Shown one piece after another: positions 1 through 64,000 of a stretch of 64,000 bases of DNA. The position numbers and the translations under genes were made by a program. Under the pieces are notes generated by a model. It was given only the letters and a program-made list of their open reading frames with translations. It had not been told where the DNA came from and did not search any database. Source of the DNA: Dastarcus helophoroides (lineage: Eukaryota > Arthropoda > Insecta > Coleoptera > Bothrideridae); NCBI GenBank assembly GCA_028583605.1, contig CM053328.1, positions 31,789,578 through 31,853,577 of the forward strand. The letters run 5' to 3'. How positions within the stretch are numbered: position 1 is the stretch's first letter; each line of letters begins with the position of its first letter.

Positions 1-95
1 TTCAATACTTTCATTTTAAAATTTTAGTTACTTCTTTTAAAAATGGTTCTTTATTTCCGAAGATATTTTTAAATTATCCACTATTCAAAACCTTA

Positions 96-659
96 ATGAT
101 AAGTTTACTGTCCTTAAAACTAAAACAATGGGGACCCAGACCAGCGATGGTCCATTGGATATATTCCAAGGTTGTAGTACCCATAGTAACATACGGTTCT
201 TTAATCTGGTGGCATAAAGCAAGAAAAAAGGTAAGTGTTATCAGACTAAGCAAGGTACAAAGTTTAGCTTGCTTAGGAATAACAGGCGCGATGCAAACAA
301 CGCCCACTGCAGCCAAGAAAGCACTGCTAGGTCTACCTCCACTTCATCTGGTGGTGGAGGCGGAGGCCCTGTCAGCAGCCTTCAGGCTAAAAACAAACGG
401 GTATGGAATGGAATCACCTAGATCAACATCGCATGCAGAAATATTCAAGCAGATCTGTGGGAACCATACATTAAGTATGCCATCGAACAGAACAAAGAGC
501 ATCCCCAACTTTCACAGATCCTACCGGGTAGTAATACCGGAAAGGGCACTTCAGTTAGTACAACCAAAAAGAGAGAATGGATCAATCTGGTTCACAGGTG
601 GATCCAAAACAAAGATAAGTACTGGTGCGGGAATAACCAGCAAAGAAGCAGGGAATTAA
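96..659 (+). pseudogene. LINE ORF2 fragment: RT C-terminal region and start of RNase H
   Basis: The 187-codon open stretch covers the post-palm region of a LINE reverse transcriptase and the first RNase H strand. The usual catalytic TDGSK is TGGSK here, so the first metal-binding Asp is lost. No upstream RT motifs (FADD/YADD) are present in the window, so the copy is 5'-truncated. It belongs with the RNase H fragment downstream. Confidence 0.75.
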
Positions 660-853
660 TTTTTAAATAAACCTGGGATATTTGGCAACCGTATTTCAGG
701 CAGAAGTTACTGCAATTACAGCGTCTGCTGAAGCAATGATCAAGAGGTCTTATAAAAATAAGAGAATCGTGATCTGCAGCGACAGCCAAGCAACATTAAA
801 AGCGCTGAGAAGCTTATGAAATAAGCTCTAGTACGATCAAAGATTGTGTTGAT

Positions 854-1401
854 ATGCTAAAAAACTTGGCACAGCACAATACAGTTATACTCCGATGGGT
901 TGAGGCCCATCGGGGAATTGAAGGAAATGAAAAAGCAGACCTTCTAGCCAAAAGGGAAGCCCAGTTTCCTCTAGTAGGGCCGGAGCCTACTTGTCCGCTT
1001 GCCTACAAAGCGACAAAAGAGGTAATAAAGGAACTCCTAAGAAAAGAACACAGCACTCACTGGAGGGGTGTAAATGGCGAAAGTTCATTGACGGACCATC
1101 AAAAAAGAGAGCCAGAGAACTATTACAGTTAAGCAAAAATCAGCTCAGGTGGACAGTTGGACTATTTACGGAACACTGTGCCCTAATGAAACATCTTACA
1201 ACAATTAGCGTAGAAGAAAATTCTACTTGTAGAATGTGTGGAGAGGAAGAAGAGACTCCTTTACACATATTACGCAAATGTCCGGCTCTGGCAAGGAACA
1301 GACATTCCAGCTTTGGGAATGCTCTGACTGAACCAAAGACAATAGTGGAGACACCCATAAAGGAGTTTCTGAAATTTTTCAAAAGAACGGGCCTATTATG
1401 A
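854..1401 (+). pseudogene. LINE ORF2 fragment: RNase H C-terminal part and zinc motif
   Basis: Two overlapping frames together encode the RNase H end (WVEAHRGIEGNEKADLLAK) and the C-terminal zinc motif CRMCGEEEETPLHILRKC. A frameshift near 1000-1130 separates them. The preceding 690-820 stretch also encodes FQAEV and SDSQATLKALRSL in another frame. This is the continuation of the LINE copy that starts at 96. Confidence 0.8.
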
Positions 1402-1559
1402 CATAATTTGGGGGGAGTACAATAAGCGATAACTTCAGTGCTACAGGGATGACCGACCCCATAGTAATAATAATAATATCCTTAAAACAATCAACAAATT
1501 TCTTTTGTGTTTTTGTAAACTCATCGTTGTTTAGCCTATCATACTAACACCTCATATCG

Positions 1560-3420
1560 ATCCATTGAACGACATATACAGAAAAGGGAAGTTGAACGCC
1601 CCATAGCAAGATGGATTGAGTCGATGTTAAAACCCGTTTGATCACGGCCGCAATAAACGAAGAAACCGAAGTAACAGTTACAATAATAAAAGGCTGTCCG
1701 CAAGACGAAGTTCTATCGCCTCTATTGTGGTCACTTGTTGTCGATAATCTTGTGACTCCATTGAGTAGGGGGGGCTTTACAGTCCAAGACTATGCAGATC
1801 ATAGTCATAACGGTGAAGGAAGAGCATGATACTAAAGTATCCAGATTAATGCAGCCAGTCCTAAACATCACAAAGAACTGGTGTGAGGCAGAGAAATTTA
1901 ATGTTAATCCACACAAGGCAGTTCTTATCTCATTTACGAGAAAAAGGAAGTAAATACAGGTTTAGCTTTCATTGAGAGTGGGAACTTGTAGAAGCTCCCA
2001 CTCTCAATAAGATACAGATAAAATTTTCCAATAAAATTAAGTACTTAGGGATCTTCCCAGACCAAAAACTAAATTGGAACACTCATTCGGAAAGAACTCT
2101 TTCAAAAGCCACAATGGGAGCATGGACTTGTCGTAGACTTATAGAAAAGACATGGAGGCTGAAACCGAAAATGATATTTTGGATATACCAAACGGTAGTA
2201 AAGCCCATGGTCACCTAGGCCTCGATAGTATGGTGGCCAAAAACAAAACAAATTTATGCTTAAGACAAATTACATAAATTACAGCCGTTAATTTGCATTG
2301 GAATAACCGGAGCTATTGCGTCATGTCCAACAGCTGCAATAGAGGCAATAATAGGGCCCATTCCACTTCACATTTGTGCGAAAAAGAGGCAGAGCTTAGT
2401 GCCTCAAAGCTATTCCAATCACACAAACTGAAACCGGGTGACTTGGTTAGCCACGTACAGATTCTGGAGAAACTTTCACCGGGATCCATTGTCAAACCAA
2501 CAGATCTGGACTTTGTTGTTCCATACGAGGTGGTTATCCAGACATGAGTAGTCTTGCACTGTGTCCATTCCAGATATGGAAAAGGCTAGCAAACAACGCA
2601 TCTGTTTGATACACAGACGGATCCAAACAAACAGAAGAAGGAATAGGACTAGGAATATGAGGTCCTAATTTAAGACTGTCTGAACTCCTAGCAGACACTC
2701 CCACAATTTTCCAAGCAGAACTGCTTGCTATAACTCTGCGCGCAAAGAAGTGCCTTCAAAAAGGACTCAGAAACGTATAGGATTATATCATTCGGATAGC
2801 TAGGCTGCATTACAGACTCTAAAGTCGTTCAAAACCGAGTCCAAAATGGCCTGGGAATGCAAACAATTCCTGAAGCAACTGGCTGCAAACAACAAATAAT
2901 TTTGATGTGCATTTCAGGGCACCAAGGCACAGAAGAGAAATGGCCTCGCAAAAAAGGCCTCTTTTAGGCGCCCAGAACCATACGGTGGTCTCACAAAATG
3001 CCACGAAAAAAATGGAATAGATACTTGGGAGACAAACCAAACGCCGTCATACTGGAGGAAAACTCCAGGCCGGCGACAGTCGAAAAAGTTCATCACTATC
3101 TCAAAAAAATAAGTCTGTTTAGCTTCTCGAACGGAACAAGAACGACTTAAAAATAATAACGGAACTTTTCACAAGACACTTCATGGTAAAGTATCACCTT
3201 AAGAGGATGGTAAAAGTGGATGATGAAAACTGTAACGCAGCAACAGAAACAACAGAAAACCTCAGGTCTGTAAAAGGCTCAAATTTCTTGAAAGGGTAAC
3301 GCTGACACCCCAAGAAATAAGAGAAACAGTTTCCAAAAAATAACAGAATATATAAGAAGTCTAAACATTTTGGACAATCATTAAAAGATCCCAATGAGTT
3401 GCAGTGCTGAAAGGTGTAAA
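1560..3420 (+). mobile_element. I-like LINE with RNase H, heavily decayed (copy 2)
   Basis: Broken frames still show reverse transcriptase (GCPQDEVLSPLLWSLVVDN then VQDYADH, where the second catalytic Asp is His) at about 1690-1800. A TAA-rich linker follows. RNase H appears as YTDGSKQTEEGIGLGI (2610-2660), FQAELLAITLRAKKC (2710-2755) and a degraded GHQGTEEK (about 2915-2940). Order and motifs match copies at 96 and 39030, so all three are one broad family. Many stops and shifts make it non-functional. The 3' end is not sharp, and similarity fades near 3420. Confidence 0.75.
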
Positions 3421-5801
3421 TGTCTATACAACTCTACTTTAAAACTGTTAACTTTAATCTATCATACGAAGAATTGCAGTAAATTAAAGTTTAAAAATTT
3501 GGAACATTTGGGAAAATACGAGTACTATTAGGAGCAAACAAACTAAAATGTTTTCAAGATGGTGCCACTTCTAATTATACCGGAACTAGATATTAATTCC
3601 TAAATGTAATCGTTTATTTATATCAAAAATGACATTTACTTCTCGAAATATAATTATTTTTTCTTGTATTAAAAACCACTCAAATAGGGTTTATTTCATG
3701 GTAAAAAAAAACTTATTTTAGTAGATTTAAAGTGGTATCTCAATAAATATTAATAGGCAGAGATTAAAAGTCAAACGCGATAACAAAGTAATTTTTTTAA
3801 TGAACACCAAATAAATTAAGGCATCTAAGAAACGTTTCTGGTTTTCTTAATGAAGTTGGCCAGTAACTATATGATCAAGGACACCTCAATTTCGAGAATA
3901 GTGTTTGGCGCCGGAAAGAGTGATCTACCAACAACTAGACCTTAATTTTGGTGGTAACGAATCTACCCTAAATCCGAATTCAGGAACGAGTCCCAAAAAT
4001 AAGAATTCCCAAGTTCTCATTATAACGACAGAGGAAAAGTCGACTTTCCAAGACCAACTCAAAAGTGTATATGTTAGAAAATACGTCACATTTATTATTA
4101 TAATGTACAAAACAATTAGTTACTTTATGGGAGAAATCACATATGAACAAAACTGTACGTTTGTTTATTTTTGATGTTATGAGTTACATAAATGTTTCAA
4201 ATTATGTAGATGAAGGAAAAACGATTAGACTTTGCAAAGAATGCTTGAATGACCCCACGCCTTGACTAATTAACATCTCTTGACTAACAACAGAAACCTT
4301 GAAAATATAGACTTCCCATAAGCACTTAAACGTATTCATCAACTTTATGGATCAAGTGGATACATGTGCATTAAATTCTCCTCTAAATTGACAATGAAAT
4401 ACATATGATAGCTGACCCACAAAAGACCCATTCACATTAAGCAGCATATGACGGAGAACGACCAAGCTTGAAAAATTAGCTTTCTTATTTCTACATATTT
4501 TCATTCGATAACTGAAACATCACAGTCAGATTTATATCTAGGCATGACAAGCACCCGATTGGGACCCACACTTTTTTTATATCTTGGGTCGCCTCCAACA
4601 AAATATTTCCAAACTTACAGAGGCGACTCCTGTAGTAGACCAGGCTCCGCAAATACTGCTTTTTTTCCCCGCTCTTTTGGTGGCCCTATTCAGATCAACC
4701 TCTTAAATTTGGAATTTGAAAAGAAAAGGAAAAAAACGTAGGGACCATTGGACAGTGGCTCTAAGAAAGGAGCTTTAAAGATGTAAAAATATGGAGGAAA
4801 TAAATAGACCATAAAACACACAACCAAAACTTTTTGGAAAAAAAAAACAAAACAGATAGATAATTGCACAAGAGTTAATTATCCAGTAAAAAGGAAGGAA
4901 ACATAACCCTTTGAAAGTTGGCACATGTCTCATTAGAAAACCTGTGTACATATTTAGATTTAGAGACAGGTAGAAACAAAAATAAAGTAAAATGAATCCA
5001 GTTAATAATATTTCGCAAGATGTTTAGATTTTGTTGACTAGTTTAAACAAAAATTCATAAAATTGTATATTATAAATAGATAGCTTGACTTCCGAAACGT
5101 CGCGTCATTGCAATGCAAAAATCAAAAATACACGTCTATAAATTTGCATAAAAATAGTTGAAGCATTGCTGCAGTTCGTTTATTTTCGCTCTAGAATTTG
5201 GTGCTAATGTTCGACACATTAAATATTCAGGTCGGTTTAATTCGATCGATTCTAATTCTGGATTTAAACCATTCCCTGCGGCAATATTTTATACAATAAT
5301 TCTGCGGCAAAAGGATACCCCATATCAAATGATTTGAATTTACTTAATGGAATCATGAGGTAAATAAATTTAGAAATGTACAAATGAATTTTGAAGCACT
5401 TTAACCGACAAGGTATGTAAAAGAATACCGCCAATTCCTAGGTAATCTCTTGGTAATTAAAATGCAACGTTCCTAAGTGAACACCATGAACTGAATCGCT
5501 TATAGTAATTGTGTTTGGTAAGCGATTTATGATTTAGTTCAAGGTGTTAAAAAAACGCTAATTTGAGTCACATTGGAAGGATTAACTAAATATCGTATTA
5601 TGCATTTGTCAACTTACAAAAGAAGTGAAACAAGACGTTATACTTCAACTGCCACCAGCTGTTATGTTGGTTATGAAAATTGTTTTAAATCTATTGAAAT
5701 TATGGCATACTGCATTTTCGATGCAGTACGTAGACAAAAGTAGTGCATTTTTGGAAGTAAATAGTAGAGCCATTTACATCCACGTTATTTTGTACCACAA
5801 A
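3421..5801. other. Unassigned AT-rich DNA
   Basis: I see no recognisable protein, RNA gene or repeat here. The short open stretches (for example 3905-4174 and 4544-4741) have no family motifs, and their composition is that of the surrounding non-coding DNA. Confidence 0.6.
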
Positions 5802-6266
5802 AGTTAACAGCTTTTGGTGGAACGGACTGGTCCTTGGTTATCTTAAAAAATTAAAATACAAATCTTGAAGAAAAATTAGAAAACACAACAAAGTATACTC
5901 TAACGTGTTTCGATAGCCAAGCTATGATCATAGTATCTCTCGGAAGATGATAGCTATCGAAACCTTTTTCAAAGGTTCGAATTTTTGTTAAAACTCCGAT
6001 ACTTTTTTGAAATTTTTTTGAAACTGTTGACTGTTTTCTTAAAACTTGGAATATTTGTAACTTTGACTTTTTGAAAAATTTGCCTGTTTCATTTTTTTCT
6101 AGAATCTTATTCTCCAAACTGCGAATTTTTAAACAACTTTGCTGCATCTCTCTAAAGATGATAGCTTGGCTGTCGAAACGTGTTAGAGCAACCTTTGTTG
6201 TGTTTTTTAATCTGCCCTGGTTTCAGGAGACAAGATTTGCATTTCAATTTTTGAGTTAACAGCTTT
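5802..6266 (+). mobile_element. Family B hammerhead-like element with 13-bp target duplication
   Basis: The 13-mer AGTTAACAGCTTT occurs at 5802-5814 and again at 6254-6266, and it bounds a 439-bp insert. The insert begins with a minus-oriented arm (GGTGGAACGGACTGG at 5816). A short second core and about 180 bp of T-rich satellite-like DNA follow, then a plus-oriented arm from 6147 to its end at CAATTTTT. The T-rich segment and plus arm (5965-6253) are nearly identical to 37745-38035. The plus arm reads CTAAAGA instead of CTGAAGA, so its ribozyme-like core should be dead. Confidence 0.8.
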
Positions 6267-8508
6267 GCCATGTTAAAAAACTGAGCTATTTGATTGAGTG
6301 TTGCACACCGGTTGAGTGTGATATGGAATGTCAATGTAGACAGGTCTATTAGAAGAATCAACAGTTACAAGAGATTTTCTCGTGATGCAGAATACGCAGA
6401 AAAACTATGAATCTATCATTCAGGCCCCATGATCATGAACACTTGAAAAAGACACAAACAAGCAGTTGGATTGCACATGAACTCAAAGAAGTTTATTTGT
6501 TGGCGCATATAAATATCGACGACGATATATACTCACTGATCTTAAAAATAGGATGTTTTTTTAAACAAATCATGGGTGGTTTGTGAGTCGACTTTCAATC
6601 AATTTATCTGTCTGTTATCAACTATGGCAATCGAGGGTACTCGCACAAGGTCAGCGATCTCAGGGGTCGAGTGCGACAGGAATGCTGAGGGAAAAAGTGC
6701 TTGCGATGAACCGAAATGTGGCGGCTGGGTTGAGGCATTCATTCGGGGTGATTCATGGGAGACGTATGGACGCGGCTAGTTAACGTTATCATGGATGGTT
6801 AAATGTATAGATTTTACTTTGTCTTTTCAAATGTTACAGTTTGATATTTTTGTAATAAACGGTTGTTTACATGTCATAGACTTGCAGGATTTAATACGCT
6901 TAAAAACAACATATAATTTTATAAGTCTGTTAGGTTGCATAACAGCACTGTTTATTGTTAACTGGCTTAAGAATTTAGTACAAAGTGATGGGAGGTACAG
7001 TGTCAATTCCAAGGCTGACCAGATGAAGGTCGCAACTAGCATAATAGTCCAGCAACGTGAGATCAGCTGGCTAATCAACACAATGTGTAAATAACGCCAG
7101 TAGCCATAAACTATCCTATAAAATCATCTTAACACTTATTTAATAACAAATATTTTGTTGCATTATTCAAAGAATATTTAAAGCATTGTTAATGATTTAA
7201 CTGCTGTACTATGTATGTAATTATTTAAACTGATCTTCACAGTTCACCTTCACAAATATGTATTTTTAATAATCCACACTCAATGGAAGGTTACTGCATA
7301 ATAATGATTAAATTTGAGAAAAAGTCATTTATAATAGTTTTAATTACAATATTTACAGCATTTCTTAGACGAAGTAGTTGTTTTACTAAATGTTTACCAA
7401 AACCTTCAGCGACAATTATGACGTTCTCATCAAAAACTTTTTAGTCCATTAAAAATGTTAAAGAGATATGTCAAGGCTTTTCCATTGCAAGTCTGTTTAT
7501 TTCTGCTCGAGTTTGAAGGAAATCGGAAAATCAAATCGATATTGCCAATAATATCTAGTATTAATCAAAATTCGTAAATTTTACATCAGTTCTAATCGTA
7601 TTAATTTATCGGTGCTAATTATGAATAAATTAATAGTCATAATAACACTGAAATTTAAATACTAGTTAAAAGTGTTATGATATAAGAATAAGCAATAAAG
7701 TATCTATTTCACCGGTCAAATCTAATAAGAGTTTGTTATCTGATTTATAACTATACAGAACAAAACAAACTGATCCTTGTCAATGTAACAAACCATGTAT
7801 TTGCACAAACTGTTTGTAACTTTGGATAATTAATTAGGTTAGGTCATCTCCATGTTTTTTTAATGGGAATTTAGGTGGTATGTTTTATTACATTTATTTA
7901 TTACAAAAATGTTCTGACTGACAGATAATGATTGAGCAATGCACGGAATAAATCTCTAGATGTAGAAACATAATTCTTGTTGTTGTTTTTGTGGCCAGGA
8001 ACAATACCCACTGAGGAATTATTTTTAGATAATCAAAAGTTACGAATAAAGAGAGGAATAATATTTTTGTAAACGAAGAGTAGGATCGATAAGTGAGCCA
8101 AGTGCCAAAATTATAGTTTAGACGTTTTACTTTTTAGAACAAATAAGAAATAGCTTAATGCTTTTCTCTTATTTTTTCCCAATATAAAATCAGTCTTTCT
8201 ACAAGATGACCACAACAAGATATTTTGCTTGAGTGGATTTTCAAAAAAAAAATAGTAATAAAAAAAGAGTAAAACAGGGAGAACAACCTAAGTGCCTATC
8301 ACGCCTATATCAAGAAAAAACCAAGTGTCATAAGATGTATATTACGCAACTTAAGCAGTATCGTATGTAACAAAAGTCTTGGGAAAAAATAACTAGCTGC
8401 GAAGGGGTAGATAATATGTTAGTATTGAGTTGCCACTGAAACCAAGCTTGTAAAAATGTCAACAACAACAACATTTCGCATCAAATTTGTCATATATTTT
8501 ACGAAGTT
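6267..8508. other. Unassigned DNA with one GC-richer island
   Basis: This is mostly AT-rich sequence without recognisable content. The stretch 6576-6790 is richer in G and C than its surroundings and has two overlapping open frames (6576-6779 and 6583-6783). A further open frame runs at 6795-7094. None shows a family motif, a clear splice context or a signal peptide, so I do not call a gene. Confidence 0.5.
6576..6783 (+). other. GC-richer open stretch, function unknown
   Basis: About 66 codons are open in two frames, inside a segment clearly less AT-rich than its flanks. I do not recognise the product. It could be a decayed exon, part of an unknown transposon, or chance. A donor-like or acceptor-like signal is not convincing on either side. 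Confidence 0.25.
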
Positions 8509-8775
8509 ATGGCCTATGAACTGGAAATCCGAAAAGGAATATCCAGAGATTGGTTGGACGCTCGCACCATCCCTGTTCCATCCAAAAATCATACTCCTGC
8601 CCTATTGACTATTTGGGGCAAAATTGGGTAGAGGTCTATAATAAATGCTGAAAGACCGGAAATGCAGAACGGTTACGATGCCGAATCTCAAAAAATTCGG
8701 GAAATAGATAATCTGACTGTTCAACACTTGATGCAACAAGTCAGGAGAAAATTGGGTGCCATCAAGGAGAAATAA
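8509..8775 (+). pseudogene. Unrecognised 89-codon coding remnant with one in-frame TAG
   Basis: From ATG at 8509 to TAA at 8773-8775 the frame stays open except for a single TAG at 8629-8631. The composition looks protein-coding and unlike the surrounding AT-rich DNA: charged, with normal codon variety. Readable pieces are ELEIRKGISRDWLDARTIPV, SKNHTPALLTIWGKIG before the TAG, and ESQKIREIDNLTVQHLMQQ after it. The open frame also continues upstream of the ATG. AATAAA lies at 8830-8835, about 55 nt after the stop, as expected for a terminal exon or a retrocopy. I do not recognise the family. It may be a retropseudogene, or a real last exon with one disrupting base. Confidence 0.4.
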
Positions 8776-9094
8776 GAAATAATTTAGGTGTTGTTTTTCA
8801 TTTATTAAATTTTAAGGAAAAACATCTTTAATAAATGCTTGGAACACACTTTATTATTTTTTTATGTTGCACTCAGATTTTTCCAAAAAGTTTTCTTACG
8901 TACGTTATGTGCCATATTGTTTGTATTTAAAAAATGACACCTAGCCAACCTAACTTCAAATCAATTGATACCTTCAATTGATTAATTTTTTCTTATTTAA
9001 TGAAAAAATATTTATAGTGATCTGATTTATCCAATGATTTTTCAATACATCATTCTTCATTTAAGACCATTGTTAGTATCCTTCAATGGTCAAA

Positions 9095-9555
9095 TTCAAA
9101 TATCAGTGACAGACACAATTAAAAGCGCAGGGGTCTTTGCTGCCCCTAAGACATAGCTGATAGCTGACATAACTTTTTTAAAGTAAACATTAAGTACCAG
9201 CAAAAAAAAACTAAATAGGTTGTGGCACAAATTCAGAAGTCAAATTTTCAAAATATCAATGACAGACAAAATTAAAAGAGTGGGGGTCTTTGCTGCCTCT
9301 AAGACATAGCTAATAGCTGACATAACTTTTTTTAAAGTAAACATTAAGTAGCCTAAAAAAAATTAAATAGGTTGTGGCACAAATTTAGAAGTAAAACTCA
9401 AATTATCAATGACAGACAAAATTAAAAGACTGGGGGTCTTTGCTGCCCCTAAAATATAGCTGACATCATCATTTTCAAAGTAAACATTAAATTCCAGCAA
9501 AAATAAACTTAATGGATTATGGCACAAATTCAGAAGTAAAGCTCAAATTTTCAGT
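9095..9555 (+). repeat. Three tandem copies of a ~150-bp unit
   Basis: Each unit starts near TCAATGACAGACAAAATT (9095, 9250 and 9400) and contains GGGGTCTTTGCTGCC and GTTGTGGCACAAATT. Successive spacings are 153 and 150 bp. The copies differ by scattered substitutions and small indels, so the array is old. No protein is encoded. Confidence 0.85.
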
Positions 9556-10019
9556 AGAGAGCGACTTTCAAAAATAACACTGAGGTTTTGATGTTTCATT
9601 TAAACAAAGAACTTTTGATAAATGTTTTTCAGAATTTCTCCAACATCGAAAAAATCAACTGCTAATTCAAAATTCTCCAAAATATTCAACATATCAAGAA
9701 AAAAAAATCCTAAAATGTCAGGAGAAAACTTGTAATTTATATAAATTTTAAGTTTAATATTAAAAAAATCTTGAGAAAAAAAAATGTGCTCGTAATTTGG
9801 TGTTCCAAAGTTGAAAATTCGAGATGAAAATATAACTTCAAGAAAATATCTTCAAGATTTCCTTATAAAGTAGTCTCTTCATTTCGAGTTTAAATTGGAA
9901 TTTAGAGTTACATAGCTAGGAACCAACTTGTGCAGGAAAATTTTTATTCCCGTCTACTTTAAAGAGATTTTTTAAAGCCTGTTGGCAAGATTTTTTTTAA
10001 AGACGGGAAGATTTCAAAG

Positions 10020-10140
10020 AACAAAATATCCATATGGTATATTTGGTGACCATCCATAAACTACGTAACTGCTATTGTGGTAATTTTGGCCCCCTCTCAT
10101 CATAACATATAATAACACATAACCGCACCCCTGCTTCTTT
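10020..10140. mobile_element. Possible MITE scrap (ACCATCCATAAACTACGTAA)
   Basis: The text around ACCATCCATAAACTACGTAA and the later CATAACATATAATAACACAT resembles a class of insect MITE termini that read like 'CCATAAATTACGTAAC'. The match is from memory and short. No inverted partner or target duplication was found. Confidence 0.3.
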
Positions 10141-11240
10141 TAATCAATTACACAATTACTTCGAAAACAGCACGAAAAAACTTGAAATTTACAAAGAAAA
10201 AATGTCTAACTCTAAATTATAAATTTCAGGAAAAAAAAACGAAATATTGTGTTTTTAAATCATAAAATTTAATTTCAGAAATGAATGTTGAAATTTTAGA
10301 ACAAAAAGATCTTTAAATGTTGAGAAAACAGATGACATTTCCAGATTAAAATCGAAATTTCAAAAAAAAGGTCAAAAAGTCCAGAAAATCTCGAACCCTG
10401 AAGCTTAAAATAGAAATTTAATAGAACTCTAATCGAGTTTAGATTTAAAATTTTTAATTTATACAACACTCATTTCGATTTATTTGTAATCTTTCGAATA
10501 TCTGTCAAAGTGGGGATTTTTTTTAAATGTCGATTTTTATGAAATGTTTGCAATTTTCAAGTTCTTCAAACTTAGGTTTTTTTAAAAAATGTCAACTTTT
10601 TGAGAGATTTGACTTTTTGAACCCTTTTTTCGAAAACTTTGACTTTTTCTGAAAATATTGGCTTTTTGTAAAAGTGTTGTATTTTTCAAAATTCACATTC
10701 TCATTTCAACTTTTATTTAAAACGTGACCTAGTTATAAATTTCAAAATATCGATTTTATTAACTATTGCAAACTATCGAGTTTTTGTTTTTTTTTAATCT
10801 AGATTTCATTACAAAATTTAAACTTGTTTTCAAAAATGTGTACTTCCCAAAATTTTCAACTATTCTCAAAATTACGATTTCTTGAAGATTATCAAATTTA
10901 ATTGTTCAAATATATATAATTTTTTCATTTAAATTTTTTCAAAATTATATTTTTTCCAAAAATATCGGTCTTAATTTTTTGATCACTTCGACATTTTTTC
11001 AAAATTTTAACATTAACATTTTAGCTGTTTTAGAAGTCTCGTTTTTTTTAATTTCAACATTTTTTAAATTTTCGAATTTTTTTTGACAATTTTCCAAAGC
11101 TTTCGAGATTTTTTAAAAATTTTAAATTTGTTTTAAAAAATGTCAGCTAATTTTGATTTAGACTTTTTTGAAAATTGACACTTTTTTGCAAACTTTCAAT
11201 TTTTGTACTACGATTTTCTTTAAAATTTCTACTTTTTTTG

Positions 11241-12153
11241 GAGAATTTCGATTTGTTCAAAAATTGTGAAAAATTTGCAAAAAACTTATGAATTTTAACA
11301 ATTGAAACCTCGAAAATCAAGTCAAAATTTCTAGAAAAAATCAGTGTCATGAGCATGTAATCAAATATTTTGAAACAGATTAAGAATTAAAATCTAAATT
11401 TTGAGAATAAAATTAGACGTTACTCAAAAAAACACAAATTTAATGTCCATTAAAATTAAATTTTCCTAAATTTTCGAGATTAAAAAAGTGACAATTTAAA
11501 CAATAGTGTGGGAATTTAAATAACCATCTCAAAAAGCTTGAAATTTAGAAAATATAATTAAGATTTGGATAAAGAGAAAAAAGATGAAGATTAAATGAAT
11601 TTTCCAATACAAGAAGTTTAGGAAAAGACAAAATATTTCGCAAAATATTAGAAAAGGTCTAAAATAACACAAATTGGACACTTTTTTGAAGAATTTCGAT
11701 TTGTTCAAAAATTGTGAAAAATTTGCAAAAAACTTATGATTTTTAACAATTGAAACCTCGAAAATCAAGTCAAAATTTCTAGAAAAAATCAGTGTCATGG
11801 GCATGTAATCAAATATTTTGAAACAGATTAAGAATTAAAATCTAAATTTTGAGAATAAAATTAGATGTTACTCAAAAAAACACAAATTTAATTTCCATTA
11901 AAATTAAATTTTCCTGAATTTTCGAGATTAATCTCGAACTTTTGTCACTTTTTTAAAAAAGTGACAATTTAAACAATAGTGTGGGAATTTGAATAACCAT
12001 CCCAAAAAGCTTGAAATTTAGAAAATATAATTAAGATTTCGATAAAGAGAAAAAAGATAAAGATTAAATGAATTTTCCAACACAAGAAATTTAGGAAAAG
12101 ACAAAATATTTCGCAAAATACTAGAAAAGGTCTAAAATAACACAAATTGGACG
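11241..12153 (+). repeat. Two-copy tandem duplication, ~450-470 bp units
   Basis: GAATTTCGATTTGTTC starts both units (11243 and 11691). Both run through CAGTGTCATGAGCATG-type sequence to AACACAAATTGGAC (11671 and 12144). Copy 2 has about 25 extra bp near 11930-11960. Identity is high, so the duplication is younger than the block around it. Confidence 0.85.
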
Positions 12154-13097
12154 CATTAAATTTAAGGAAAATATAAAGTTTTCAGAAAAAATCTATGATT
12201 TGTAAAAAGATACTCGTAATTTTGAGAAAAAAAGTAAATACTTGAAGATTAAAGTAACTTTAATTACTTAATTACTAATTACTAAGAAAATCCAAATTTG
12301 GAATTAAACACAAACTAAAACGTGGCCATTTTACACTTTAAACTTCCAGTGGCGGATCAAATCAATTGGGGATCTGAAAGAGTAAAAATTTTGAAACCTG
12401 AAACTTGTCTTAATCCAGATACTACGACATTTTTCGAAATCTAGTGCGCAAACTTGAAAACTCAAGTTTTAATTTATACTTTAATGTTAAAATTAATATT
12501 TTTCTTAGCAATTATGATTGTATCAAAATTATGATTTTTTTTTGGCAAGTGAAACTTTTTTCTCAACATTTGAAGCTTACTAAATGTCTACTTTCCTGAA
12601 ATTCCGACTCCAAATTTGGATTTTTTTAAGAAATATAAACCCTAAATATACATATTCACTCTAAAAAAATTGTAAGAAGCCCCTTTCGGCAAAAGGGCTC
12701 CTGTGCACCGCACACAACTGATTTCCCATAGCTGCGCGACGTGAAAATTTTATAAATTAAGTCGAAATTTCGAGGAAAAGTTTCTAAATTTTAGAAAAAC
12801 TAATCTTTTCATTTCTTTTTTTTAGGAATTTGTCCAACTTCAAAAATTTCGACTTTAAGCTCGAAATTCTAACTGAACTCTTCATTGAATTTTAAAATCA
12901 AACCATTATGAAAAACTGAAAACGAAGAAAAAAATTTTGGGTAAACAAATTTTGACAGAGAAGTGAGAATTTTGGGTAAAATATTAGAAAATTCAAAATT
13001 TTCAGAAATATATTTTTTTTAGAAATTCGGTCTTTTCTTAATATTGTTTAACTTTTCTATCCACAACTTAATTTAAAATTCAGAGAAAGATAGACAC

Positions 13098-13183
13098 TAT
13101 CTCTCTAAAGATGATAGCTTGGCCATCGAAACGCGTTAGAGCAACCTCTGTTGTGATAACCAAGGACTAGTCCGTTCCAGCAA
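13098..13183 (+). mobile_element. Family B fragment, plus arm with internal deletion
   Basis: Contains CTCTCTAAAGATGATAGC, GGCCATCGAAACGCG and TTAGAGCAACC. It then jumps directly to ATAACCAAGGACTAGTCC and GTTCCAGC, so the middle of the arm is missing. The core has CTAAAGA instead of CTGAAGA. A further outer-terminus scrap, GAAGATAACCAAGGACC, lies at 13561-13593. Confidence 0.75.
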
Positions 13184-15271
13184 AACAGAAATCTCTGAGA
13201 TATTTTGCATTTTTACTAGATTTCAACTTTTTCCTTGAAATTTCGATCTTTTTCTCGTAATTTTCATTAATTTTCTCAATTTTTTTATAGTTCCTTTTTG
13301 TTTTGAGAAATATTAATTTTATTCCTCCAGATTCATCTTTTTTCTGACATTTGGATTTTTTCAATTTTTTTTTATATAAACGTCTATTATCTAAACTTTC
13401 TTTTCTAAACTTTTTTAGTTCGTTAGTTGCCTAACGAGTCTCCAGTTATAGTAGATTGTTGTATGCTATGTACAGCCTTAAAGAGTTTGTGCAGATTGCA
13501 GAATAATGGTTTGTTCAAAATTGTTTATATAATGATTTAGTTGCCCCTAGCGAATTTTTTGAAGATAACCAAGGACCAATCCGTTCCATCAATTTCTCTA
13601 GATAAGAATTGCAGAGTTCGTAAAATATGTTGAACTTGAGTTTCAAATTAAATTTTTAAGATAAAAGAAATTTAAGAACATCGTATTACAATCGAAATTT
13701 CGAAGAGTGAAAATTTTGAAATTTAAAATAGATATTTTAAAAAAATATTCTAATTTTAAGCTGAAATTTCCAGTAGCAAAAGTTGAAAATTGCACTTGGA
13801 AATTTAAAGTCGAAATTTAAAAAACCTAAATTAAAACCATCATCGATGATTCTACATTTGTAATTTTGTGAATTTAGAAAGTATTTATTATTATCCCGTA
13901 TATTTTTCTAGTCTATATTCAAGGATTCTATATTAAAAACATTATCTGTGATTGTAATTTTGTGAATTTAGAATGTATTTATTACAATCCCATTCATTTT
14001 TGCTATTCCATATTCAAGGATTCTTTATTCATGATGTATCTTTGAACCGTGATGCCCACGAATAAGGATCTTTAACTATATTGTTATGATTATTTGTTAT
14101 AGTCTCCCCTTACAATGTTCTCTCTATCAAACATCGATGGTTAGTCGTCTCTCAGTGTCGAACATCGATTGATTAACAGCGATCATTTTAAAATAATGAC
14201 CATAATTATTATTAATGTTCACCATAACAGATAGGTGATGTAAAATTTCAACAAAAACATAATCTTGTTTTCAAACATGAACCTTACTTTAATGTAATGG
14301 AAAATTACACCTAATTACTTACTCCGAATCTTTAGAGTTATTCTTGTTTCGTGCATCGGATTTCGTGTCTAATGTAAAATTATTCGCGTTTCCATCGCAA
14401 AATGACCTTCAATTGTAATAATGGTGCAACATATATTAGTGTTTTGAGTCGCTTCCAAGGAGTGTGTAATTGCTAGATTGTTAATATTGCTGTAAATATT
14501 ATCATACAATTTTCGAGGAAAAGAAAATGAACTGTCCACGTTAGATTTATCTACACTTTATACGATTTATCTACATACAGACTATTTGTAGAACTAATTC
14601 ATACTTAAGATTAAAAAAAAAGATACTTTAACAATTAAAAACGTTGGAGCAATATCTTTTGACCTCGAAGGACACTTGGAAATACACCAAATTATAAAAA
14701 TATTTAAGTTGAAAGTTTCTTGAAATTGACGTTACCTATGGCAGCAACAACCTCATTAATCTTAACCTCTTCCTGTAAGATTTAATATTGAAAAATTGTA
14801 CATGAACTAACCATTTAAATCTTATTTAAAAATGAAATTGCTGCTGCTAAGACTAGCTGGGCAGCTAAATATATTGTACTGACGAATTAGAACAAAACAT
14901 CATTCTTTAATCTGCAACGGATTCTCTAAGACTGTGCATGATTAAATTAGTTTTATTACCTAGAGCTAATAAGTGATAAAACTGATGCAGTATTCAGCAC
15001 ACTAGAAAATGTAAATCATTAATATATTCAACAATAATTGTGGTCTTATGACAAAAATAATTGTCATTGTGCTATATGGCCTAAAAAACCAATGGTGAAC
15101 TGCAATTTTACCGGAAAGAATTAGTTAAAAATCTCTAGAACAGAGGAATAATTATCAAGATATTTAGTAACCCAGACTCAGAAAGCTGACAATATGATAG
15201 AAAAATGTCCTATTTCCGCAAAATAAGCATTTATTTGCAAACCTCCAAATCATAAACTTATTAGCTACTCT
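13184..15271. other. Satellite-like DNA then unassigned AT-rich DNA
   Basis: From 13184 to about 13800 the CGAAATTT-type low-complexity sequence continues, with a family B terminus scrap at 13561-13593. Around 13845-14040 there is a two-copy tandem repeat of about 94 bp, marked by TAATTTTGTGAATTTAGAA. No gene was recognised from 14040 to 15271. Confidence 0.6.
13845..14040 (+). repeat. Two-copy tandem repeat, ~94-bp unit
   Basis: TAATTTTGTGAATTTAGAA occurs at 13861 and 13955. It is followed in both by a TATTTATTA run, then a TATTCAAGGATTCT block. Copies are diverged. Confidence 0.75.
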
Positions 15272-15437
15272 TTTTTTTTTGATGGAACGAACTGGTCCTT
15301 GGTTATCTTCAAAAATTGAAATACAGAATGTGTCCCCTGAAACCAAGAAAGATTAAAAAACATAACAAAAGGTTGCTCTAACGCGTTTAGACCACCAAGT
15401 TGTCATCTTCAGAGAGAAACAATTTATCAACTACTCT
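15265..15437 (-). mobile_element. Family B single arm, minus orientation
   Basis: One arm reads from GATGGAACGAACTGGTCC (15281) to the CTTCAGAGAG hammerhead side (15408-15417). On the minus strand the core reads CTGAAGA then a weakened stem II, then TAAA instead of GAAA, so it should be inactive. CTACTCT lies at 15265-15271 and 15431-15437, a possible 7-bp target duplication. Confidence 0.7.
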
Positions 15438-15569
15438 AGCAATTCCACACTAAAAAAGGTCTTCGAAGACAAAGCCCAAATACAAAATTTCCAACGGCTG
15501 ACACTATTGGTTAGAAATCATAATTCAAGAAGGTTGTTCGCTCTAAATTCTTTATTAGTATCATCTGCT

Positions 15570-16965
15570 AGGGTGCAGCCTGTCCATAAACAAATTGTTC
15601 ACACTTAAAACAAAAGTGCATTCCTTAACATCTGGAAATCTCCTAGGATGCCTCAAAAAGAAAAAAAAAAGGAATCTGGCTAACAACTACCACCCTATAT
15701 CTTTGTTGCTCGTTATATTTAAAATAATGGAAAAGGTTATCAACATCGAGATTCTCAAATATCTGGAGAAGAATGGCATCATCTCGGACAGGCAGTACCA
15801 TTTCAGACAACAAGGCTCAACTGGTGATCTATTGGCATTTATTACTCATATCTGTAACTCAGCTATGGAAAAACATGGTGAGGCGTGGGATTGTAGCATT
15901 GCATATCTCAGAGGCTTTTGACAGAGTCTGGCACCGGTCTCTTCTCGCCAAATTAACATCATATGGTCTTTATCCTGGACTATGTCATTTCATATCCAGT
16001 TATCTCGCTGACAGATCTCTTCAAGTCGTCATCGATGGCATCTCATCCGAGAAATTTTCGATGAATGCAGGAGTGCCTTAGGGGTCTGCCCTGTCCTCCA
16101 ACTTTGTTTCTGTTACACATAAACGATCTCTTAACTTTAACTTCCAATCCGATATACAGCTACGCAGCCGCCTGATGTCATCTTTTTTCTCCGACAAACC
16201 ATTATCCGTGGCCACCTCAGATCGACTAAGGGAACAGCATATACAGATAATTAATTGGGATCTCGAAATCATTCTGGAATGGGGTAAGAAAAATCTGGTC
16301 GACTTTAAACGCTTTAAAAACTCAGGCCACGGTTTTCTCTAAGAAAACATCAAGGAATAATGCAACAAAAATACTAATGGACTGGTAAAATCCTCCCGAT
16401 AGAATCCAATCTGTTTATCCTAGGACTGAATGCGAGCACTAACGTCTCTTGAGACAATCATGTGCGCGCCATTGCCAAATCCGCGTCTCAGAAGCTCAGC
16501 TTTTTTTTTGAGCTAAAGCTACTCACCCTAAAATTAGGCAAACACTAGAATACTGTTCTCATGTTTATAGTTCAGCCCAAAGCACACTTTAGCTCTTTTG
16601 GATTCAATTCAAAGAAGAGCGATTTGCCTATTTGATGACGAGAGTTTGACTGATTCTCTCGAAAAAATAGAGCACAGGCGGATGGTTAACTTGTCTCTTT
16701 TCCACAAGTACTATCAGGGGAGATTCTCGCAGGAACTAATAGGATTGACAACATAGTCGAAGACAGCAAATTCCTGTGCGGTCCAGCTTGACACGGTGAG
16801 GACTTCTATCCACGGAGACTCGTTACCGAATGGAATTTTCCCCAAAAATTACATCGAATACTTGTTTAAGAAGGCGATTCATCGTCATCTATCCTTGTTT
16901 CCGCATCCTACTCGCAGTGCTTTGAAGGCATAATGGGGTTGCCCTTTGCGAGAAGTTTAAACTTA
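15570..16965 (+). mobile_element. CR1/Jockey-group LINE, 5'-truncated (copy 1)
   Basis: Reverse transcriptase fragments appear in order in shifting frames: NYHPISLLLVIFKIMEKV, FRQQGSTGDLLAFITHIC, AFDRVWHRSLLAKLTSYG, SMNAGVP then a stop at 16079-16081, and FLLHINDL. The RT active-site YADD is degraded (SYAA). The thumb and C-terminal block (HRRMVNLSLFHKYY) follows, ending with HPTRSALKA and TAA at about 16930. The 3' end is a short A-rich run. This family lacks RNase H and shares its exact 3' end with copies at 24755, 30958, 47985 and 55287. Confidence 0.88.
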
Positions 16966-17656
16966 AAAAATAAAATCCGCTGATCTTTCTCTAAAGACGA
17001 AGTCTTTAACTCTCTAAAGCGAAACTACTCTTGATAATTCAACTTTAAAAGATTGTGGAAAAGTTATTAATATTATCGTCGTAATTATTGTCGTAACAAT
17101 TTCCGAATTAAGAGCATAAAGTAAGTGTTAAATTATTTGTTCTAATATCAGGCAAAAGTTCACAAAAACACCTAAATGTTTCCTATTTCCTTCTCACGCT
17201 AGGTATGTGATAATTGAATTATAAAATTAGCGAAGTTCCTCATGAAAATGTGACGAATTAAAGTAAGGTCTGCATGATACATTGAAATTAATTGAATTTG
17301 TTTTCAACTGAGTTGTGTGTAGTCTAGTGTATCATTGAATAGATTGACTTATAAAACAGGTCGTTACTTATTTAACCCTTCTTTATTGGGATTAGTTGGT
17401 TAAATTAGGCGATGTACACTTGTTACGGCATATCCGTTTTTTTTAACAAAGATAAAATTTAATCAAAATTAATGTTACCGACGCAACAAATTTGGTCAAA
17501 GTCAATCAGTACAAATTGATGAAAACAATAATAAGCTCTGACAGTAATTGTCTGCTGCTTTTCTGCTCCTTTTTTTTCTTTTTAAACCATTCACTGAAAA
17601 AATACAATTGCAACCCTCAAATCATGATTCTTCTATTGTATTTTATCCACACAGGG
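16966..17656. other. Unassigned AT-rich DNA
   Basis: No recognisable gene or repeat was seen. The open frames at 17492-17731 and 17548-17760 run into the hAT terminus and show no motifs. Confidence 0.55.
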
Positions 17657-17765
17657 CAGGGGTCGGCAATCTCGGATTCCAAAGTCGCATGCGATTCTTT
17701 TCAATGCGTAATTGTCGATCTATGTTGCTAATATACAAGTATGATCAAACTACATTTTAAATTTA
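17657..17765 (+). mobile_element. hAT-type terminus (CAGGGGTCGGCAA)
   Basis: CAGGGGTCGGCAATCTC starts at 17657. This terminal sequence is typical of a widespread hAT family and is also the end of the complete MITE at 22696. The opposite terminus was not found nearby, so this is a one-ended remnant. Confidence 0.65.
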
Positions 17766-18068
17766 AATGAAAAAAAGTCGTTAAATTAACTAGAATTTTT
17801 TAATCAGTTAAATTTTCCTGATCACTCATCATTAAGTAATTATATCTTTATAAAACCAAGTTAATGTATTTCATGGGCGAAAGCTTTTCTACAGATTTTC
17901 TTTAAATTTGTCAGACGTCACCAACAGTGTGACCCATACATCTGCAAAATTAAACGACCTGTGCCCATGCCGGAGCCGAGATATTCAATATCAAACTTAC
18001 GATTTTTAACATGTAAAGTATCGGCGAAAGAATGTTTTGAAAAATATTTTAATTCATTGCGGCCAAAC

Positions 18069-18196
18069 ATTTCTATAGATTGTGATAAAAAAAATTATAC
18101 ATTAAGTATTATTGTGAATGAAGTGGTAGAATATTTCTATAGATTGTGATAAAAAAAAATATACATTAAGTATTATTGTGAATGAAGTGGTAGAAT
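18069..18196 (+). repeat. 64-bp tandem duplication
   Basis: TTCTATAGATTGTGATAAAA begins at 18071 and again at 18135. The full 64-bp unit, ending in GAAGTGGTAGAATATT, is almost identical in both, so it is recent. Confidence 0.9.
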
Positions 18197-18940
18197 ATTA
18201 GGATTTTAAGCTGTATTGCTTTTAAATAATCGCAATTTGAAATTACGCACGCATCTTGAAGAATTTCGATGCTTCATTCCGCACGTTAGGGAAACATCTT
18301 AAAGTAATGGCAACATAGTAGTTCTGCCACTTCTTGTAAATGCGTTTAACTTAAAGCTGCGTTGTGTAAATGCATAAGCAATGCAGTGTTGCTCAGCGGC
18401 CGTCTTAAGTAACAGGTCATGAAGTAGGAAATTTGGCAACATAGCATGGTTGTCCACCCTAGCCACCCTCATCCTTGTACTTTTACTTGTTGCATTTGGT
18501 TATTGTAACATGCCGGCAGCTCAACAAATTATAGCGGCTTTTACTAATCGTAGTTATATTATTATTGAAAAGATAATAATTTGTTGCTTGTAGTTGTGTA
18601 GAGAAAATATTCATAGAGTAGATTTGTTCAAAAACTAGTGATAAAACACAGCTAATTTCACAAATTCAACTTGTGGAAACCCGCTTAAATTGCTTAGTGA
18701 CCAGTGTTTTCGCTAAGATTTAGTGGACATAAATATCCCTTTTGATTTACGTTAAGTTGTGTTTTTTTCCTTAGTTGCGTGATTTGTCGTTACGTCAGTT
18801 TTCATTTAAGTGAATGCGGAACGTTATTTAAAAAAATAGTGTATGTTTTTTAGTTTTATGTGAGATACGCAGGTTTGGTGTTTATATTAGTTCAATCTTT
18901 GTAAACTTATAGAAGTCTAAGTTCTTTGACGTTTAACATA

Positions 18941-20420
18941 ATGCCAAAAACCTGCTTGCAGTCCCTGGATGCAAATCCAATTAGTAGTAGTACTTTAAAA
19001 GCTGGAGAATCTGTGGTATCGACTTTTGGCTTTGCAAAAGATCTTGTTTTAAAAAGTAAATGGCTAAAAGCTTATCCCCCGAGATGAATGGTGTCCTTCT
19101 AAATATTCAGTTGTCTGTAGTAAGCATTTTTCAGAAAACGATATTATTAGGGAAGATAATTTTTTATTACCAGACGAAAATGTAAAGAAAATTCCAACAA
19201 AAACTGATCTTAAACCTAATTCAGTGCCTTCAATTTTTTCAAATCTATCCTCAATATTTATCTAAAAAATTACCTATTCCAAGAAAAAAATCCAGAAGAG
19301 AGACATAATGAAACCTTAGCTTGTCATAATGAATTAAACGAATCATTTGAAAAATCAGGACTTAATTAATAGTTTCGACGATTTAGTTTTAAATTATCTT
19401 AAGGAAATCAATATTCCTATTTCTTGGACAATAAAAGTAATAAAAGATAAGAAAATTTATTTTTACATTCTAAATTTAACAGAGGAGATGATTAAAATTG
19501 TCAATCAGATTTCAGTAGATGTAAATATGGTTGCTAAGTTATTTATAAATAAAACAGAATTAACTTTTAAGGATTTAACGTGGATTCTACCTTTTGATTT
19601 AAAATTAACTAGGTGGTCCTAGCTAGAAAATTTACTTAGTTAGATACAAAGATCAAAGAAATATTGATCAATCCTTTACGGTTCTGTTAAAAAAAAGTAT
19701 ATATTTTTTGACTGCTGGCAGATTCTGATAATTTGGAGGCTGTGGGTGATTCAGAAAGTAGTAATAATTTAAATAATATATTATCAATCTTGATCAATTC
19801 AGGTACAATTCTTAATTATTAAAAAAAGCGCTGTTCCTCAGAAACCATAAATATGGCTTTAATGTTGTACACACCTTTCTCCTGATTTAATGCGAGATTA
19901 TTTAAATTTGCCAACTAAAATATATCTCCAATACATTTCATCCATTCTTAATGTTACCGGAAATATTAATCCAAGTACCACTGATAATCACAGAAGCACA
20001 AATAAGTACCTTAATTATGTTTCTAATTCTTTAAAACCCAGTGAAAAAATTGTTGTTCTTTTAACTGATGAAGTATAAGAGGTTAAACCATAGGGGGAAA
20101 AATTGACTTTCTAAAAAATTGTAACCCAAAAGATATTTTATGCCATTTTACTCTTTTAAGTGCACCCCAAGATATATTTTTAAAAGATTTTTATTCTCGA
20201 TGTATCTGCGGTAGAGAACATAAAACTATTCTCATTCGGTTTTCTTCACTGTTTTCCAATATTTTACTAATTAATTATATATATAAATTATATTAAAAAT
20301 AAAACCAGTGAATCCGGTGCCGAAAAGGTAGAATCAAAGAATAAGAGAAGGAAACTCAATACTTTTAATAAATAAAAATAGGAGAAAACACCACCTTATC
20401 TATTAAAAAAAATTTTGTAA
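18941..20420 (+). pseudogene. THAP-domain P-element-like transposase, broken
   Basis: The N-terminus reads MPKTC, and after a shift AVPGCKSN, the first two zinc cysteines of a THAP domain. KSKWLKAYPP carries the conserved Trp, and EWCPSKYSVVCSKHFSEND supplies the final C-x2-H of the C2CH motif. Downstream are parts typical of P-element transposase. These are SWTIKVIKDKKIYFYILNLT (19417-19480), then the 19893-20078 stretch MRDYLNLPTKIYLQYISS with a following KIVVLLTDEV, and GGKIDFLKN. THAP domains bind DNA, and the D of LLTDEV probably corresponds to a catalytic acidic residue. Several frameshifts and stops remove function. Family assignment is from recognised motifs only. Confidence 0.75.
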
Positions 20421-20677
20421 ATAAAAATCATATGCCACAAAATACATACTTATAACATCGTAACGATTCATACCGTAAAAGAAATCTTCAAAAATTAATT
20501 TATAAAACTAATAAAGCGAACAGCAAAATATGATCTTAGTATAGTAGACTTTGACAGAGTGGACAACTATCTAACGTTTGGCAACACCGCATCGAGGGTT
20601 TGTTCATGGCCTGTTAGATAGAGTCGGTCGTGTGTTGCTGACTCAAGAAATCTACTCCAAAGCCGGTTTGGGGATTT

Positions 20678-21039
20678 GTATTGTTGAGCACTATCCGGCT
20701 CGAAATTTAAAAATTCGTGAATTGTAACACTTTATTTCCAAACTGATTTTAAAATACTACAATTATAATTCACTTAACTATCAGACTATCTGGCTAATTA
20801 ACTAACCTGACTAACCAACCGACTAACTGAGGGAAAAACGACCGCGTATTTATAGGTACCGTTCCAGTTTCTAGAACAGAACTTCGTACAGATAAGACTT
20901 ATCGCTTGAGGAAACATCTAGAGCGCTTATCTGTGGTATGATTCATTCTCGCGACCGCGCTTTCAATTATCAAATGTTTCTAGAAAATTCCTCACACAAT
21001 CACCAATACAAACTCTATAACTACATTTGGTTACAGTAT
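20678..21039 (-). mobile_element. Solo LTR, 354 bp, with 4-bp target duplication
   Basis: GTAT occurs at 20678-20681 and 21036-21039, bounding 20682-21035, which starts TGTTGAGC and ends GGTTACA (TG...CA). The related 38-kb repeat reads GGTTTGTATTATTG without interruption, so it serves as an empty site. On the minus strand the order is TATAAATA (20854-20847) then AATAAA (20736-20731), which sets the transcription direction. Between them is a short CTAACTGACT-type repeat. A longer relative is at 60750-61795. The superfamily (Gypsy or Bel-Pao) cannot be decided without coding sequence. Confidence 0.8.
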
Positions 21040-21239
21040 TATTGTATCCACATGGGCAGTCTGTGCTAAAAATCGAGTAGTGTAGTAGAGTTTAGATTAG
21101 CAGCAGTTTGGCGTTTAAGTATCTCTTGCGCAGCGGAGATCTTACGTTCTAAAAACTTTTTGCTACGATTACTGTGGGCAAGGGCCTTAAATACAGTTGG
21201 AGATCTAAGCTACGAAATCAACTGATGCGTTCTAGAGTA

Positions 21240-21650
21240 CCAAATTGGGGAAAGAATAAATCTAGAGCTATATTTTGTATATTATTAAAACAATATTCTT
21301 TAAGATTTTTATCTTCATAAGAAGATCAAGATTAAACATCTACAGTGTACAATCCTTGGAGACATTTACTTGGAGAGCTATAAAATTTCTAGAAAGTTCG
21401 TCTAGAACTCTAATCTGCGTTAAACTATCAAGGACATCTCTCTCTCAAGGACATATTTAAAGACTTAACTAAATTGAGAAAAACTCATATAGAGAACACA
21501 ACATGTTGAAGGACCTAATGAAAGGTGCTATCTTTTTAACGAACCAAGAATAGTTTTGAAAACTTTTAATTCTTAAGCAAATTCACCTAGAGCTGTAAAG
21601 ACACAAAGTGAAATATTTAGAACTTTCCAGTCATCACGATTTTTGAGGCT
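21240..21650. other. Degenerate AGAGCT/TCTAGA-rich DNA, interrupted by insertions
   Basis: Phrases such as TAGAGCTATAAAATTTCTAGA and AAGGACCTAATGAAAGG resemble text at 22910-23600 (GGTCCTTTTAGAGCTCTCAA). The two stretches look like one old repeat field, split by the RTE-like LINE and the hAT MITE. Confidence 0.4.
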
Positions 21651-21666
21651 CTTCGAAAGAAATGTA

Positions 21667-21735
21667 TTTCTTCTTCTTCTTCTTCTTCTTCTTCTTCTTC
21701 TTCTTCTTCTTCTTCTTCTTCTTCTTCTTCTTCTT
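21667..21735 (+). repeat. (TTC)~22 microsatellite, 3' tail of the LINE
   Basis: An almost pure TTC run lies directly at the 3' side of the minus-strand RTE-like LINE. It is best read as the tail of that element, perhaps expanded later. The poly-Glu frame it gives is an artefact. Confidence 0.9.
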
Positions 21736-21777
21736 TTTCTCGTAGTAGATCTTGCTGATCTGTTCTATAACCATATT

Positions 21778-22278
21778 CTATTGTTGTTCTTGTGATAACG
21801 AGTTCCAGCTGTCTCGCCCTCCTCTGGGTAGTCTTCCAGGGGGACGCCGCTGTCCTTCCAGTTTTCCTTCCAGTGCAATGCGGACTATTCCGTTTGGGTC
21901 TATTCTTTTTACGTGTTCGCACCAGAGTCTTGTCCTCTGTTTTCCCAACCTTACTATGTCTTGGACTACACATATTCTTCTAATATCATCGTTTCTTACT
22001 TGGTCCCAAAGAGTCTTGCCTGCTATTATTCTTAAGGTCTTCATGTCTGACGATCGCATCATGTTCTTGGTCTTTCTGGTGTCCGCTCTGCTATCCCATA
22101 CTGGTCTTACACATGTTTTGAAAATGCGGGTTATGCTTTCCATTCGCATATGTTTGTTTTTCCGTATAAGATCACCTAGATAGCCAGAAATTGTGGCCGC
22201 TTCATATATTTGATTTGTTAGGTGCTTTTCTAGGTTTTGACGGTTCGATATGTTTACTCCTAGGTATTTGAGTTCCAT
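21778..22278 (-). CDS. RTE-like LINE ORF2, C-terminal part
   Basis: 166 codons are open from MELKYLGVNIS. The motif YLG, the block CVRPVWDSRAD (normally RPVLLYGSE) and the block DQVRNDDIRRICVVQDIV are typical of the region after the RT palm in RTE elements. It lacks the catalytic palm and so cannot act alone. The upstream part is in another frame at 22282-22542. Confidence 0.7.
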   Translation of the reverse strand: MELKYLGVNISNRQNLEKHLTNQIYEAATISGYLGDLIRKNKHMRMESITRIFKTCVRPVWDSRADTRKTKNMMRSSDMKTLRIIAGKTLWDQVRNDDIRRICVVQDIVRLGKQRTRLWCEHVKRIDPNGIVRIALEGKLEGQRRPPGRLPRGGRDSWNSLSQEQQ

Positions 22279-22687
22279 TACCTATTCTTTAGTTTTGTCT
22301 TGATATATTAGTTTACATCTGATTGGTTCCTTAGAGAAGGTTATGCATTTTGTTTTGTCGACAAATATGGACATGCTAAATCTTTTTGCTATGTTATAAA
22401 AAGCAAATAGTTGCCTTTGTAAGTCATTTTTTGTCTCTACAATAGTAGCATCGTCCGCAGAGTAGATCATGCTTATAGTCCTGTTACTTAGTTTATATCC
22501 TATTTTTAAATCTGCTACCTCTTGAAGTATCATATCTATCATGAGGTTGAAGAGGAAAGGACTTAAACTGACGCCTTGTCTGATGCCTCCGTGTGTTGGT
22601 ATTTCTTTATTTATTTACAATTACCAAATCTCAAGATCTAGTTTGAATGATGTACACTATACACTTATGAGCAACCGAGAATAATCG

Positions 22688-22906
22688 CTTTAAAGCAGGG
22701 GTCGGCAACCTGCTTCGAACGGCAGGCCATTTTCAAAATAATTTTTTTATGCGGGCCGCATATTCAAATGTAACTTAAATAGTGCTCACGCTCTAAGCTT
22801 GTTGATTTTTCCTAAAATTATATTGGTACTTTGAAGGGCCGCGCAAACGGTTGCAAAGGACCGCATGCGGACCGCGGGCCGCAGGTGGCCGACCCCTGCT
22901 CTAAAG
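22688..22906. mobile_element. hAT MITE, 203 bp, with 8-bp target duplication
   Basis: The element runs 22696-22898 from CAGGGGTCGGCAACCTG to GGTGGCCGACCCCTG, an inverted terminal repeat. It is flanked by CTTTAAAG (22688-22695) and CTCTAAAG (22899-22906), an 8-bp duplication with one change. Both the termini and the 8-bp duplication are hallmarks of hAT. It has no coding capacity and is much more GC-rich than its flanks. Confidence 0.9.
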
Positions 22907-24754
22907 GATCTGAAACCTTGAGAATGTTCATATGGGATTTTTAAATGCAAGAAAACTCATTTGAAGTTATAAAACATATCGAGAGGACTCATATAATATT
23001 CTGGAGGTCCAAAAAACCTCATTTAGAGCAATAAATTAACAAAAAGGTCCTTTTAGAGCTCTCAATTAAAAAAACTCCTCTGATTTTCAAAATCACTTGG
23101 TAGAAACATTTCAAATAGAAAATCTCAAATGAAGCTCTTTATTGTTATGAAAAATAATCATCTGCTCTAAAACTACAAGACCCATCTAAAACTTTTAACA
23201 TTGCAATGCGCAATCCCTGAAGGAATTCCATTTACATCCCCAGTATTTTAAGAGACTTTGTTAAAAGTTTTAACTCGTAAATAAAAGCAATGAATATGAC
23301 AAGAAACGATTTTTTTTAGGAAATTACATATTGCGCTTTAAGATATAAAGGAAACATTTAAAATCTCAAAAATCGCTGAACTTTTGAGTAAGTCTTCTAA
23401 GGCTCTAAATTTGTAATTAAACATATTTTGACTTTCAAACTTTTAATGAAATACATACTAAGCTTCAAGTTTTCAAGAAAATACTCAAAAGTCACAGAAA
23501 TCGCTGGACCTTTTATATAAAGTCTGCTAAGCTTTAAACTTGTAATTAACCTTATTTTAAACGCTAAGATTTCAAAGAAACTCATCTAGCTGAGGTTCAA
23601 GATCGCAGTCGATGATGATCATAATACTACACCATGTAAAATTACAAACAAACACTATGTATCACGTACATACTTATTGAAATGTAATTAAAACAACTTG
23701 GCCCTAAGTAAAAAATACGACTTATGGGTTCCTTTAAACTTTAAACTTGTAGTAATTGACCACGGATTAACACCTGCGTTTTACTTATGAAACAAACAGC
23801 GTTCACCTTGGTTCTTAATTGGTCAACCGCTTATTGTAATTTATAAATAATAATAGTATAAAACTGAAAAAAATAAAACCTAAAAAATCCATTATCCATA
23901 TTTCAATAATTCTAAACCCTAAATAGTATTCTAGCCCTATTCAACGCCCTTCCTTTCTTTTTCACTCAGCTACCAATTTAAATAAATAAAAGAAGTTAAT
24001 TAAGTTGTCCGCTATGTAATTTGATGCCCAGTAATTGTTTCACACAACTTTCGGGTTGAACAAAACGTCAAGAAGATAAAAAATGGTTAATAACTAATTG
24101 ATCGACGATTAACAGAACCCACAACAATAAAATATACAAAAAAAAATAGATGATTTTATCGAACAAATTTAAAGAACAAGTATATTTGCTGCCAAAATTA
24201 TTGACTGATTAAATGTTGGGCCAGCTTAACATTTTATCATCTTCAAAATGCATTAAAGTTGTTACTCTTTTAAGTAAATTTTTATTACTGTTATTCTTGA
24301 TTTGTAACATTGAGATCCACATTCTTTAAATTATTGGCAACGTTTATTCGATCCTTATAATTCATTTTTTCAACTGCTGATGGGTTTCAGTGGATACCAA
24401 AACATAAATTTTAATCTATTCTATACCCAGAGTTCAGTTTCTTCTGCATTTTGCTCAAAGTAAGCATCTAAATAGCATGAAAATAAAACAGGGACTAGAC
24501 TGCACCAGTCAACTTTCCAAATGTGTAATAGTGGATCATATGTGGCTGAACTAAAAACAGCTAACTTCTTGACGCTCAGTAGAAATGGTTACTCTGACAA
24601 GTCAGGAACTTTCTTCTAATGCACAGACCAAGAGATTTTAACATTTATCAGATATAATTTCTCAATATGACTAGTCTTCAAAGCTATTGATGTATGCATT
24701 AGAATAAAATCTTTGACTTATGAGAATGATCATTTCTGCTAATCGATATTTTTT
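22907..24754. other. Unassigned AT-rich DNA
   Basis: From 22910 to 23600 there are loosely repeated phrases (AAGCTTTAAA, CTTGTAATTAA near 23400 and 23530) that suggest an old tandem field. After 23600 I see nothing recognisable. Confidence 0.5.
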
Positions 24755-25975
24755 TTAATCCGCTCGCGAAGAGGAAGCCCATTATGCTTTCAAAGCACTG
24801 CGAGTAGGATACGGAAACAAGTATAGATGGCGATGAACCGCCTTCTTAAACAAGGATAGGTTGTAATTTTTGGGAAAAACTCCTTTCGGTAACAAGTTCC
24901 ATGACTTGGAAGTTCTATAGAAAAAAGAGTCTCCGTAGACAGAAGTCCTCACTGTGTCAAAGGACCGCACAGGAATTGGCTGTCTCCGACTGTCTAGTAC
25001 GCCTCAAGAATCTTGCCCTTGGGGAAATCAATCCTATGGGTTCCTGTGAGCATCTTCCATGATAGTACTTGTAGAAAAGTCACAAGTCACCAACCATACG
25101 CCTGTGCTCTAGTGTTTCAAGAGAATCGGTCAGACTTGAATCCAAGAGAGCTCAAGTGTGTTTTGGGGCTGAACTCCAAACATGAGAACAGTATTCTAGT
25201 GTTGGCCTAACTTGAGCTTTATGTAGTGTAAGCAGCTGATGAGATGTGAAGTACTTTTTAGCTATAAAAAGAAAGCTGAGCTTCTCAGAGGCGAAGTTGG
25301 CAATGGCGCGCCCATAATAGTCCCAAGAGAAGTTAGTGCTCGCATTCACTCCTAGGATAGACAGATTAGATCCCATCGGAAGGATTTTACCTCCATTAGA
25401 ATGTTTGTTGCATTATCCCTTGATGTTTTCTTAGAGAAAACCGGGGCCTGAGTTTTTGAAGCGTTGAAGCAGACCAAATTGTCCTTACCCCATTCCAGAA
25501 TAATCTCGAAATCCCGATTAATCGTCTGTATCTGCTGTTCCTTTAGTCGATCTGAAGCAGCGATAGATAATGGTTTGTCGGAGAAAAAAGATGACACAAG
25601 GTTACTATCATACGGGTAGCTGTATATAGGATTGGAAGTTAAAGCTAAGAGATCGTTTATGTGTAACAAAAATAGAGTAGGAGACAGAACAGGCCCCTGA
25701 AGCACCCCTGCGTTAATCGCAAATGTCAAGATGCAAGACTCAAGATGCCATTGACGACGACCTGAAGAGATCTGTCAACCAGAAAATTGGATATCTAATG
25801 ACAGAGTCTAGAAGGAAGAACATAAGATGTTAATTTGGCAAGAAGAGATCGGTGCCAGATTCTGTCAAAAGCCTTTGAGATATCCAATGCCACAATCCTA
25901 GCCTCTCGATGTTTTTCCATAGCTGAGTTATAGATATGAGTAACAGTTAGTAATTAACTGTTTGTTGTTCAGATA
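24755..25975 (-). mobile_element. CR1/Jockey-group LINE, 5'-truncated (copy 2)
   Basis: Read on the minus strand, the copy starts within the RT fingers (about 25975). INAGVLQGPVLSPTLFLLHI and SYPYDSNLVSSFF (active-site YADD lost) come next, then the block to SFLFIAKKYFTSHQLLTLHK. The last part is DTVRTSVYGDSFFYRTSKSW to HPTRSALKA with TAA at about 24784. The open frames 25729-25352, 25376-25152 and 24970-24782 are pieces of this. Frameshifts make it inactive. Two bases away from 24755 the sequence becomes T-rich, the A-tail on the other strand. Confidence 0.88.
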
Positions 25976-26279
25976 CCTATGATTCGCTGTTTCATGTTTA
26001 GAGGTCTTAGTAGTGAAGTGTAGGTTGCGGAATTTTAGAGCTCTTTTAAAAATATTCTGTCAGGCCATTAGGTGGCGCTCTACTTTGAAATCACATGGAC
26101 GAAGTCCAATAATTTCGAAGCCGAAACATTTGTCAGCATTTGACTTGAGAATACCATACTGACAAGATGTAATAAGATCGAAAACCATCTTTGGTGCCCA
26201 AACTCTGCTTCTGATAAATGTCCAAATCTATTGGTCTGTGCGTTGGGATAAATTTGAATATATATTATATATTATGCGA
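25976..26279. other. Unassigned DNA between two LINEs
   Basis: About 300 bp separate the 5' end of the CR1-type copy from the 3' end of the RTE-like copy. It includes GGTGGCGCTCTACTTTGAAA. I recognise nothing further. Confidence 0.4.
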
Positions 26280-26283
26280 ACTG

Positions 26284-26943
26284 TTACAACTGTTGCAGTC
26301 GTTTCTGGCGTCCCAGTTTCCACATCCGAGTATTCTGCCAGTTATTCTCCTGGAGGTTTCTGTCTTTCAGGGCAGATGTTATGCCGTCCACCCATGTCCT
26401 TCTATGTCTTCTTCTTTTTCTCCATTCTGACGACGTCCATTCTCTTTGGCCCTCATCCTTCATCCATTCTTCGTACATGACCGTACCATCTGAGGTTTTA
26501 GTATCTATAGTGTCTAATATCGATGTACCTATGCCCATTCGTTCTCTAATTTGCTCATTGGTGACATGGTCAAGTAGGGTAAGTCCGCAGCTTCGACGCC
26601 AAAAACTCATTTCCATTGCCTCTATTATTTGTCTTATTTGTTCAAAGATTCCCCAGACTACTACCCCATACGTTACTACACATTCTACAATGGTTTTAAA
26701 GATTTTTATTTTGGTTTCCTTTCTTACACCTTTGTTCCAGAGGATAGAGTGAAGCTGTTTGATTGTTTGTTTACTCCTTTGTTTACTCTTGTTGATCTCC
26801 GCTTCACCGGTGCTCTTCTTATAGAATATAAATCCTAGATAGTTGTAGGAGTCTACACTCTTCACTTTTCCATGATCCAGAAGAAAGTCCATAGCATTCC
26901 CGCCGACAACCATATACTTGGTTTGTTCTATATTGGTTGTCAT
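26284..26943 (-). CDS. RTE-like LINE ORF2, RT C-terminal domain
   Basis: 219 codons are open. The N-terminus is TNIEQTKYMVVGGNAMDF, directly after the YADD region in another frame. SYNYLGFIFYKKSTGEAEI, VECVVTYGVVVWGIFE and MEMSFWRRSCGLTLLDHVTN follow. The Arg-rich RKRRRHRRTWVDG near the end corresponds to the GRPRRRW motif of RTE proteins. The piece is long and little damaged, so this copy is not very old. Confidence 0.75.
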   Translation of the reverse strand: MTTNIEQTKYMVVGGNAMDFLLDHGKVKSVDSYNYLGFIFYKKSTGEAEINKSKQRSKQTIKQLHSILWNKGVRKETKIKIFKTIVECVVTYGVVVWGIFEQIRQIIEAMEMSFWRRSCGLTLLDHVTNEQIRERMGIGTSILDTIDTKTSDGTVMYEEWMKDEGQREWTSSEWRKRRRHRRTWVDGITSALKDRNLQENNWQNTRMWKLGRQKRLQQL

Positions 26944-27353
26944 ACCCTATTTTTGATATTTTTCCTGTAGCTTTCTGACCATGTATTCGATGTCATTTTC
27001 ATCTGCAGCAACCACCACTTGGTCATCTGCATAATGGAGCATAAATAGTCTATTATTGTCTACAGGAATGCCCGTATTATAGCACTTCGCGTCTTCATAT
27101 CTTTAAAACGGACACTAGGTAAATTTTGAATAATGTAGGAGCTATGGTATAACCCTGATGTCTTTTGTTATGGGAAATTCATCGGAAAGACGCTGGCCTA
27201 TCTTTATTACGGCTGGTTATGTTATTGTACAGGGTCTTAACCGCTCGAATATATATCACTCACTCCATTTTTTTCCATGGCGGGCCAAAGTTTACCTAAT
27301 GGAACGCTGTCGTATACTATTTTCAAGGTCCACAAATACTAAATGCGTTGGGA

Positions 27354-27827
27354 CTATTTCTGGCTGTTCTTTTTCCCAGTAATTGTTTGAGAATGAAAAG
27401 ATTGCCGATGCAGGAACTCGACTCGAAATCTGTTCTGCTCTTCTATATTTTCTATCCGTTGTTCAATTCTATTCTTTATAATTCTGCCATAGACTTTAAA
27501 TATAGAATTGCTTACACTGATACCCCTGTAGTTAGAGCAGACCTTCCCTGTCACCTTTTTTATGAATGTTTAAGACGCTACTGGCCATTCTGGAGAAAGT
27601 TCCTGTCCCGTGAGGAAGCAATTGAAAATATAGACCAGGAGTTGGAAGGGTAACGATGTTCCATATTTCACTAATTCTACTGGCAGTCCCTTTGGTCCGG
27701 TTGCCCTGCCATTTTTTATCGTTTTAATAACTTCCTTGATTTCTTCCAAAGAATTCTCGTCATGGTCTAAAATAGAAAAGTCTGAGGAACTCATGTCACC
27801 TGTCAGCTGCCGGTAAAAATTCATCAC
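27354..27827 (-). pseudogene. RTE-like LINE ORF2, RT N-terminal motifs in two frames
   Basis: 27827-27570 encodes SLEEIKEVIKTIKNGRATGP and FNCFLTGQELSPEWPVAS. 27554-27354 continues in another frame with CSNYRGISVSNSIFKVYGRI, ending NSQK. A short deletion or shift near 27560 separates them. Together they are the first RT motifs of the LINE at 26284-28290. Confidence 0.75.
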
Positions 27828-28290
27828 GATCTTCCGTGAGCAAGCTATGGTGGTAACCCTTCCACTGTGTTAGAGATATTATATTTATTGGAGCTTTCTG
27901 CTTTCGGTTGGTCCTCAACGACTTTAAGACTTTCCATGCTTTACTAGATCTGCTTCCGCTAATATTCTAATCTATCTGACTGCATTTGTTATTCTACCAT
28001 TCGTTTTTAGCTTTATCAGCAGCTCTTTTCTTCCCTGTTATATCGACAATAGTAGTCTTCTGTCTTCTATATCAGCCAGAGGTTATATGCTGACCTTTTC
28101 TCTCCCACAAGTCTGTCAATATTTGCGCTGAACCATTCTTCTCTTTTGTTTCGTGTAACTCCAGATACTTTTCCTGTAGCTTCATTGCCGCCTTTCCTAT
28201 ACATTCCATGATCTCGTTATACATGTTTATAGCAGACGAGTAAGGTACCCTCGATGACTTGTCGCTCAGGCGAAGAGTTTACAGGAAAAC

Positions 28291-29640
28291 TGTCGATTCG
28301 TTGTTAAATGCCTCTATGAATCTCAATAGCATATATTAAACAAAATGTTAGATTTCACGTTAAGTTCAAATTTCATTTATCTTTCCCGTTTTGAATTAAG
28401 ATTCTGACTGGGAAATTATTAGGAGAGACAATGACAATTCACTCAGAAAAGGAATTTCCCTTGTAACTAAAAACCTCGTAATGAACAATCTTATCTAAGC
28501 GTTTATCAAACATTTAGAAAAAATGGTTCAATCAGTCATGTATAGTAAAAGTGCAAAAATGTGGTAAAATTGGTGCGATAAACTAAGAGTAAAATTATTT
28601 TTGCAAAATGTCAGGTACTGCTCTTTAAAAGTACGCAACAAATACATTCTTATTGTTTTAGCAAGACTGTACGTGAACAGCTGTTATAATAATTATATTC
28701 ACAAGTTCATTCGATCGACAAACATTATGTAAATACTAAAATACTGAAAGTATATTTCAGATCAGTAAGGAGTCTCAAGGTTATGTTCTTATAAGAAATA
28801 ACTGCACTGCTAGCTCATATTTCCTTCTTTGTAGCAAAGTCGTAATATACTACAAAAGAAATTTTTGCTTTTTCAACGTTGAACTTTAAAACAGTCCTAA
28901 AGGCTATGGTTCATATAGTGGATTTGAAATTTTCTTCAGAATATCCACGACAACTAGATTTAATCTGTTATATCTAAAGAAATATTCACAAAATGATGAG
29001 CATATTTAGTTCAAACCAGAGAACTATTTGACTATCTAAAAAGTATTGAAATATGAAAATGATTGTATAGTAACTGTCCTTTTATAAGCTTATTAGCTGT
29101 TATCCGCGACTTCCTCAACGAACCTAAATAATTACAATAAGCTGAATTGAAGTTCCAAAACAATTTTATATTTAAATGTAATTTGAAATTAATTTTCAGT
29201 TCAAATTGTAAAGCGGTAACGTAATATTGCTGAAATCGTTAATACAGATGACTGCTCTTGCGATATTAGTTCGGGCAACTACAAAGAGATGACCGCTGTC
29301 AAAAGAAATATCACAGATTGAACCCTTAGGCCTTTTTTTCTATGATTGTTTACATCGTACAAAAACGTGATTATAGTTATTTAAGTTTTCTGGATGAAAA
29401 TTTGGGATAAAAAGTAGCCTACTAACTCTTCCCTATCATAACGAATATCTATATCAATTTTGGTCCAAAGTCGCTTCAGTAGTTAAGCCATGAAAAGCCG
29501 ACAAACAAATAGACAAATACACTTTCTCATTTTATAAGTGAAGGGTATAGTTTTTAACGTGTTTTTCACTAGAAGATTGGGCAACTTTTTTAGTCAAACG
29601 TAACTTCATATAGTTGGGAAGCCACCCAGAATCAGTAAAA
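28291..29640. other. Unassigned AT-rich DNA
   Basis: I see no gene or clear repeat. The region lies between the RTE-like LINE and a Penelope-type terminal fragment. Confidence 0.55.
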
Positions 29641-30160
29641 GGTTTACTTCTTTCGAGGTTGCACCATGTCAAAAAACTACTAAAAGTGTATGGCCTTTAG
29701 CTCACCATCGTCGTAGGGGGTTTCTTTAAAAGAAAAAAGGAAATGCAAGAAAAAATTAATATAAAATACAAGAAAAATACCAGAAAACATTGAAAAACAA
29801 ATCTTGTACCTCTCTGAAGATGATAGCTTGGCTATCAAAACGCGTTAGAGCAACTGTTATTGTGTTTTTAATCTTTCCTGGTTTCAGGGGACAAGATTTG
29901 TTTTTCAATTTTTGAAGATAACCTAGGAGCTTTCCGTTCCACCAAAACCAGAAAACATTTAAGAAAAATACAAGAAAACATTAAAGACTTAAGTTCTAGA
30001 TATCAGGAACAGGGTAACTCAGTATGATTTCGTCCATATCACAGGACGAAACTACCAAAATGAGAAATGGCACAAAAGACAAAATTGTTCAGACAGAAAA
30101 GCACGGCAACTTAGTATGTCAACCATACCAGAGGCATAGGCTCGCCGAAAGAGCCCATGC
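29641..30160 (-). mobile_element. Penelope-type terminal fragment, split by a family B insertion
   Basis: The left part (29660-29760, CTACTAAAAGTGT and CACCATCGTCGTAGGGGG) matches 45670-45725 of the Penelope-like element. The right part (30000-30155, CAAAAGACAAAATTGTTCAG and CATACCAGAGGC) matches 45850-45930. Between them sits a family B element at 29780-29959. The hammerhead-like core seen at 45683 is degraded here. Confidence 0.65.
29780..29959 (-). mobile_element. Family B element with 12-bp target duplication
   Basis: CCAGAAAACATT occurs at 29780-29791 and 29948-29959. The 156-bp insert reads (minus strand) from the TTTTGGTGGAACGG terminus to a short opposite arm ending near CAAGATTTG. 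On the plus strand the core is CTGAAGA, GATAGC-TTG-GCTATC, then CAAAAC where GAAAC is expected. It has therefore lost the essential G. Confidence 0.8.
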
Positions 30161-30524
30161 TTAATGGGGGCCCGGTAATTTTCCATGTTAGTGGTTCGTG
30201 AATTACAAAAATGTTGAATGTTTTATCTTTTCCAAATTTCCTGTTAAAACTCAGGTTTTTTTTATATAACTTTAAAAAAATAGTCTTTTCTTCACAAAAT
30301 TTCATGTTAAATTTTAAACATGAAAATTTTGAATTTGTTCTTTCTTAGACTACTCAGTCTAAATTTAAAAAATGCTCCTTTTTAATACCAAACATTAAAA
30401 CGTTGGCATTTTCTGGAAATGGATATTTTTCAAAAATAATTAGATTTTTCGAATTTTTTTTCAAAATTTGAACTATGTCTCAAGTTTTTGTAAATTCATT
30501 TATAAAAATTCGAAAATTGGAGTA
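30161..30524. repeat. Low-complexity T-rich satellite-like DNA
   Basis: Degenerate TTTTGAATTT and CGAAAATT motifs. The open frames 30111-30305 and 30475-30672 are composition artefacts that extend into the family B palindrome. Confidence 0.55.
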
Positions 30525-30945
30525 CATATATCAACTTTATTTGAATGTTTCGTTTTATAATTTTAACTTTTTCTCAATTTTTGATTTTTATTTCTTGGTG
30601 AACTGGACTAGTCCTTGGTTAACTTCAAAAATCGAAATACAAATCTTGTCCCCTGAAACCAAGAACTATTAAAAAACACAACAAAGGTTGCTCCTAACGC
30701 GTTTCGATAGCCATCTTCAGACAAGAGTATCTCTCTGAAGATAATAGCTTGGCTATCGAAACGCCTTAGAAGCAACCTTTGTTGTGTTTTTTAATCTTTC
30801 TTGGTTTCAGGGGACAAGATTTGTATTTCGATTTTTGAAGATAATCTAGAACTAGTACCTTCCATCCAAAAAATAAAAAAATCAAAAATTGAGAAAAAGT
30901 TTAAATTATAAAAAAATTCGAAATTTTCAAATAGAGTCGAAATTT
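30525..30945. mobile_element. Family B palindrome, two full arms with inverted flanks
   Basis: The left arm 30595-30735 is inverted relative to the right arm 30737-30870, and both arms have full outer termini (CTGGACTAGTCCTTGG on the left, CTAGAACTAGTACC on the right). The inverted symmetry continues 40-70 bp outside (TTTCTCAATTTTTGATTTTT versus AAAAATCAAAAATTGAGAAA type), so no simple target duplication is seen. The right arm keeps CTGAAGA, TAATAGC/GCTATC, GAAACGCC and TTAGA. The left arm lost part of stem II. Confidence 0.8.
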
Positions 30946-30957
30946 TAAATAAAGGTC

Positions 30958-31232
30958 AAGATTCTTGAGGCATACTAGACAGTCGGAGACAGCAAATTCC
31001 TGTGCGGTCCAGCTTGACACAGTGAGGACTTCTATCTACGGAGACTCTTTTTTCTATAGAACTTCCAAGTTATGGAACCCGAAAGGAATTTTCCCCAAAA
31101 ATTACAACCTATCCTTGTTTAAGAAGGCGATTCATCGTCATCTACCGTTGTTTCCGCATCCTACTCGCAGTGCTTTGAAAGCATAATGGGGTTAAACTTT
31201 GCGAGTGGATTAAACTTAAAAAAAAAAATTTT
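30958..31232 (+). mobile_element. CR1/Jockey-group LINE, 3' end only (copy 3)
   Basis: Only the last ~85 codons are present (SETANSCAVQLDTVRTSIYG, FPKNYNLSLFKKAIHRHLPL, HPTRSALKA, TAA at 31184-31186). An A-rich tail follows to about 31232. It is extremely 5'-truncated, as is common for LINE insertions, and this short part is quite intact. Confidence 0.85.
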
Positions 31233-32239
31233 TGAAAAAATCAAAATTTGACAAAAATCCTAATTTTAATAATAAAATGGCAACATTTTCAAAAAAGAAG
31301 TGGGAATTCTAAATAAGGACCAAAATTTTCCAAAAAGTGGAAATTCTAAAAAAGGATCGATAATTTTTAAAAAAATATGGTATAAAAATTAGTAAATTTT
31401 CAAATTTTTTATATTAAGTCAAATTTACATAAAAGTTGAGCCTTGAAGAAGTAAAATTTTTGAAAAAAAAATTCGAAGATCAAAACGTTGGAAAATAGAG
31501 AAAGTTTTGAACTAAATTACAACTTTCCAAAGAAAACTGAAGGTTTTGAAAAAAGTCGAAGTTTAAAAAAATTCAAAATAATCGAATTTACAAAAAAGAA
31601 AATTTTGAAAGAGTCGAAATTTTGTGTCCAAGTTTTCAAAAATTTCAAAAAGGCCAATATTTTCAATAACAGCAGAATTAAACAACTGGAATTTTTCAAA
31701 AAATTACAAATTTTGAAAAAAAGGAAACGGCGTAAAATTTAAAATTCCAAAATAAGTCAAATTTTTGGAAATGTATAAAAATTTTGAAAAAATATTGGAA
31801 CATTTAAAAATCTTAATAAGTTAAAATTTTAATATGAAAAAAGTCGAACTTTTTAACAAAAGTCGAAACGTCAAATTTTTCAAACATTTCATAATTTTCA
31901 GAATGTCAAAATCTTAGCAAAAAATCTTCTGAAGTTGATATTAAAATAATCAAATATTTCAAGAAAATATTTTCAAAAGTAGAAACTTTCAAAAAATTTA
32001 AATTTTCAAACATAATTAAAATTTTTATAACAGTAGAATTTTAAAAAAGTTAGCTTTACGAACAAGTAGAAATTTCGAACCACATTTAAAAAAAAAGGTA
32101 CAAATTTGCAATAAAAAGCGGAATTTTGAAAGAAGTTCAGCATTTTTAAAAATAGGTTTCAAAATTGGGAAAAAGCTGAAATTTTGCAAAAAAAAATCAA
32201 AACTTTGGGATGAAGTCAAATCAAAGCTTTCACGATAAG

Positions 32240-32320
32240 TAAAAGATATCCTTCTTCCGGGATTCAAATCGTATCAAATATTACCAAAAGTGTTCGATGT
32301 TTCGACCAACATTTTGAAAA
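32240..32320 (-). mobile_element. Penelope-type terminal scrap
   Basis: GATATCCTTCTTCCGGGA, CCAAAAGTGTTCGATGTTTC and GACCAACAT align with the 45635-45705 end of the Penelope-like element (GATATACTTTTTCCGGGA, ACTAAAAGTGTTCGACG). It is embedded in the satellite block. Confidence 0.6.
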
Positions 32321-32369
32321 GGAGTTAATATCGTCAAATTTTTAGAAAAGGTACATTTTAATGAAGAAA

Positions 32370-32722
32370 AAATTTTCAAACAAAAAGTAAAATTCCAAAA
32401 ATGTCAAAAATACCACAAATATACTGAAAAGTCAAAATTAAAAAAAAAAACACAGGCTTCAAAAATGTGAAAATTTGGAAAAAATTCATAATTTTCAAAA
32501 TTAAGTTAAAATTTCGAGAAAAACTCGAAAATTTGAAGAGTGGATATTTTAAAACGTGGAAATTTCCACAAAAAGTCGAAATTCTGAGAATTAGAAACAA
32601 GTCTGAATTTTCAATAAAAATAGAACTTTTAAAAAAAGCCTCAATTTCCAAGGAGGATATTTTTAAATGAGTCGAAATCTTCAATAGAAGTCAGTATTTT
32701 TAAAAAAGCTGAAATTTTCAAA
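32370..32722 (+). repeat. 350-bp segment duplicated at 37023-37380
   Basis: Both copies run from AAAAAGTAAAATTCC through ATACCACAAATNTACTG and AGAATTAGAAACAAGTCTGA to AAGCTGAAATTTTC, in the same orientation. The 37-kb copy is an A-rich island inside a T-rich block, so it was moved there. Confidence 0.85.
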
Positions 32723-32870
32723 AAAAAAAGGTGACATTTTCTAAAAGTGTCGAGAGCAGTTGGACAAAATCCTCATAAACGTCGAAATTTTAAAATAAAA
32801 TTAACAAAAGTCGAAATTTAAAAATCTAAATATTGAAAAAAATCTAAATTATAAAAATTGATTTTTTGGT

Positions 32871-33479
32871 TTGTCTCTTTTTGGCAAAACATAAATTTTA
32901 ATTTATGATTCACATTATTACTATTTTTACAAATACTGCGTCGTGTTGCATACTTAGATAGTATCTATTAGTTCAACTGCACTTTTTATAAGTCTGTTTA
33001 AATGTATTTTCAAGGTGCAGCGGTGCCATCCTTCACGTGACCTTGAAGTTGTTTAAAATTCCGGAATTGTATCTGAGAAACTACAATTAACATTATTAAA
33101 CAATAATACTGCATCTAATGGGCGTCTTCAACTAATTGCATAATTGATGTAGCATAAATGAACAAGGACTTATACTTTTAATTAGTTAGGTTTGTTTAGT
33201 TTATCTTTAACGATTTATTTATATCATAATAGTGTCTGCGTTGCTTTTCATTCGTTTTAATAACTACCCACAATTTAATTTTTTTAAATATAATAAGAGT
33301 TAAAAGTGTTTTGATTGTGAAAGTCTAAATTAATAGCCCTAATGAAAATTTAAGAACTCCTTTGATTTATTTTAATTGTAATAGAAGATAACAGACTTTC
33401 GTCCACAACAGGTCATCAATACTACACTAGATACAGAAATTAAGAAATACAAAAATAAATCCCAATTTTTTAGACAGTT
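32871..33479. other. Unassigned AT-rich DNA between satellite blocks
   Basis: More ordinary sequence between the A-rich and T-rich satellite-like blocks. No gene was recognised. Confidence 0.5.
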
Positions 33480-35420
33480 TTCGAAGAAATTTTCACAAGG
33501 TGAACGTTTTTTCGTTCGACTTCCAAAATTTCATTTGTTTCTCGAAATTTTGATTTGATTTTACCTCTCCTAATTCTTCAAAATCTGTCTTATTTGGATA
33601 TGTTCTGTTTTTTTTTTAACTTTTTACTTGTTCATAACGTTTGTCCTTGTTAAACATTTTATTTTTTTAACATTTCAGCTGTTTTGAAAATTTCCTTTTC
33701 AATGTTTCAAATTTTTCTGAATATTTTGGATTTATCTCGAAGTTTTGAAGTTTTTCGACAATTCCGAATTTTTTCGGATGTTTGATCTTATTTTTGAGAA
33801 TGTTGACCTTTTTTGAAATCTCGACTCGAAATTTCAATTTTTTTGCAAATCTGTTTTTAGATTCGATTTTTTTCGTTCGACTTCCAAAATTATATTTTTT
33901 TTCTCGAAATTTTAACATGATCTTAAAAATTTCGAATTTTTTCAAAATGTTGACTTTTTGAAAACTCCAACCTCCCCAAATTCTACAATATTCTGTCTTA
34001 TTTGGATATATTTAGCTTTTTTTTAACTATTTAGTTTTTTACAACTTTTGTCCTTATTAAACATTTTTTTTTTAAATTTCAGTCTTTTTGAAAATTTCCT
34101 TTTCAATGTTTCACTTTTTTTTGAATATTTTGCATTTATCTCCAAGTTTTGAAGTGTTTCGAAAATTCCGACCTTTTTCGGATGTTTGACCTTTTTTGAA
34201 ATGACTCGACAATTCAATTTTTTTGCAAATCTGTTTTTAAATTCGATTTTTTTTGTTCGACTACCAAAATTTCATTTTTTTCTCGAAAATTTAATTTGAT
34301 TTTAAATATTTCGAATTTTTAGACTCTGAAAATTCCAATCTCTCCAAATTCTTCAAAATTTTGTCTTATTTGAATATATTTTGTTTATTTAACGCTTTGG
34401 TTTTTTATAACTTTTGTCCTTGTTAAACATTTTATTTTTTTAAAATTTCACCTTTTTTGAAAATTTAGTTTTCATGTTTCAATTTTTTTTTAATATTTTA
34501 AATTTTTCTTCAAGCTTTGAAGTGTTTACAAAATTCCAACTTTTTTCGGATGTTTGACCTTATTTTTGAGAATGTTGACCTGAAATTGAAATTTCGAGGC
34601 GAAATTTCAATTTTTTTTTTCAAATCTGTTTTTAAATTCGATTTTTTTCGTTCGACTACCAAAATTTCATTTTTTTTCGAAATTTTAACATGATTTTAAA
34701 AATTTCGATTTTTTTCATAATGTTGACTCTGAAAATTCTAACCTCCCCAAATTCTTCAAAATTCTGTCTTATTTGGATATATTTTTTTTTTAACTCTTTA
34801 GTTTTTTATAACTTTTGTCCTTGTTAAACATTTTATTTTTTTAAATTTCAATCTTTTTGAAAATTTCCTTTTCAATGTTTCAATTTTTTTTGAATATTTT
34901 TCATTTATCGCCAAGTTTTGAAGTGTTTCGAAAATTCCGACCTTTTTCGGATGTTTGACCTTATTTTTGAGAATGTTGACCTGAGATTTCGACTCGAAAT
35001 TTCAATTGTTTTGCAAATCTGTTTTTAAATTCGATTTTTTTCGTTCGACTTCCAAAATTTCATTTTTTTCACAAAATTTTAACATGATTTTAAAAATTTC
35101 GACTTTTTTCATAATGTTGATCCTTTGAAAATTCCAACCTCTCCAAATTGTTCAAAATTCTGTCTTATTAGGATATATTTTGTTTTTTTTTGAACTCTTT
35201 AGTTTTTTATAAGTTTTTTTCTTGTTGAGCATGTTATTTTTTGAAAATTTCACCTAATTTGAAAATTTCGTTTTCGATGTTTCAAATTCTTTTGATTATT
35301 TTGAATTTATCTCAAAGTTTTGAAGTTTTTCGAAAATTCCGAATTTTCTCGTATGTTTAACTTAACTTTTGACGCTGACTTTTTTTGAAATTTCAACTCG
35401 AAATTTCAATATCTGTTTTT
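33480..35420 (+). repeat. Tandem array of ~5 units of ~370-408 bp, T-rich strand
   Basis: TGTCTTATTTGGATAT recurs at 33586, 33994, 34362, 34765 and 35161 (spacings 408, 368, 403, 396), each time followed by TAACTTTTGTCCTTGTTAAA in the first four. Each unit is itself built of TTTCGAAATTTT-type motifs, so this is a higher-order repeat of the simpler one. Copies differ by small indels. Confidence 0.85.
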
Positions 35421-37744
35421 CAATTTAATTTTTTCGAAACATGTCAATTCTTTTTGAAAATTTGAATTTTCTGAAAGTTTCAACTTTTAAAAACATCGAC
35501 TCTCTGGAGTGTTTAACTTTTTTAATTTGATTTTTTCCAAAGTTTTGACTTTTTTTTAAAATGTAAAAATGACGACTTTTTTTGAAAAGGTCGCCTTCGA
35601 TTTTTATTAAAAATTCTTAAACATTTTTCGTTTTTTTTATATCGTCTTCGTAATTTGAAAATTTCATAATTCAAATTTTCCTATTTTTGCTAGTTTTTAC
35701 TTTTTTTGATGCTTACTTGTTTTATCAATTGCAAGACTTTCTCAGCTTCGTCTTTCTTTAGGATTTCGATTTGCTTTCTGCATTCTTAATTTTTTGTAAA
35801 TCTTTACACAAAATTTCGATCCTTTCTCAAAGTTGTAATTTTGTTTTAATATGTTTCGTCTTTTCTTTTTAAATATTTCGTCTTTATATTTTGAAAATTT
35901 CATAATTCAAATTTTTCTATTTTTTTTTTTAGTTTTTACTTTTTTTAATGTTTACTTGTTTTATCAATCGCGAGACTTTCTCAGTTTCGTCTTTCTTTAG
36001 GATTTCGATTTATTTTATGAATTTTTAATTTTCTGCAAATGTTTACACAAAATTTGGATCATTTCTCAAAATTGTAATTTTTTCAAAATGTTGATTTTTT
36101 CTATAAATCAGATCATGTTAAAAAACTGACTTTTAAAAAGTTCTACTCTTTTTCTAAAAATGTCCACCTTTGTCCGACTCTGGACAATTTCTTGAAATCT
36201 TGACCTTTCGTGAAAATTGCGACATGTTTTCAAAAACTTCGACTTTTTCTCTAAGTTTTGAGTTTTATGTAATAAACTGAACTTCTATTTAAGAAACTCG
36301 ATTTTTGTTATTTTCATTTTTTGAAAAATTGAATTTTTCTCAAACGTTGCACCTTTGATCCTCAAAATTTCGACTTTTTCTCGAAGTTACAACTTTTTCA
36401 AAATTTGGTTTTAAAAATTTCGCCAGTTTTTTAAAATTTCGACTTCTTGTCAAATTTTGACACAAAGCTTTGTTCTCAAAATTTCAAATTTTTTCAAAAT
36501 TCGGTTTTTTTTTATTCAATGATTATGTTAAAATATTGTTTTTTTTAACTTTTACCTTTTACATATTATTCACTTTTTACCATTTCCACTTTTGTCCGAA
36601 ATTTCAACTTTATTTTTGAAAATTTCGACTTTTTTCAAAAATTTTGTCCTTTTTTCGAAGTTTCAACTTTTGTGCAGAAAATTTTCACTTTTTTTTAAAA
36701 GAAAATGATTTCTTTTTTAAAATTGCAACTTTTTTAAAAAGTTTTAATTTTTTTTTTAAATTCTCGACATTTTTCAGAATGTTTACAGCTTCTTTCAAAA
36801 TTTTTACCTTTTATCATCGACTTTTTTCGAAGTTATGGCTTTTTTTCAGAATTTCAACTTTTTTCGAAATTTCTAACCTTTTTCAAAGGTTCGACTTTTT
36901 GTGAAAACTCCGACACTATTTCAAAATTCTTTTGAAACTGTTGATTGTTTTCTTAAAACTTTGAATATTTGTAGCTTTGACTTTTTGAAAAATTTGCCTG
37001 TTTAATTTTTTTAATAATTCAAAAATTTTCGGACAAAAAGTAAAATTCCAAAAATATCAAAAATACCACAAATGTACTGAAAAGTCAAAATTTAAAAAAA
37101 AACACAAACTTCAAAAATGTAAACATTTCGAAAAAATTCGCAATTTTCAAAATTAAGTTAAAATTTCGAGAAAAAGTCGAAAATTTCAAGAGTGGATATT
37201 TTAAAATGTCGAAATTGCCACAAAAAGTTGAAATTCTAAGAATTAGAAACAAGTCTGAACTTTCAATAAAAAAAGAACTGTTTAAAAAGAGCCTGAATTT
37301 TCAAGGAGTCGATATTTTTAAATACGTCGAAATTTTCAATAGAAGTCATTATTTTTAAAAAAGCTGAAATTTTCCAAAAGAACTACTATTACTTAATTTA
37401 CTATTTTTCGAAGTTTCAACTTTATTTTTGAAAATTTCGATTTTTTTTTCAAAAATTTTGTTTCAACTGTTGTGCAGAACATTTTCACTTTTTTTAAAAT
37501 GAAATGATTTCCTATTTTTAAATTGCGACTTTTTTTGAAACTTTAATAAAATTAAAAATTTCAAAAAAGTTGCACTTTAAAAAAAATGATTTTCTTTGAA
37601 ATTTTTAATAAAATTAATTTTTTTTTGAAATTCTCGACATTTTTCAGAATGTTCACACCTTCTTTCAAAATTTTTACCTTTTATCATCGACTTTTTTCGA
37701 AGTTATGGCTTTTTTCAGAATTTGAACTTTTGTCGAAATTTCTA
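35421..37744 (+). repeat. Satellite-like block, T-rich, with internal duplications
   Basis: TTTCGACTTTTTC-type motifs continue. Within the block, 35640-36110 is a two-copy tandem repeat with a 239-bp period (TTACTTGTTTTATCAATNG at 35713 and 35952). The segment 36830-37005 (GAAGTTATGGCTTTTTT, CAAAGGTTCGACTTTTTGTG) recurs at 37698-37860. An A-rich island at 37023-37380 is a copy of 32370-32722. No genes. Confidence 0.8.
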
Positions 37745-38035
37745 ACCTTTTTCAAAGGTTCGACTTTTTGTGAAAACTCCGATACTTTTTTGAAATTTTT
37801 TTGAAACTGTTGACTGTTTTCTTAAAACTTGGAATATTTGTAACTTTGACTTTTTGAAAAATTTGCCTGTTTCATTTTTTTCTAGAATCTTATTCTCCAA
37901 ATTGCGAATTTTTAAACAACTTTGCTGCATCTCTCTAAAGATGATAGCTTGGCTGTCGAAACGTGTTAGAGCAACCTTTGGTGTGTTTTTTAATCTTTCT
38001 TGGTTTCAGGGGACAAGATTTGTATTTCAATTTTT
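37745..38035 (+). mobile_element. Family B plus arm joined to T-rich satellite DNA
   Basis: This 290-bp stretch is almost identical to 5965-6253: CAAAGGTTCGACTTTTTGTG, then the hammerhead arm from 37930, ending at CAATTTTT (38035). The core has CTAAAGA, so G5 of the hammerhead is changed, and stem II is GATAGC/GCTGTC with one G-U pair. It shows that satellite-like DNA can be part of a family B insert. Confidence 0.8.
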
Positions 38036-38059
38036 AGAAATAATTTGATACTGGACGTT

Positions 38060-38390
38060 TCTTTAGGGTAGATCACACATCAATTTTGATCCGAAATTAT
38101 ACATCTCACGGAATTTCAATGCTTCTTTTAGCATGATACGGAAATATCTCTAAATAATGGCAACAGAGCATCCCTACTACTCCTTCTAGATGCCTTTCGT
38201 GTCAGCTCCGTCTCGGAGAAGTGCAGCTGGCTCAGAAAATAAACTGCAAAGCGGCTTCGAGGTTTGTATTATTGCATCCACGCGTACAGTCTATGCTAAG
38301 AATTGAGTAGAGGTGCCAGGCAGCCGCGTGCGTCTCGCTATTCGCAGCGAAGATCTAACATTCTAAAAACTCTTGTTCTTAGACTACTAC
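38060..38390 (+). mobile_element. Short non-autonomous relative of the THAP/P-like transposon
   Basis: The left portion (GGAATTTCAATGCTTC, TAATGGCAACAGAGCAT) matches 18256-18330. The right portion (GGTTTGTATTATTGCATCC, CAGCGAAGATCTAACATTC) matches 20665-20681 plus 21036-21155. It lacks the transposase, as expected for an internal deletion derivative. Terminal inverted repeats were not resolved, so this is an inference from the shared ends. Confidence 0.5.
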
Positions 38391-39029
38391 CGTTGAAATA
38401 CCTCAAATTTGAGACTTGTTTGTTGGAGCACGGTTTTTAAATTCAGTCTGGTGCAGCGTTCTAGATATAGCGTGTTTAAATAATTAAGTTAGTCCAATCG
38501 ATAATTTGATAGGCTAACACGCGATCCTTATTTATGTTTCGTTTGGATTACCTTATAATATGTTTATGTTTTTGTTTTTTTATTGCTTTGCAATGTGAAG
38601 CTAATTTATTGCACAAGATTTCCTACATGACAAATGATTTATTATTATTTTTGGATCACCCAAACTTTCTATTTTTAATATATTTTAAAAATTTTGACAC
38701 AATCTATTAAATACGTAAATGTAAATGAGGAGAAAGGCTTAAATGTCATGAAATCTTACCACCACCAAGGATCGTTTGGTTCAGTTGCACTTCTACACTT
38801 TTTTGATCTACTTTTTTTCGTTAATTATTTATGACTGAAGCAAAAGAAAATTTGAAATTACAAGGAAACACATCATTTATACTAGTAAACAAGTAAGAAT
38901 ATTGGAAATATTTGAGAATAACAAAGTGACCTACCTTTTTGTATTAATAATTTGGAAGCTTGTATCGAGCGCAAACGAATATAATATTTATTGGTAATGA
39001 AATACATTTTAGTATGCTCTAGTGTTTAG
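38391..39029. other. Unassigned AT-rich DNA
   Basis: No gene. A short stretch at 38490-38545 (AATCGATAATTTGA, TAACACGCGATCCTTATTTA) recurs in similar form at 41335-41392, so it is a small dispersed repeat. Confidence 0.5.
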
Positions 39030-40247
39030 GCCAATGGACATGTGCCTAACAGCAGCAATGGAGGTAATGCTAGGCTAACTCCTCTCCGCCTTTTAGTGAA
39101 GAGGAAGGCGATCAAAGGAGCCTCAAGATTACTGCAATTAAAACAATTTAAAGAAGGAGACATCGCCGGTCACAAGGGAATCCTCAAAGAATATAGCCCA
39201 GTGATTTTAGCAAGATCGGTTTATTATAATGCAACCCAGGTACGAATTTGATCATTCCTTTGAGGTGGACTTAGGTAGCCACATTGACCCTCAATCAGTA
39301 CCTGAAGAAAAACACAAAATATCCACCTCGTTTATAGATGGATCAAAGACAGCACATGGTACTGAAGTGGGAATTTATGGCCCTAACTATAGGTTCTCTA
39401 AAGCCTTGGGAAAAGACCCAACTATCTTTCAAACTGAAATATGCAATAGAACTCTGCGCCTACGAGTGTCTTCGAAGAAACCTGAAAGGAACAAAGATCT
39501 ACATTAACTCCGACAGCCAAGCGGCAATAAAGGCTCTCAGCAGTTGCCTTGTCAATTCCAAACTTGTTTTGGACTGTCAACAAACTCTAAAGCAACTGGC
39601 TGAACAAAACAGGATCAACCTTAAGTGGGTGCCAGAGCACAAAGGAATACAAGGGAATGAAACTGCGGACCAATTCGCTAGAGAAGTACCTGCATCGTCA
39701 TTTCTTGGAGCTGAACCGGTTTTTGGTTTTCCTAAAAGTCAAATCAACAATGAGGTCAAAAAAAAAATGGGAAGCAAAGTTAAGAATTTCCTACTGGAGA
39801 TCATATCCAGGACTACGACAGGCAAAAAGATTCATATCTAGAACGCTTGAAAAGACAAAGGTCTACTTAGAACTCAGCATCCGATTTGAGGACCCTAACC
39901 GTTCTCTTAACAAACAGGACATTGCTCTATGAGGTACCACCTCAAGAAAATGGCTGAAACAAACCTATGTTGCTTTTGCGCAGAAGCTGTGGAGACTGCA
40001 GAATATGTGCTATGCAAGTGCGATGCGCTTGCACGCAAAAGGCACGTCCAACTCGGATGGGTGTCCTTAGACCCCTCAGATGTGGAAAAACTCAATCCGA
40101 AGTTCAAAATAAACTTCTAGAAAAGTTTGAACCTGGGAACTACATAGATCAGGGTATGCACAGAAGATCTCCTTAGGTCGAGGTGCGGGGTGGACGAAAA
40201 GAAACACGAAACGACCCATATATAATCTAATCTAATCTAATCTAATG
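39030..40247 (+). mobile_element. I-like LINE with RNase H, 5'-truncated (copy 3), (TAATC)n tail
   Basis: The copy starts in the post-RT block (LTAAMEVMLG, then RKAIKGASRLLQLKQFKEGD). RNase H follows as FIDGSKTAHGTEVGIYG, TIFQTEI, NSDSQAAIKALSSCLVNS and WVPEHKGIQGNETADQFARE, so all main acidic positions survive. The zinc motif is CCFCAEAVETAEYVLCKC, with Tyr at the usual His. One base is missing near 39440, which splits RNase H into two frames, and another shift lies near 39830. The element ends in about five TAATC repeats at 40223-40247. Confidence 0.88.
39338..39841 (+). pseudogene. LINE RNase H domain fragment
   Basis: 167 open codons include IELCAYECLRRNLKGTKIYI, NSDSQAAIKAL and KWVPEHKGIQGNETADQFA. 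These are RNase H motifs with the catalytic E, D and D. The first strand, IDGSK with its Asp, is in another frame (39229-39507) because of one lost base. It degrades RNA in RNA-DNA hybrids in intact members. Confidence 0.75.
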
Positions 40248-40636
40248 CTGTAGTGCTTGGTAGAATATACAGTATTTTGTATTTAACGTGATGGTAACGT
40301 GAAACGATAAGTTTAACCCCTATCCAAAATAGCTAAACGTGCCTAAAGAAGTCTTCACTTCAAAAGAGATTAATATTAAAGTAGAAACCTTCAAATAAGG
40401 ATTCTATTTTTTTTTAAATTAATTTTATTTTAAAAAATTTCGAGTTTGGTCTGAGACATTGGATCTTTTTTTTTGAAATTTCGGCTTTAACATTTAATAT
40501 TCGAACTTTTCTTCAAAATTTTTGTAACTTGTAAGCTGGTTTGATGGAACGGACTGGTCCTTGGTTATCTTCAAAAATTGAAACACAGAACTTGTCCCCT
40601 GAAACCAAGAAAAATTAAAAAACACAACAAAGGTTG

Positions 40637-40677
40637 CTCTAACGCGTTTCGACAGCCAAGCTGTCATCTTCAGAGAG
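40637..40677 (-). ncRNA. Hammerhead-ribozyme-like motif, left arm
   Basis: Read on the minus strand: CTCT (stem I), CTGAAGA (fits CUGANGA), one extra T, GACAGC-TTG-GCTGTC (stem II, 6 bp), GAAA, palindromic ACGCGT (overlapping the last A), then T as site 17 and AGAG (stem I, 4 bp). Helix III would have only two pairs in one molecule, but six as a dimer. The extra T after CTGAAGA is not canonical. Activity is inferred, not shown. Confidence 0.55.
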
Positions 40678-40690
40678 AAACTCTCTCTTT

Positions 40691-40731
40691 CTCTCTGAAG
40701 ATGACAGCTTGGCTGTCGAAACGCCTTAGAG
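40691..40731 (+). ncRNA. Hammerhead-ribozyme-like motif, right arm
   Basis: CTCT, CTGAAGA, T, GACAGC-TTG-GCTGTC, GAAACGCCTT and AGAG follow in order. It differs from the left arm in ACGCCT instead of ACGCGT, which spoils the helix III palindrome. Stem I and stem II are fully paired. Confidence 0.5.
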
Positions 40732-41280
40732 CAACCTTTGTTGTGTTTTTTAATTTTTCTTGGTTTCAGGGGACAAGTTCTGTGTTTCAATTTTTGTAAG
40801 CTTGTAAAATGTATAGTTTCAAGAAAGGATCAACAATCCTGTGCATGTTGCAATTTCGTCATTGAAATCGAAACCTTGAAATTATTTCCAATGTGATCTT
40901 TTTTTAAATAGAAGCTTTGAATTTTTCAAAATTCCATTTAGCCTTAAAATATTTTTGTAAGTTCGAGTACCATCTAAAAATTACAAATTTTATTTCGTTC
41001 CGTTGAGGAAAATGGTGAAAGTTTAGATTGCAGTGGAAATTTTGAGAAGAGATTTTACAACTAGAAGATTTTATTTTGAGATATCGAAGTCGAAGTTGAA
41101 AAAAGTAAAAATTGAAAATTGTTAAAGTTAAAAAAAATTAAAATTTGAGGAAACCAAATTCATTAAAATTATCTCAAAATTTAGTATTTAATAGTCAACT
41201 TCAATTTTTTTTTCTGAAATGTTGGTGTTAATTCAGAGATTTTTATTTCAAAAATATTTGAAATTTCAAGTAAAATTTGA

Positions 41281-42599
41281 TCCCCCATCTACGTTACCTA
41301 TTGATTGATGCACTTTCAGTCGTAAGCAGACTGGTGGAATCCGATCGATAACTTTGACAGCTTAACACGCGATCTTTATTTACTTCTATAAGGATAAACT
41401 TCTTTTCAGCAATCCCAATTTTATTGAACGGTCAGCCGATGGCTTATTTGGCATTATTTCTTTTCCAGTCTTCAAATAACGCACGTACGGTGGGATAACT
41501 TTTTTCCAAAGATTTACAGATTTTGTTTAGGATTTGCTCTCGTTTCAGGAGTTAATGGTCCTTTTTTTCCCGTCACCTTTACATTGTTCTTTTCCATACG
41601 TTTTGAAAATGTTAACAATTTACTAGCATTGGCCATTGACGCGTCCTTATTATTGCAATAAATAACGCTGACTAATATCATTATCACAACATTCTTTGAG
41701 ATTATAAAACGAAACATCAAACGTTGGCATATGAAGTTTTGAAACTCGCGACTTCAAGAATATTTTTTTCGCAGTTAAAAACATCTTTGACGTTAGAAAT
41801 GAAAGAGTTGTACAAAGTTTTAACATTGAAATACATAAGAGAGTATCTATCTTTTTAGAATAGATATTTGTCCGCAAACCATCTATCTGTTATTTTGGTT
41901 GGCGAAAAGGATCCCTATCGGGAATCCTGAAACAAAAGTTTCGACTCCAGAAGTGCACAATTACACTTCTCTGTTTATTTGTTGAATAAAATTACCTCTT
42001 TATGTTAAATGTCATATTGTTATAGTACCTATATAATATTTATTTAACTTGATTATTTATAGTCCTTTAAATTAAAAAAAAATGCATGTTATTGTCAAGA
42101 TTTACCTTTGAAGAACAGAATACAACACGACCGGCGTTTTCTGACTTTTTTTCTGCCTTTTCCTGTAAAATGTTTGCTATGTTTCCACTATTTTAAGGAA
42201 AATCCAAGTGTTTATTTATGTGAGAGCGTAAGTTGAAGGAGTTGCAACTCCTGCACCACACACAAGAGCGCACGAACGAAAACTAAGCGAGCTGGGCTCG
42301 ATATCAACAATAATATTACTTCGGAAAGGATCGGACTCCATCAGAAAAGATCGGCCTTAGAAGCATGGGAATACCTTTGATTACAGGTGTAAATGTAATA
42401 ATTTCAGCCAAAGAACTGCAACGACTTCCTCTATTACATGAATACAAGTCGTTTTGCTACTCCCTTTTTCATTTTTTATGAAATTTTTACCGCAACTCCT
42501 TCCGTATGATTTTTTTTGCAAAGATACTTGTAATATTTTGGGCATATTTGGTGTCCTTATAGCTTTTATTAAACGTATTGTTACGTAAATTTTATTAAA
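41281..42599. other. Unassigned DNA
   Basis: No gene was recognised. 41335-41392 is the second copy of the small repeat at 38490-38545. Around 42225-42370 the sequence is less AT-rich (GAGCTGGGCTCG, GGATCGGACTCC), but shows no motif. Confidence 0.5.
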
Positions 42600-44640
42600 T
42601 TCAAAAATTGGAAAACATAAATTGAGTCCCAACGACTCAGTTTAATGTAACTTGAGTCCCGATGTTTTAAGTATAGGCGCCTAAATTGAGTACCGGTGGT
42701 TCCAGCCTAGATACGTAAATTAAGTCCTGTTTAAGGTTCATGGAAAAATAAAGGTATGTACATGCAATTATCTGTTGTTATCACAGATATAAACTTTCTC
42801 TCTATATTGTAGCGCTAAAAGAAGCATAGATGGGTTAAAAATAATGTTGCCGAGGAATAACGATTTATTAACCAATTTAAATTGTGTACAACACACTTAA
42901 TTCAAATTATTTGGCAGGAATTTGAAAGATATCTGTTTAATAGAGTAATGAAAGCGAATGTGCTTATTACTTAAAGCATTTATTGATTGTCTCAAATATA
43001 CAGGATGGGCCATAAGTAATGGTACACAGAGCAATGGTGGATTTTTCGAATAAAAATAATGTGATTTAGTTACATTTACCTTATACCAAAAGTTGATATT
43101 AACAGAGATGCAGGATGCTAAAGTTGCAAAAAAATTTTTTTTTGGTATAACTATTGAATTAATTGTAATATAGGCACCAAATTTGGCACAAGCGGGTTTC
43201 TTAGTCGACAAACTCTAATTTGCTAACATATTACTTACTAATAGCTGATAGGAGGCGCTACTTGCGCTGTGTGCATAATTCTAAATCATCATAACTTTTT
43301 TGTGCACCCACGTATATTAATTTTAAATGGGTTATTTTATTCCCCATATTTTTTAGGTAAAAAAGGTGTACTTTCTAAAAGTTGATACGCGCAACCGTTT
43401 CCAAGATATTTACGTTTAAAACTTGACGTACTTGGTTTTAAATTACTAAGATATTAAATTTTCGAAGTAGGCTTGAAAAAAAAGTAATTATAAGACAGCT
43501 TTGAAACAAATTTATGTCAAACATTACTTTGCTGATAACATTATTACCTAAATTTTGAAAATCCCAATAAAGAATATCCAAAAAATTGAGACGTAATTTA
43601 TTTTCTAAATAGAGATGTGAGATATGATGTCTGAGTTTGCACAAGAAAATTTTAATAATCTGGATGGTCAAAGCAGATATTTGGAGATGAATTTCAATAA
43701 AAGACAGCCAGATTTTTAATTGTTTACAATCGCTTTACATGAAAAAAGTCATTTCCCACATTTATTTTTGACAATAAATTTTGTTTCGGTATTTTATTTA
43801 AATTTGCTTTAGAAATTTACAAAATATGTGTAATAATAATGTCAGTAGAGTAATATTTGATATAAACTATTTTATAGTTAGTTTTATTACTTTTATTTTG
43901 GAACCTACTGCGAAAAATTCACATTTACATAAGTTAAAATAAACGTACTGCAAATTTTGAAGGCAAATATCTTGAAAACGGTTGCTTGTATCAACATTTA
44001 GAAAGTATAACTTTTTTACGTAAAAAATGTAGGTTAATAAAAATATCTATTTAAAATAAGTGTACATAAAGACACAAAAAAGTTATTATGCTTCAGAATA
44101 ATACAAGGTAGCGTAGGTGGCGCCCCCTATGAGTTAGTGGCACTCTGTTAACAAATTAGAATTTCTTGACGAAAGAAACCTTCCTATGCCAAATTTCTTG
44201 TCTATAGTGAAATGTGTTCAACAGTTATGCGAAAAAAATCACAATTTTTTTTTCAACTTTGACACCCCGTATCTCTTTTAATATCAGCTTTTGGTATAAG
44301 GTAAATGTGGCTAAATCACGTTATTTTTATACGAACAATCTACTCTTGCTCTATGTACCATTACTTATGGTCCATCCTGTATTTTTCTTTGAATGATTAA
44401 GCTTTTTCGACGACTAACTTCCAAGTTGGATGTATGTTTCTGACTGTACAACTTTCAAAGCTTCTATTTGTCACTACATATTAAGTTTGATGTAACATTA
44501 ATTTGAAAGCAATAAGATTTTGACATTAGAATAGGTAGTTGGGACTCAATTTACGAACCTATAGCCAGTACCTTGGACTCAATTTACGTACCTTCAAACG
44601 TCATTAAATAACAACGGAACTCAATTTATATCGACCCACC
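42600..44640. mobile_element. Foldback-type element with repeated AAATTGAGTCC ends
   Basis: The left end has four spaced copies of TAAATTGAGTCC-like text (42619, 42652, 42684, 42715). The right end has three inverted copies (GGACTCAATTTA at 44539, 44576, 44616). Between them lies the long inverted repeat 43001-44379. Such ends made of short spaced subrepeats around a large palindrome are typical of foldback elements. Whether the outer ends and inner palindrome are one element or a nested pair is not settled. The outer limits and target duplication were not resolved. Confidence 0.55.
43001..44379. mobile_element. Long inverted-repeat element, arms ~560-600 bp, TA flanks
   Basis: The left end is CAGGATGGGCCATAAGTAAT and the right end is its inverted counterpart ATTACTTATGGTCCATCCTG. 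TA lies directly outside on both sides. The inverted match continues inward, with substitutions, through TTTTTGTGCACCCA / GTGTACATAAAGACAC and the AACCGTTTCCAAGATATTTA / AAATATCTTGAAAACGG region. Only a ~200-bp unpaired centre is left near 43600-43800. The few open frames (43438-43671, 44214-44396) have no motifs. A TA duplication would fit a Tc1/mariner-like mechanism, but the superfamily is unknown. Confidence 0.7.
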
Positions 44641-45624
44641 AAAATAAGGTAAAATTTCGATAAATATTCAAAGTGCAGTGATGTAAATGTTATTGAAAAT
44701 AATTAATACTAATATTTAGAGACCTAATTATATGCAACTTAAAAAGCTTGAAATATGCAAGCAAAGTGCTTAAAATATACACCAAAAGTGTCAAAATATG
44801 CAACTTTAAATAATAAGGCTGTTAATTATTATTGTACGAAAGAAATGAAAAAATATCAAAAAAAAAAAAGATTTTTGAATCAAAATACCAAAAAGTAAAG
44901 TTTGAGATTAAAGTCGAACTTTGGAAAACATCAGTTCTAAGAGAAAAGATCGAAAGTTTGAGAAAAAGATGAATTTCGAGGAAAAAGTCTAAATTTCCAG
45001 AAACTTTAGCAATCTAGTCGCAATTTCAAGACACTGTGAATCTAAAATATCGAAATTTTTAGAAAAATGAACCTAAAATAACGGAATTTCTAAAACAAGA
45101 GAAACATACAACGAGAAAAACGGTCGAAGTTTCGACGGACGACGGTCGAAATTCTCCAAAGAAATTGACATTTCTCACCCTTACCTTGTGGAATTCTTTA
45201 ATATTCATAACTAGAGACCGGATTATAGGCACAATCAAATAAGGTAAAAAGGTAAACAAAATGTTAAATTAGACAAAAACGAACGGTTAAAAATTGCATT
45301 AAGAAGGATAAATTATCTAAAAAGGGCATTAAAAGATCAAAACCACAATTAACAAAAAAAAACGTTTGACAATTTTGAAAATTACTTTTTTTCCAGATAC
45401 AAATTACATATCTCTTCACGGCAATATATTACTGGTAATTTAAAAAGTTTTTTTCTATATCAGCGTTTCCCAAAGTATCTTTGTCATCGCCCGGTAATTT
45501 TTATGCTTCTTCTTTGTGACACAAAAGATTTCTTAACTCTCTTAAAACTTCTTGTTTTCTTTGAAAATATAGACCACATTTTGAGGTTAGAAGTCAAAAC
45601 TTCGTCTTTTCTTTTAAAGATTTT
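44641..45624. other. Unassigned and low-complexity DNA
   Basis: 44860-45070 has GAAAAAGTC/CGAAATTT-type low complexity. The remainder is AT-rich with no recognised gene. Confidence 0.5.
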
Positions 45625-45682
45625 TTAATTTTACAGGATATACTTTTTCCGGGACTGGACCGTGTCAAAGAACTACTAAAAG

Positions 45683-45727
45683 TGTTCGACGTTTCGTCCA
45701 CCATCGTAGGGGGCTTCTTCAGGAACA
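45683..45727 (-). ncRNA. Hammerhead-like motif in the Penelope 3' end (family A)
   Basis: Read on the minus strand: TGTTC (stem I), CTGAAGA, AG-CCCCC-TACGAT-GGTGG-AC (stem II region), GAAA, ACGT (overlapping the last A), C, then GAACA, which pairs perfectly with TGTTC (5 bp). ACGT is self-complementary, so helix III could form only between two molecules. Hammerhead motifs are known at the ends of Penelope-like elements. The AG/AC flanks of stem II are not canonical. Confidence 0.55.
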
Positions 45728-45982
45728 AAGAAGAGAAACAGTAAATAAAAAGAGAAATATAAAGGAATATGCAAAAACGAAAGGGCCAACTTCAAGACAC
45801 AGAGCACGGTATGTCCATTATACCAGAGGCGAAACTCTTTTGAATTGAAAATTGGTACAAAAGACAAGAAAGTTTAGACAGAAGAGCACGGAAACTCAGT
45901 ATGTCCACCATACCAGTGGCGAAACTCTTCTAAGAGGAAAGAGGGAAAGGGAAACTTTATATACCATTCGTCTGTGCGATCA

Positions 45983-46624
45983 CTACCGAAGATTTCCGAC
46001 GGTTGGTTTCCAGATGGAGGAAAGCATGGAACCGTCGTCTCTGTTGATGTTTTTGGGGAATTTTTGGATTACAATGGCCTTGCGTATTTTCCTATTATAG
46101 TAATTGGGAATATTGGACATAATTGAAATTTTATCAAAGAGAATCTTATGTCCGGTCTCATGTTGATGTTCCGCAATGGCTGACTGCGAAAATAAACCAG
46201 ACCTAAGACATCTTTGGTGCCCGGATATTCGCGTCTTTAATGATCGTTCCGTTTCTCCGATGTACACTGAACCACAAGAACAAGGAATCCTGTACACACC
46301 ATTAGAACATAAGGATGAAATTTTATCTTTGGGAGATAGGAGGAGCTGTTGGATCTTTGAGGATGATGAAAAAATGGGTTTAATACTGTGTTTTCTTAAT
46401 AATTTTCCGATTTGATCTGTTACTCCGTGAACATAAGGAAGAAAGGCTTTAGAAGAAATTATTGAATTTTGTGAAGGACGAGGGGTAGGGTGAAGATGTC
46501 GTTTAATGACTGTTTTAATGCATATGTGTAATACTTCTATACGGCGTGTTGTGTATAATCGGCACTGCAAAATGCTTTGTGAGATGAAAGTATATGTCGT
46601 ACTCTTTCGAGGACAAGCATTCAT
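45983..46624 (-). CDS. Penelope-like GIY-YIG endonuclease part
   Basis: 213 codons are open. After a linker, FLPYVHGVTDQIGKLLRKHS (~63-82) matches the Penelope RT-to-endonuclease junction. The GIY-YIG nuclease follows: GVYRIPCSCGSVYIGETERS (~134-153, with the paired Tyr and the CxC pair), KTRISGHQRC with the catalytic Arg, and AEHQHETGHKI. It nicks target DNA in active elements. The first ~60 codons (MNACPRKSTTYTF onward) do not look like Penelope protein and may be foreign or frameshifted. Separation from the RT frame by about 200 bp is a sign of decay or of an intron-like insert. Confidence 0.82.
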   Translation of the reverse strand: MNACPRKSTTYTFISQSILQCRLYTTRRIEVLHICIKTVIKRHLHPTPRPSQNSIISSKAFLPYVHGVTDQIGKLLRKHSIKPIFSSSSKIQQLLLSPKDKISSLCSNGVYRIPCSCGSVYIGETERSLKTRISGHQRCLRSGLFSQSAIAEHQHETGHKILFDKISIMSNIPNYYNRKIRKAIVIQKFPKNINRDDGSMLSSIWKPTVGNLR

Positions 46625-46831
46625 TCGTTTATAGCGGAACAGATGACAAGAAGGGCGGGAACACTACTACACTACTAAATGAATGATAACAATGACGATT
46701 GCCGAGAAGAGGGGTATTTAAAGTAAAATTTGGGATTGGTTAATATATTCTGTCTTCGAACAAGACAAACATATATATCCATCGTGCCTTTGTGGCACAA
46801 ACAAACGGACAAAACACTCCATATAGAAGTA

Positions 46832-47539
46832 TTACATATATCTTTCAATGTCGTGCGATTTGTAACCATGGTTGCGGAGGTTGAAACAAATTTTGTTCAA
46901 TTCGTCTGAAAGATTTATCGGTTGTGAAATTGCTACAGCTCGTGAAACAAGTGAATTTATGACAGAATGTTTTTGGGAAGGGTGATGATGGGAATCTGCC
47001 TGCAAATAAGGATTAGTATGGGTGGGTTTTCGATAAACGGAATGAGAAAGGCGACCGTTTGGTAAACAGGTGACCAGTTCGTCAAGAAAAGGAAGAGAAG
47101 CGTTGTTTTCGACTTCCATAGTGAAGCTAATGAAAGAATGTAAACTGTTTAGGTGTTCCAAAAATAAATTTAGTGAATCCTTGCCATGTGGCCATACGAT
47201 AAATGTGTCATCTACATAACGAAGCCAAACCTTGGGTTTTAAATCCGGAGTTTCCAACGCAGTGTTTTCAAAAGATTCAATGAAAATATTTGCTACGACT
47301 GGAGATAAGGGGGAACCCATTGGGGTGCCGGAGACTTGTTTATAGAAGCTGCCATTGAAAGAAAAATAGGTCCATGCGAGGCACATTTCAGTTAAATCAA
47401 CTAGAGAATCCGCATTCTCTTTGCCTGAAAGTGATTGACGAATTATCCTCATGGAGTCGGAAATTGGAACATTAGTGAATAGTGAAGTGACGTCAAAACT
47501 TACCAGAATGTCGTGGGGGTCTAGGGTTAATTCGGACAA
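46832..47539 (-). CDS. Penelope-like reverse transcriptase, main domain
   Basis: 235 codons are open. RT motifs in order: SFDVTSLFTNVP (residues ~14-25, first catalytic Asp), VSGTPMGSPLSPVVANIFIE (~69-88), WLRYVDDTFIVWP (~105-117, catalytic YVDD) and NNASLPFLDELV. A Penelope-typical tail, SVYRKPTHTNPYLQADSHHH, follows. The product would copy RNA into DNA at the insertion site. The N-terminal YGLPKIHK region lies upstream beyond a stop near 47525, and the endonuclease is in a separate downstream frame. The usual protein is one long chain, so this is a broken part of it. Confidence 0.85.
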   Translation of the reverse strand: MSELTLDPHDILVSFDVTSLFTNVPISDSMRIIRQSLSGKENADSLVDLTEMCLAWTYFSFNGSFYKQVSGTPMGSPLSPVVANIFIESFENTALETPDLKPKVWLRYVDDTFIVWPHGKDSLNLFLEHLNSLHSFISFTMEVENNASLPFLDELVTCLPNGRLSHSVYRKPTHTNPYLQADSHHHPSQKHSVINSLVSRAVAISQPINLSDELNKICFNLRNHGYKSHDIERYM

Positions 47540-47984
47540 TTATTCGACAAAATGTTTAGAATTTAAGACGTGTAATGATGGGTTTTAGGTATATGATCTG
47601 AGGATGTTAGATAAATATTTCGAGACATTGTAGGTAGGTAAATTTATCATGCTGATAATGAACCTAAAAGGAATATTGGGTTTATGTATTTTGGGGAGAC
47701 CATAAAGACGAGGTGGTTTGGATTTTCACGAAACAAGATGTCTGAGAGTGTTTGCGGAGAAATTTGAGGATTTTAGCTTGGAATTTGTTGGAGTTCGTTC
47801 GTTTAATTTTCTTTTCTCATAGTTTTGACTTTAATCCAAAAATTTTGTCTTAAAATCTCGAGTTTGATTGATCCTTAAAACTGAATTTTTTCTCCAGATT
47901 GAATGTCCAAACCAATGACTGAAATTTGTTTCTTAATTTTTAGTAATTAACCAGGTATGTCAAATCATAAATTGAGGTTGTAAC

Positions 47985-50747
47985 AGAAACCCAACTCTCC
48001 CCATCCACCAACATGGTCCATTTGCTTTGTCCTAATTACACACAAGAGGGAAATTTGTGCTTTTACGCCAAGCGACCTGTAGTGTCAACGAGAAAAAGTC
48101 CTGGAATCTTCTGACCATGAAGTGATTTGGCAGAAAATCTGCTCCAGAAGCGAAGTAATATTCATTTGTTCACTTTATTTGTTTCCAAACGATCCCTCAT
48201 ACAGGCAGTTCTTCTCTTATCTCTTCGTAACCTTCGATCACCTACAGACGAATTATCCAAACGCTGAGGTGGTCTTTTCCGATGACTGCAACGTACACAA
48301 CATCCCCCGGTTAAGGTTTTCTTCTCGAACTGACGAGGCGGGAAGCGTGGCAGAAGCTTTTGCCTTCACTTGTGGACTAGCGCAATTAATTAAGGAACCC
48401 ACAAGAATTCCCATGAACATAATCTACTCGACCTTTTTCTTACAAATTCTCCAAATCCATATAAAATCTCTGTGACATCACCGCTTGGAAATTCCGATTA
48501 CAAGCTTGTAGCAACGTCTCGCTCGCTTCATATACTACCTCTTTCTCAGACACAGTCCCGTAGGGTTTGGCATTAACTTTACTAACTCGGAAGAATTAGG
48601 AGATTCCTTTGCATCTTTTCCATGGCAGAAAGTCTGCTTTAACTCAGACAACCCTTTCCCAGTCGCCAAATCCATCACTCAAAATATCGTGATTTCTAAT
48701 TCCCAATTTCCCACTCCCAAAAGAAGTTTACCTTCCCTAAATCTTCAGCAAAAAATGTGCTGGGACTGTCTCCTGCAAAAATCGCGCACATCGTCTTTGG
48801 CAAAATAATCCCTAAGTGGAGACTAGGAGCACATTTGTAGATGCACGAAATTTTTGTAAATAGGGTATTGACGAGGCTAAGAGTGATTTCGATCGTAAAA
48901 TATGCCAGAGGCTTATCAACTCCGAACGGTTCGAGGTCCTTTTGGGGATTTGCAAAATCGATTGGAAAGAATTCTGCATCTTCAAATTTTTCACTTTTAT
49001 TCGATGACAATAACAATATTGCGACTACTTTCAATGAAAAGGCAGACATGCTTGCCCTAATATTTGCTAAAAATTCCAAACTTGATTCTCGAAACTCTAA
49101 ACCTCCTATTCTCCTAAGGTTGGCACTTCGATGCATGGAGTTGTTTTCAGGCAACGCACAATCGGGAAGATTCTCCTCGAGCTCGACACCTCGAAAGCTT
49201 CTGGCATTGATGGTATACCCGCTATTGTTCTTAAGAAATGCGCTACATAGTTAACTCCTATCCTTAACAAATTGTTTACACTATTTTACAACAAAGGTGT
49301 ATTCCCTAACATCTGGAAATCTGCTAGGGTGCAGTCTGTCCTTAAAAATGGAAAACGGAATCTGGTTAACAACTATCGCTCTATATCTTTGTTGCCCGTT
49401 ATATCTAAAGTGGTGCAAAAGGTTATTAACTTCAATATTATCAAATATCTGGAGAAGAATAGAATCATCTCGTATAGGTAATACGGTTTCAGACAACAAC
49501 GCTTAACTGGCGATCAACTGGCATATGTTACTCATATCTGTAACTCAGTTATGGAAAAACATGGTGGAGGCTAGGATTGTGGCATTGGATATCTCAAAGG
49601 CCTTTGTCAGAGTCTAACACCGATCTCTTTTTGCCAAATTAACATCTTATGGTCTTCCTCCTGGATTCTGTCATTTGATATCCAATTTTCTCGCTGACAG
49701 ATCTCTTCAGGTTGTCGTCGAATGGCATCTCATCAGAGAGATTTGCGATTAATCCAGGGAGTGCCTCAGGGGTCTGTTCTGTCTCCTACTTTGTTTTTGT
49801 TACACATAAACGATCTATTAGCTTCAACTTTCAATCCAATATACAGTTATGCAGATAACAGTAGCCGGGTGTCATCTTTTTTCTCCGACAAACCATTATC
49901 TGTCGCTGCTTCATATCGACTAGAGGAACAGCAGATACAGATGATTAATTGAGATCTCGAAATTATTCTGGAATGGGGTAAGAAAAATCTGGTCCACCCC
50001 AATGCTTCAAAAGCTTAGGCCTTGGTTTTTTCTAAGAAAACATCAAGGGATAGGGCACCAAACATACTAATGGACGGTAAAATTCTCCTGATGGGATCTA
50101 ATTTGTCTATCCTAGGAGTGAATGCTAGCACGATTATTTGCGCGCCATTGCCAAGTTCCCCTCTCAAAAGCTAGGCCTTCTTTTTAAAGCTAAAAAGTAC
50201 TTCACATCTCATCAGCTACTCATACTATCCTAAAGCTCAAGTTAGACCAACACTCCAATACTGTTCTTATGTTTGAAGTTCAGCCCCAAAGTTACTTTAG
50301 ATCTTTTGGATTCAATTCAAAGAAAAGCAATTCGCCTAATCGATGAGGAAAGTTTAACCGATTCTCTCGAAAAACTAGAGAACAGGCGAATGGTTACTGA
50401 CATGTCTCTTTTCTTCAAGTACTATCATGGGAGATGCTCGCAGGAACTAATAGGATTGATACCCCCAAGGTACAATTTTTGAGGCATACAGACAGTCGGA
50501 GACAGCAAATTCCTGTTTGGTCTAGCTTTACCCCGTGAGAACTTCTGTCTACGGAGACCCCTTTTTCTATAGAACTATCTAAGCTATGGAACTCGTTACC
50601 TTAAGGAATTTTGCCCAAAAATTACGACCTATCCTTGCTTAAGAGCCTGGTTCATCGCCATCTATCCTTGTTTCTGCATCATACTCACAATGCTTTGAAG
50701 GCATAATGGGGTTGCCCTTTGCGAGTGCATTAAACTTTTTAAAAAAA
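47985..50747 (+). mobile_element. CR1/Jockey-group LINE, longest copy (copy 4)
   Basis: This copy includes the endonuclease: TETQLSPST near 47995, then FICSLYLFPNDPSYRQFF and NYPNAEVVFSDDCNVHN (normally GDFN), followed by FSSRTDEAGSVAEAF. A linker with RLRVISIVKYARGL comes next, then RT with NNYRSISLLPVISKVVQKV, GVPQGSVLSPTLFLLHINDL, SYADNSSRVSSFFS (YADN for YADD) and SIQRKAIRLIDEESLTDSLE. The C-terminus is a decayed ALKA with TAA near 50705. The A-rich tail is at about 50735-50747. Many shifts are present. At about 2.76 kb it defines most of the family's length. Confidence 0.87.
48122..48475 (+). pseudogene. LINE endonuclease domain fragment
   Basis: 117 open codons of an AP-endonuclease-like domain: ICSLYLFPNDPSYRQFFSYL and EVVFSDDCNVHNIPRLRFSS. 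The conserved GDFN is SDDCN, so a key residue is altered. The beginning of the domain is in another frame upstream (47990-48120) and its end is cut by a stop at 48473-48475. Confidence 0.65.
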
Positions 50748-52277
50748 TGCTACATAATATAGCTCGATTTTAAAATTCCTCTACAATAGTCTTCATATAT
50801 TATTTAGGTTATAGCTTAGTTATTTTTTAAGGTAAATACCATCTGATTTATAGACTTGTACAAAAATAAGTCAAACTTTAATTAAAATTTATTTAGAAAT
50901 ATAATCAGAGATGAATAAAGAAAAAGATGTATACATACTTATATTACTTTTAATTAGGTTGTTCATTTAATAAGTGTAATAATCCAAACCTAATCAGACC
51001 AAAAAGTGCTAGAAACAACTGCACTAGTAAATTTGATTCTGCTTCTACATACACGATGAACCAAAAAAATGTGCACATTTCACTTGATTGGTTTATTTTG
51101 TTATTAGTAGGTTGTTTTAAATCAAATTTCACTAACAATACAATAATGTATAATAAGCTTTTAGTTAATCATATAAAAAGCCTTGCAGCTAAAATCATTT
51201 TTTATTCAGAATGTTTCGAAAATATTTGTCACTTTGAGCGCTTCCCAAAAAACGAAGAATTTGTATACACATAATTTAGTTGTGTATTAAGAAAATTAAA
51301 CTTTTCTAAGGGTAACTTTTTTTATTTTTTAACATTCTATGATTCTTTTCAATTTTATGGCCCTTTTAGTGAAATCGTGCCGAATAACAACTGAACATTT
51401 CGCCTTCAATGACAAACAACACTTAATAATGCTTCTAACCGATGATCTTTTAATACCATTTGCAATAATTCGTGGATTTTCGCCAGAGCTTGACAAATTA
51501 ACAGGACTTGGCACATTTGGCCGTACATTTCGATATTTTTTTCTACTCTTACAGATTTTGGTCATCCACTTCCCTTTTTTTTATCCGATAATCTCCATCG
51601 TTTTGTTTAATTTTTCTAACAAACGAGATACAGACTTACATACTTCATACATTAGTTTTTGTTTGGAAATTCTTTAACAATTTTTTAACTGCCAGTATTT
51701 TTTTTCCAAAGTGTTTTCGTTAAAGTTTTATCACTGTCGTTCTCTGAGAGCAACATTGGAATATGCAGATCAATTATAACACTATAATAAAACAATTAGT
51801 TAACAGTTGGATATGTTCGTTATTATTTTCAAATTCTGTTCATAAAATATGGCTCCTTTGAGTAGAATTTGGTTATTGTGTACGATTTCAAGAAAAATGT
51901 CATGAAACTGGCCAAGATTGAAGTATTTTAAAAAAGTACAGAAATATTACACTTAGAAAATGCTTTTTAAGACAGAACTAAATAATGTTTATGTAAATAC
52001 TTAGTTTTTTGAGAAAAACTCAAAAAGACAAATATTTTTGAATCCCCCTGAACAAAAATTGATTGTAGCTGCGATAATTTTGGCTTGATTGTCTAAAAGC
52101 TCATACATTATTTTATATTTGATAAAAATTTTATAAAAAACTGTTCATTAATAATAACACTAACAAAGAAAATAAAATTTGAACAGTTTTTGGCTCACCG
52201 TACAGTATAGATTTAAAAAATTGTTACATTAAATTCTCATTTCATGTAATAATATGATAACGAAGGCTTCCACGGCT
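50748..52277. other. Unassigned AT-rich DNA
   Basis: Some open frames exist (51056-51274 plus, 51339-51677 plus, 51565-51329 minus). The minus frame (RNVRPNVPSPVNLSSSGENP) faintly recalls a transposase N-terminus, but no catalytic motif follows. I do not call a gene. Confidence 0.45.
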
Positions 52278-52425
52278 GGAGTCGATACAGGATATACTTC
52301 TTCCGGGACTGGACCGTGTCAAAGAACAGAAAAGTTTCGCCTCTGGTATGGTAGAAATACTGAGTTACCGCGCTCTTTAGTTCTTTGACACGGTCTAATA
52401 CCGGAAGAACTATATCTTTCATGTA
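52278..52425. mobile_element. Penelope-type terminal palindrome, short
   Basis: It starts ACAGGATATACTTCTTCCGG and ACCGTGTCAAAGAAC, as at 45637-45672. It ends with the inverted AGTTCTTTGACACGGTC and CGGAAGAACTATATC. The centre has AAGTTTCGCCTCTGGTATGG, matching 45820-45840. The two inverted ends of a Penelope-type terminus are thus joined after loss of the body. Confidence 0.7.
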
Positions 52426-53161
52426 TACTCTTTACAGTTTTTAATTTTTGGGATAATCAAAATACTTACGACTTATTACATTATAAGTATACTGTTTTTG
52501 TTGTATTTATTATGAAAACAGGTTCTCAATTATAGATTCCCTATGTTTTTTGATTTTTGATAAATGTAAATACTGTTAATTTCCATCTTTAGTAAAAGTG
52601 ATGTTTCACTATCAAAAAAATCAGCCATGATATAGGAATTTGTAAAATTTAATACATGTATAAGCAACTATGGTTATATACTGTGACCTTTAAAATGTTA
52701 TTTCTGGTAATAATGTAAAAATGCAAAACAGTACATTTCTGGTGGTAGACTTTTTTTACGGCGAGGTAAAAAAATCTTTAAATATGTCTGCTGGATAAGG
52801 AAGATTACAAAATCATAAATTAAATCAACAATCTAAATAAAGAAGTGCTAACTAATAGTAAGTAAAAAGAATCTAAATAGGACGTAAGATGCTCTAAATA
52901 TTCATCAAATAACTGACTCTTTAACATTTAAAAATATACGACTGTTACATTAATTTATAGCTTTGGTAATTCAATTGAGATTTCGTATTCATATCGATAG
53001 CAGTAAAATAAACTTATAATAATTCATGCATTGAATAAAAAGCATATTTTTTATATATGGCAAGACTTTTCATTGACTGGGGTTCTAAATTTAATTAAAA
53101 AAATATATCGTTATCGTTCAGTCTAGTGGTAATCCTAGGACTAAGTTGAATTCTTATTACT
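52426..53161. other. AT-rich DNA 3' of the Yellow-like gene
   Basis: No gene was recognised. On the minus strand ATTAAA at 53095-53090, about 67 nt after the stop of the Yellow-like gene, could serve as a variant polyadenylation signal. No AATAAA was seen closer. Confidence 0.4.
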
Positions 53162-53303
53162 CTAAGGTTGACTTCGTGAGGTGATAATGGTTCTTCTGAA
53201 GAATTTCTGGAATCTCGTTGACAAAAGCCACACGTTTCCATCGATATCGGCCCATCTAACTTCAGCCGGAAACTGCAACAGCCTTGGATCGTAAGCTAAT
53301 AAT
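53162..53303 (-). CDS. Yellow-like gene, last coding exon
   Basis: 142 nt to TAG at 53164-53162. It encodes LLAYDPRLLQFPAEVRWADI and DGNVWLLSTRFQKFFRRTII. The upstream acceptor is TTTTTCAG. The protein ends soon after the conserved FQKFF block, so the tail is short. Confidence 0.9.
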
Positions 53304-56300
53304 CTGAAAAATAGGAAATGATTTATGTAGTTTTTATTTTTATATTAGGATCATTCGAGGTGAAAGGTCGTTAGATAAACACGCCAACAACCAGTTTTTC
53401 ACAACATTAATTAATGATAATAATTTTTTTCTTAAATTTTGACCCAAACACTTATAATCCTAAATTATTGTTATTTTTATTAATATATTTGTTATTTTAT
53501 GGCTTCTTGTTCTTAAAATTGTGACTCTTAGACTTATATTTTTTATGTATTTACTTTTTTCCTTAAAATTAGGCCCCAGAATTATATTTTGATTGAAGAA
53601 TTATAATGTATTGTTGCAAATTTTGCTTTCATTATCGATATTGTTCCTAATCAAAATCGTTTCTGCGCAAACGTAAGCCAAATACAAATGAATACGTAAT
53701 TTTGGTGGAACGGACTGGTTCTTGATTATCTTCAAAAATTGAATAGTATATCTCTCTGAAGATGATAGCTTGGCTATCGAAACGCGTTAGAACAACTTTT
53801 GCTGTGTTTTCTAATCTTTCTTGGTTCAAGGGACAAGATTTGTATTTCAATTTTTAAATGAATGCGGTTAACGTAAAACATTGTCATCAAAATGTTACCT
53901 CTGATGATTCGATAGTGGATTCCAAGATGCAACTGATGTTTCCGTCAGCGGGCTAAAGTACAAAGTATCATCCAGTTTATTTACTGCTAAACCAAGCCCT
54001 TGCGATGCCTTTTTACCCACTAAAGTGATAGGAAGCTCTTCGTTTTCAGCTGGTGGCCCTTTCCGAAGAGTCTCTGTTGGAATACTGAAGATCCTATCTG
54101 TAGCCAACGGCTGATAATAAAACAGCCCCATTTTAGGAGAATGCGTGATTCCAACAATACCATCCATAAGAGTAAAGCGTTCACCATTTATAGTATAATC
54201 GGAGAAATTTGGATCAGGAAACATAGTTGGATGAATATGCCTCCAAGCAGCATCTCTCCTGCCATCATAGGTAACTATTCCTGTTAATATTACTGATTTA
54301 TTTGAGTGTTATTTTGTGGGTATTTAACTTACCAGGCGATGCTGTATCTGACATATATACAAAAGCGGAATCACAGGTTCCTTGAACACTCTCGTCTATG
54401 ACCAAATTTGTTAAAAGCGAATTAGGCCTCAGAACTTCTCTGGGGAAGACTACGGTTCGCACAATTTGATCGGTTGTGAGGTCAAACACCACCAATTTGG
54501 GAGAACATATTGGTTTAAATTCTTCCAATGAGTTCATGATACCGGAATCCAAAACCTAAAATAAAAAATAACAGAAATTGCATTGCACACATTATCGCTA
54601 TTCGAACTATTTCCTTAAAAAACAATATACAGCATATGGCACATATATTCCTTCGATCAAAATACAAAGCTCAAGTCAGGCCAATCACTAGAATACTGTT
54701 CTTATGTTTGGAGTTCACCCCCAAAGCACACTTTAGCTCTTTTGGATTCAATTTAAAGCAGCCATTCGCCTAACTGATGACAATAGTTTAACCGATTCTC
54801 TCGAAACACTAGAGCACAGGTGGATGATTAGTGACAAGTACTATCATGGAAGATGCTGGCAGTAACGATTGATTCCCCCAAGGGCAAGATTTTTGAGGCA
54901 TACAAGACAGTCGGATACAGCAAATTCTTGTGAGGTCCAGCTTGACACAGTGAGGACTTCTGTCTACAGAGATTCTTTTATTTATGGAACTTCCATGCTA
55001 TGGAACTCGTTACCGAAAGGAATTTTCCCCAAAAATTACAACCTATCCTTATTCAAGAAGTTCAACGTGTAGCACGTTTGATTATTCCATTGTAGGACAT
55101 TTAGGTAACGTTATTTATTAAATTTATGTAATGTACCTAACCGCAATTAACGCAAAATACGCTTGCATTTAAGTGATTAATTTATAATTGCAAGATTGAA
55201 AGTGACCTTTGTACCCTTGGTTACATGTACATGTGGCTCACAAAACATGTTTAACTTCTTAACACTGGTGTTTGAAAATGGATTCACTCAATTTTTTAAT
55301 TTAATCCACTCGCAAAGGGCAACCTCATTATGCCTTCAAAGCACTGCGAGTAGGATACGGAAACAAGGCTAGATGGCAATGAATCGCCTTCTTAAACAAG
55401 TAATTTTTGGGGAAAATTTCTTTTTGGTAACGAGTTCCATAGCTTGAAAGTTCTATAAAAAAAAGAGTCTCCTTAGACAGAAGTGCTCACTGTATCAAGC
55501 TGAACCGCTCAGGAATTTGCTGTTTCCGATCGTCCTGTATGCCTCAAGAGTCTTGGCCTTGGGAATATCAATCTTATTAGTTCCTGCTAGCATCTTCCAT
55601 GATAGTACTTGTAATTGATTTTTCGTTCGCCTTTTGCAATGTTCCAAAGAAAAAAGCATTTTCTGGAGATGTGTTGTAGGTTCTTATTTCAGAAATTATG
55701 ATCATTATTGAACAACTTATGTGCATGCACCAACTTAGAAACACACCCAACATGAGTCGGGCAATCTTGGTAAATATATAAAAAATAAAATAAAAATATG
55801 GCAAAATGTATAAAAATACCTTTTGCAATCAATTCAGTTGGATTCAATTTCTGGAAATAAACTTCAAAGATTTTGTCTGTCTTCGACTGTTCTGTATGCA
55901 TCAAGAATCTTGCTTTTGGGGGAATCAGTCTTATTAGTTCCTGGGAGCATCTTCCATGATCGTACTTGTAATTAATTTTTTGTTTGTCTTTTGCAATGTT
56001 CCAAAAAAAAACTCTTTCTGGAGATGTGTTGTAGGTTCTTATTTCACAAATTATGATCATTATTATCAACTTATGTGCATACACCAACTTAGAAACACAC
56101 CCAACATGAGTCGCGCAGTCTTGGTAAATATATAAAAAATAAAATAAAAATATGGCAAAATGCATAAAAATACCTTTTGCAATCCATTGAGTTGGATTTA
56201 TTCAAACAAATTTTGGTAAATTATCTTTTGGAACTTTCCCACGAAGCTCAATTTCTGGAAATACACTCCAAAGATTTTGCAAACCTTTGTTTCAAATATT

Positions 56301-59300
56301 GATAAACATTATGAGCAGCCAGGAAGTTCACAGGCTAAATGGAAGTGTACAAACTGTAAACTTATTTGCATCTTTGTTAGAAACTTTGGAATCTTCTTTT
56401 TCTTCATCTTCTTCCTCTTCTTTTTTGTCATTCTCTGAGGTAGGTCTCTCTAACAACCTGTTCTGGTCTTCAAGCCTTTGGTTCTTCTGATGTCCAGCAT
56501 TCTTTTCATCGGTCTTCCTTGTGTTCTTTTTCCTGTTGGTTTCAATATCTTCGCTTGTTTGACTATTCTATTGTCATCCATTCCTTCGATGTGCTGGTTT
56601 CAGTATTTTCTTTTGTCTTTTGTGTATATATGTCCTGTATGTCACCCTAATCTTTGTATCTCTTCATTTCTACATATTTCCCTCAGTGTCTTCCCATGTA
56701 TCATTCCTAATGTTTTCATTTTCGTGGCTCTTTTAAAATCAATTTGGAAAATCACACCAATGCAATTTTGATTGATCCAAATTTCATGGACAAACACATC
56801 AATTTGGAAATAAGAATGCTAATGTTACACTGGAGCTTTTAACCATTATTCAAAATATGCTTATTTACTTCTTAGCAAAACAGTTTATCAAAAAAATTGT
56901 CTTAAATGAATGCAAATGAGGTACCAGTTAATTAATATTCATCACCATGCTTGACCAGGTTATTTATTGATATCTTGGCATAATATGTTATTAAGATGCG
57001 AGATTATTTTCTTTATAATATTCTTTATACGTAGATTTATATACACTTACATAAATATTTAATTTTATAAATATTTGAATTAAAACAAATACTATATGCA
57101 TGGCCGAAGTTAGGTTGTCCAGCCTAGGGAGTGCTGATTTACGACCATTATTTTTTAATTTCTTATCTATTTTTTAATGCAGGATCATCTGACTCCTTGT
57201 TTCCTTTCTATAGCCTTTTTTATTTATAAATAAGTTTTTTTCTGAAAATGTACAAATTTTTTGTCAAAATTTCTTAACTTTACTAAAACTCCTAATCACT
57301 GAAGTTTTTTAAACTTTGATTCTCCAGACATATTGATTTTATTTCATATTTCGTGTAAATAGGAATTTTATTTGATATTTCGATTTTACGGTCAATATTT
57401 TTTCTATAAATTTAAGTTTTTACCCATAAATTCAACTTTCGTGTGATTTATTTTCAAAATTTTAAGGTGAGGTCTACAATTTTCTCTATTTTTCTGACAA
57501 ATTTGAGTTTAAACTCAAAATATCAGCTTTTTCTAGGATTCTATTGAACATTTTAATTTTTTTGAAACGAGTTTCGACTTTATTTCTACATTTGGACTTT
57601 ATGAAATTTCTGGACTTTTAATTGATATTTTAAAAGTTGGGTTTTTTGAAATATTTTGATATTTTTCAATATTGTGAATTTCTTCTAATTTACAACTTTT
57701 TTCGACTTCTGAAAATTTTGTTTTTTTGGAAATTTAAATACTTTGACTTTTTTTTTAATTACGATCTTTTTTGAATGTTTTGTCTTTTTTAAAGGTTAAC
57801 ATATTTGAGACAAAAAATTAATCGTAAAACAGCCTATATTTTGAAAAAATCGAAAATAAGTAGAAATCTTTAAAAAATGAGAAAAAAAAGATTAGAAATT
57901 TTGAAAAGGTTGAAATTTTTACAAAAGTGATAATTAATATTTTCAAAAGTCGTAGTTTTTAATAAAAGTCAAAACTTTAAAAGGCAATAATTGCGGAAGT
58001 TAAAAGTTTCAAAAAAACGGAATTTTGTAAAAAAAATCAAAACCTACTAAGGTGAAAAATTTAAGAAAAGCAAAATATTTTTGTTTAAATTTTGAATAAT
58101 CCCAATTTTTAGAAAAGTTAATATTTTTGGAAACGTGATAATATTTTTGAAATTTTAACTATTTAAAAGAGTATAATTTTTCAAAAAAGTGGAAGTTTTT
58201 TCAAAAGGTCAAAAAGTTGAAAGAATCGAATATTTTCAAAAAGTTAACGTTTTCTAATACGTTTAAAGTCCGTTTGTCCGTCTTAAAACATCACTTATTT
58301 TCTGTTTGGACAATACAAAATCGCAATACAATGACATACATTTGAGTTTTAAGGCGACAAAATGGACATCGTGTGATTTCAAAAATTTTCTAAATTTCGA
58401 GTACTAAATCGGACATACAACTATTCAAGTTTAAGCAAAATGTCTTATTGTGGTCCATGTGGTCCTCCATACTCTGATTATCAAAGAAATCTGTTTTCTC
58501 TATCTTGAAAGTTTCAAAAAAGCAGAATATTTATCAAAAAGTCGAAATTTACAAAATAAAATTTTCGAGTAAAAGTCAAATTTTTGAAAAAGTCAAATAT
58601 TTCAAAAAGTATCAAAATTTTGTAAGAATGGAAATTTTGAAATAGCTTAAGTTCTTAGGTTATAAGTTATAATACCGAGAAAAAGTCTAGGTTTTCAAAA
58701 AAATGCTAAGTTTGAAATATAAACGAAAATTGTAAATCTCAGGATTTTTAAAATAAGTCAATATCTTCAGAAAAAGTAGAAAATCATAAAAAAATCAAAG
58801 TTTTCGATAAATATTGAATTCTTCAAAAAAATTAGGAATTTTCAAAAAGAAGCGAATGTTTTAAAAAGTTGGAATTATCAGAAAAAGTTGAAATATTTAA
58901 AATGGTTAAAGTATTGAAAAAAATTTGTGTGAGGAATAGTCAAAATTTTAGAAAAAGTCAAATATTTCAAATAATATCAAAAATTGTGGAAAAATGGAAA
59001 TTCTGATTTTCTGATTCTGAAATTCTTAAGTTATAAGTTACAACACCGAGAAAGAGTCTAAGTTTTCAAAAAAATGGTAAGTTTGAAATATAAATAAAGA
59101 TTGTAAATGTCAGGATTCTCAAAATAATTCGATGTCTTTAAAAAAAGTAGAAAATCAGAAAATAATCAAAATTTTCGAAAAATATCGAATTCTGCAAAAA
59201 AGTAGGAATTTTCAAAAAGAGAAGAATGTTTTAAAAACTGGACTTTTCAAAAAAAGTTGAAATATTTAAAATGGGTAAAATTTTCAAAAAAAAATTATGT

Positions 59301-60592
59301 GAGGAAAAGTCAAAATTTTGAAAAAGTCAAATATTTCAAAAAGTATTAAAAACTTGGGAAAATGGAATTTCTGATTTTCTGATTCTGAAATTCTTAGGTT
59401 ATGAGTTACAACACCGAGACAAATTCTAGGTTTTCAAAAAAACTGTAAGTTTGAAATATAAATTAAAATTGTGAATGTCAGGATTTTCAAAAAAAGTCGC
59501 TGCCATAAAAAAAAAGTAGAAAATCAGAAAAAATCATAATTTACGAAAAATATCGAATTTTTCAAAAAAGTGCGAATTTTCAAAAAGGGTCAATAGTTTT
59601 AAAAAGTTCGTTTGAAAAAAAAATTGTGTGAGGAAAAGTCAAAATTTTGAAAAAACTCAAAAAAAAGGAAAGCCTAAATTATCAAGTCTATTTAAAAAAA
59701 AAACAAAATTTAAAAAATATTAAAATTTTGAGAGAAAAAGTTGAAATTAATAAAGAATCTATTTGTAGAGTTGAAATTTTCAAAAAATATTGTATTTCTC
59801 CAAAAGAGCCATAATTTGCAATGGACAAAATTCACAATGTCCAAGAAAAGTTGAAGTCTCGAGAAAAGATGGACAAAAAATTGAGATTGAAAAAAAGTTG
59901 GAATTTTTAAAAAACCATAATTGTTGTTAATATTCGAAATTTTCAAAAGAGTCAAAATTTTCATAATCTCCCACTTCTTTCCTCAAATCGTCAAGGTAAT
60001 AATTAGAAATTTGCATACAAAGATGCATCTGATATTAGTCGAATTTCTACCTCAAGCGATGCTAGTCGCTTATATTTTCAGAACATTTATTAATATTTGA
60101 AGGGTTTTGGACATTATCTATTGTCAAAATCAGTAATATAATTTGCTCTTACCCATAATCTGTTACAAGAATCCATCCGAATTCTATACACCGGAAATGA
60201 GACCATTACAACTTGGTGTTGAATTTGCTTTACCCGCCTCATGGAAAGACCAGTCTGGATAGGCCTGTAGGACCTGGACTTGATCCTAAGGCAACATCCC
60301 GAGGTATCGTAGCTAAAGTAGCGGGAACTCCCGTTCTAAGTCTGGGCATTGCCAAAAACAACCTTTCATGCGTTATCCTCCAATCCTGTGAACACTGTAT
60401 TTTCTGGTCTAAAATTACAAGAGGTGAGTGGAGTTACAGAGTTACAAACTAATAACTTAACCTAAAGTCCCTTTCCTGACCGTTATCGAAGGGGAAATTA
60501 TATTCTAAAAGATTCCATTGGTTAACAACGTCTAGTTCCAATCCGATAGTTTGCTTCAGGAAAATACCAAGTAGAACGATTGGTCGCCACAT
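53162..60592 (-). CDS. Yellow/major royal jelly family gene, five coding exons, three frame-breaking Gs in exon 2
   Basis: A secreted Yellow-family protein; known members act in cuticle pigmentation and related processes. Exons on the minus strand are 60592-60462, 60408-60153, 54555-54333, 54280-53899 and 53303-53162. The introns are 53, 5597, 52 and 595 nt, all GT-AG with matching phases. The N-terminus MWRPIVLLGIFLKQTIGLEL is a signal peptide, followed by VVNQWNLLEYNFPFDNG. Family blocks: RLFLAMPRLRTGVPATLATI, CNRLW/VLDSG across the exon 2-3 junction, VYMSDTASPG, THSPKMGLFYYQPL, DTLYFSPLTETSVASWNP and RWADIDGNVWLLSTRFQKFF. Without the three extra G the chain would be 376 residues, slightly short for the family. 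An acceptor-like TTTGTTTCAG ends at 60601, 8 nt upstream of the ATG, so a noncoding first exon is likely. The paralogue is undetermined. Confidence 0.9.
53686..53866 (+). mobile_element. Family B element with ~11-bp target duplication, in intron 4 of the Yellow-like gene
   Basis: AAATGAATACG (53686-53696) and AAATGAATGCG (53856-53866) bound a 159-bp insert with one mismatch between them. The insert has only the outer 45 bp of the minus arm (TTTGGTGGAACGGACTGG), then a complete plus arm ending CAATTTTT. The hammerhead-like core at 53752-53792 is intact. Confidence 0.8.
53752..53792 (+). ncRNA. Hammerhead-ribozyme-like motif, intact core
   Basis: CTCT, CTGAAGA, T, GATAGC-TTG-GCTATC, GAAA, palindromic ACGCGT, T, AGAA. 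Stem I has three of four pairs. Stem II has T-A where the 40-kb copies have C-G, a compensated change. It lies antisense to the Yellow-like pre-mRNA, so the fold would occur in the opposite transcript. Confidence 0.5.
53899..54280 (-). CDS. Yellow-like gene, coding exon 4
   Basis: 382 nt, intact, after a 52-nt intron. It encodes GIVTYDGRRDAAWRHIHPTM, FPDPNFSDYTINGERFTLMD and GIVGITHSPKMGLFYYQPLA. The last block is DDTLYFSPLTETSVASWNPL. These are the central Yellow-family beta-propeller blocks. Donor GTAACA. Confidence 0.92.
54333..54555 (-). CDS. Yellow-like gene, coding exon 3
   Basis: 223 nt, intact. It encodes VLDSGIMNSLEEFKPICSPK, LVVFDLTTDQIVRTVVFP and SAFVYMSDTASPG. It begins exactly after the TGG of exon 2, so CNRLWVLDSG is formed across the junction. 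Donor GTAAGT; phase 1 end. Confidence 0.92.
54659..55062 (+). mobile_element. CR1/Jockey-group LINE fragment (copy 5), in intron 2
   Basis: C-terminal blocks in broken frames: KAQVRP, a SLTDSLETLEHRWM stretch, FLRHTRQSDTANSCEVQLDT and FPKNYNLSLFKK. It stops short of HPTRSALKA, so both ends are truncated. Opposite in direction to the host gene. Confidence 0.85.
55287..55610 (-). mobile_element. CR1/Jockey-group LINE fragment (copy 6), in intron 2
   Basis: On the minus strand it runs from the YYHGRC block (about 55605) to the terminal AAAGCACTGCGAGTAGG-type end (ALKA) and the GCGAGTGGATTAAA 3' end at about 55290. The 5' part is involved in the neighbouring tandem duplication. Confidence 0.82.
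55529..56285 (+). repeat. Two-copy tandem duplication, ~357-bp unit including LINE sequence
   Basis: Each unit has about 65 bp of LINE (TCAAGAATCTTGCTTTTGGG type) followed by non-LINE DNA (TGTTGTAGGTTCTTATTTCA, ACACACCCAACATGAGTC). TTCCTG starts at 55581 and 55938, a spacing of 357. Copy 2 has about 50 extra bp near 56200-56250. Because LINE and flank were duplicated together, the duplication is younger than the LINE insertion. Confidence 0.85.
56385..56725 (-). mobile_element. RTE-like LINE C-terminal fragment, in intron 2
   Basis: The minus strand reads MKTLGMIHGKTLREICRNEE, GMDDNRIVKQAKI and RTQGRPMKRMLDI in broken frames. This is the C-terminal GRP region of RTE-like proteins. A degenerate GAAGAA tail follows at about 56430-56390. 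It is close in type to the element at 21667. Confidence 0.7.
57240..59990 (+). repeat. Satellite-like block in intron 2, changing from T-rich to A-rich
   Basis: The left part (57240-57790) is T-rich on the plus strand (TTTCGACTTTATT type). From about 57800 to 59990 it is A-rich (AAAAGTCGAAATTT type). The switch point lies near 57800. Around 58260-58500 there is a stretch of ordinary sequence. The block contains the tandem array at 58570-59640. Confidence 0.8.
58570..59640 (+). repeat. Three tandem units of ~365-369 bp
   Basis: GTCAAATATTTCAAA recurs at 58592, 58957 and 59326. AGTTACAACACCGAGA-like text recurs at about 58665, 59035 and 59405, followed each time by AAGTTTGAAATATAAA. The unit differs in sequence from the 33-35 kb array, although its length is similar. 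Confidence 0.85.
60153..60408 (-). pseudogene. Yellow-like gene, exon 2 with three single-G insertions
   Basis: 256 nt between TTTTAG and GTAAGA. Conserved blocks lie in three successive frames: PENTVFTGLE, then ITHERLFLAMPRLRTGVPAT to ALGSSP, then VLQAYPDWSFHEAGKANSTP, then VYRIRMDSCNRLW. Each change of frame is one extra G at a GG pair: near 60376 (GAGG), 60268 (CAGG) and 60188 (CCGG). The first gives TGA within a few codons. After the third the original frame returns. Either exon 2 is mutated or the assembly is wrong at these points. Confidence 0.85.
60462..60592 (-). CDS. Yellow-like gene, coding exon 1
   Basis: 131 nt: start ATG at 60592-60590, the signal peptide and VVNQWNLLEYNFPFDNGQER. 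It ends in phase 2 at a donor GTTAAG. The Met is chosen because a hydrophobic leader and the conserved VVNQW block follow directly. An acceptor-like AG lies just upstream at 60602-60601. Confidence 0.9.
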
Positions 60593-60832
60593 TTTGTTCT
60601 CTGAAACAAAGTGTTATCTTAAATAAAATTTGCATTGAAGATATGTTTTCTCTTCAAAGGTTTTTGAGAGCAAGTTACTAATTTTACCAACATTTTTTTT
60701 AGGATACACTAAATATTCCTCCTGTTTAAAATCATCATAAATAGAAACATTTTTGCGCGTTATCGGTTCGAAAATTAAAATTTCGTGAATTGTAACCACT
60801 TTATTTTAAAGTTATTTCGGAACACTACAATT

Positions 60833-61053
60833 ATAATTCACTTGAAATACAAATCTTATCCCCAGCAACCAAGAAATATTAAAAAACGCAACAGAGGCTG
60901 CTCTCTCTGAAGATGATAGCTTGACTGTCAGCTTCAGAGAGAGAGCCACCTCTGTTGTGTTTTTTATTCTTTCTTGGTTTCAAGGGACAAGATTTATATT
61001 TCAGTTTTTGAAGATAACCAAGGACCAGTCCGTTCCACCAAAATAATTCACTT
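60833..61053 (-). mobile_element. Family B element with 11-bp target duplication, inside the LTR
   Basis: ATAATTCACTT occurs at 60833-60843 and 61043-61053, bounding a 199-bp insert. The related LTR at 20 kb reads TTATAATTCACTTAACTATC without a break, giving the empty site. The element is in minus orientation: TTTTGGTGGAACGG begins at 61042 and it ends at GTATTTC (60844). The arms meet at CTGACAGTCAAGCTATC-type sequence, and both ribozyme-like cores have lost the GAAACGCG part. Confidence 0.92.
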
Positions 61054-61104
61054 AACTATCAGCCTGTCTGGCTAATTAAATAACCAACTGACTAACTAAC
61101 TCAC

Positions 61105-61606
61105 CAACTGACTGACTAACTGACTGACTAACTGACTGACTAACTGACTGACTAACTGACTGACTAACTGACTGACTAACTGACTGACTAACTGACTGAC
61201 TAACTGACTGACTAACTGACTGACTAACTGACTGACTAACTGACTGACTAACTGACTGACTAACTGACTGACTAACTGACTGACTAACTGACTGACTAAC
61301 TGACTGACTAACTGACTGACTAACTGACTGACTAACTGACTGACTAACTGACTGACTAACTGACTGACTAACTGACTGACTAACTGACTGACTAACTGAC
61401 TGACTAACTGACTGACTAACTGACTGACTAACTGACTGACTAACTGACTGACTAACTGACTGACTAACTGACTGACTAACTGACTGACTAACTGACTGAC
61501 TAACTGACTGACTAACTGACTGACTAACTGACTGACTAACTGACTGACTAACTGACTGACTAACTGACTGACTAACTGACTGACTAACTGACTGACTAAC
61601 TGACTG
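61105..61606 (+). repeat. Minisatellite, ~42 copies of CTGACTGACTAA
   Basis: A 12-bp unit is repeated without visible variation for about 500 bp. It lies inside the LTR, downstream of its TATA box in the LTR's own direction. The 20-kb LTR has only a few degenerate units here. The QSVS-repeat open frame on the minus strand (61681-61076) is a by-product of a 12-bp unit. Confidence 0.95.
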
Positions 61607-61795
61607 TCTGAAAGAAAGGCGAACTTCGTATTTATACCCTTTAGATTTTCTAGAACGAATCCGTACAGATAAGATTATCACTTGCGCTTATATTCTGTGT
61701 AATGCATTCTCGCGAACGCTTCCCTATTATCAAATCTTTCTAGAGAGTTCCTTACACAATCACTAATTCAAATGTTATAACTACATTTTGTTACA

Positions 61796-64000
61796 ATATG
61801 TTACGTATTTAAGTAGAGAAAGTTTTTCTCATAGTTGCAGTTAATTTTTATTGTTTTAGAATAAAAATAGCCACTAAACACATTCGGTTGTAATGTAGCA
61901 GTCCTAGCACGAGCATTACATTCATGAGTATATTATAAATCGTCATTATCATGGAATTTATCGTTTAAGGGACTATTTGAACCTTTAAAAATATTCAAGG
62001 CGTTCCATTTAAAATAAGGTTATCATTCTTGACTTAACTCTCGGGGGCGGCATTTAAGAATGTCTAACATGTACACCTGCTGTCCCTACTAATTAAGGGC
62101 CCCACAAAAAATTGGTGACTTTTCTTAGTCATCAAAAATATAGTGAACGCAGGAAAGTGGAAAGATTTTAATATTATTGTGAACAGGATATAGAAAGTTT
62201 TTTGTATTTCACAAGGGCCCTTCACTAATGTGTTGCAGAGGGCACCTAGCAAGTTTAATCCGCCCTTGCTAACCCTGCATGCTTACAGATAAGGATTTTA
62301 TGCCTCCAAAGTGTAGTCATTTTTAGCTTTATACTTGAAGGTGCCAACTTTTAGAACAATATATTCAATAGTTTTTGAAAAATCCTCAATAGTTTAGCCT
62401 CTTTAGATACATTATATGAATAAATTTTCAGACGGCTCCACCTACAAGTTGGTAAATACAACATTGTTTTATATGAATTCCTCTTTCTTCAAGTCTCGTA
62501 AAGTTGAACGACATGCAGTTTATTTCTGCTAACAAATAAAATAACTGGTGTAATAAAGTAACCGGCCGTAAGGTTTGAAAATATTGCATAAATAATACAC
62601 AATAAGGTCAATGTTACTCTGGGTAAACTGCATGAACTGTATCGACTCAAATTAATCGCTTGCGTTTATTAAGAGAGAATTCGTCAATTATTGTACATGA
62701 TAATTTTAATTAATAGATCGCAATCAGTCTCATTATTTATAGCATTATGTAAAAGCAATAATAAAAATGAAAGTCCTTTTGACCTCGCTTTACATCCATC
62801 TCACACATATTTATAATTTTTTTTCTGAAGAGGTATTACAGATACGCATATGCAGATACAAGTTGTGTTGTAGATGATTAAGTAAACAATGTTACGGAAT
62901 TCGATTCAATTAATTTTTTATACAGATGATTGAATATCAATTTTTATTTTTATAAATTCAAGGCTTTATGACATGTACTTGTATTTTGAAGTATTTTAAC
63001 ACCGAATTGGGTCATTTTTTAAAACATATACTCAGTGGCGGCTCGCGTACAGGCACTGTGGAACTACAGCACCCCCCATTTTGCTTACGAGTTTTTTCTC
63101 TAAATTTTCCGAATACTTTTTCTTAAACAATTTTTTGAAGAGATTTTAAATATTCTCTGATTTCTTCTTATAGAAATGTCAAGTCTCTTTCACAAAGTTA
63201 CGGGATTTTAAAATCTGTTTTAATTTTTATTTCCAATTTTTGTAAACATTTTAAGAAAATAATTAAAATTTCAAAATAAAATCTAAATCCAACTCTTCTT
63301 GGATTTTAATATTTCTCTAAAAAAAAAATTAATAGCGTACATTCGAGCTTTTACCTGGAATATCGATTTCAACTTCATGTATAGCATATTTGGGTTCGAT
63401 ATCTCGATTTATTTAAGAAAATTTTAATTTTTTCTGCAAAGTTTCCATTGTTCTTAAATATTTTATGAAAGGAAATTTTTTATAAATTCCTATTTTTTCT
63501 GCAAATTTTTTCCTTAAAATTTCTTCTGGAAAGTTCGACTTCTCCAGATATTTTTTATGTTCCTCTAATTAGCTTTTAAAATGTCATGTTTTTTCACTAG
63601 ACTTTGGCATTTCATAATTCATTTTGTTTTCTAATTTTGACAAAAATTTTTAGCAAAAAACTCTAAAATTTCTATGAAAATGTTAACATTTTGGAAAAAA
63701 CGAATGAAATTTTAAAGAAAAAAATTAATTTTCAACTGCTTTTCGCACTTCAATATTTTTCTTAAACAAAATAACAAGCGAGTCCTTGTATTATTTTTGT
63801 AAAATTTCAATTTCAACCTTTTTGTAAAGATATTTCAATTTTTTCTCTAAATTACGATTTTTTTCTAAGAAATTTTGATTTTTTTCCCATGAAATTTTGC
63901 GTTTTTCTGTAAACATTTTAAACAAAGAATTTTTTTAGAATTTCGACTTTTGCTTGTCTTTAAAATATTTTTTCTTATTTCCAATTTTTATTTATCTAAT
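61796..64000. other. Unassigned DNA, low complexity toward the end
   Basis: No gene was recognised. CAGTGGCGGCTCG at 63033 looks like a transposon terminus (a similar CAGTGGCGGATC is at about 12349), but no partner end is visible. From about 63090 to the end, T-rich TTTCGA and AAATTTT motifs like the other satellite-like blocks occur. Confidence 0.5.

Follow-up and report, generated by a model that had tools for sequence, protein, structure and literature searches.

A short palindrome-forming repeat with a hammerhead-like core in the beetle Dastarcus helophoroides, probably moved by Penelope-type machinery

The window analysed here, a 64-kb stretch of contig CM053328.1 of Dastarcus helophoroides (Coleoptera), carries at 40529-40802 an insertion (I8) made of a near-perfect palindrome of 256 bp (40538-40793) between two copies of the 9-bp sequence TTGTAAGCT (40529-40537 and 40794-40802), as a first-pass annotation of this DNA had described. 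This 9-bp duplication was taken from direct reading of the sequence and kept; longer strings proposed by an automatic finder (an 11-mer and a 10-mer) are spurious. The arms of the palindrome (40572-40680 and 40688-40796) are 99% complementary and separated by a gap of 7 nt. The tailed arm (40539-40682), whose sense strand is the minus strand, runs from its 5' end AGTTTCTCTCTG.. through a hammerhead-like core (40645-40673, minus strand) and a point designated site 1, and continues as a tail of ~35 nt to CCGTTCCATCAAAC. The untailed arm (40688-40796, plus strand; core at 40695-40723, plus strand) stops at site 1 (TTTCAATTTTT).

On the sense strand, the arm reads (A)GTTTCTCTCTGAAGATGACAGCTTGGCTGTCGAAACGC(G/C)TTAGAGCAACC... 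up to site 1, and the tail extends one arm by ~35 nt to site 2 (CCGTTCCATCAAA). A 144-nt query made of an arm and its tail finds 16 matches in the window at E<=1e-3, one of them being the query; 50 windows resampled at first order gave 1. Grouped together, the matches make up ten insertions or fragments, numbered I1 to I10. I1 (5802-6266) is a composite flanked by the 13-bp duplication AGTTAACAGCTTT; it includes a tailed arm (5815-5929, minus strand), a partial sense hammerhead (5932-5963, plus strand), 186 bp of captured flank and an untailed arm (6147-6254, plus strand). I2 (13098-13188, plus strand) is an arm and tail with an internal deletion and a G-to-A change at position G5 of the core, I3 (13556-13592, plus strand) is a tail fragment and I4 (15278-15420, minus strand) is a lone tailed arm, flanked by a repeat of 7 bp exact (9 bp with one mismatch) that is not significant alone. 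I5 (29779-29959, plus strand) carries a full tailed arm, just 15 nt of an untailed arm and a 13-bp duplication, I6 (30596-30871) is a palindrome tailed on both sides, whose flanks are inverted, and I7 (37930-38043, plus strand) is an untailed arm with a G5-to-A core. I9 (53686-53863, plus strand) joins a 43-nt tail piece (53701-53743, minus strand) to a full untailed arm (53751-53858, plus strand) within an exact 8-bp duplication. Finally, I10 (60833-61053) has an untailed arm (60842-60942, minus strand), a tailed arm (60902-61042, plus strand), an 11-bp duplication and a rearranged hammerhead centre. Nine related insertions or fragments accompany I8 in the window. With respect to the first-pass list of related copies, 5815 and a copy at 6147 are the two ends of one insertion with its 13-bp duplication, 37745 is the start of host flank rather than of the arm that lies at 37930-38043, and the fragment at 13556-13592 is additional.

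The flanks of several of these insertions have strings in common (13 bp for I1 and I5, 11 bp for I10, 8 bp for I9), and none was found on testing I2, I6 and I7; among 4000 random flank pairs, 19% reach 7 bp, 8.5% reach 8 bp and 1.4% reach 11 bp. Five of the six two-ended insertions of the window (I1, I5, I8, I9 and I10) display one tailed and one untailed end, I6 being the exception. The larger palindrome around I6 (30528-30943) takes in ~65 bp of flank on each side and looks like fold-back copying rather than a two-ended insertion. Its inverted flanks score 81, the maximum in 2000 random flank pairs being 48; at I1, I4, I5, I8, I9 and I10, the flank scores of 12-15, against a random mean of 15.0, reveal no inversion.

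Over 292 bp, host flank included, 37744-38035 matches the right half of I1 (an untailed arm preceded by 186 bp of non-element DNA) at 96.9% identity. As the DNA upstream of I7 is part of a local array, in which 36694-37012 and 37576-37881 are 90.3% alike, the 37.7-kb locus is the likely source and the 6-kb locus the product; the right half of I1 therefore appears to derive from I7 and its upstream flank (37744-37929), a common third source being another possibility. Copying of a read-through RNA, starting from site 1, would give such a half. Although the 13-bp duplication of I1 is exact, its two arms are no more than 79.8% alike, which indicates that they come from different templates.

The hammerhead layout reported in the first pass holds for CTCT/AGAG, CTGAAGA, GAAA and a 6-bp stem II. 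It is minimal, however, with an unpaired T and a helix III of at most 2 bp, which is not intact (ACGCCTT) in the right arm of I8. The unit contains the hammerhead consensus core, CUGANGA, GAAA and NUH with stems I and II, and an extra U follows A9. Stem II starts with an ATG. The motif CTGAAGATG-N(8-22)-CGAAACG occurs three times in the window, in two insertions, and in 0 of 100 shuffles. With Rfam, no hammerhead reaches the curated gathering threshold in the window, and the 53.7-kb arm does not give even a weak one; microRNA and other weak Rfam matches on the palindrome fall below curated scores and reflect the near-perfect hairpin. Three short folds (the two arms and the motif of the Penelope-like element described below) are no more stable than shuffled sequences (z -0.34, -0.63 and -0.31). 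Covariation in the stems, for which the first-pass annotation had asked, was found to a modest extent in 12 of the 14 window arms, both I10 arms being left out because their hammerhead is rearranged. In this alignment, 94.2% of the cells are paired, two stem II pairs are changed on both sides (46/500 shuffles reach that), the covariation score is reached by 5/500 shuffles with lower values in slid controls, and the number of pair types is reached by 439/500. Three window arms, at 6.1, 13.1 and 37.9 kb, carry A at G5, an important position of the hammerhead core.

The unit holds at most 41-43 codons. The frame of its consensus is open for 41 of them, stays open in 4 of 10 arms read and is open by chance in 8-16% of shuffles. 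The consensus matches no Pol III A or B box pattern. The exact arm pattern has no match in collections of viral and prokaryotic contigs, and a loose hammerhead scan of the viral contigs gave at least 120 stretches and nothing useful after screening.

The window also includes a broken, 5'-truncated Penelope-like element (PLE) on the minus strand. It comprises a reverse transcriptase (46832-47539; Pfam RVT_1), a part at 45983-46624 that has no Pfam match and was recognised by eye as of GIY-YIG endonuclease type from the motif GVYRIPCSCGSVYIGET, and a 3' pseudo-LTR (45630-45728). This pseudo-LTR has a hammerhead-like motif at 45722-45691 (Rfam Hammerhead_1, only 11 bits, E 8.2), and an ATG at 45704 opens 25 codons (MVDETSNTFSSSLTRSSPGKSISCK). 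With its stops read as X, the protein finds relatives at E<=1e-3 in 3444 of 7974 scored candidates; insects account for most of those with a name among the 120 listed, alongside some vertebrates and other animals. The 25 codons resemble PLE N-termini: 7 of 10 residues match one PLE protein, P0005 (E 0.006 for that single comparison), and the best score among the 120 proteins, 43, is reached by 6/1000 shuffles. Among 39 PLE proteins of at least 740 aa, ET[SLH] stands shortly after a Met in 6 (0.47 in shuffled N-termini) and [STPA]KR in 5 (0.88 in shuffled N-termini), these being two readings of CGAAACG. I5 sits inside a decayed end of the same PLE family (29645-30135, minus strand), which is too diverged for an empty-site comparison. 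A scan for PLE proteins gave none in viral contigs and one short match in prokaryotic contigs, in a Bacteroidetes record.

Other repeats surround these elements. They include a separate imperfect inverted repeat of ~1.4 kb (42994-44386), which matches its own reverse complement at 73% identity, duplications, tandem or segmental, that measure 0.7-1.5 kb and are ~82% identical (33507-35434), and a dispersed repeat family of 70-82% identity (15579-16970, 24754-25945, 49257-50746 and 54666-55060). Two ORFs are probably LINE remnants, one RNase H-like (39338-39841, E 7e-11) and one zf-RVT-like (991-1401, below the cut-off). A 201-aa ORF on the minus strand (61076-61681) has scattered repeat-type Pfam matches and is likely low-complexity.

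The host genome (538.9 Mb) was searched with a palindromic query carrying one tail. From 2182 first-look candidates, 40 palindromes were scored; they span almost the whole query at 94-98% identity, the window copy itself aside, and the best 30 of them, one being the window copy, were fetched. Both inverted arms are present in 30/30 of these query-selected copies, which do not measure the share of two-armed insertions. The 60 arms show only 49 deviations from the consensus over 96 columns (31 in tailed and 18 in untailed arms), and the core is intact in 26/30 tailed and 28/30 untailed arms. Flank strings of 8-15 bp, which can take in a base or two of the element end, are common to the two sides in 29 copies (mean over all 30, 11.6 bp), whereas just 27 of 870 mismatched flank pairs used as control reach 8 bp. 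Thus, head-to-head inverted ends with short target duplications, a PLE feature, are present in 29 of these 30 query-selected copies.

The arms are separated by centres of 8-27 nt, of which 28 are distinct among the 30 copies, the only repeated one being a short join (GAAACTTTCT) found in three of them. Ten further palindromes gave nine centres that could be read with anchors, all mutually different, and duplications of 8, 8 and 12 bp in the three measured. As the centres vary while the arms do not, each insertion builds its palindrome anew, using two copies of one arm, instead of inheriting it. The first-pass proposal of a mobile, recurrent and short element with two inverted hammerhead-like arms and two characteristic ends is supported, except that the data do not support the inverted pair itself as the unit that transposes.

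A tail is found at one end of all 30 copies. The other end is untailed in 29 according to the script and cleanly so in 28; one untailed end (L144) runs into another palindrome, and the second tail of L147 is supplied by another unit in which this copy sits. With a one-tailed query, two-tailed copies would score as well and tailless ones lower. Another copy (L146) lies within a PLE end, and its flanks match the uninterrupted end of the window PLE with a 15-nt overlap around the 12-bp duplication. The 5' end of the arm is near-constant, AGTTTC. Of the 28 tailed arms that reach the base after ..GAAACT, 19 have C there, 5 have G, 3 have T and 1 has A. Reverse transcriptases have the property of adding an extra C opposite the RNA cap, and this is the reading we favour for the first extra base; a G upstream in the template would give the same result. 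Private variants common to both arms of an insertion number 5 against 0.28 expected, which indicates that both cDNAs came from one source, perhaps one RNA.

Outside the selected palindromes, 53 copies of the unit also have two alternative 3' ends, at 105-118 in 24 and at 142-144 in 16; the optional tail of ~30-40 nt is a feature of PLE termini. At the other end, 27 of the 53 start at +1 to +6, upstream of the predicted cleavage point of the hammerhead. Four start at +42/43, i.e. at that point; three are in one locus (L128) and one in L147. These starts are a lead for a role of the hammerhead and no proof of it. In a 72-bp direct array of L128 (1233-1442), site 1 is followed immediately by the predicted cleavage point (AGAGC), an arrangement that repeated copying of cleaved RNA would give. 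Another locus (L142, 413-929) carries a full tailed arm, then three 72-nt partial arms at 92-bp spacing, then an inverted arm. A G5-to-A copy appears to have transposed, which counts against a required role of the hammerhead, as do the 27 starts upstream of the cleavage point and the Anolis hammerhead, described as dispensable for insertion in vitro (PMC11167929). The latter is also reported to cleave only when the protein is present (PMC11167929). Minimal motifs of this kind have been reviewed for PLEs (PMC7761336, PMC6155905).

Near-intact PLEs of the same genome behave like the unit. A search with P0005, a ranking that favours one PLE family, scored 55 of 5516 candidates, the best being 60-61% identical over ~800 aa with one stop. 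A hammerhead motif stands at the start of the ORF in 5 of 30 PLE loci, with the ATG inside stem II, and recurs in many 3' pseudo-LTRs. The 3' ends of these PLEs fall at +73 and +106 nt from the ATG, 33 nt apart; 26 ends are untailed, 22 are tailed, 14 continue as ORF and 1 is of another kind. Among 18 outward-facing pairs of PLE ends, counted without a separate shuffle control, 10 have common strings of at least 8 bp, and all 10 associate one tailed with one untailed end; the eight pairs lacking such a string are mixed in seven cases and untailed at both ends in one. One locus (L193) is a 171-bp inverted pair devoid of ORF, with a 13-bp duplication, and is a small product of the autonomous PLE family itself.

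The unit has none of the single ORF, PLE-type reverse transcriptase and GIY-YIG endonuclease of an autonomous PLE. Seven of the 30 PLE loci include unit matches, none of which spans the start of the ORF, and no PLE with the unit at that position was found among them. The alignment of the unit with the local PLE extends only through the hammerhead and shortly beyond (its score is reached by 37/2000 shuffles); past the hammerhead, no similarity was detected between the two (1322/2000 shuffles score as well, and 735/2000 for the tails). As no PLE carrying the unit was found, the unit is classified as a PLE-driven non-autonomous retroposon rather than as a PLE or a retrozyme. It would be PLE-driven on the basis of its anatomy, with a presumed partner. 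It can be compared with SINEs, which are short non-autonomous retroposons using the enzyme of a LINE partner. The unit is likewise short, non-autonomous and dependent on a borrowed enzyme; however, it lacks a recognisable Pol III A/B box, is apparently inserted from both ends and would have a PLE as partner.

The first-pass annotation considered that the element belongs to no standard class, and the documented layout of PLEs, present near-intact in this genome, qualifies this view: inverted arms, an optional tail of ~30-40 bp at one end and an 8-10-bp duplication are described for them (PMC3846280, PMC11167929). Like the unit, the Penelope/Poseidon PLEs (Pen2a_Av of Adineta vaga, PMC3846280; Poseidon of Anolis, PMC11167929) are reported to have a hammerhead overlapping the start codon, internal starts of reverse transcription with an optional tail of ~30-40 nt, and head-to-head inverted pseudo-LTRs with palindromic junctions. 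Unlike them, the unit has no ORF and no upstream pseudo-LTR, measures only ~110-145 nt, is two-armed in its best-matching copies (which the query selected) and associates, in nearly all cases that can be read, a tailed with an untailed end. In the open-licence PMC literature, no short palindromic PLE-driven family and no fixed rule of one tailed and one untailed end were found, which does not prove their absence.

The ends, the duplications, the tail asymmetry, the variable centres and the near-identical arms are direct observations, as is the same anatomy in the PLEs. The unit is probably a non-autonomous retroposon of ~145 nt moved by Penelope-type machinery, its palindromes resulting from two joined cDNAs. 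The RNA would have 5'-AGTTTCTCTCTGAAG as its start, shortly before the hammerhead core. The PLE protein would cleave both strands of the target 8-15 bp apart, and each free 3' end would prime reverse transcription inside the same RNA at a different internal start: the first would be site 1, located ~90-100 nt past the hammerhead ATG, and the second, which gives the tail, site 2, ~35 nt further 3'. Both cDNAs would reach the 5' end of the RNA, and the ends that correspond to it would be linked through a few extra bases, leading to a head-to-head palindrome between target duplications. In this scheme, we infer the PLE protein as agent, the priming by both strands, the RNA cap and the end joining. 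In vitro, a purified PLE protein is reported to nick and extend both target strands and to start internally at two adjacent sites that define the tail (PMC11167929). No difference in start site between the strands is reported there, whereas the two ends differ in this genome, which counts against the mechanism. I1, which joins two different templates, counts for a two-ended mechanism; I6, with its two tails and inverted flanks, is as fold-back copying of a single cDNA would give and counts against it.

A variant of this explanation, which does not exclude it, sees the units as 5' mRNA fragments of an undetected autonomous PLE. A monomeric PLE mRNA would yield only such a short product, the start of reverse transcription lying within the first ~130 nt of the ORF. 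As in known PLEs, the hammerhead includes an ATG; the consensus frame is open over its 41 codons, and a PLE family of this genome makes a comparable product, the 171-bp inverted pair. However, no such PLE is among the 30 loci, the openness of the frame is weak evidence, the unit has no N-terminal match among the fetched PLE proteins (134/200 shuffled queries score as well), and a search for proteins beginning like its open frame gave no candidate. This variant is thus possible but somewhat doubtful.

Snap-back is unlikely, although part of the data agrees with it. Here, a single cDNA primed at one target end would fold at its 3' end and copy itself into a palindrome; a self-priming idea, on an antisense template, has been proposed for PLEs (PMC3846280). 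Short loops between the arms and private variants common to both arms of one insertion are also predicted by snap-back, and I6 fits it. However, the process should copy the tail and then the flank, whereas, in nearly all of the 30 copies, the second arm ends at site 1, where a direct duplication follows. Furthermore, no flank inversion exists at I1, I4, I5, I8, I9 and I10, and I1 combines two templates.

Metazoan non-LTR retrozymes, in which a hammerhead-cleaved circular RNA is reverse transcribed into the genome, resemble the unit in being short, non-coding, hammerhead-bearing and multi-copy, with duplications of more than 4 bp (PMC7229834), and the direct array of L128 is suggestive of them. 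However, retrozymes are described as repeats in tandem, 150-450 bp long and bearing canonical type I hammerheads (PMC7229834), whereas the arms of the unit are inverted, its core is minimal and there is no sign of an obligate circular intermediate. Direct head-to-tail units were seen in one array only, and half of the copies outside palindromes (27/53) start upstream of the cleavage point, which makes a retrozyme very improbable. Foldback elements and MITEs have long inverted arms and short duplications, and a stand-alone palindrome of this type, moving as DNA with both arms together, would have the high copy number, inverted arms and constant overall size of the unit, but it is scarcely conceivable given that the centre is remade each time, that the ends do not match and that single-arm or partial-arm copies exist (I4, I5, I9).

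Globally, the unit can be viewed as a PLE-driven 'SINE' that makes freshly assembled palindromes, the two target strands being assigned different start sites on the same RNA, a view to which we give even chances. If true, the centre of each inserted copy carries two outward-facing RNA start points, and the palindrome is its own divergent source for the next round. Furthermore, a general bilateral target-primed mechanism of PLEs would explain inverted pseudo-LTRs without antisense templates, the origin of the head-to-head inverted ends of PLEs being left open in PMC3846280. The copy with a mutated core (G5 to A) and the four copies, at two loci, that start at the predicted cleavage point are natural tests of the importance of the hammerhead. 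In this genome, young two-ended insertions whose ends, centres and duplications can be read are numerous, and the rule of one tailed and one untailed end that they suggest can be checked in any PLE-bearing genome.
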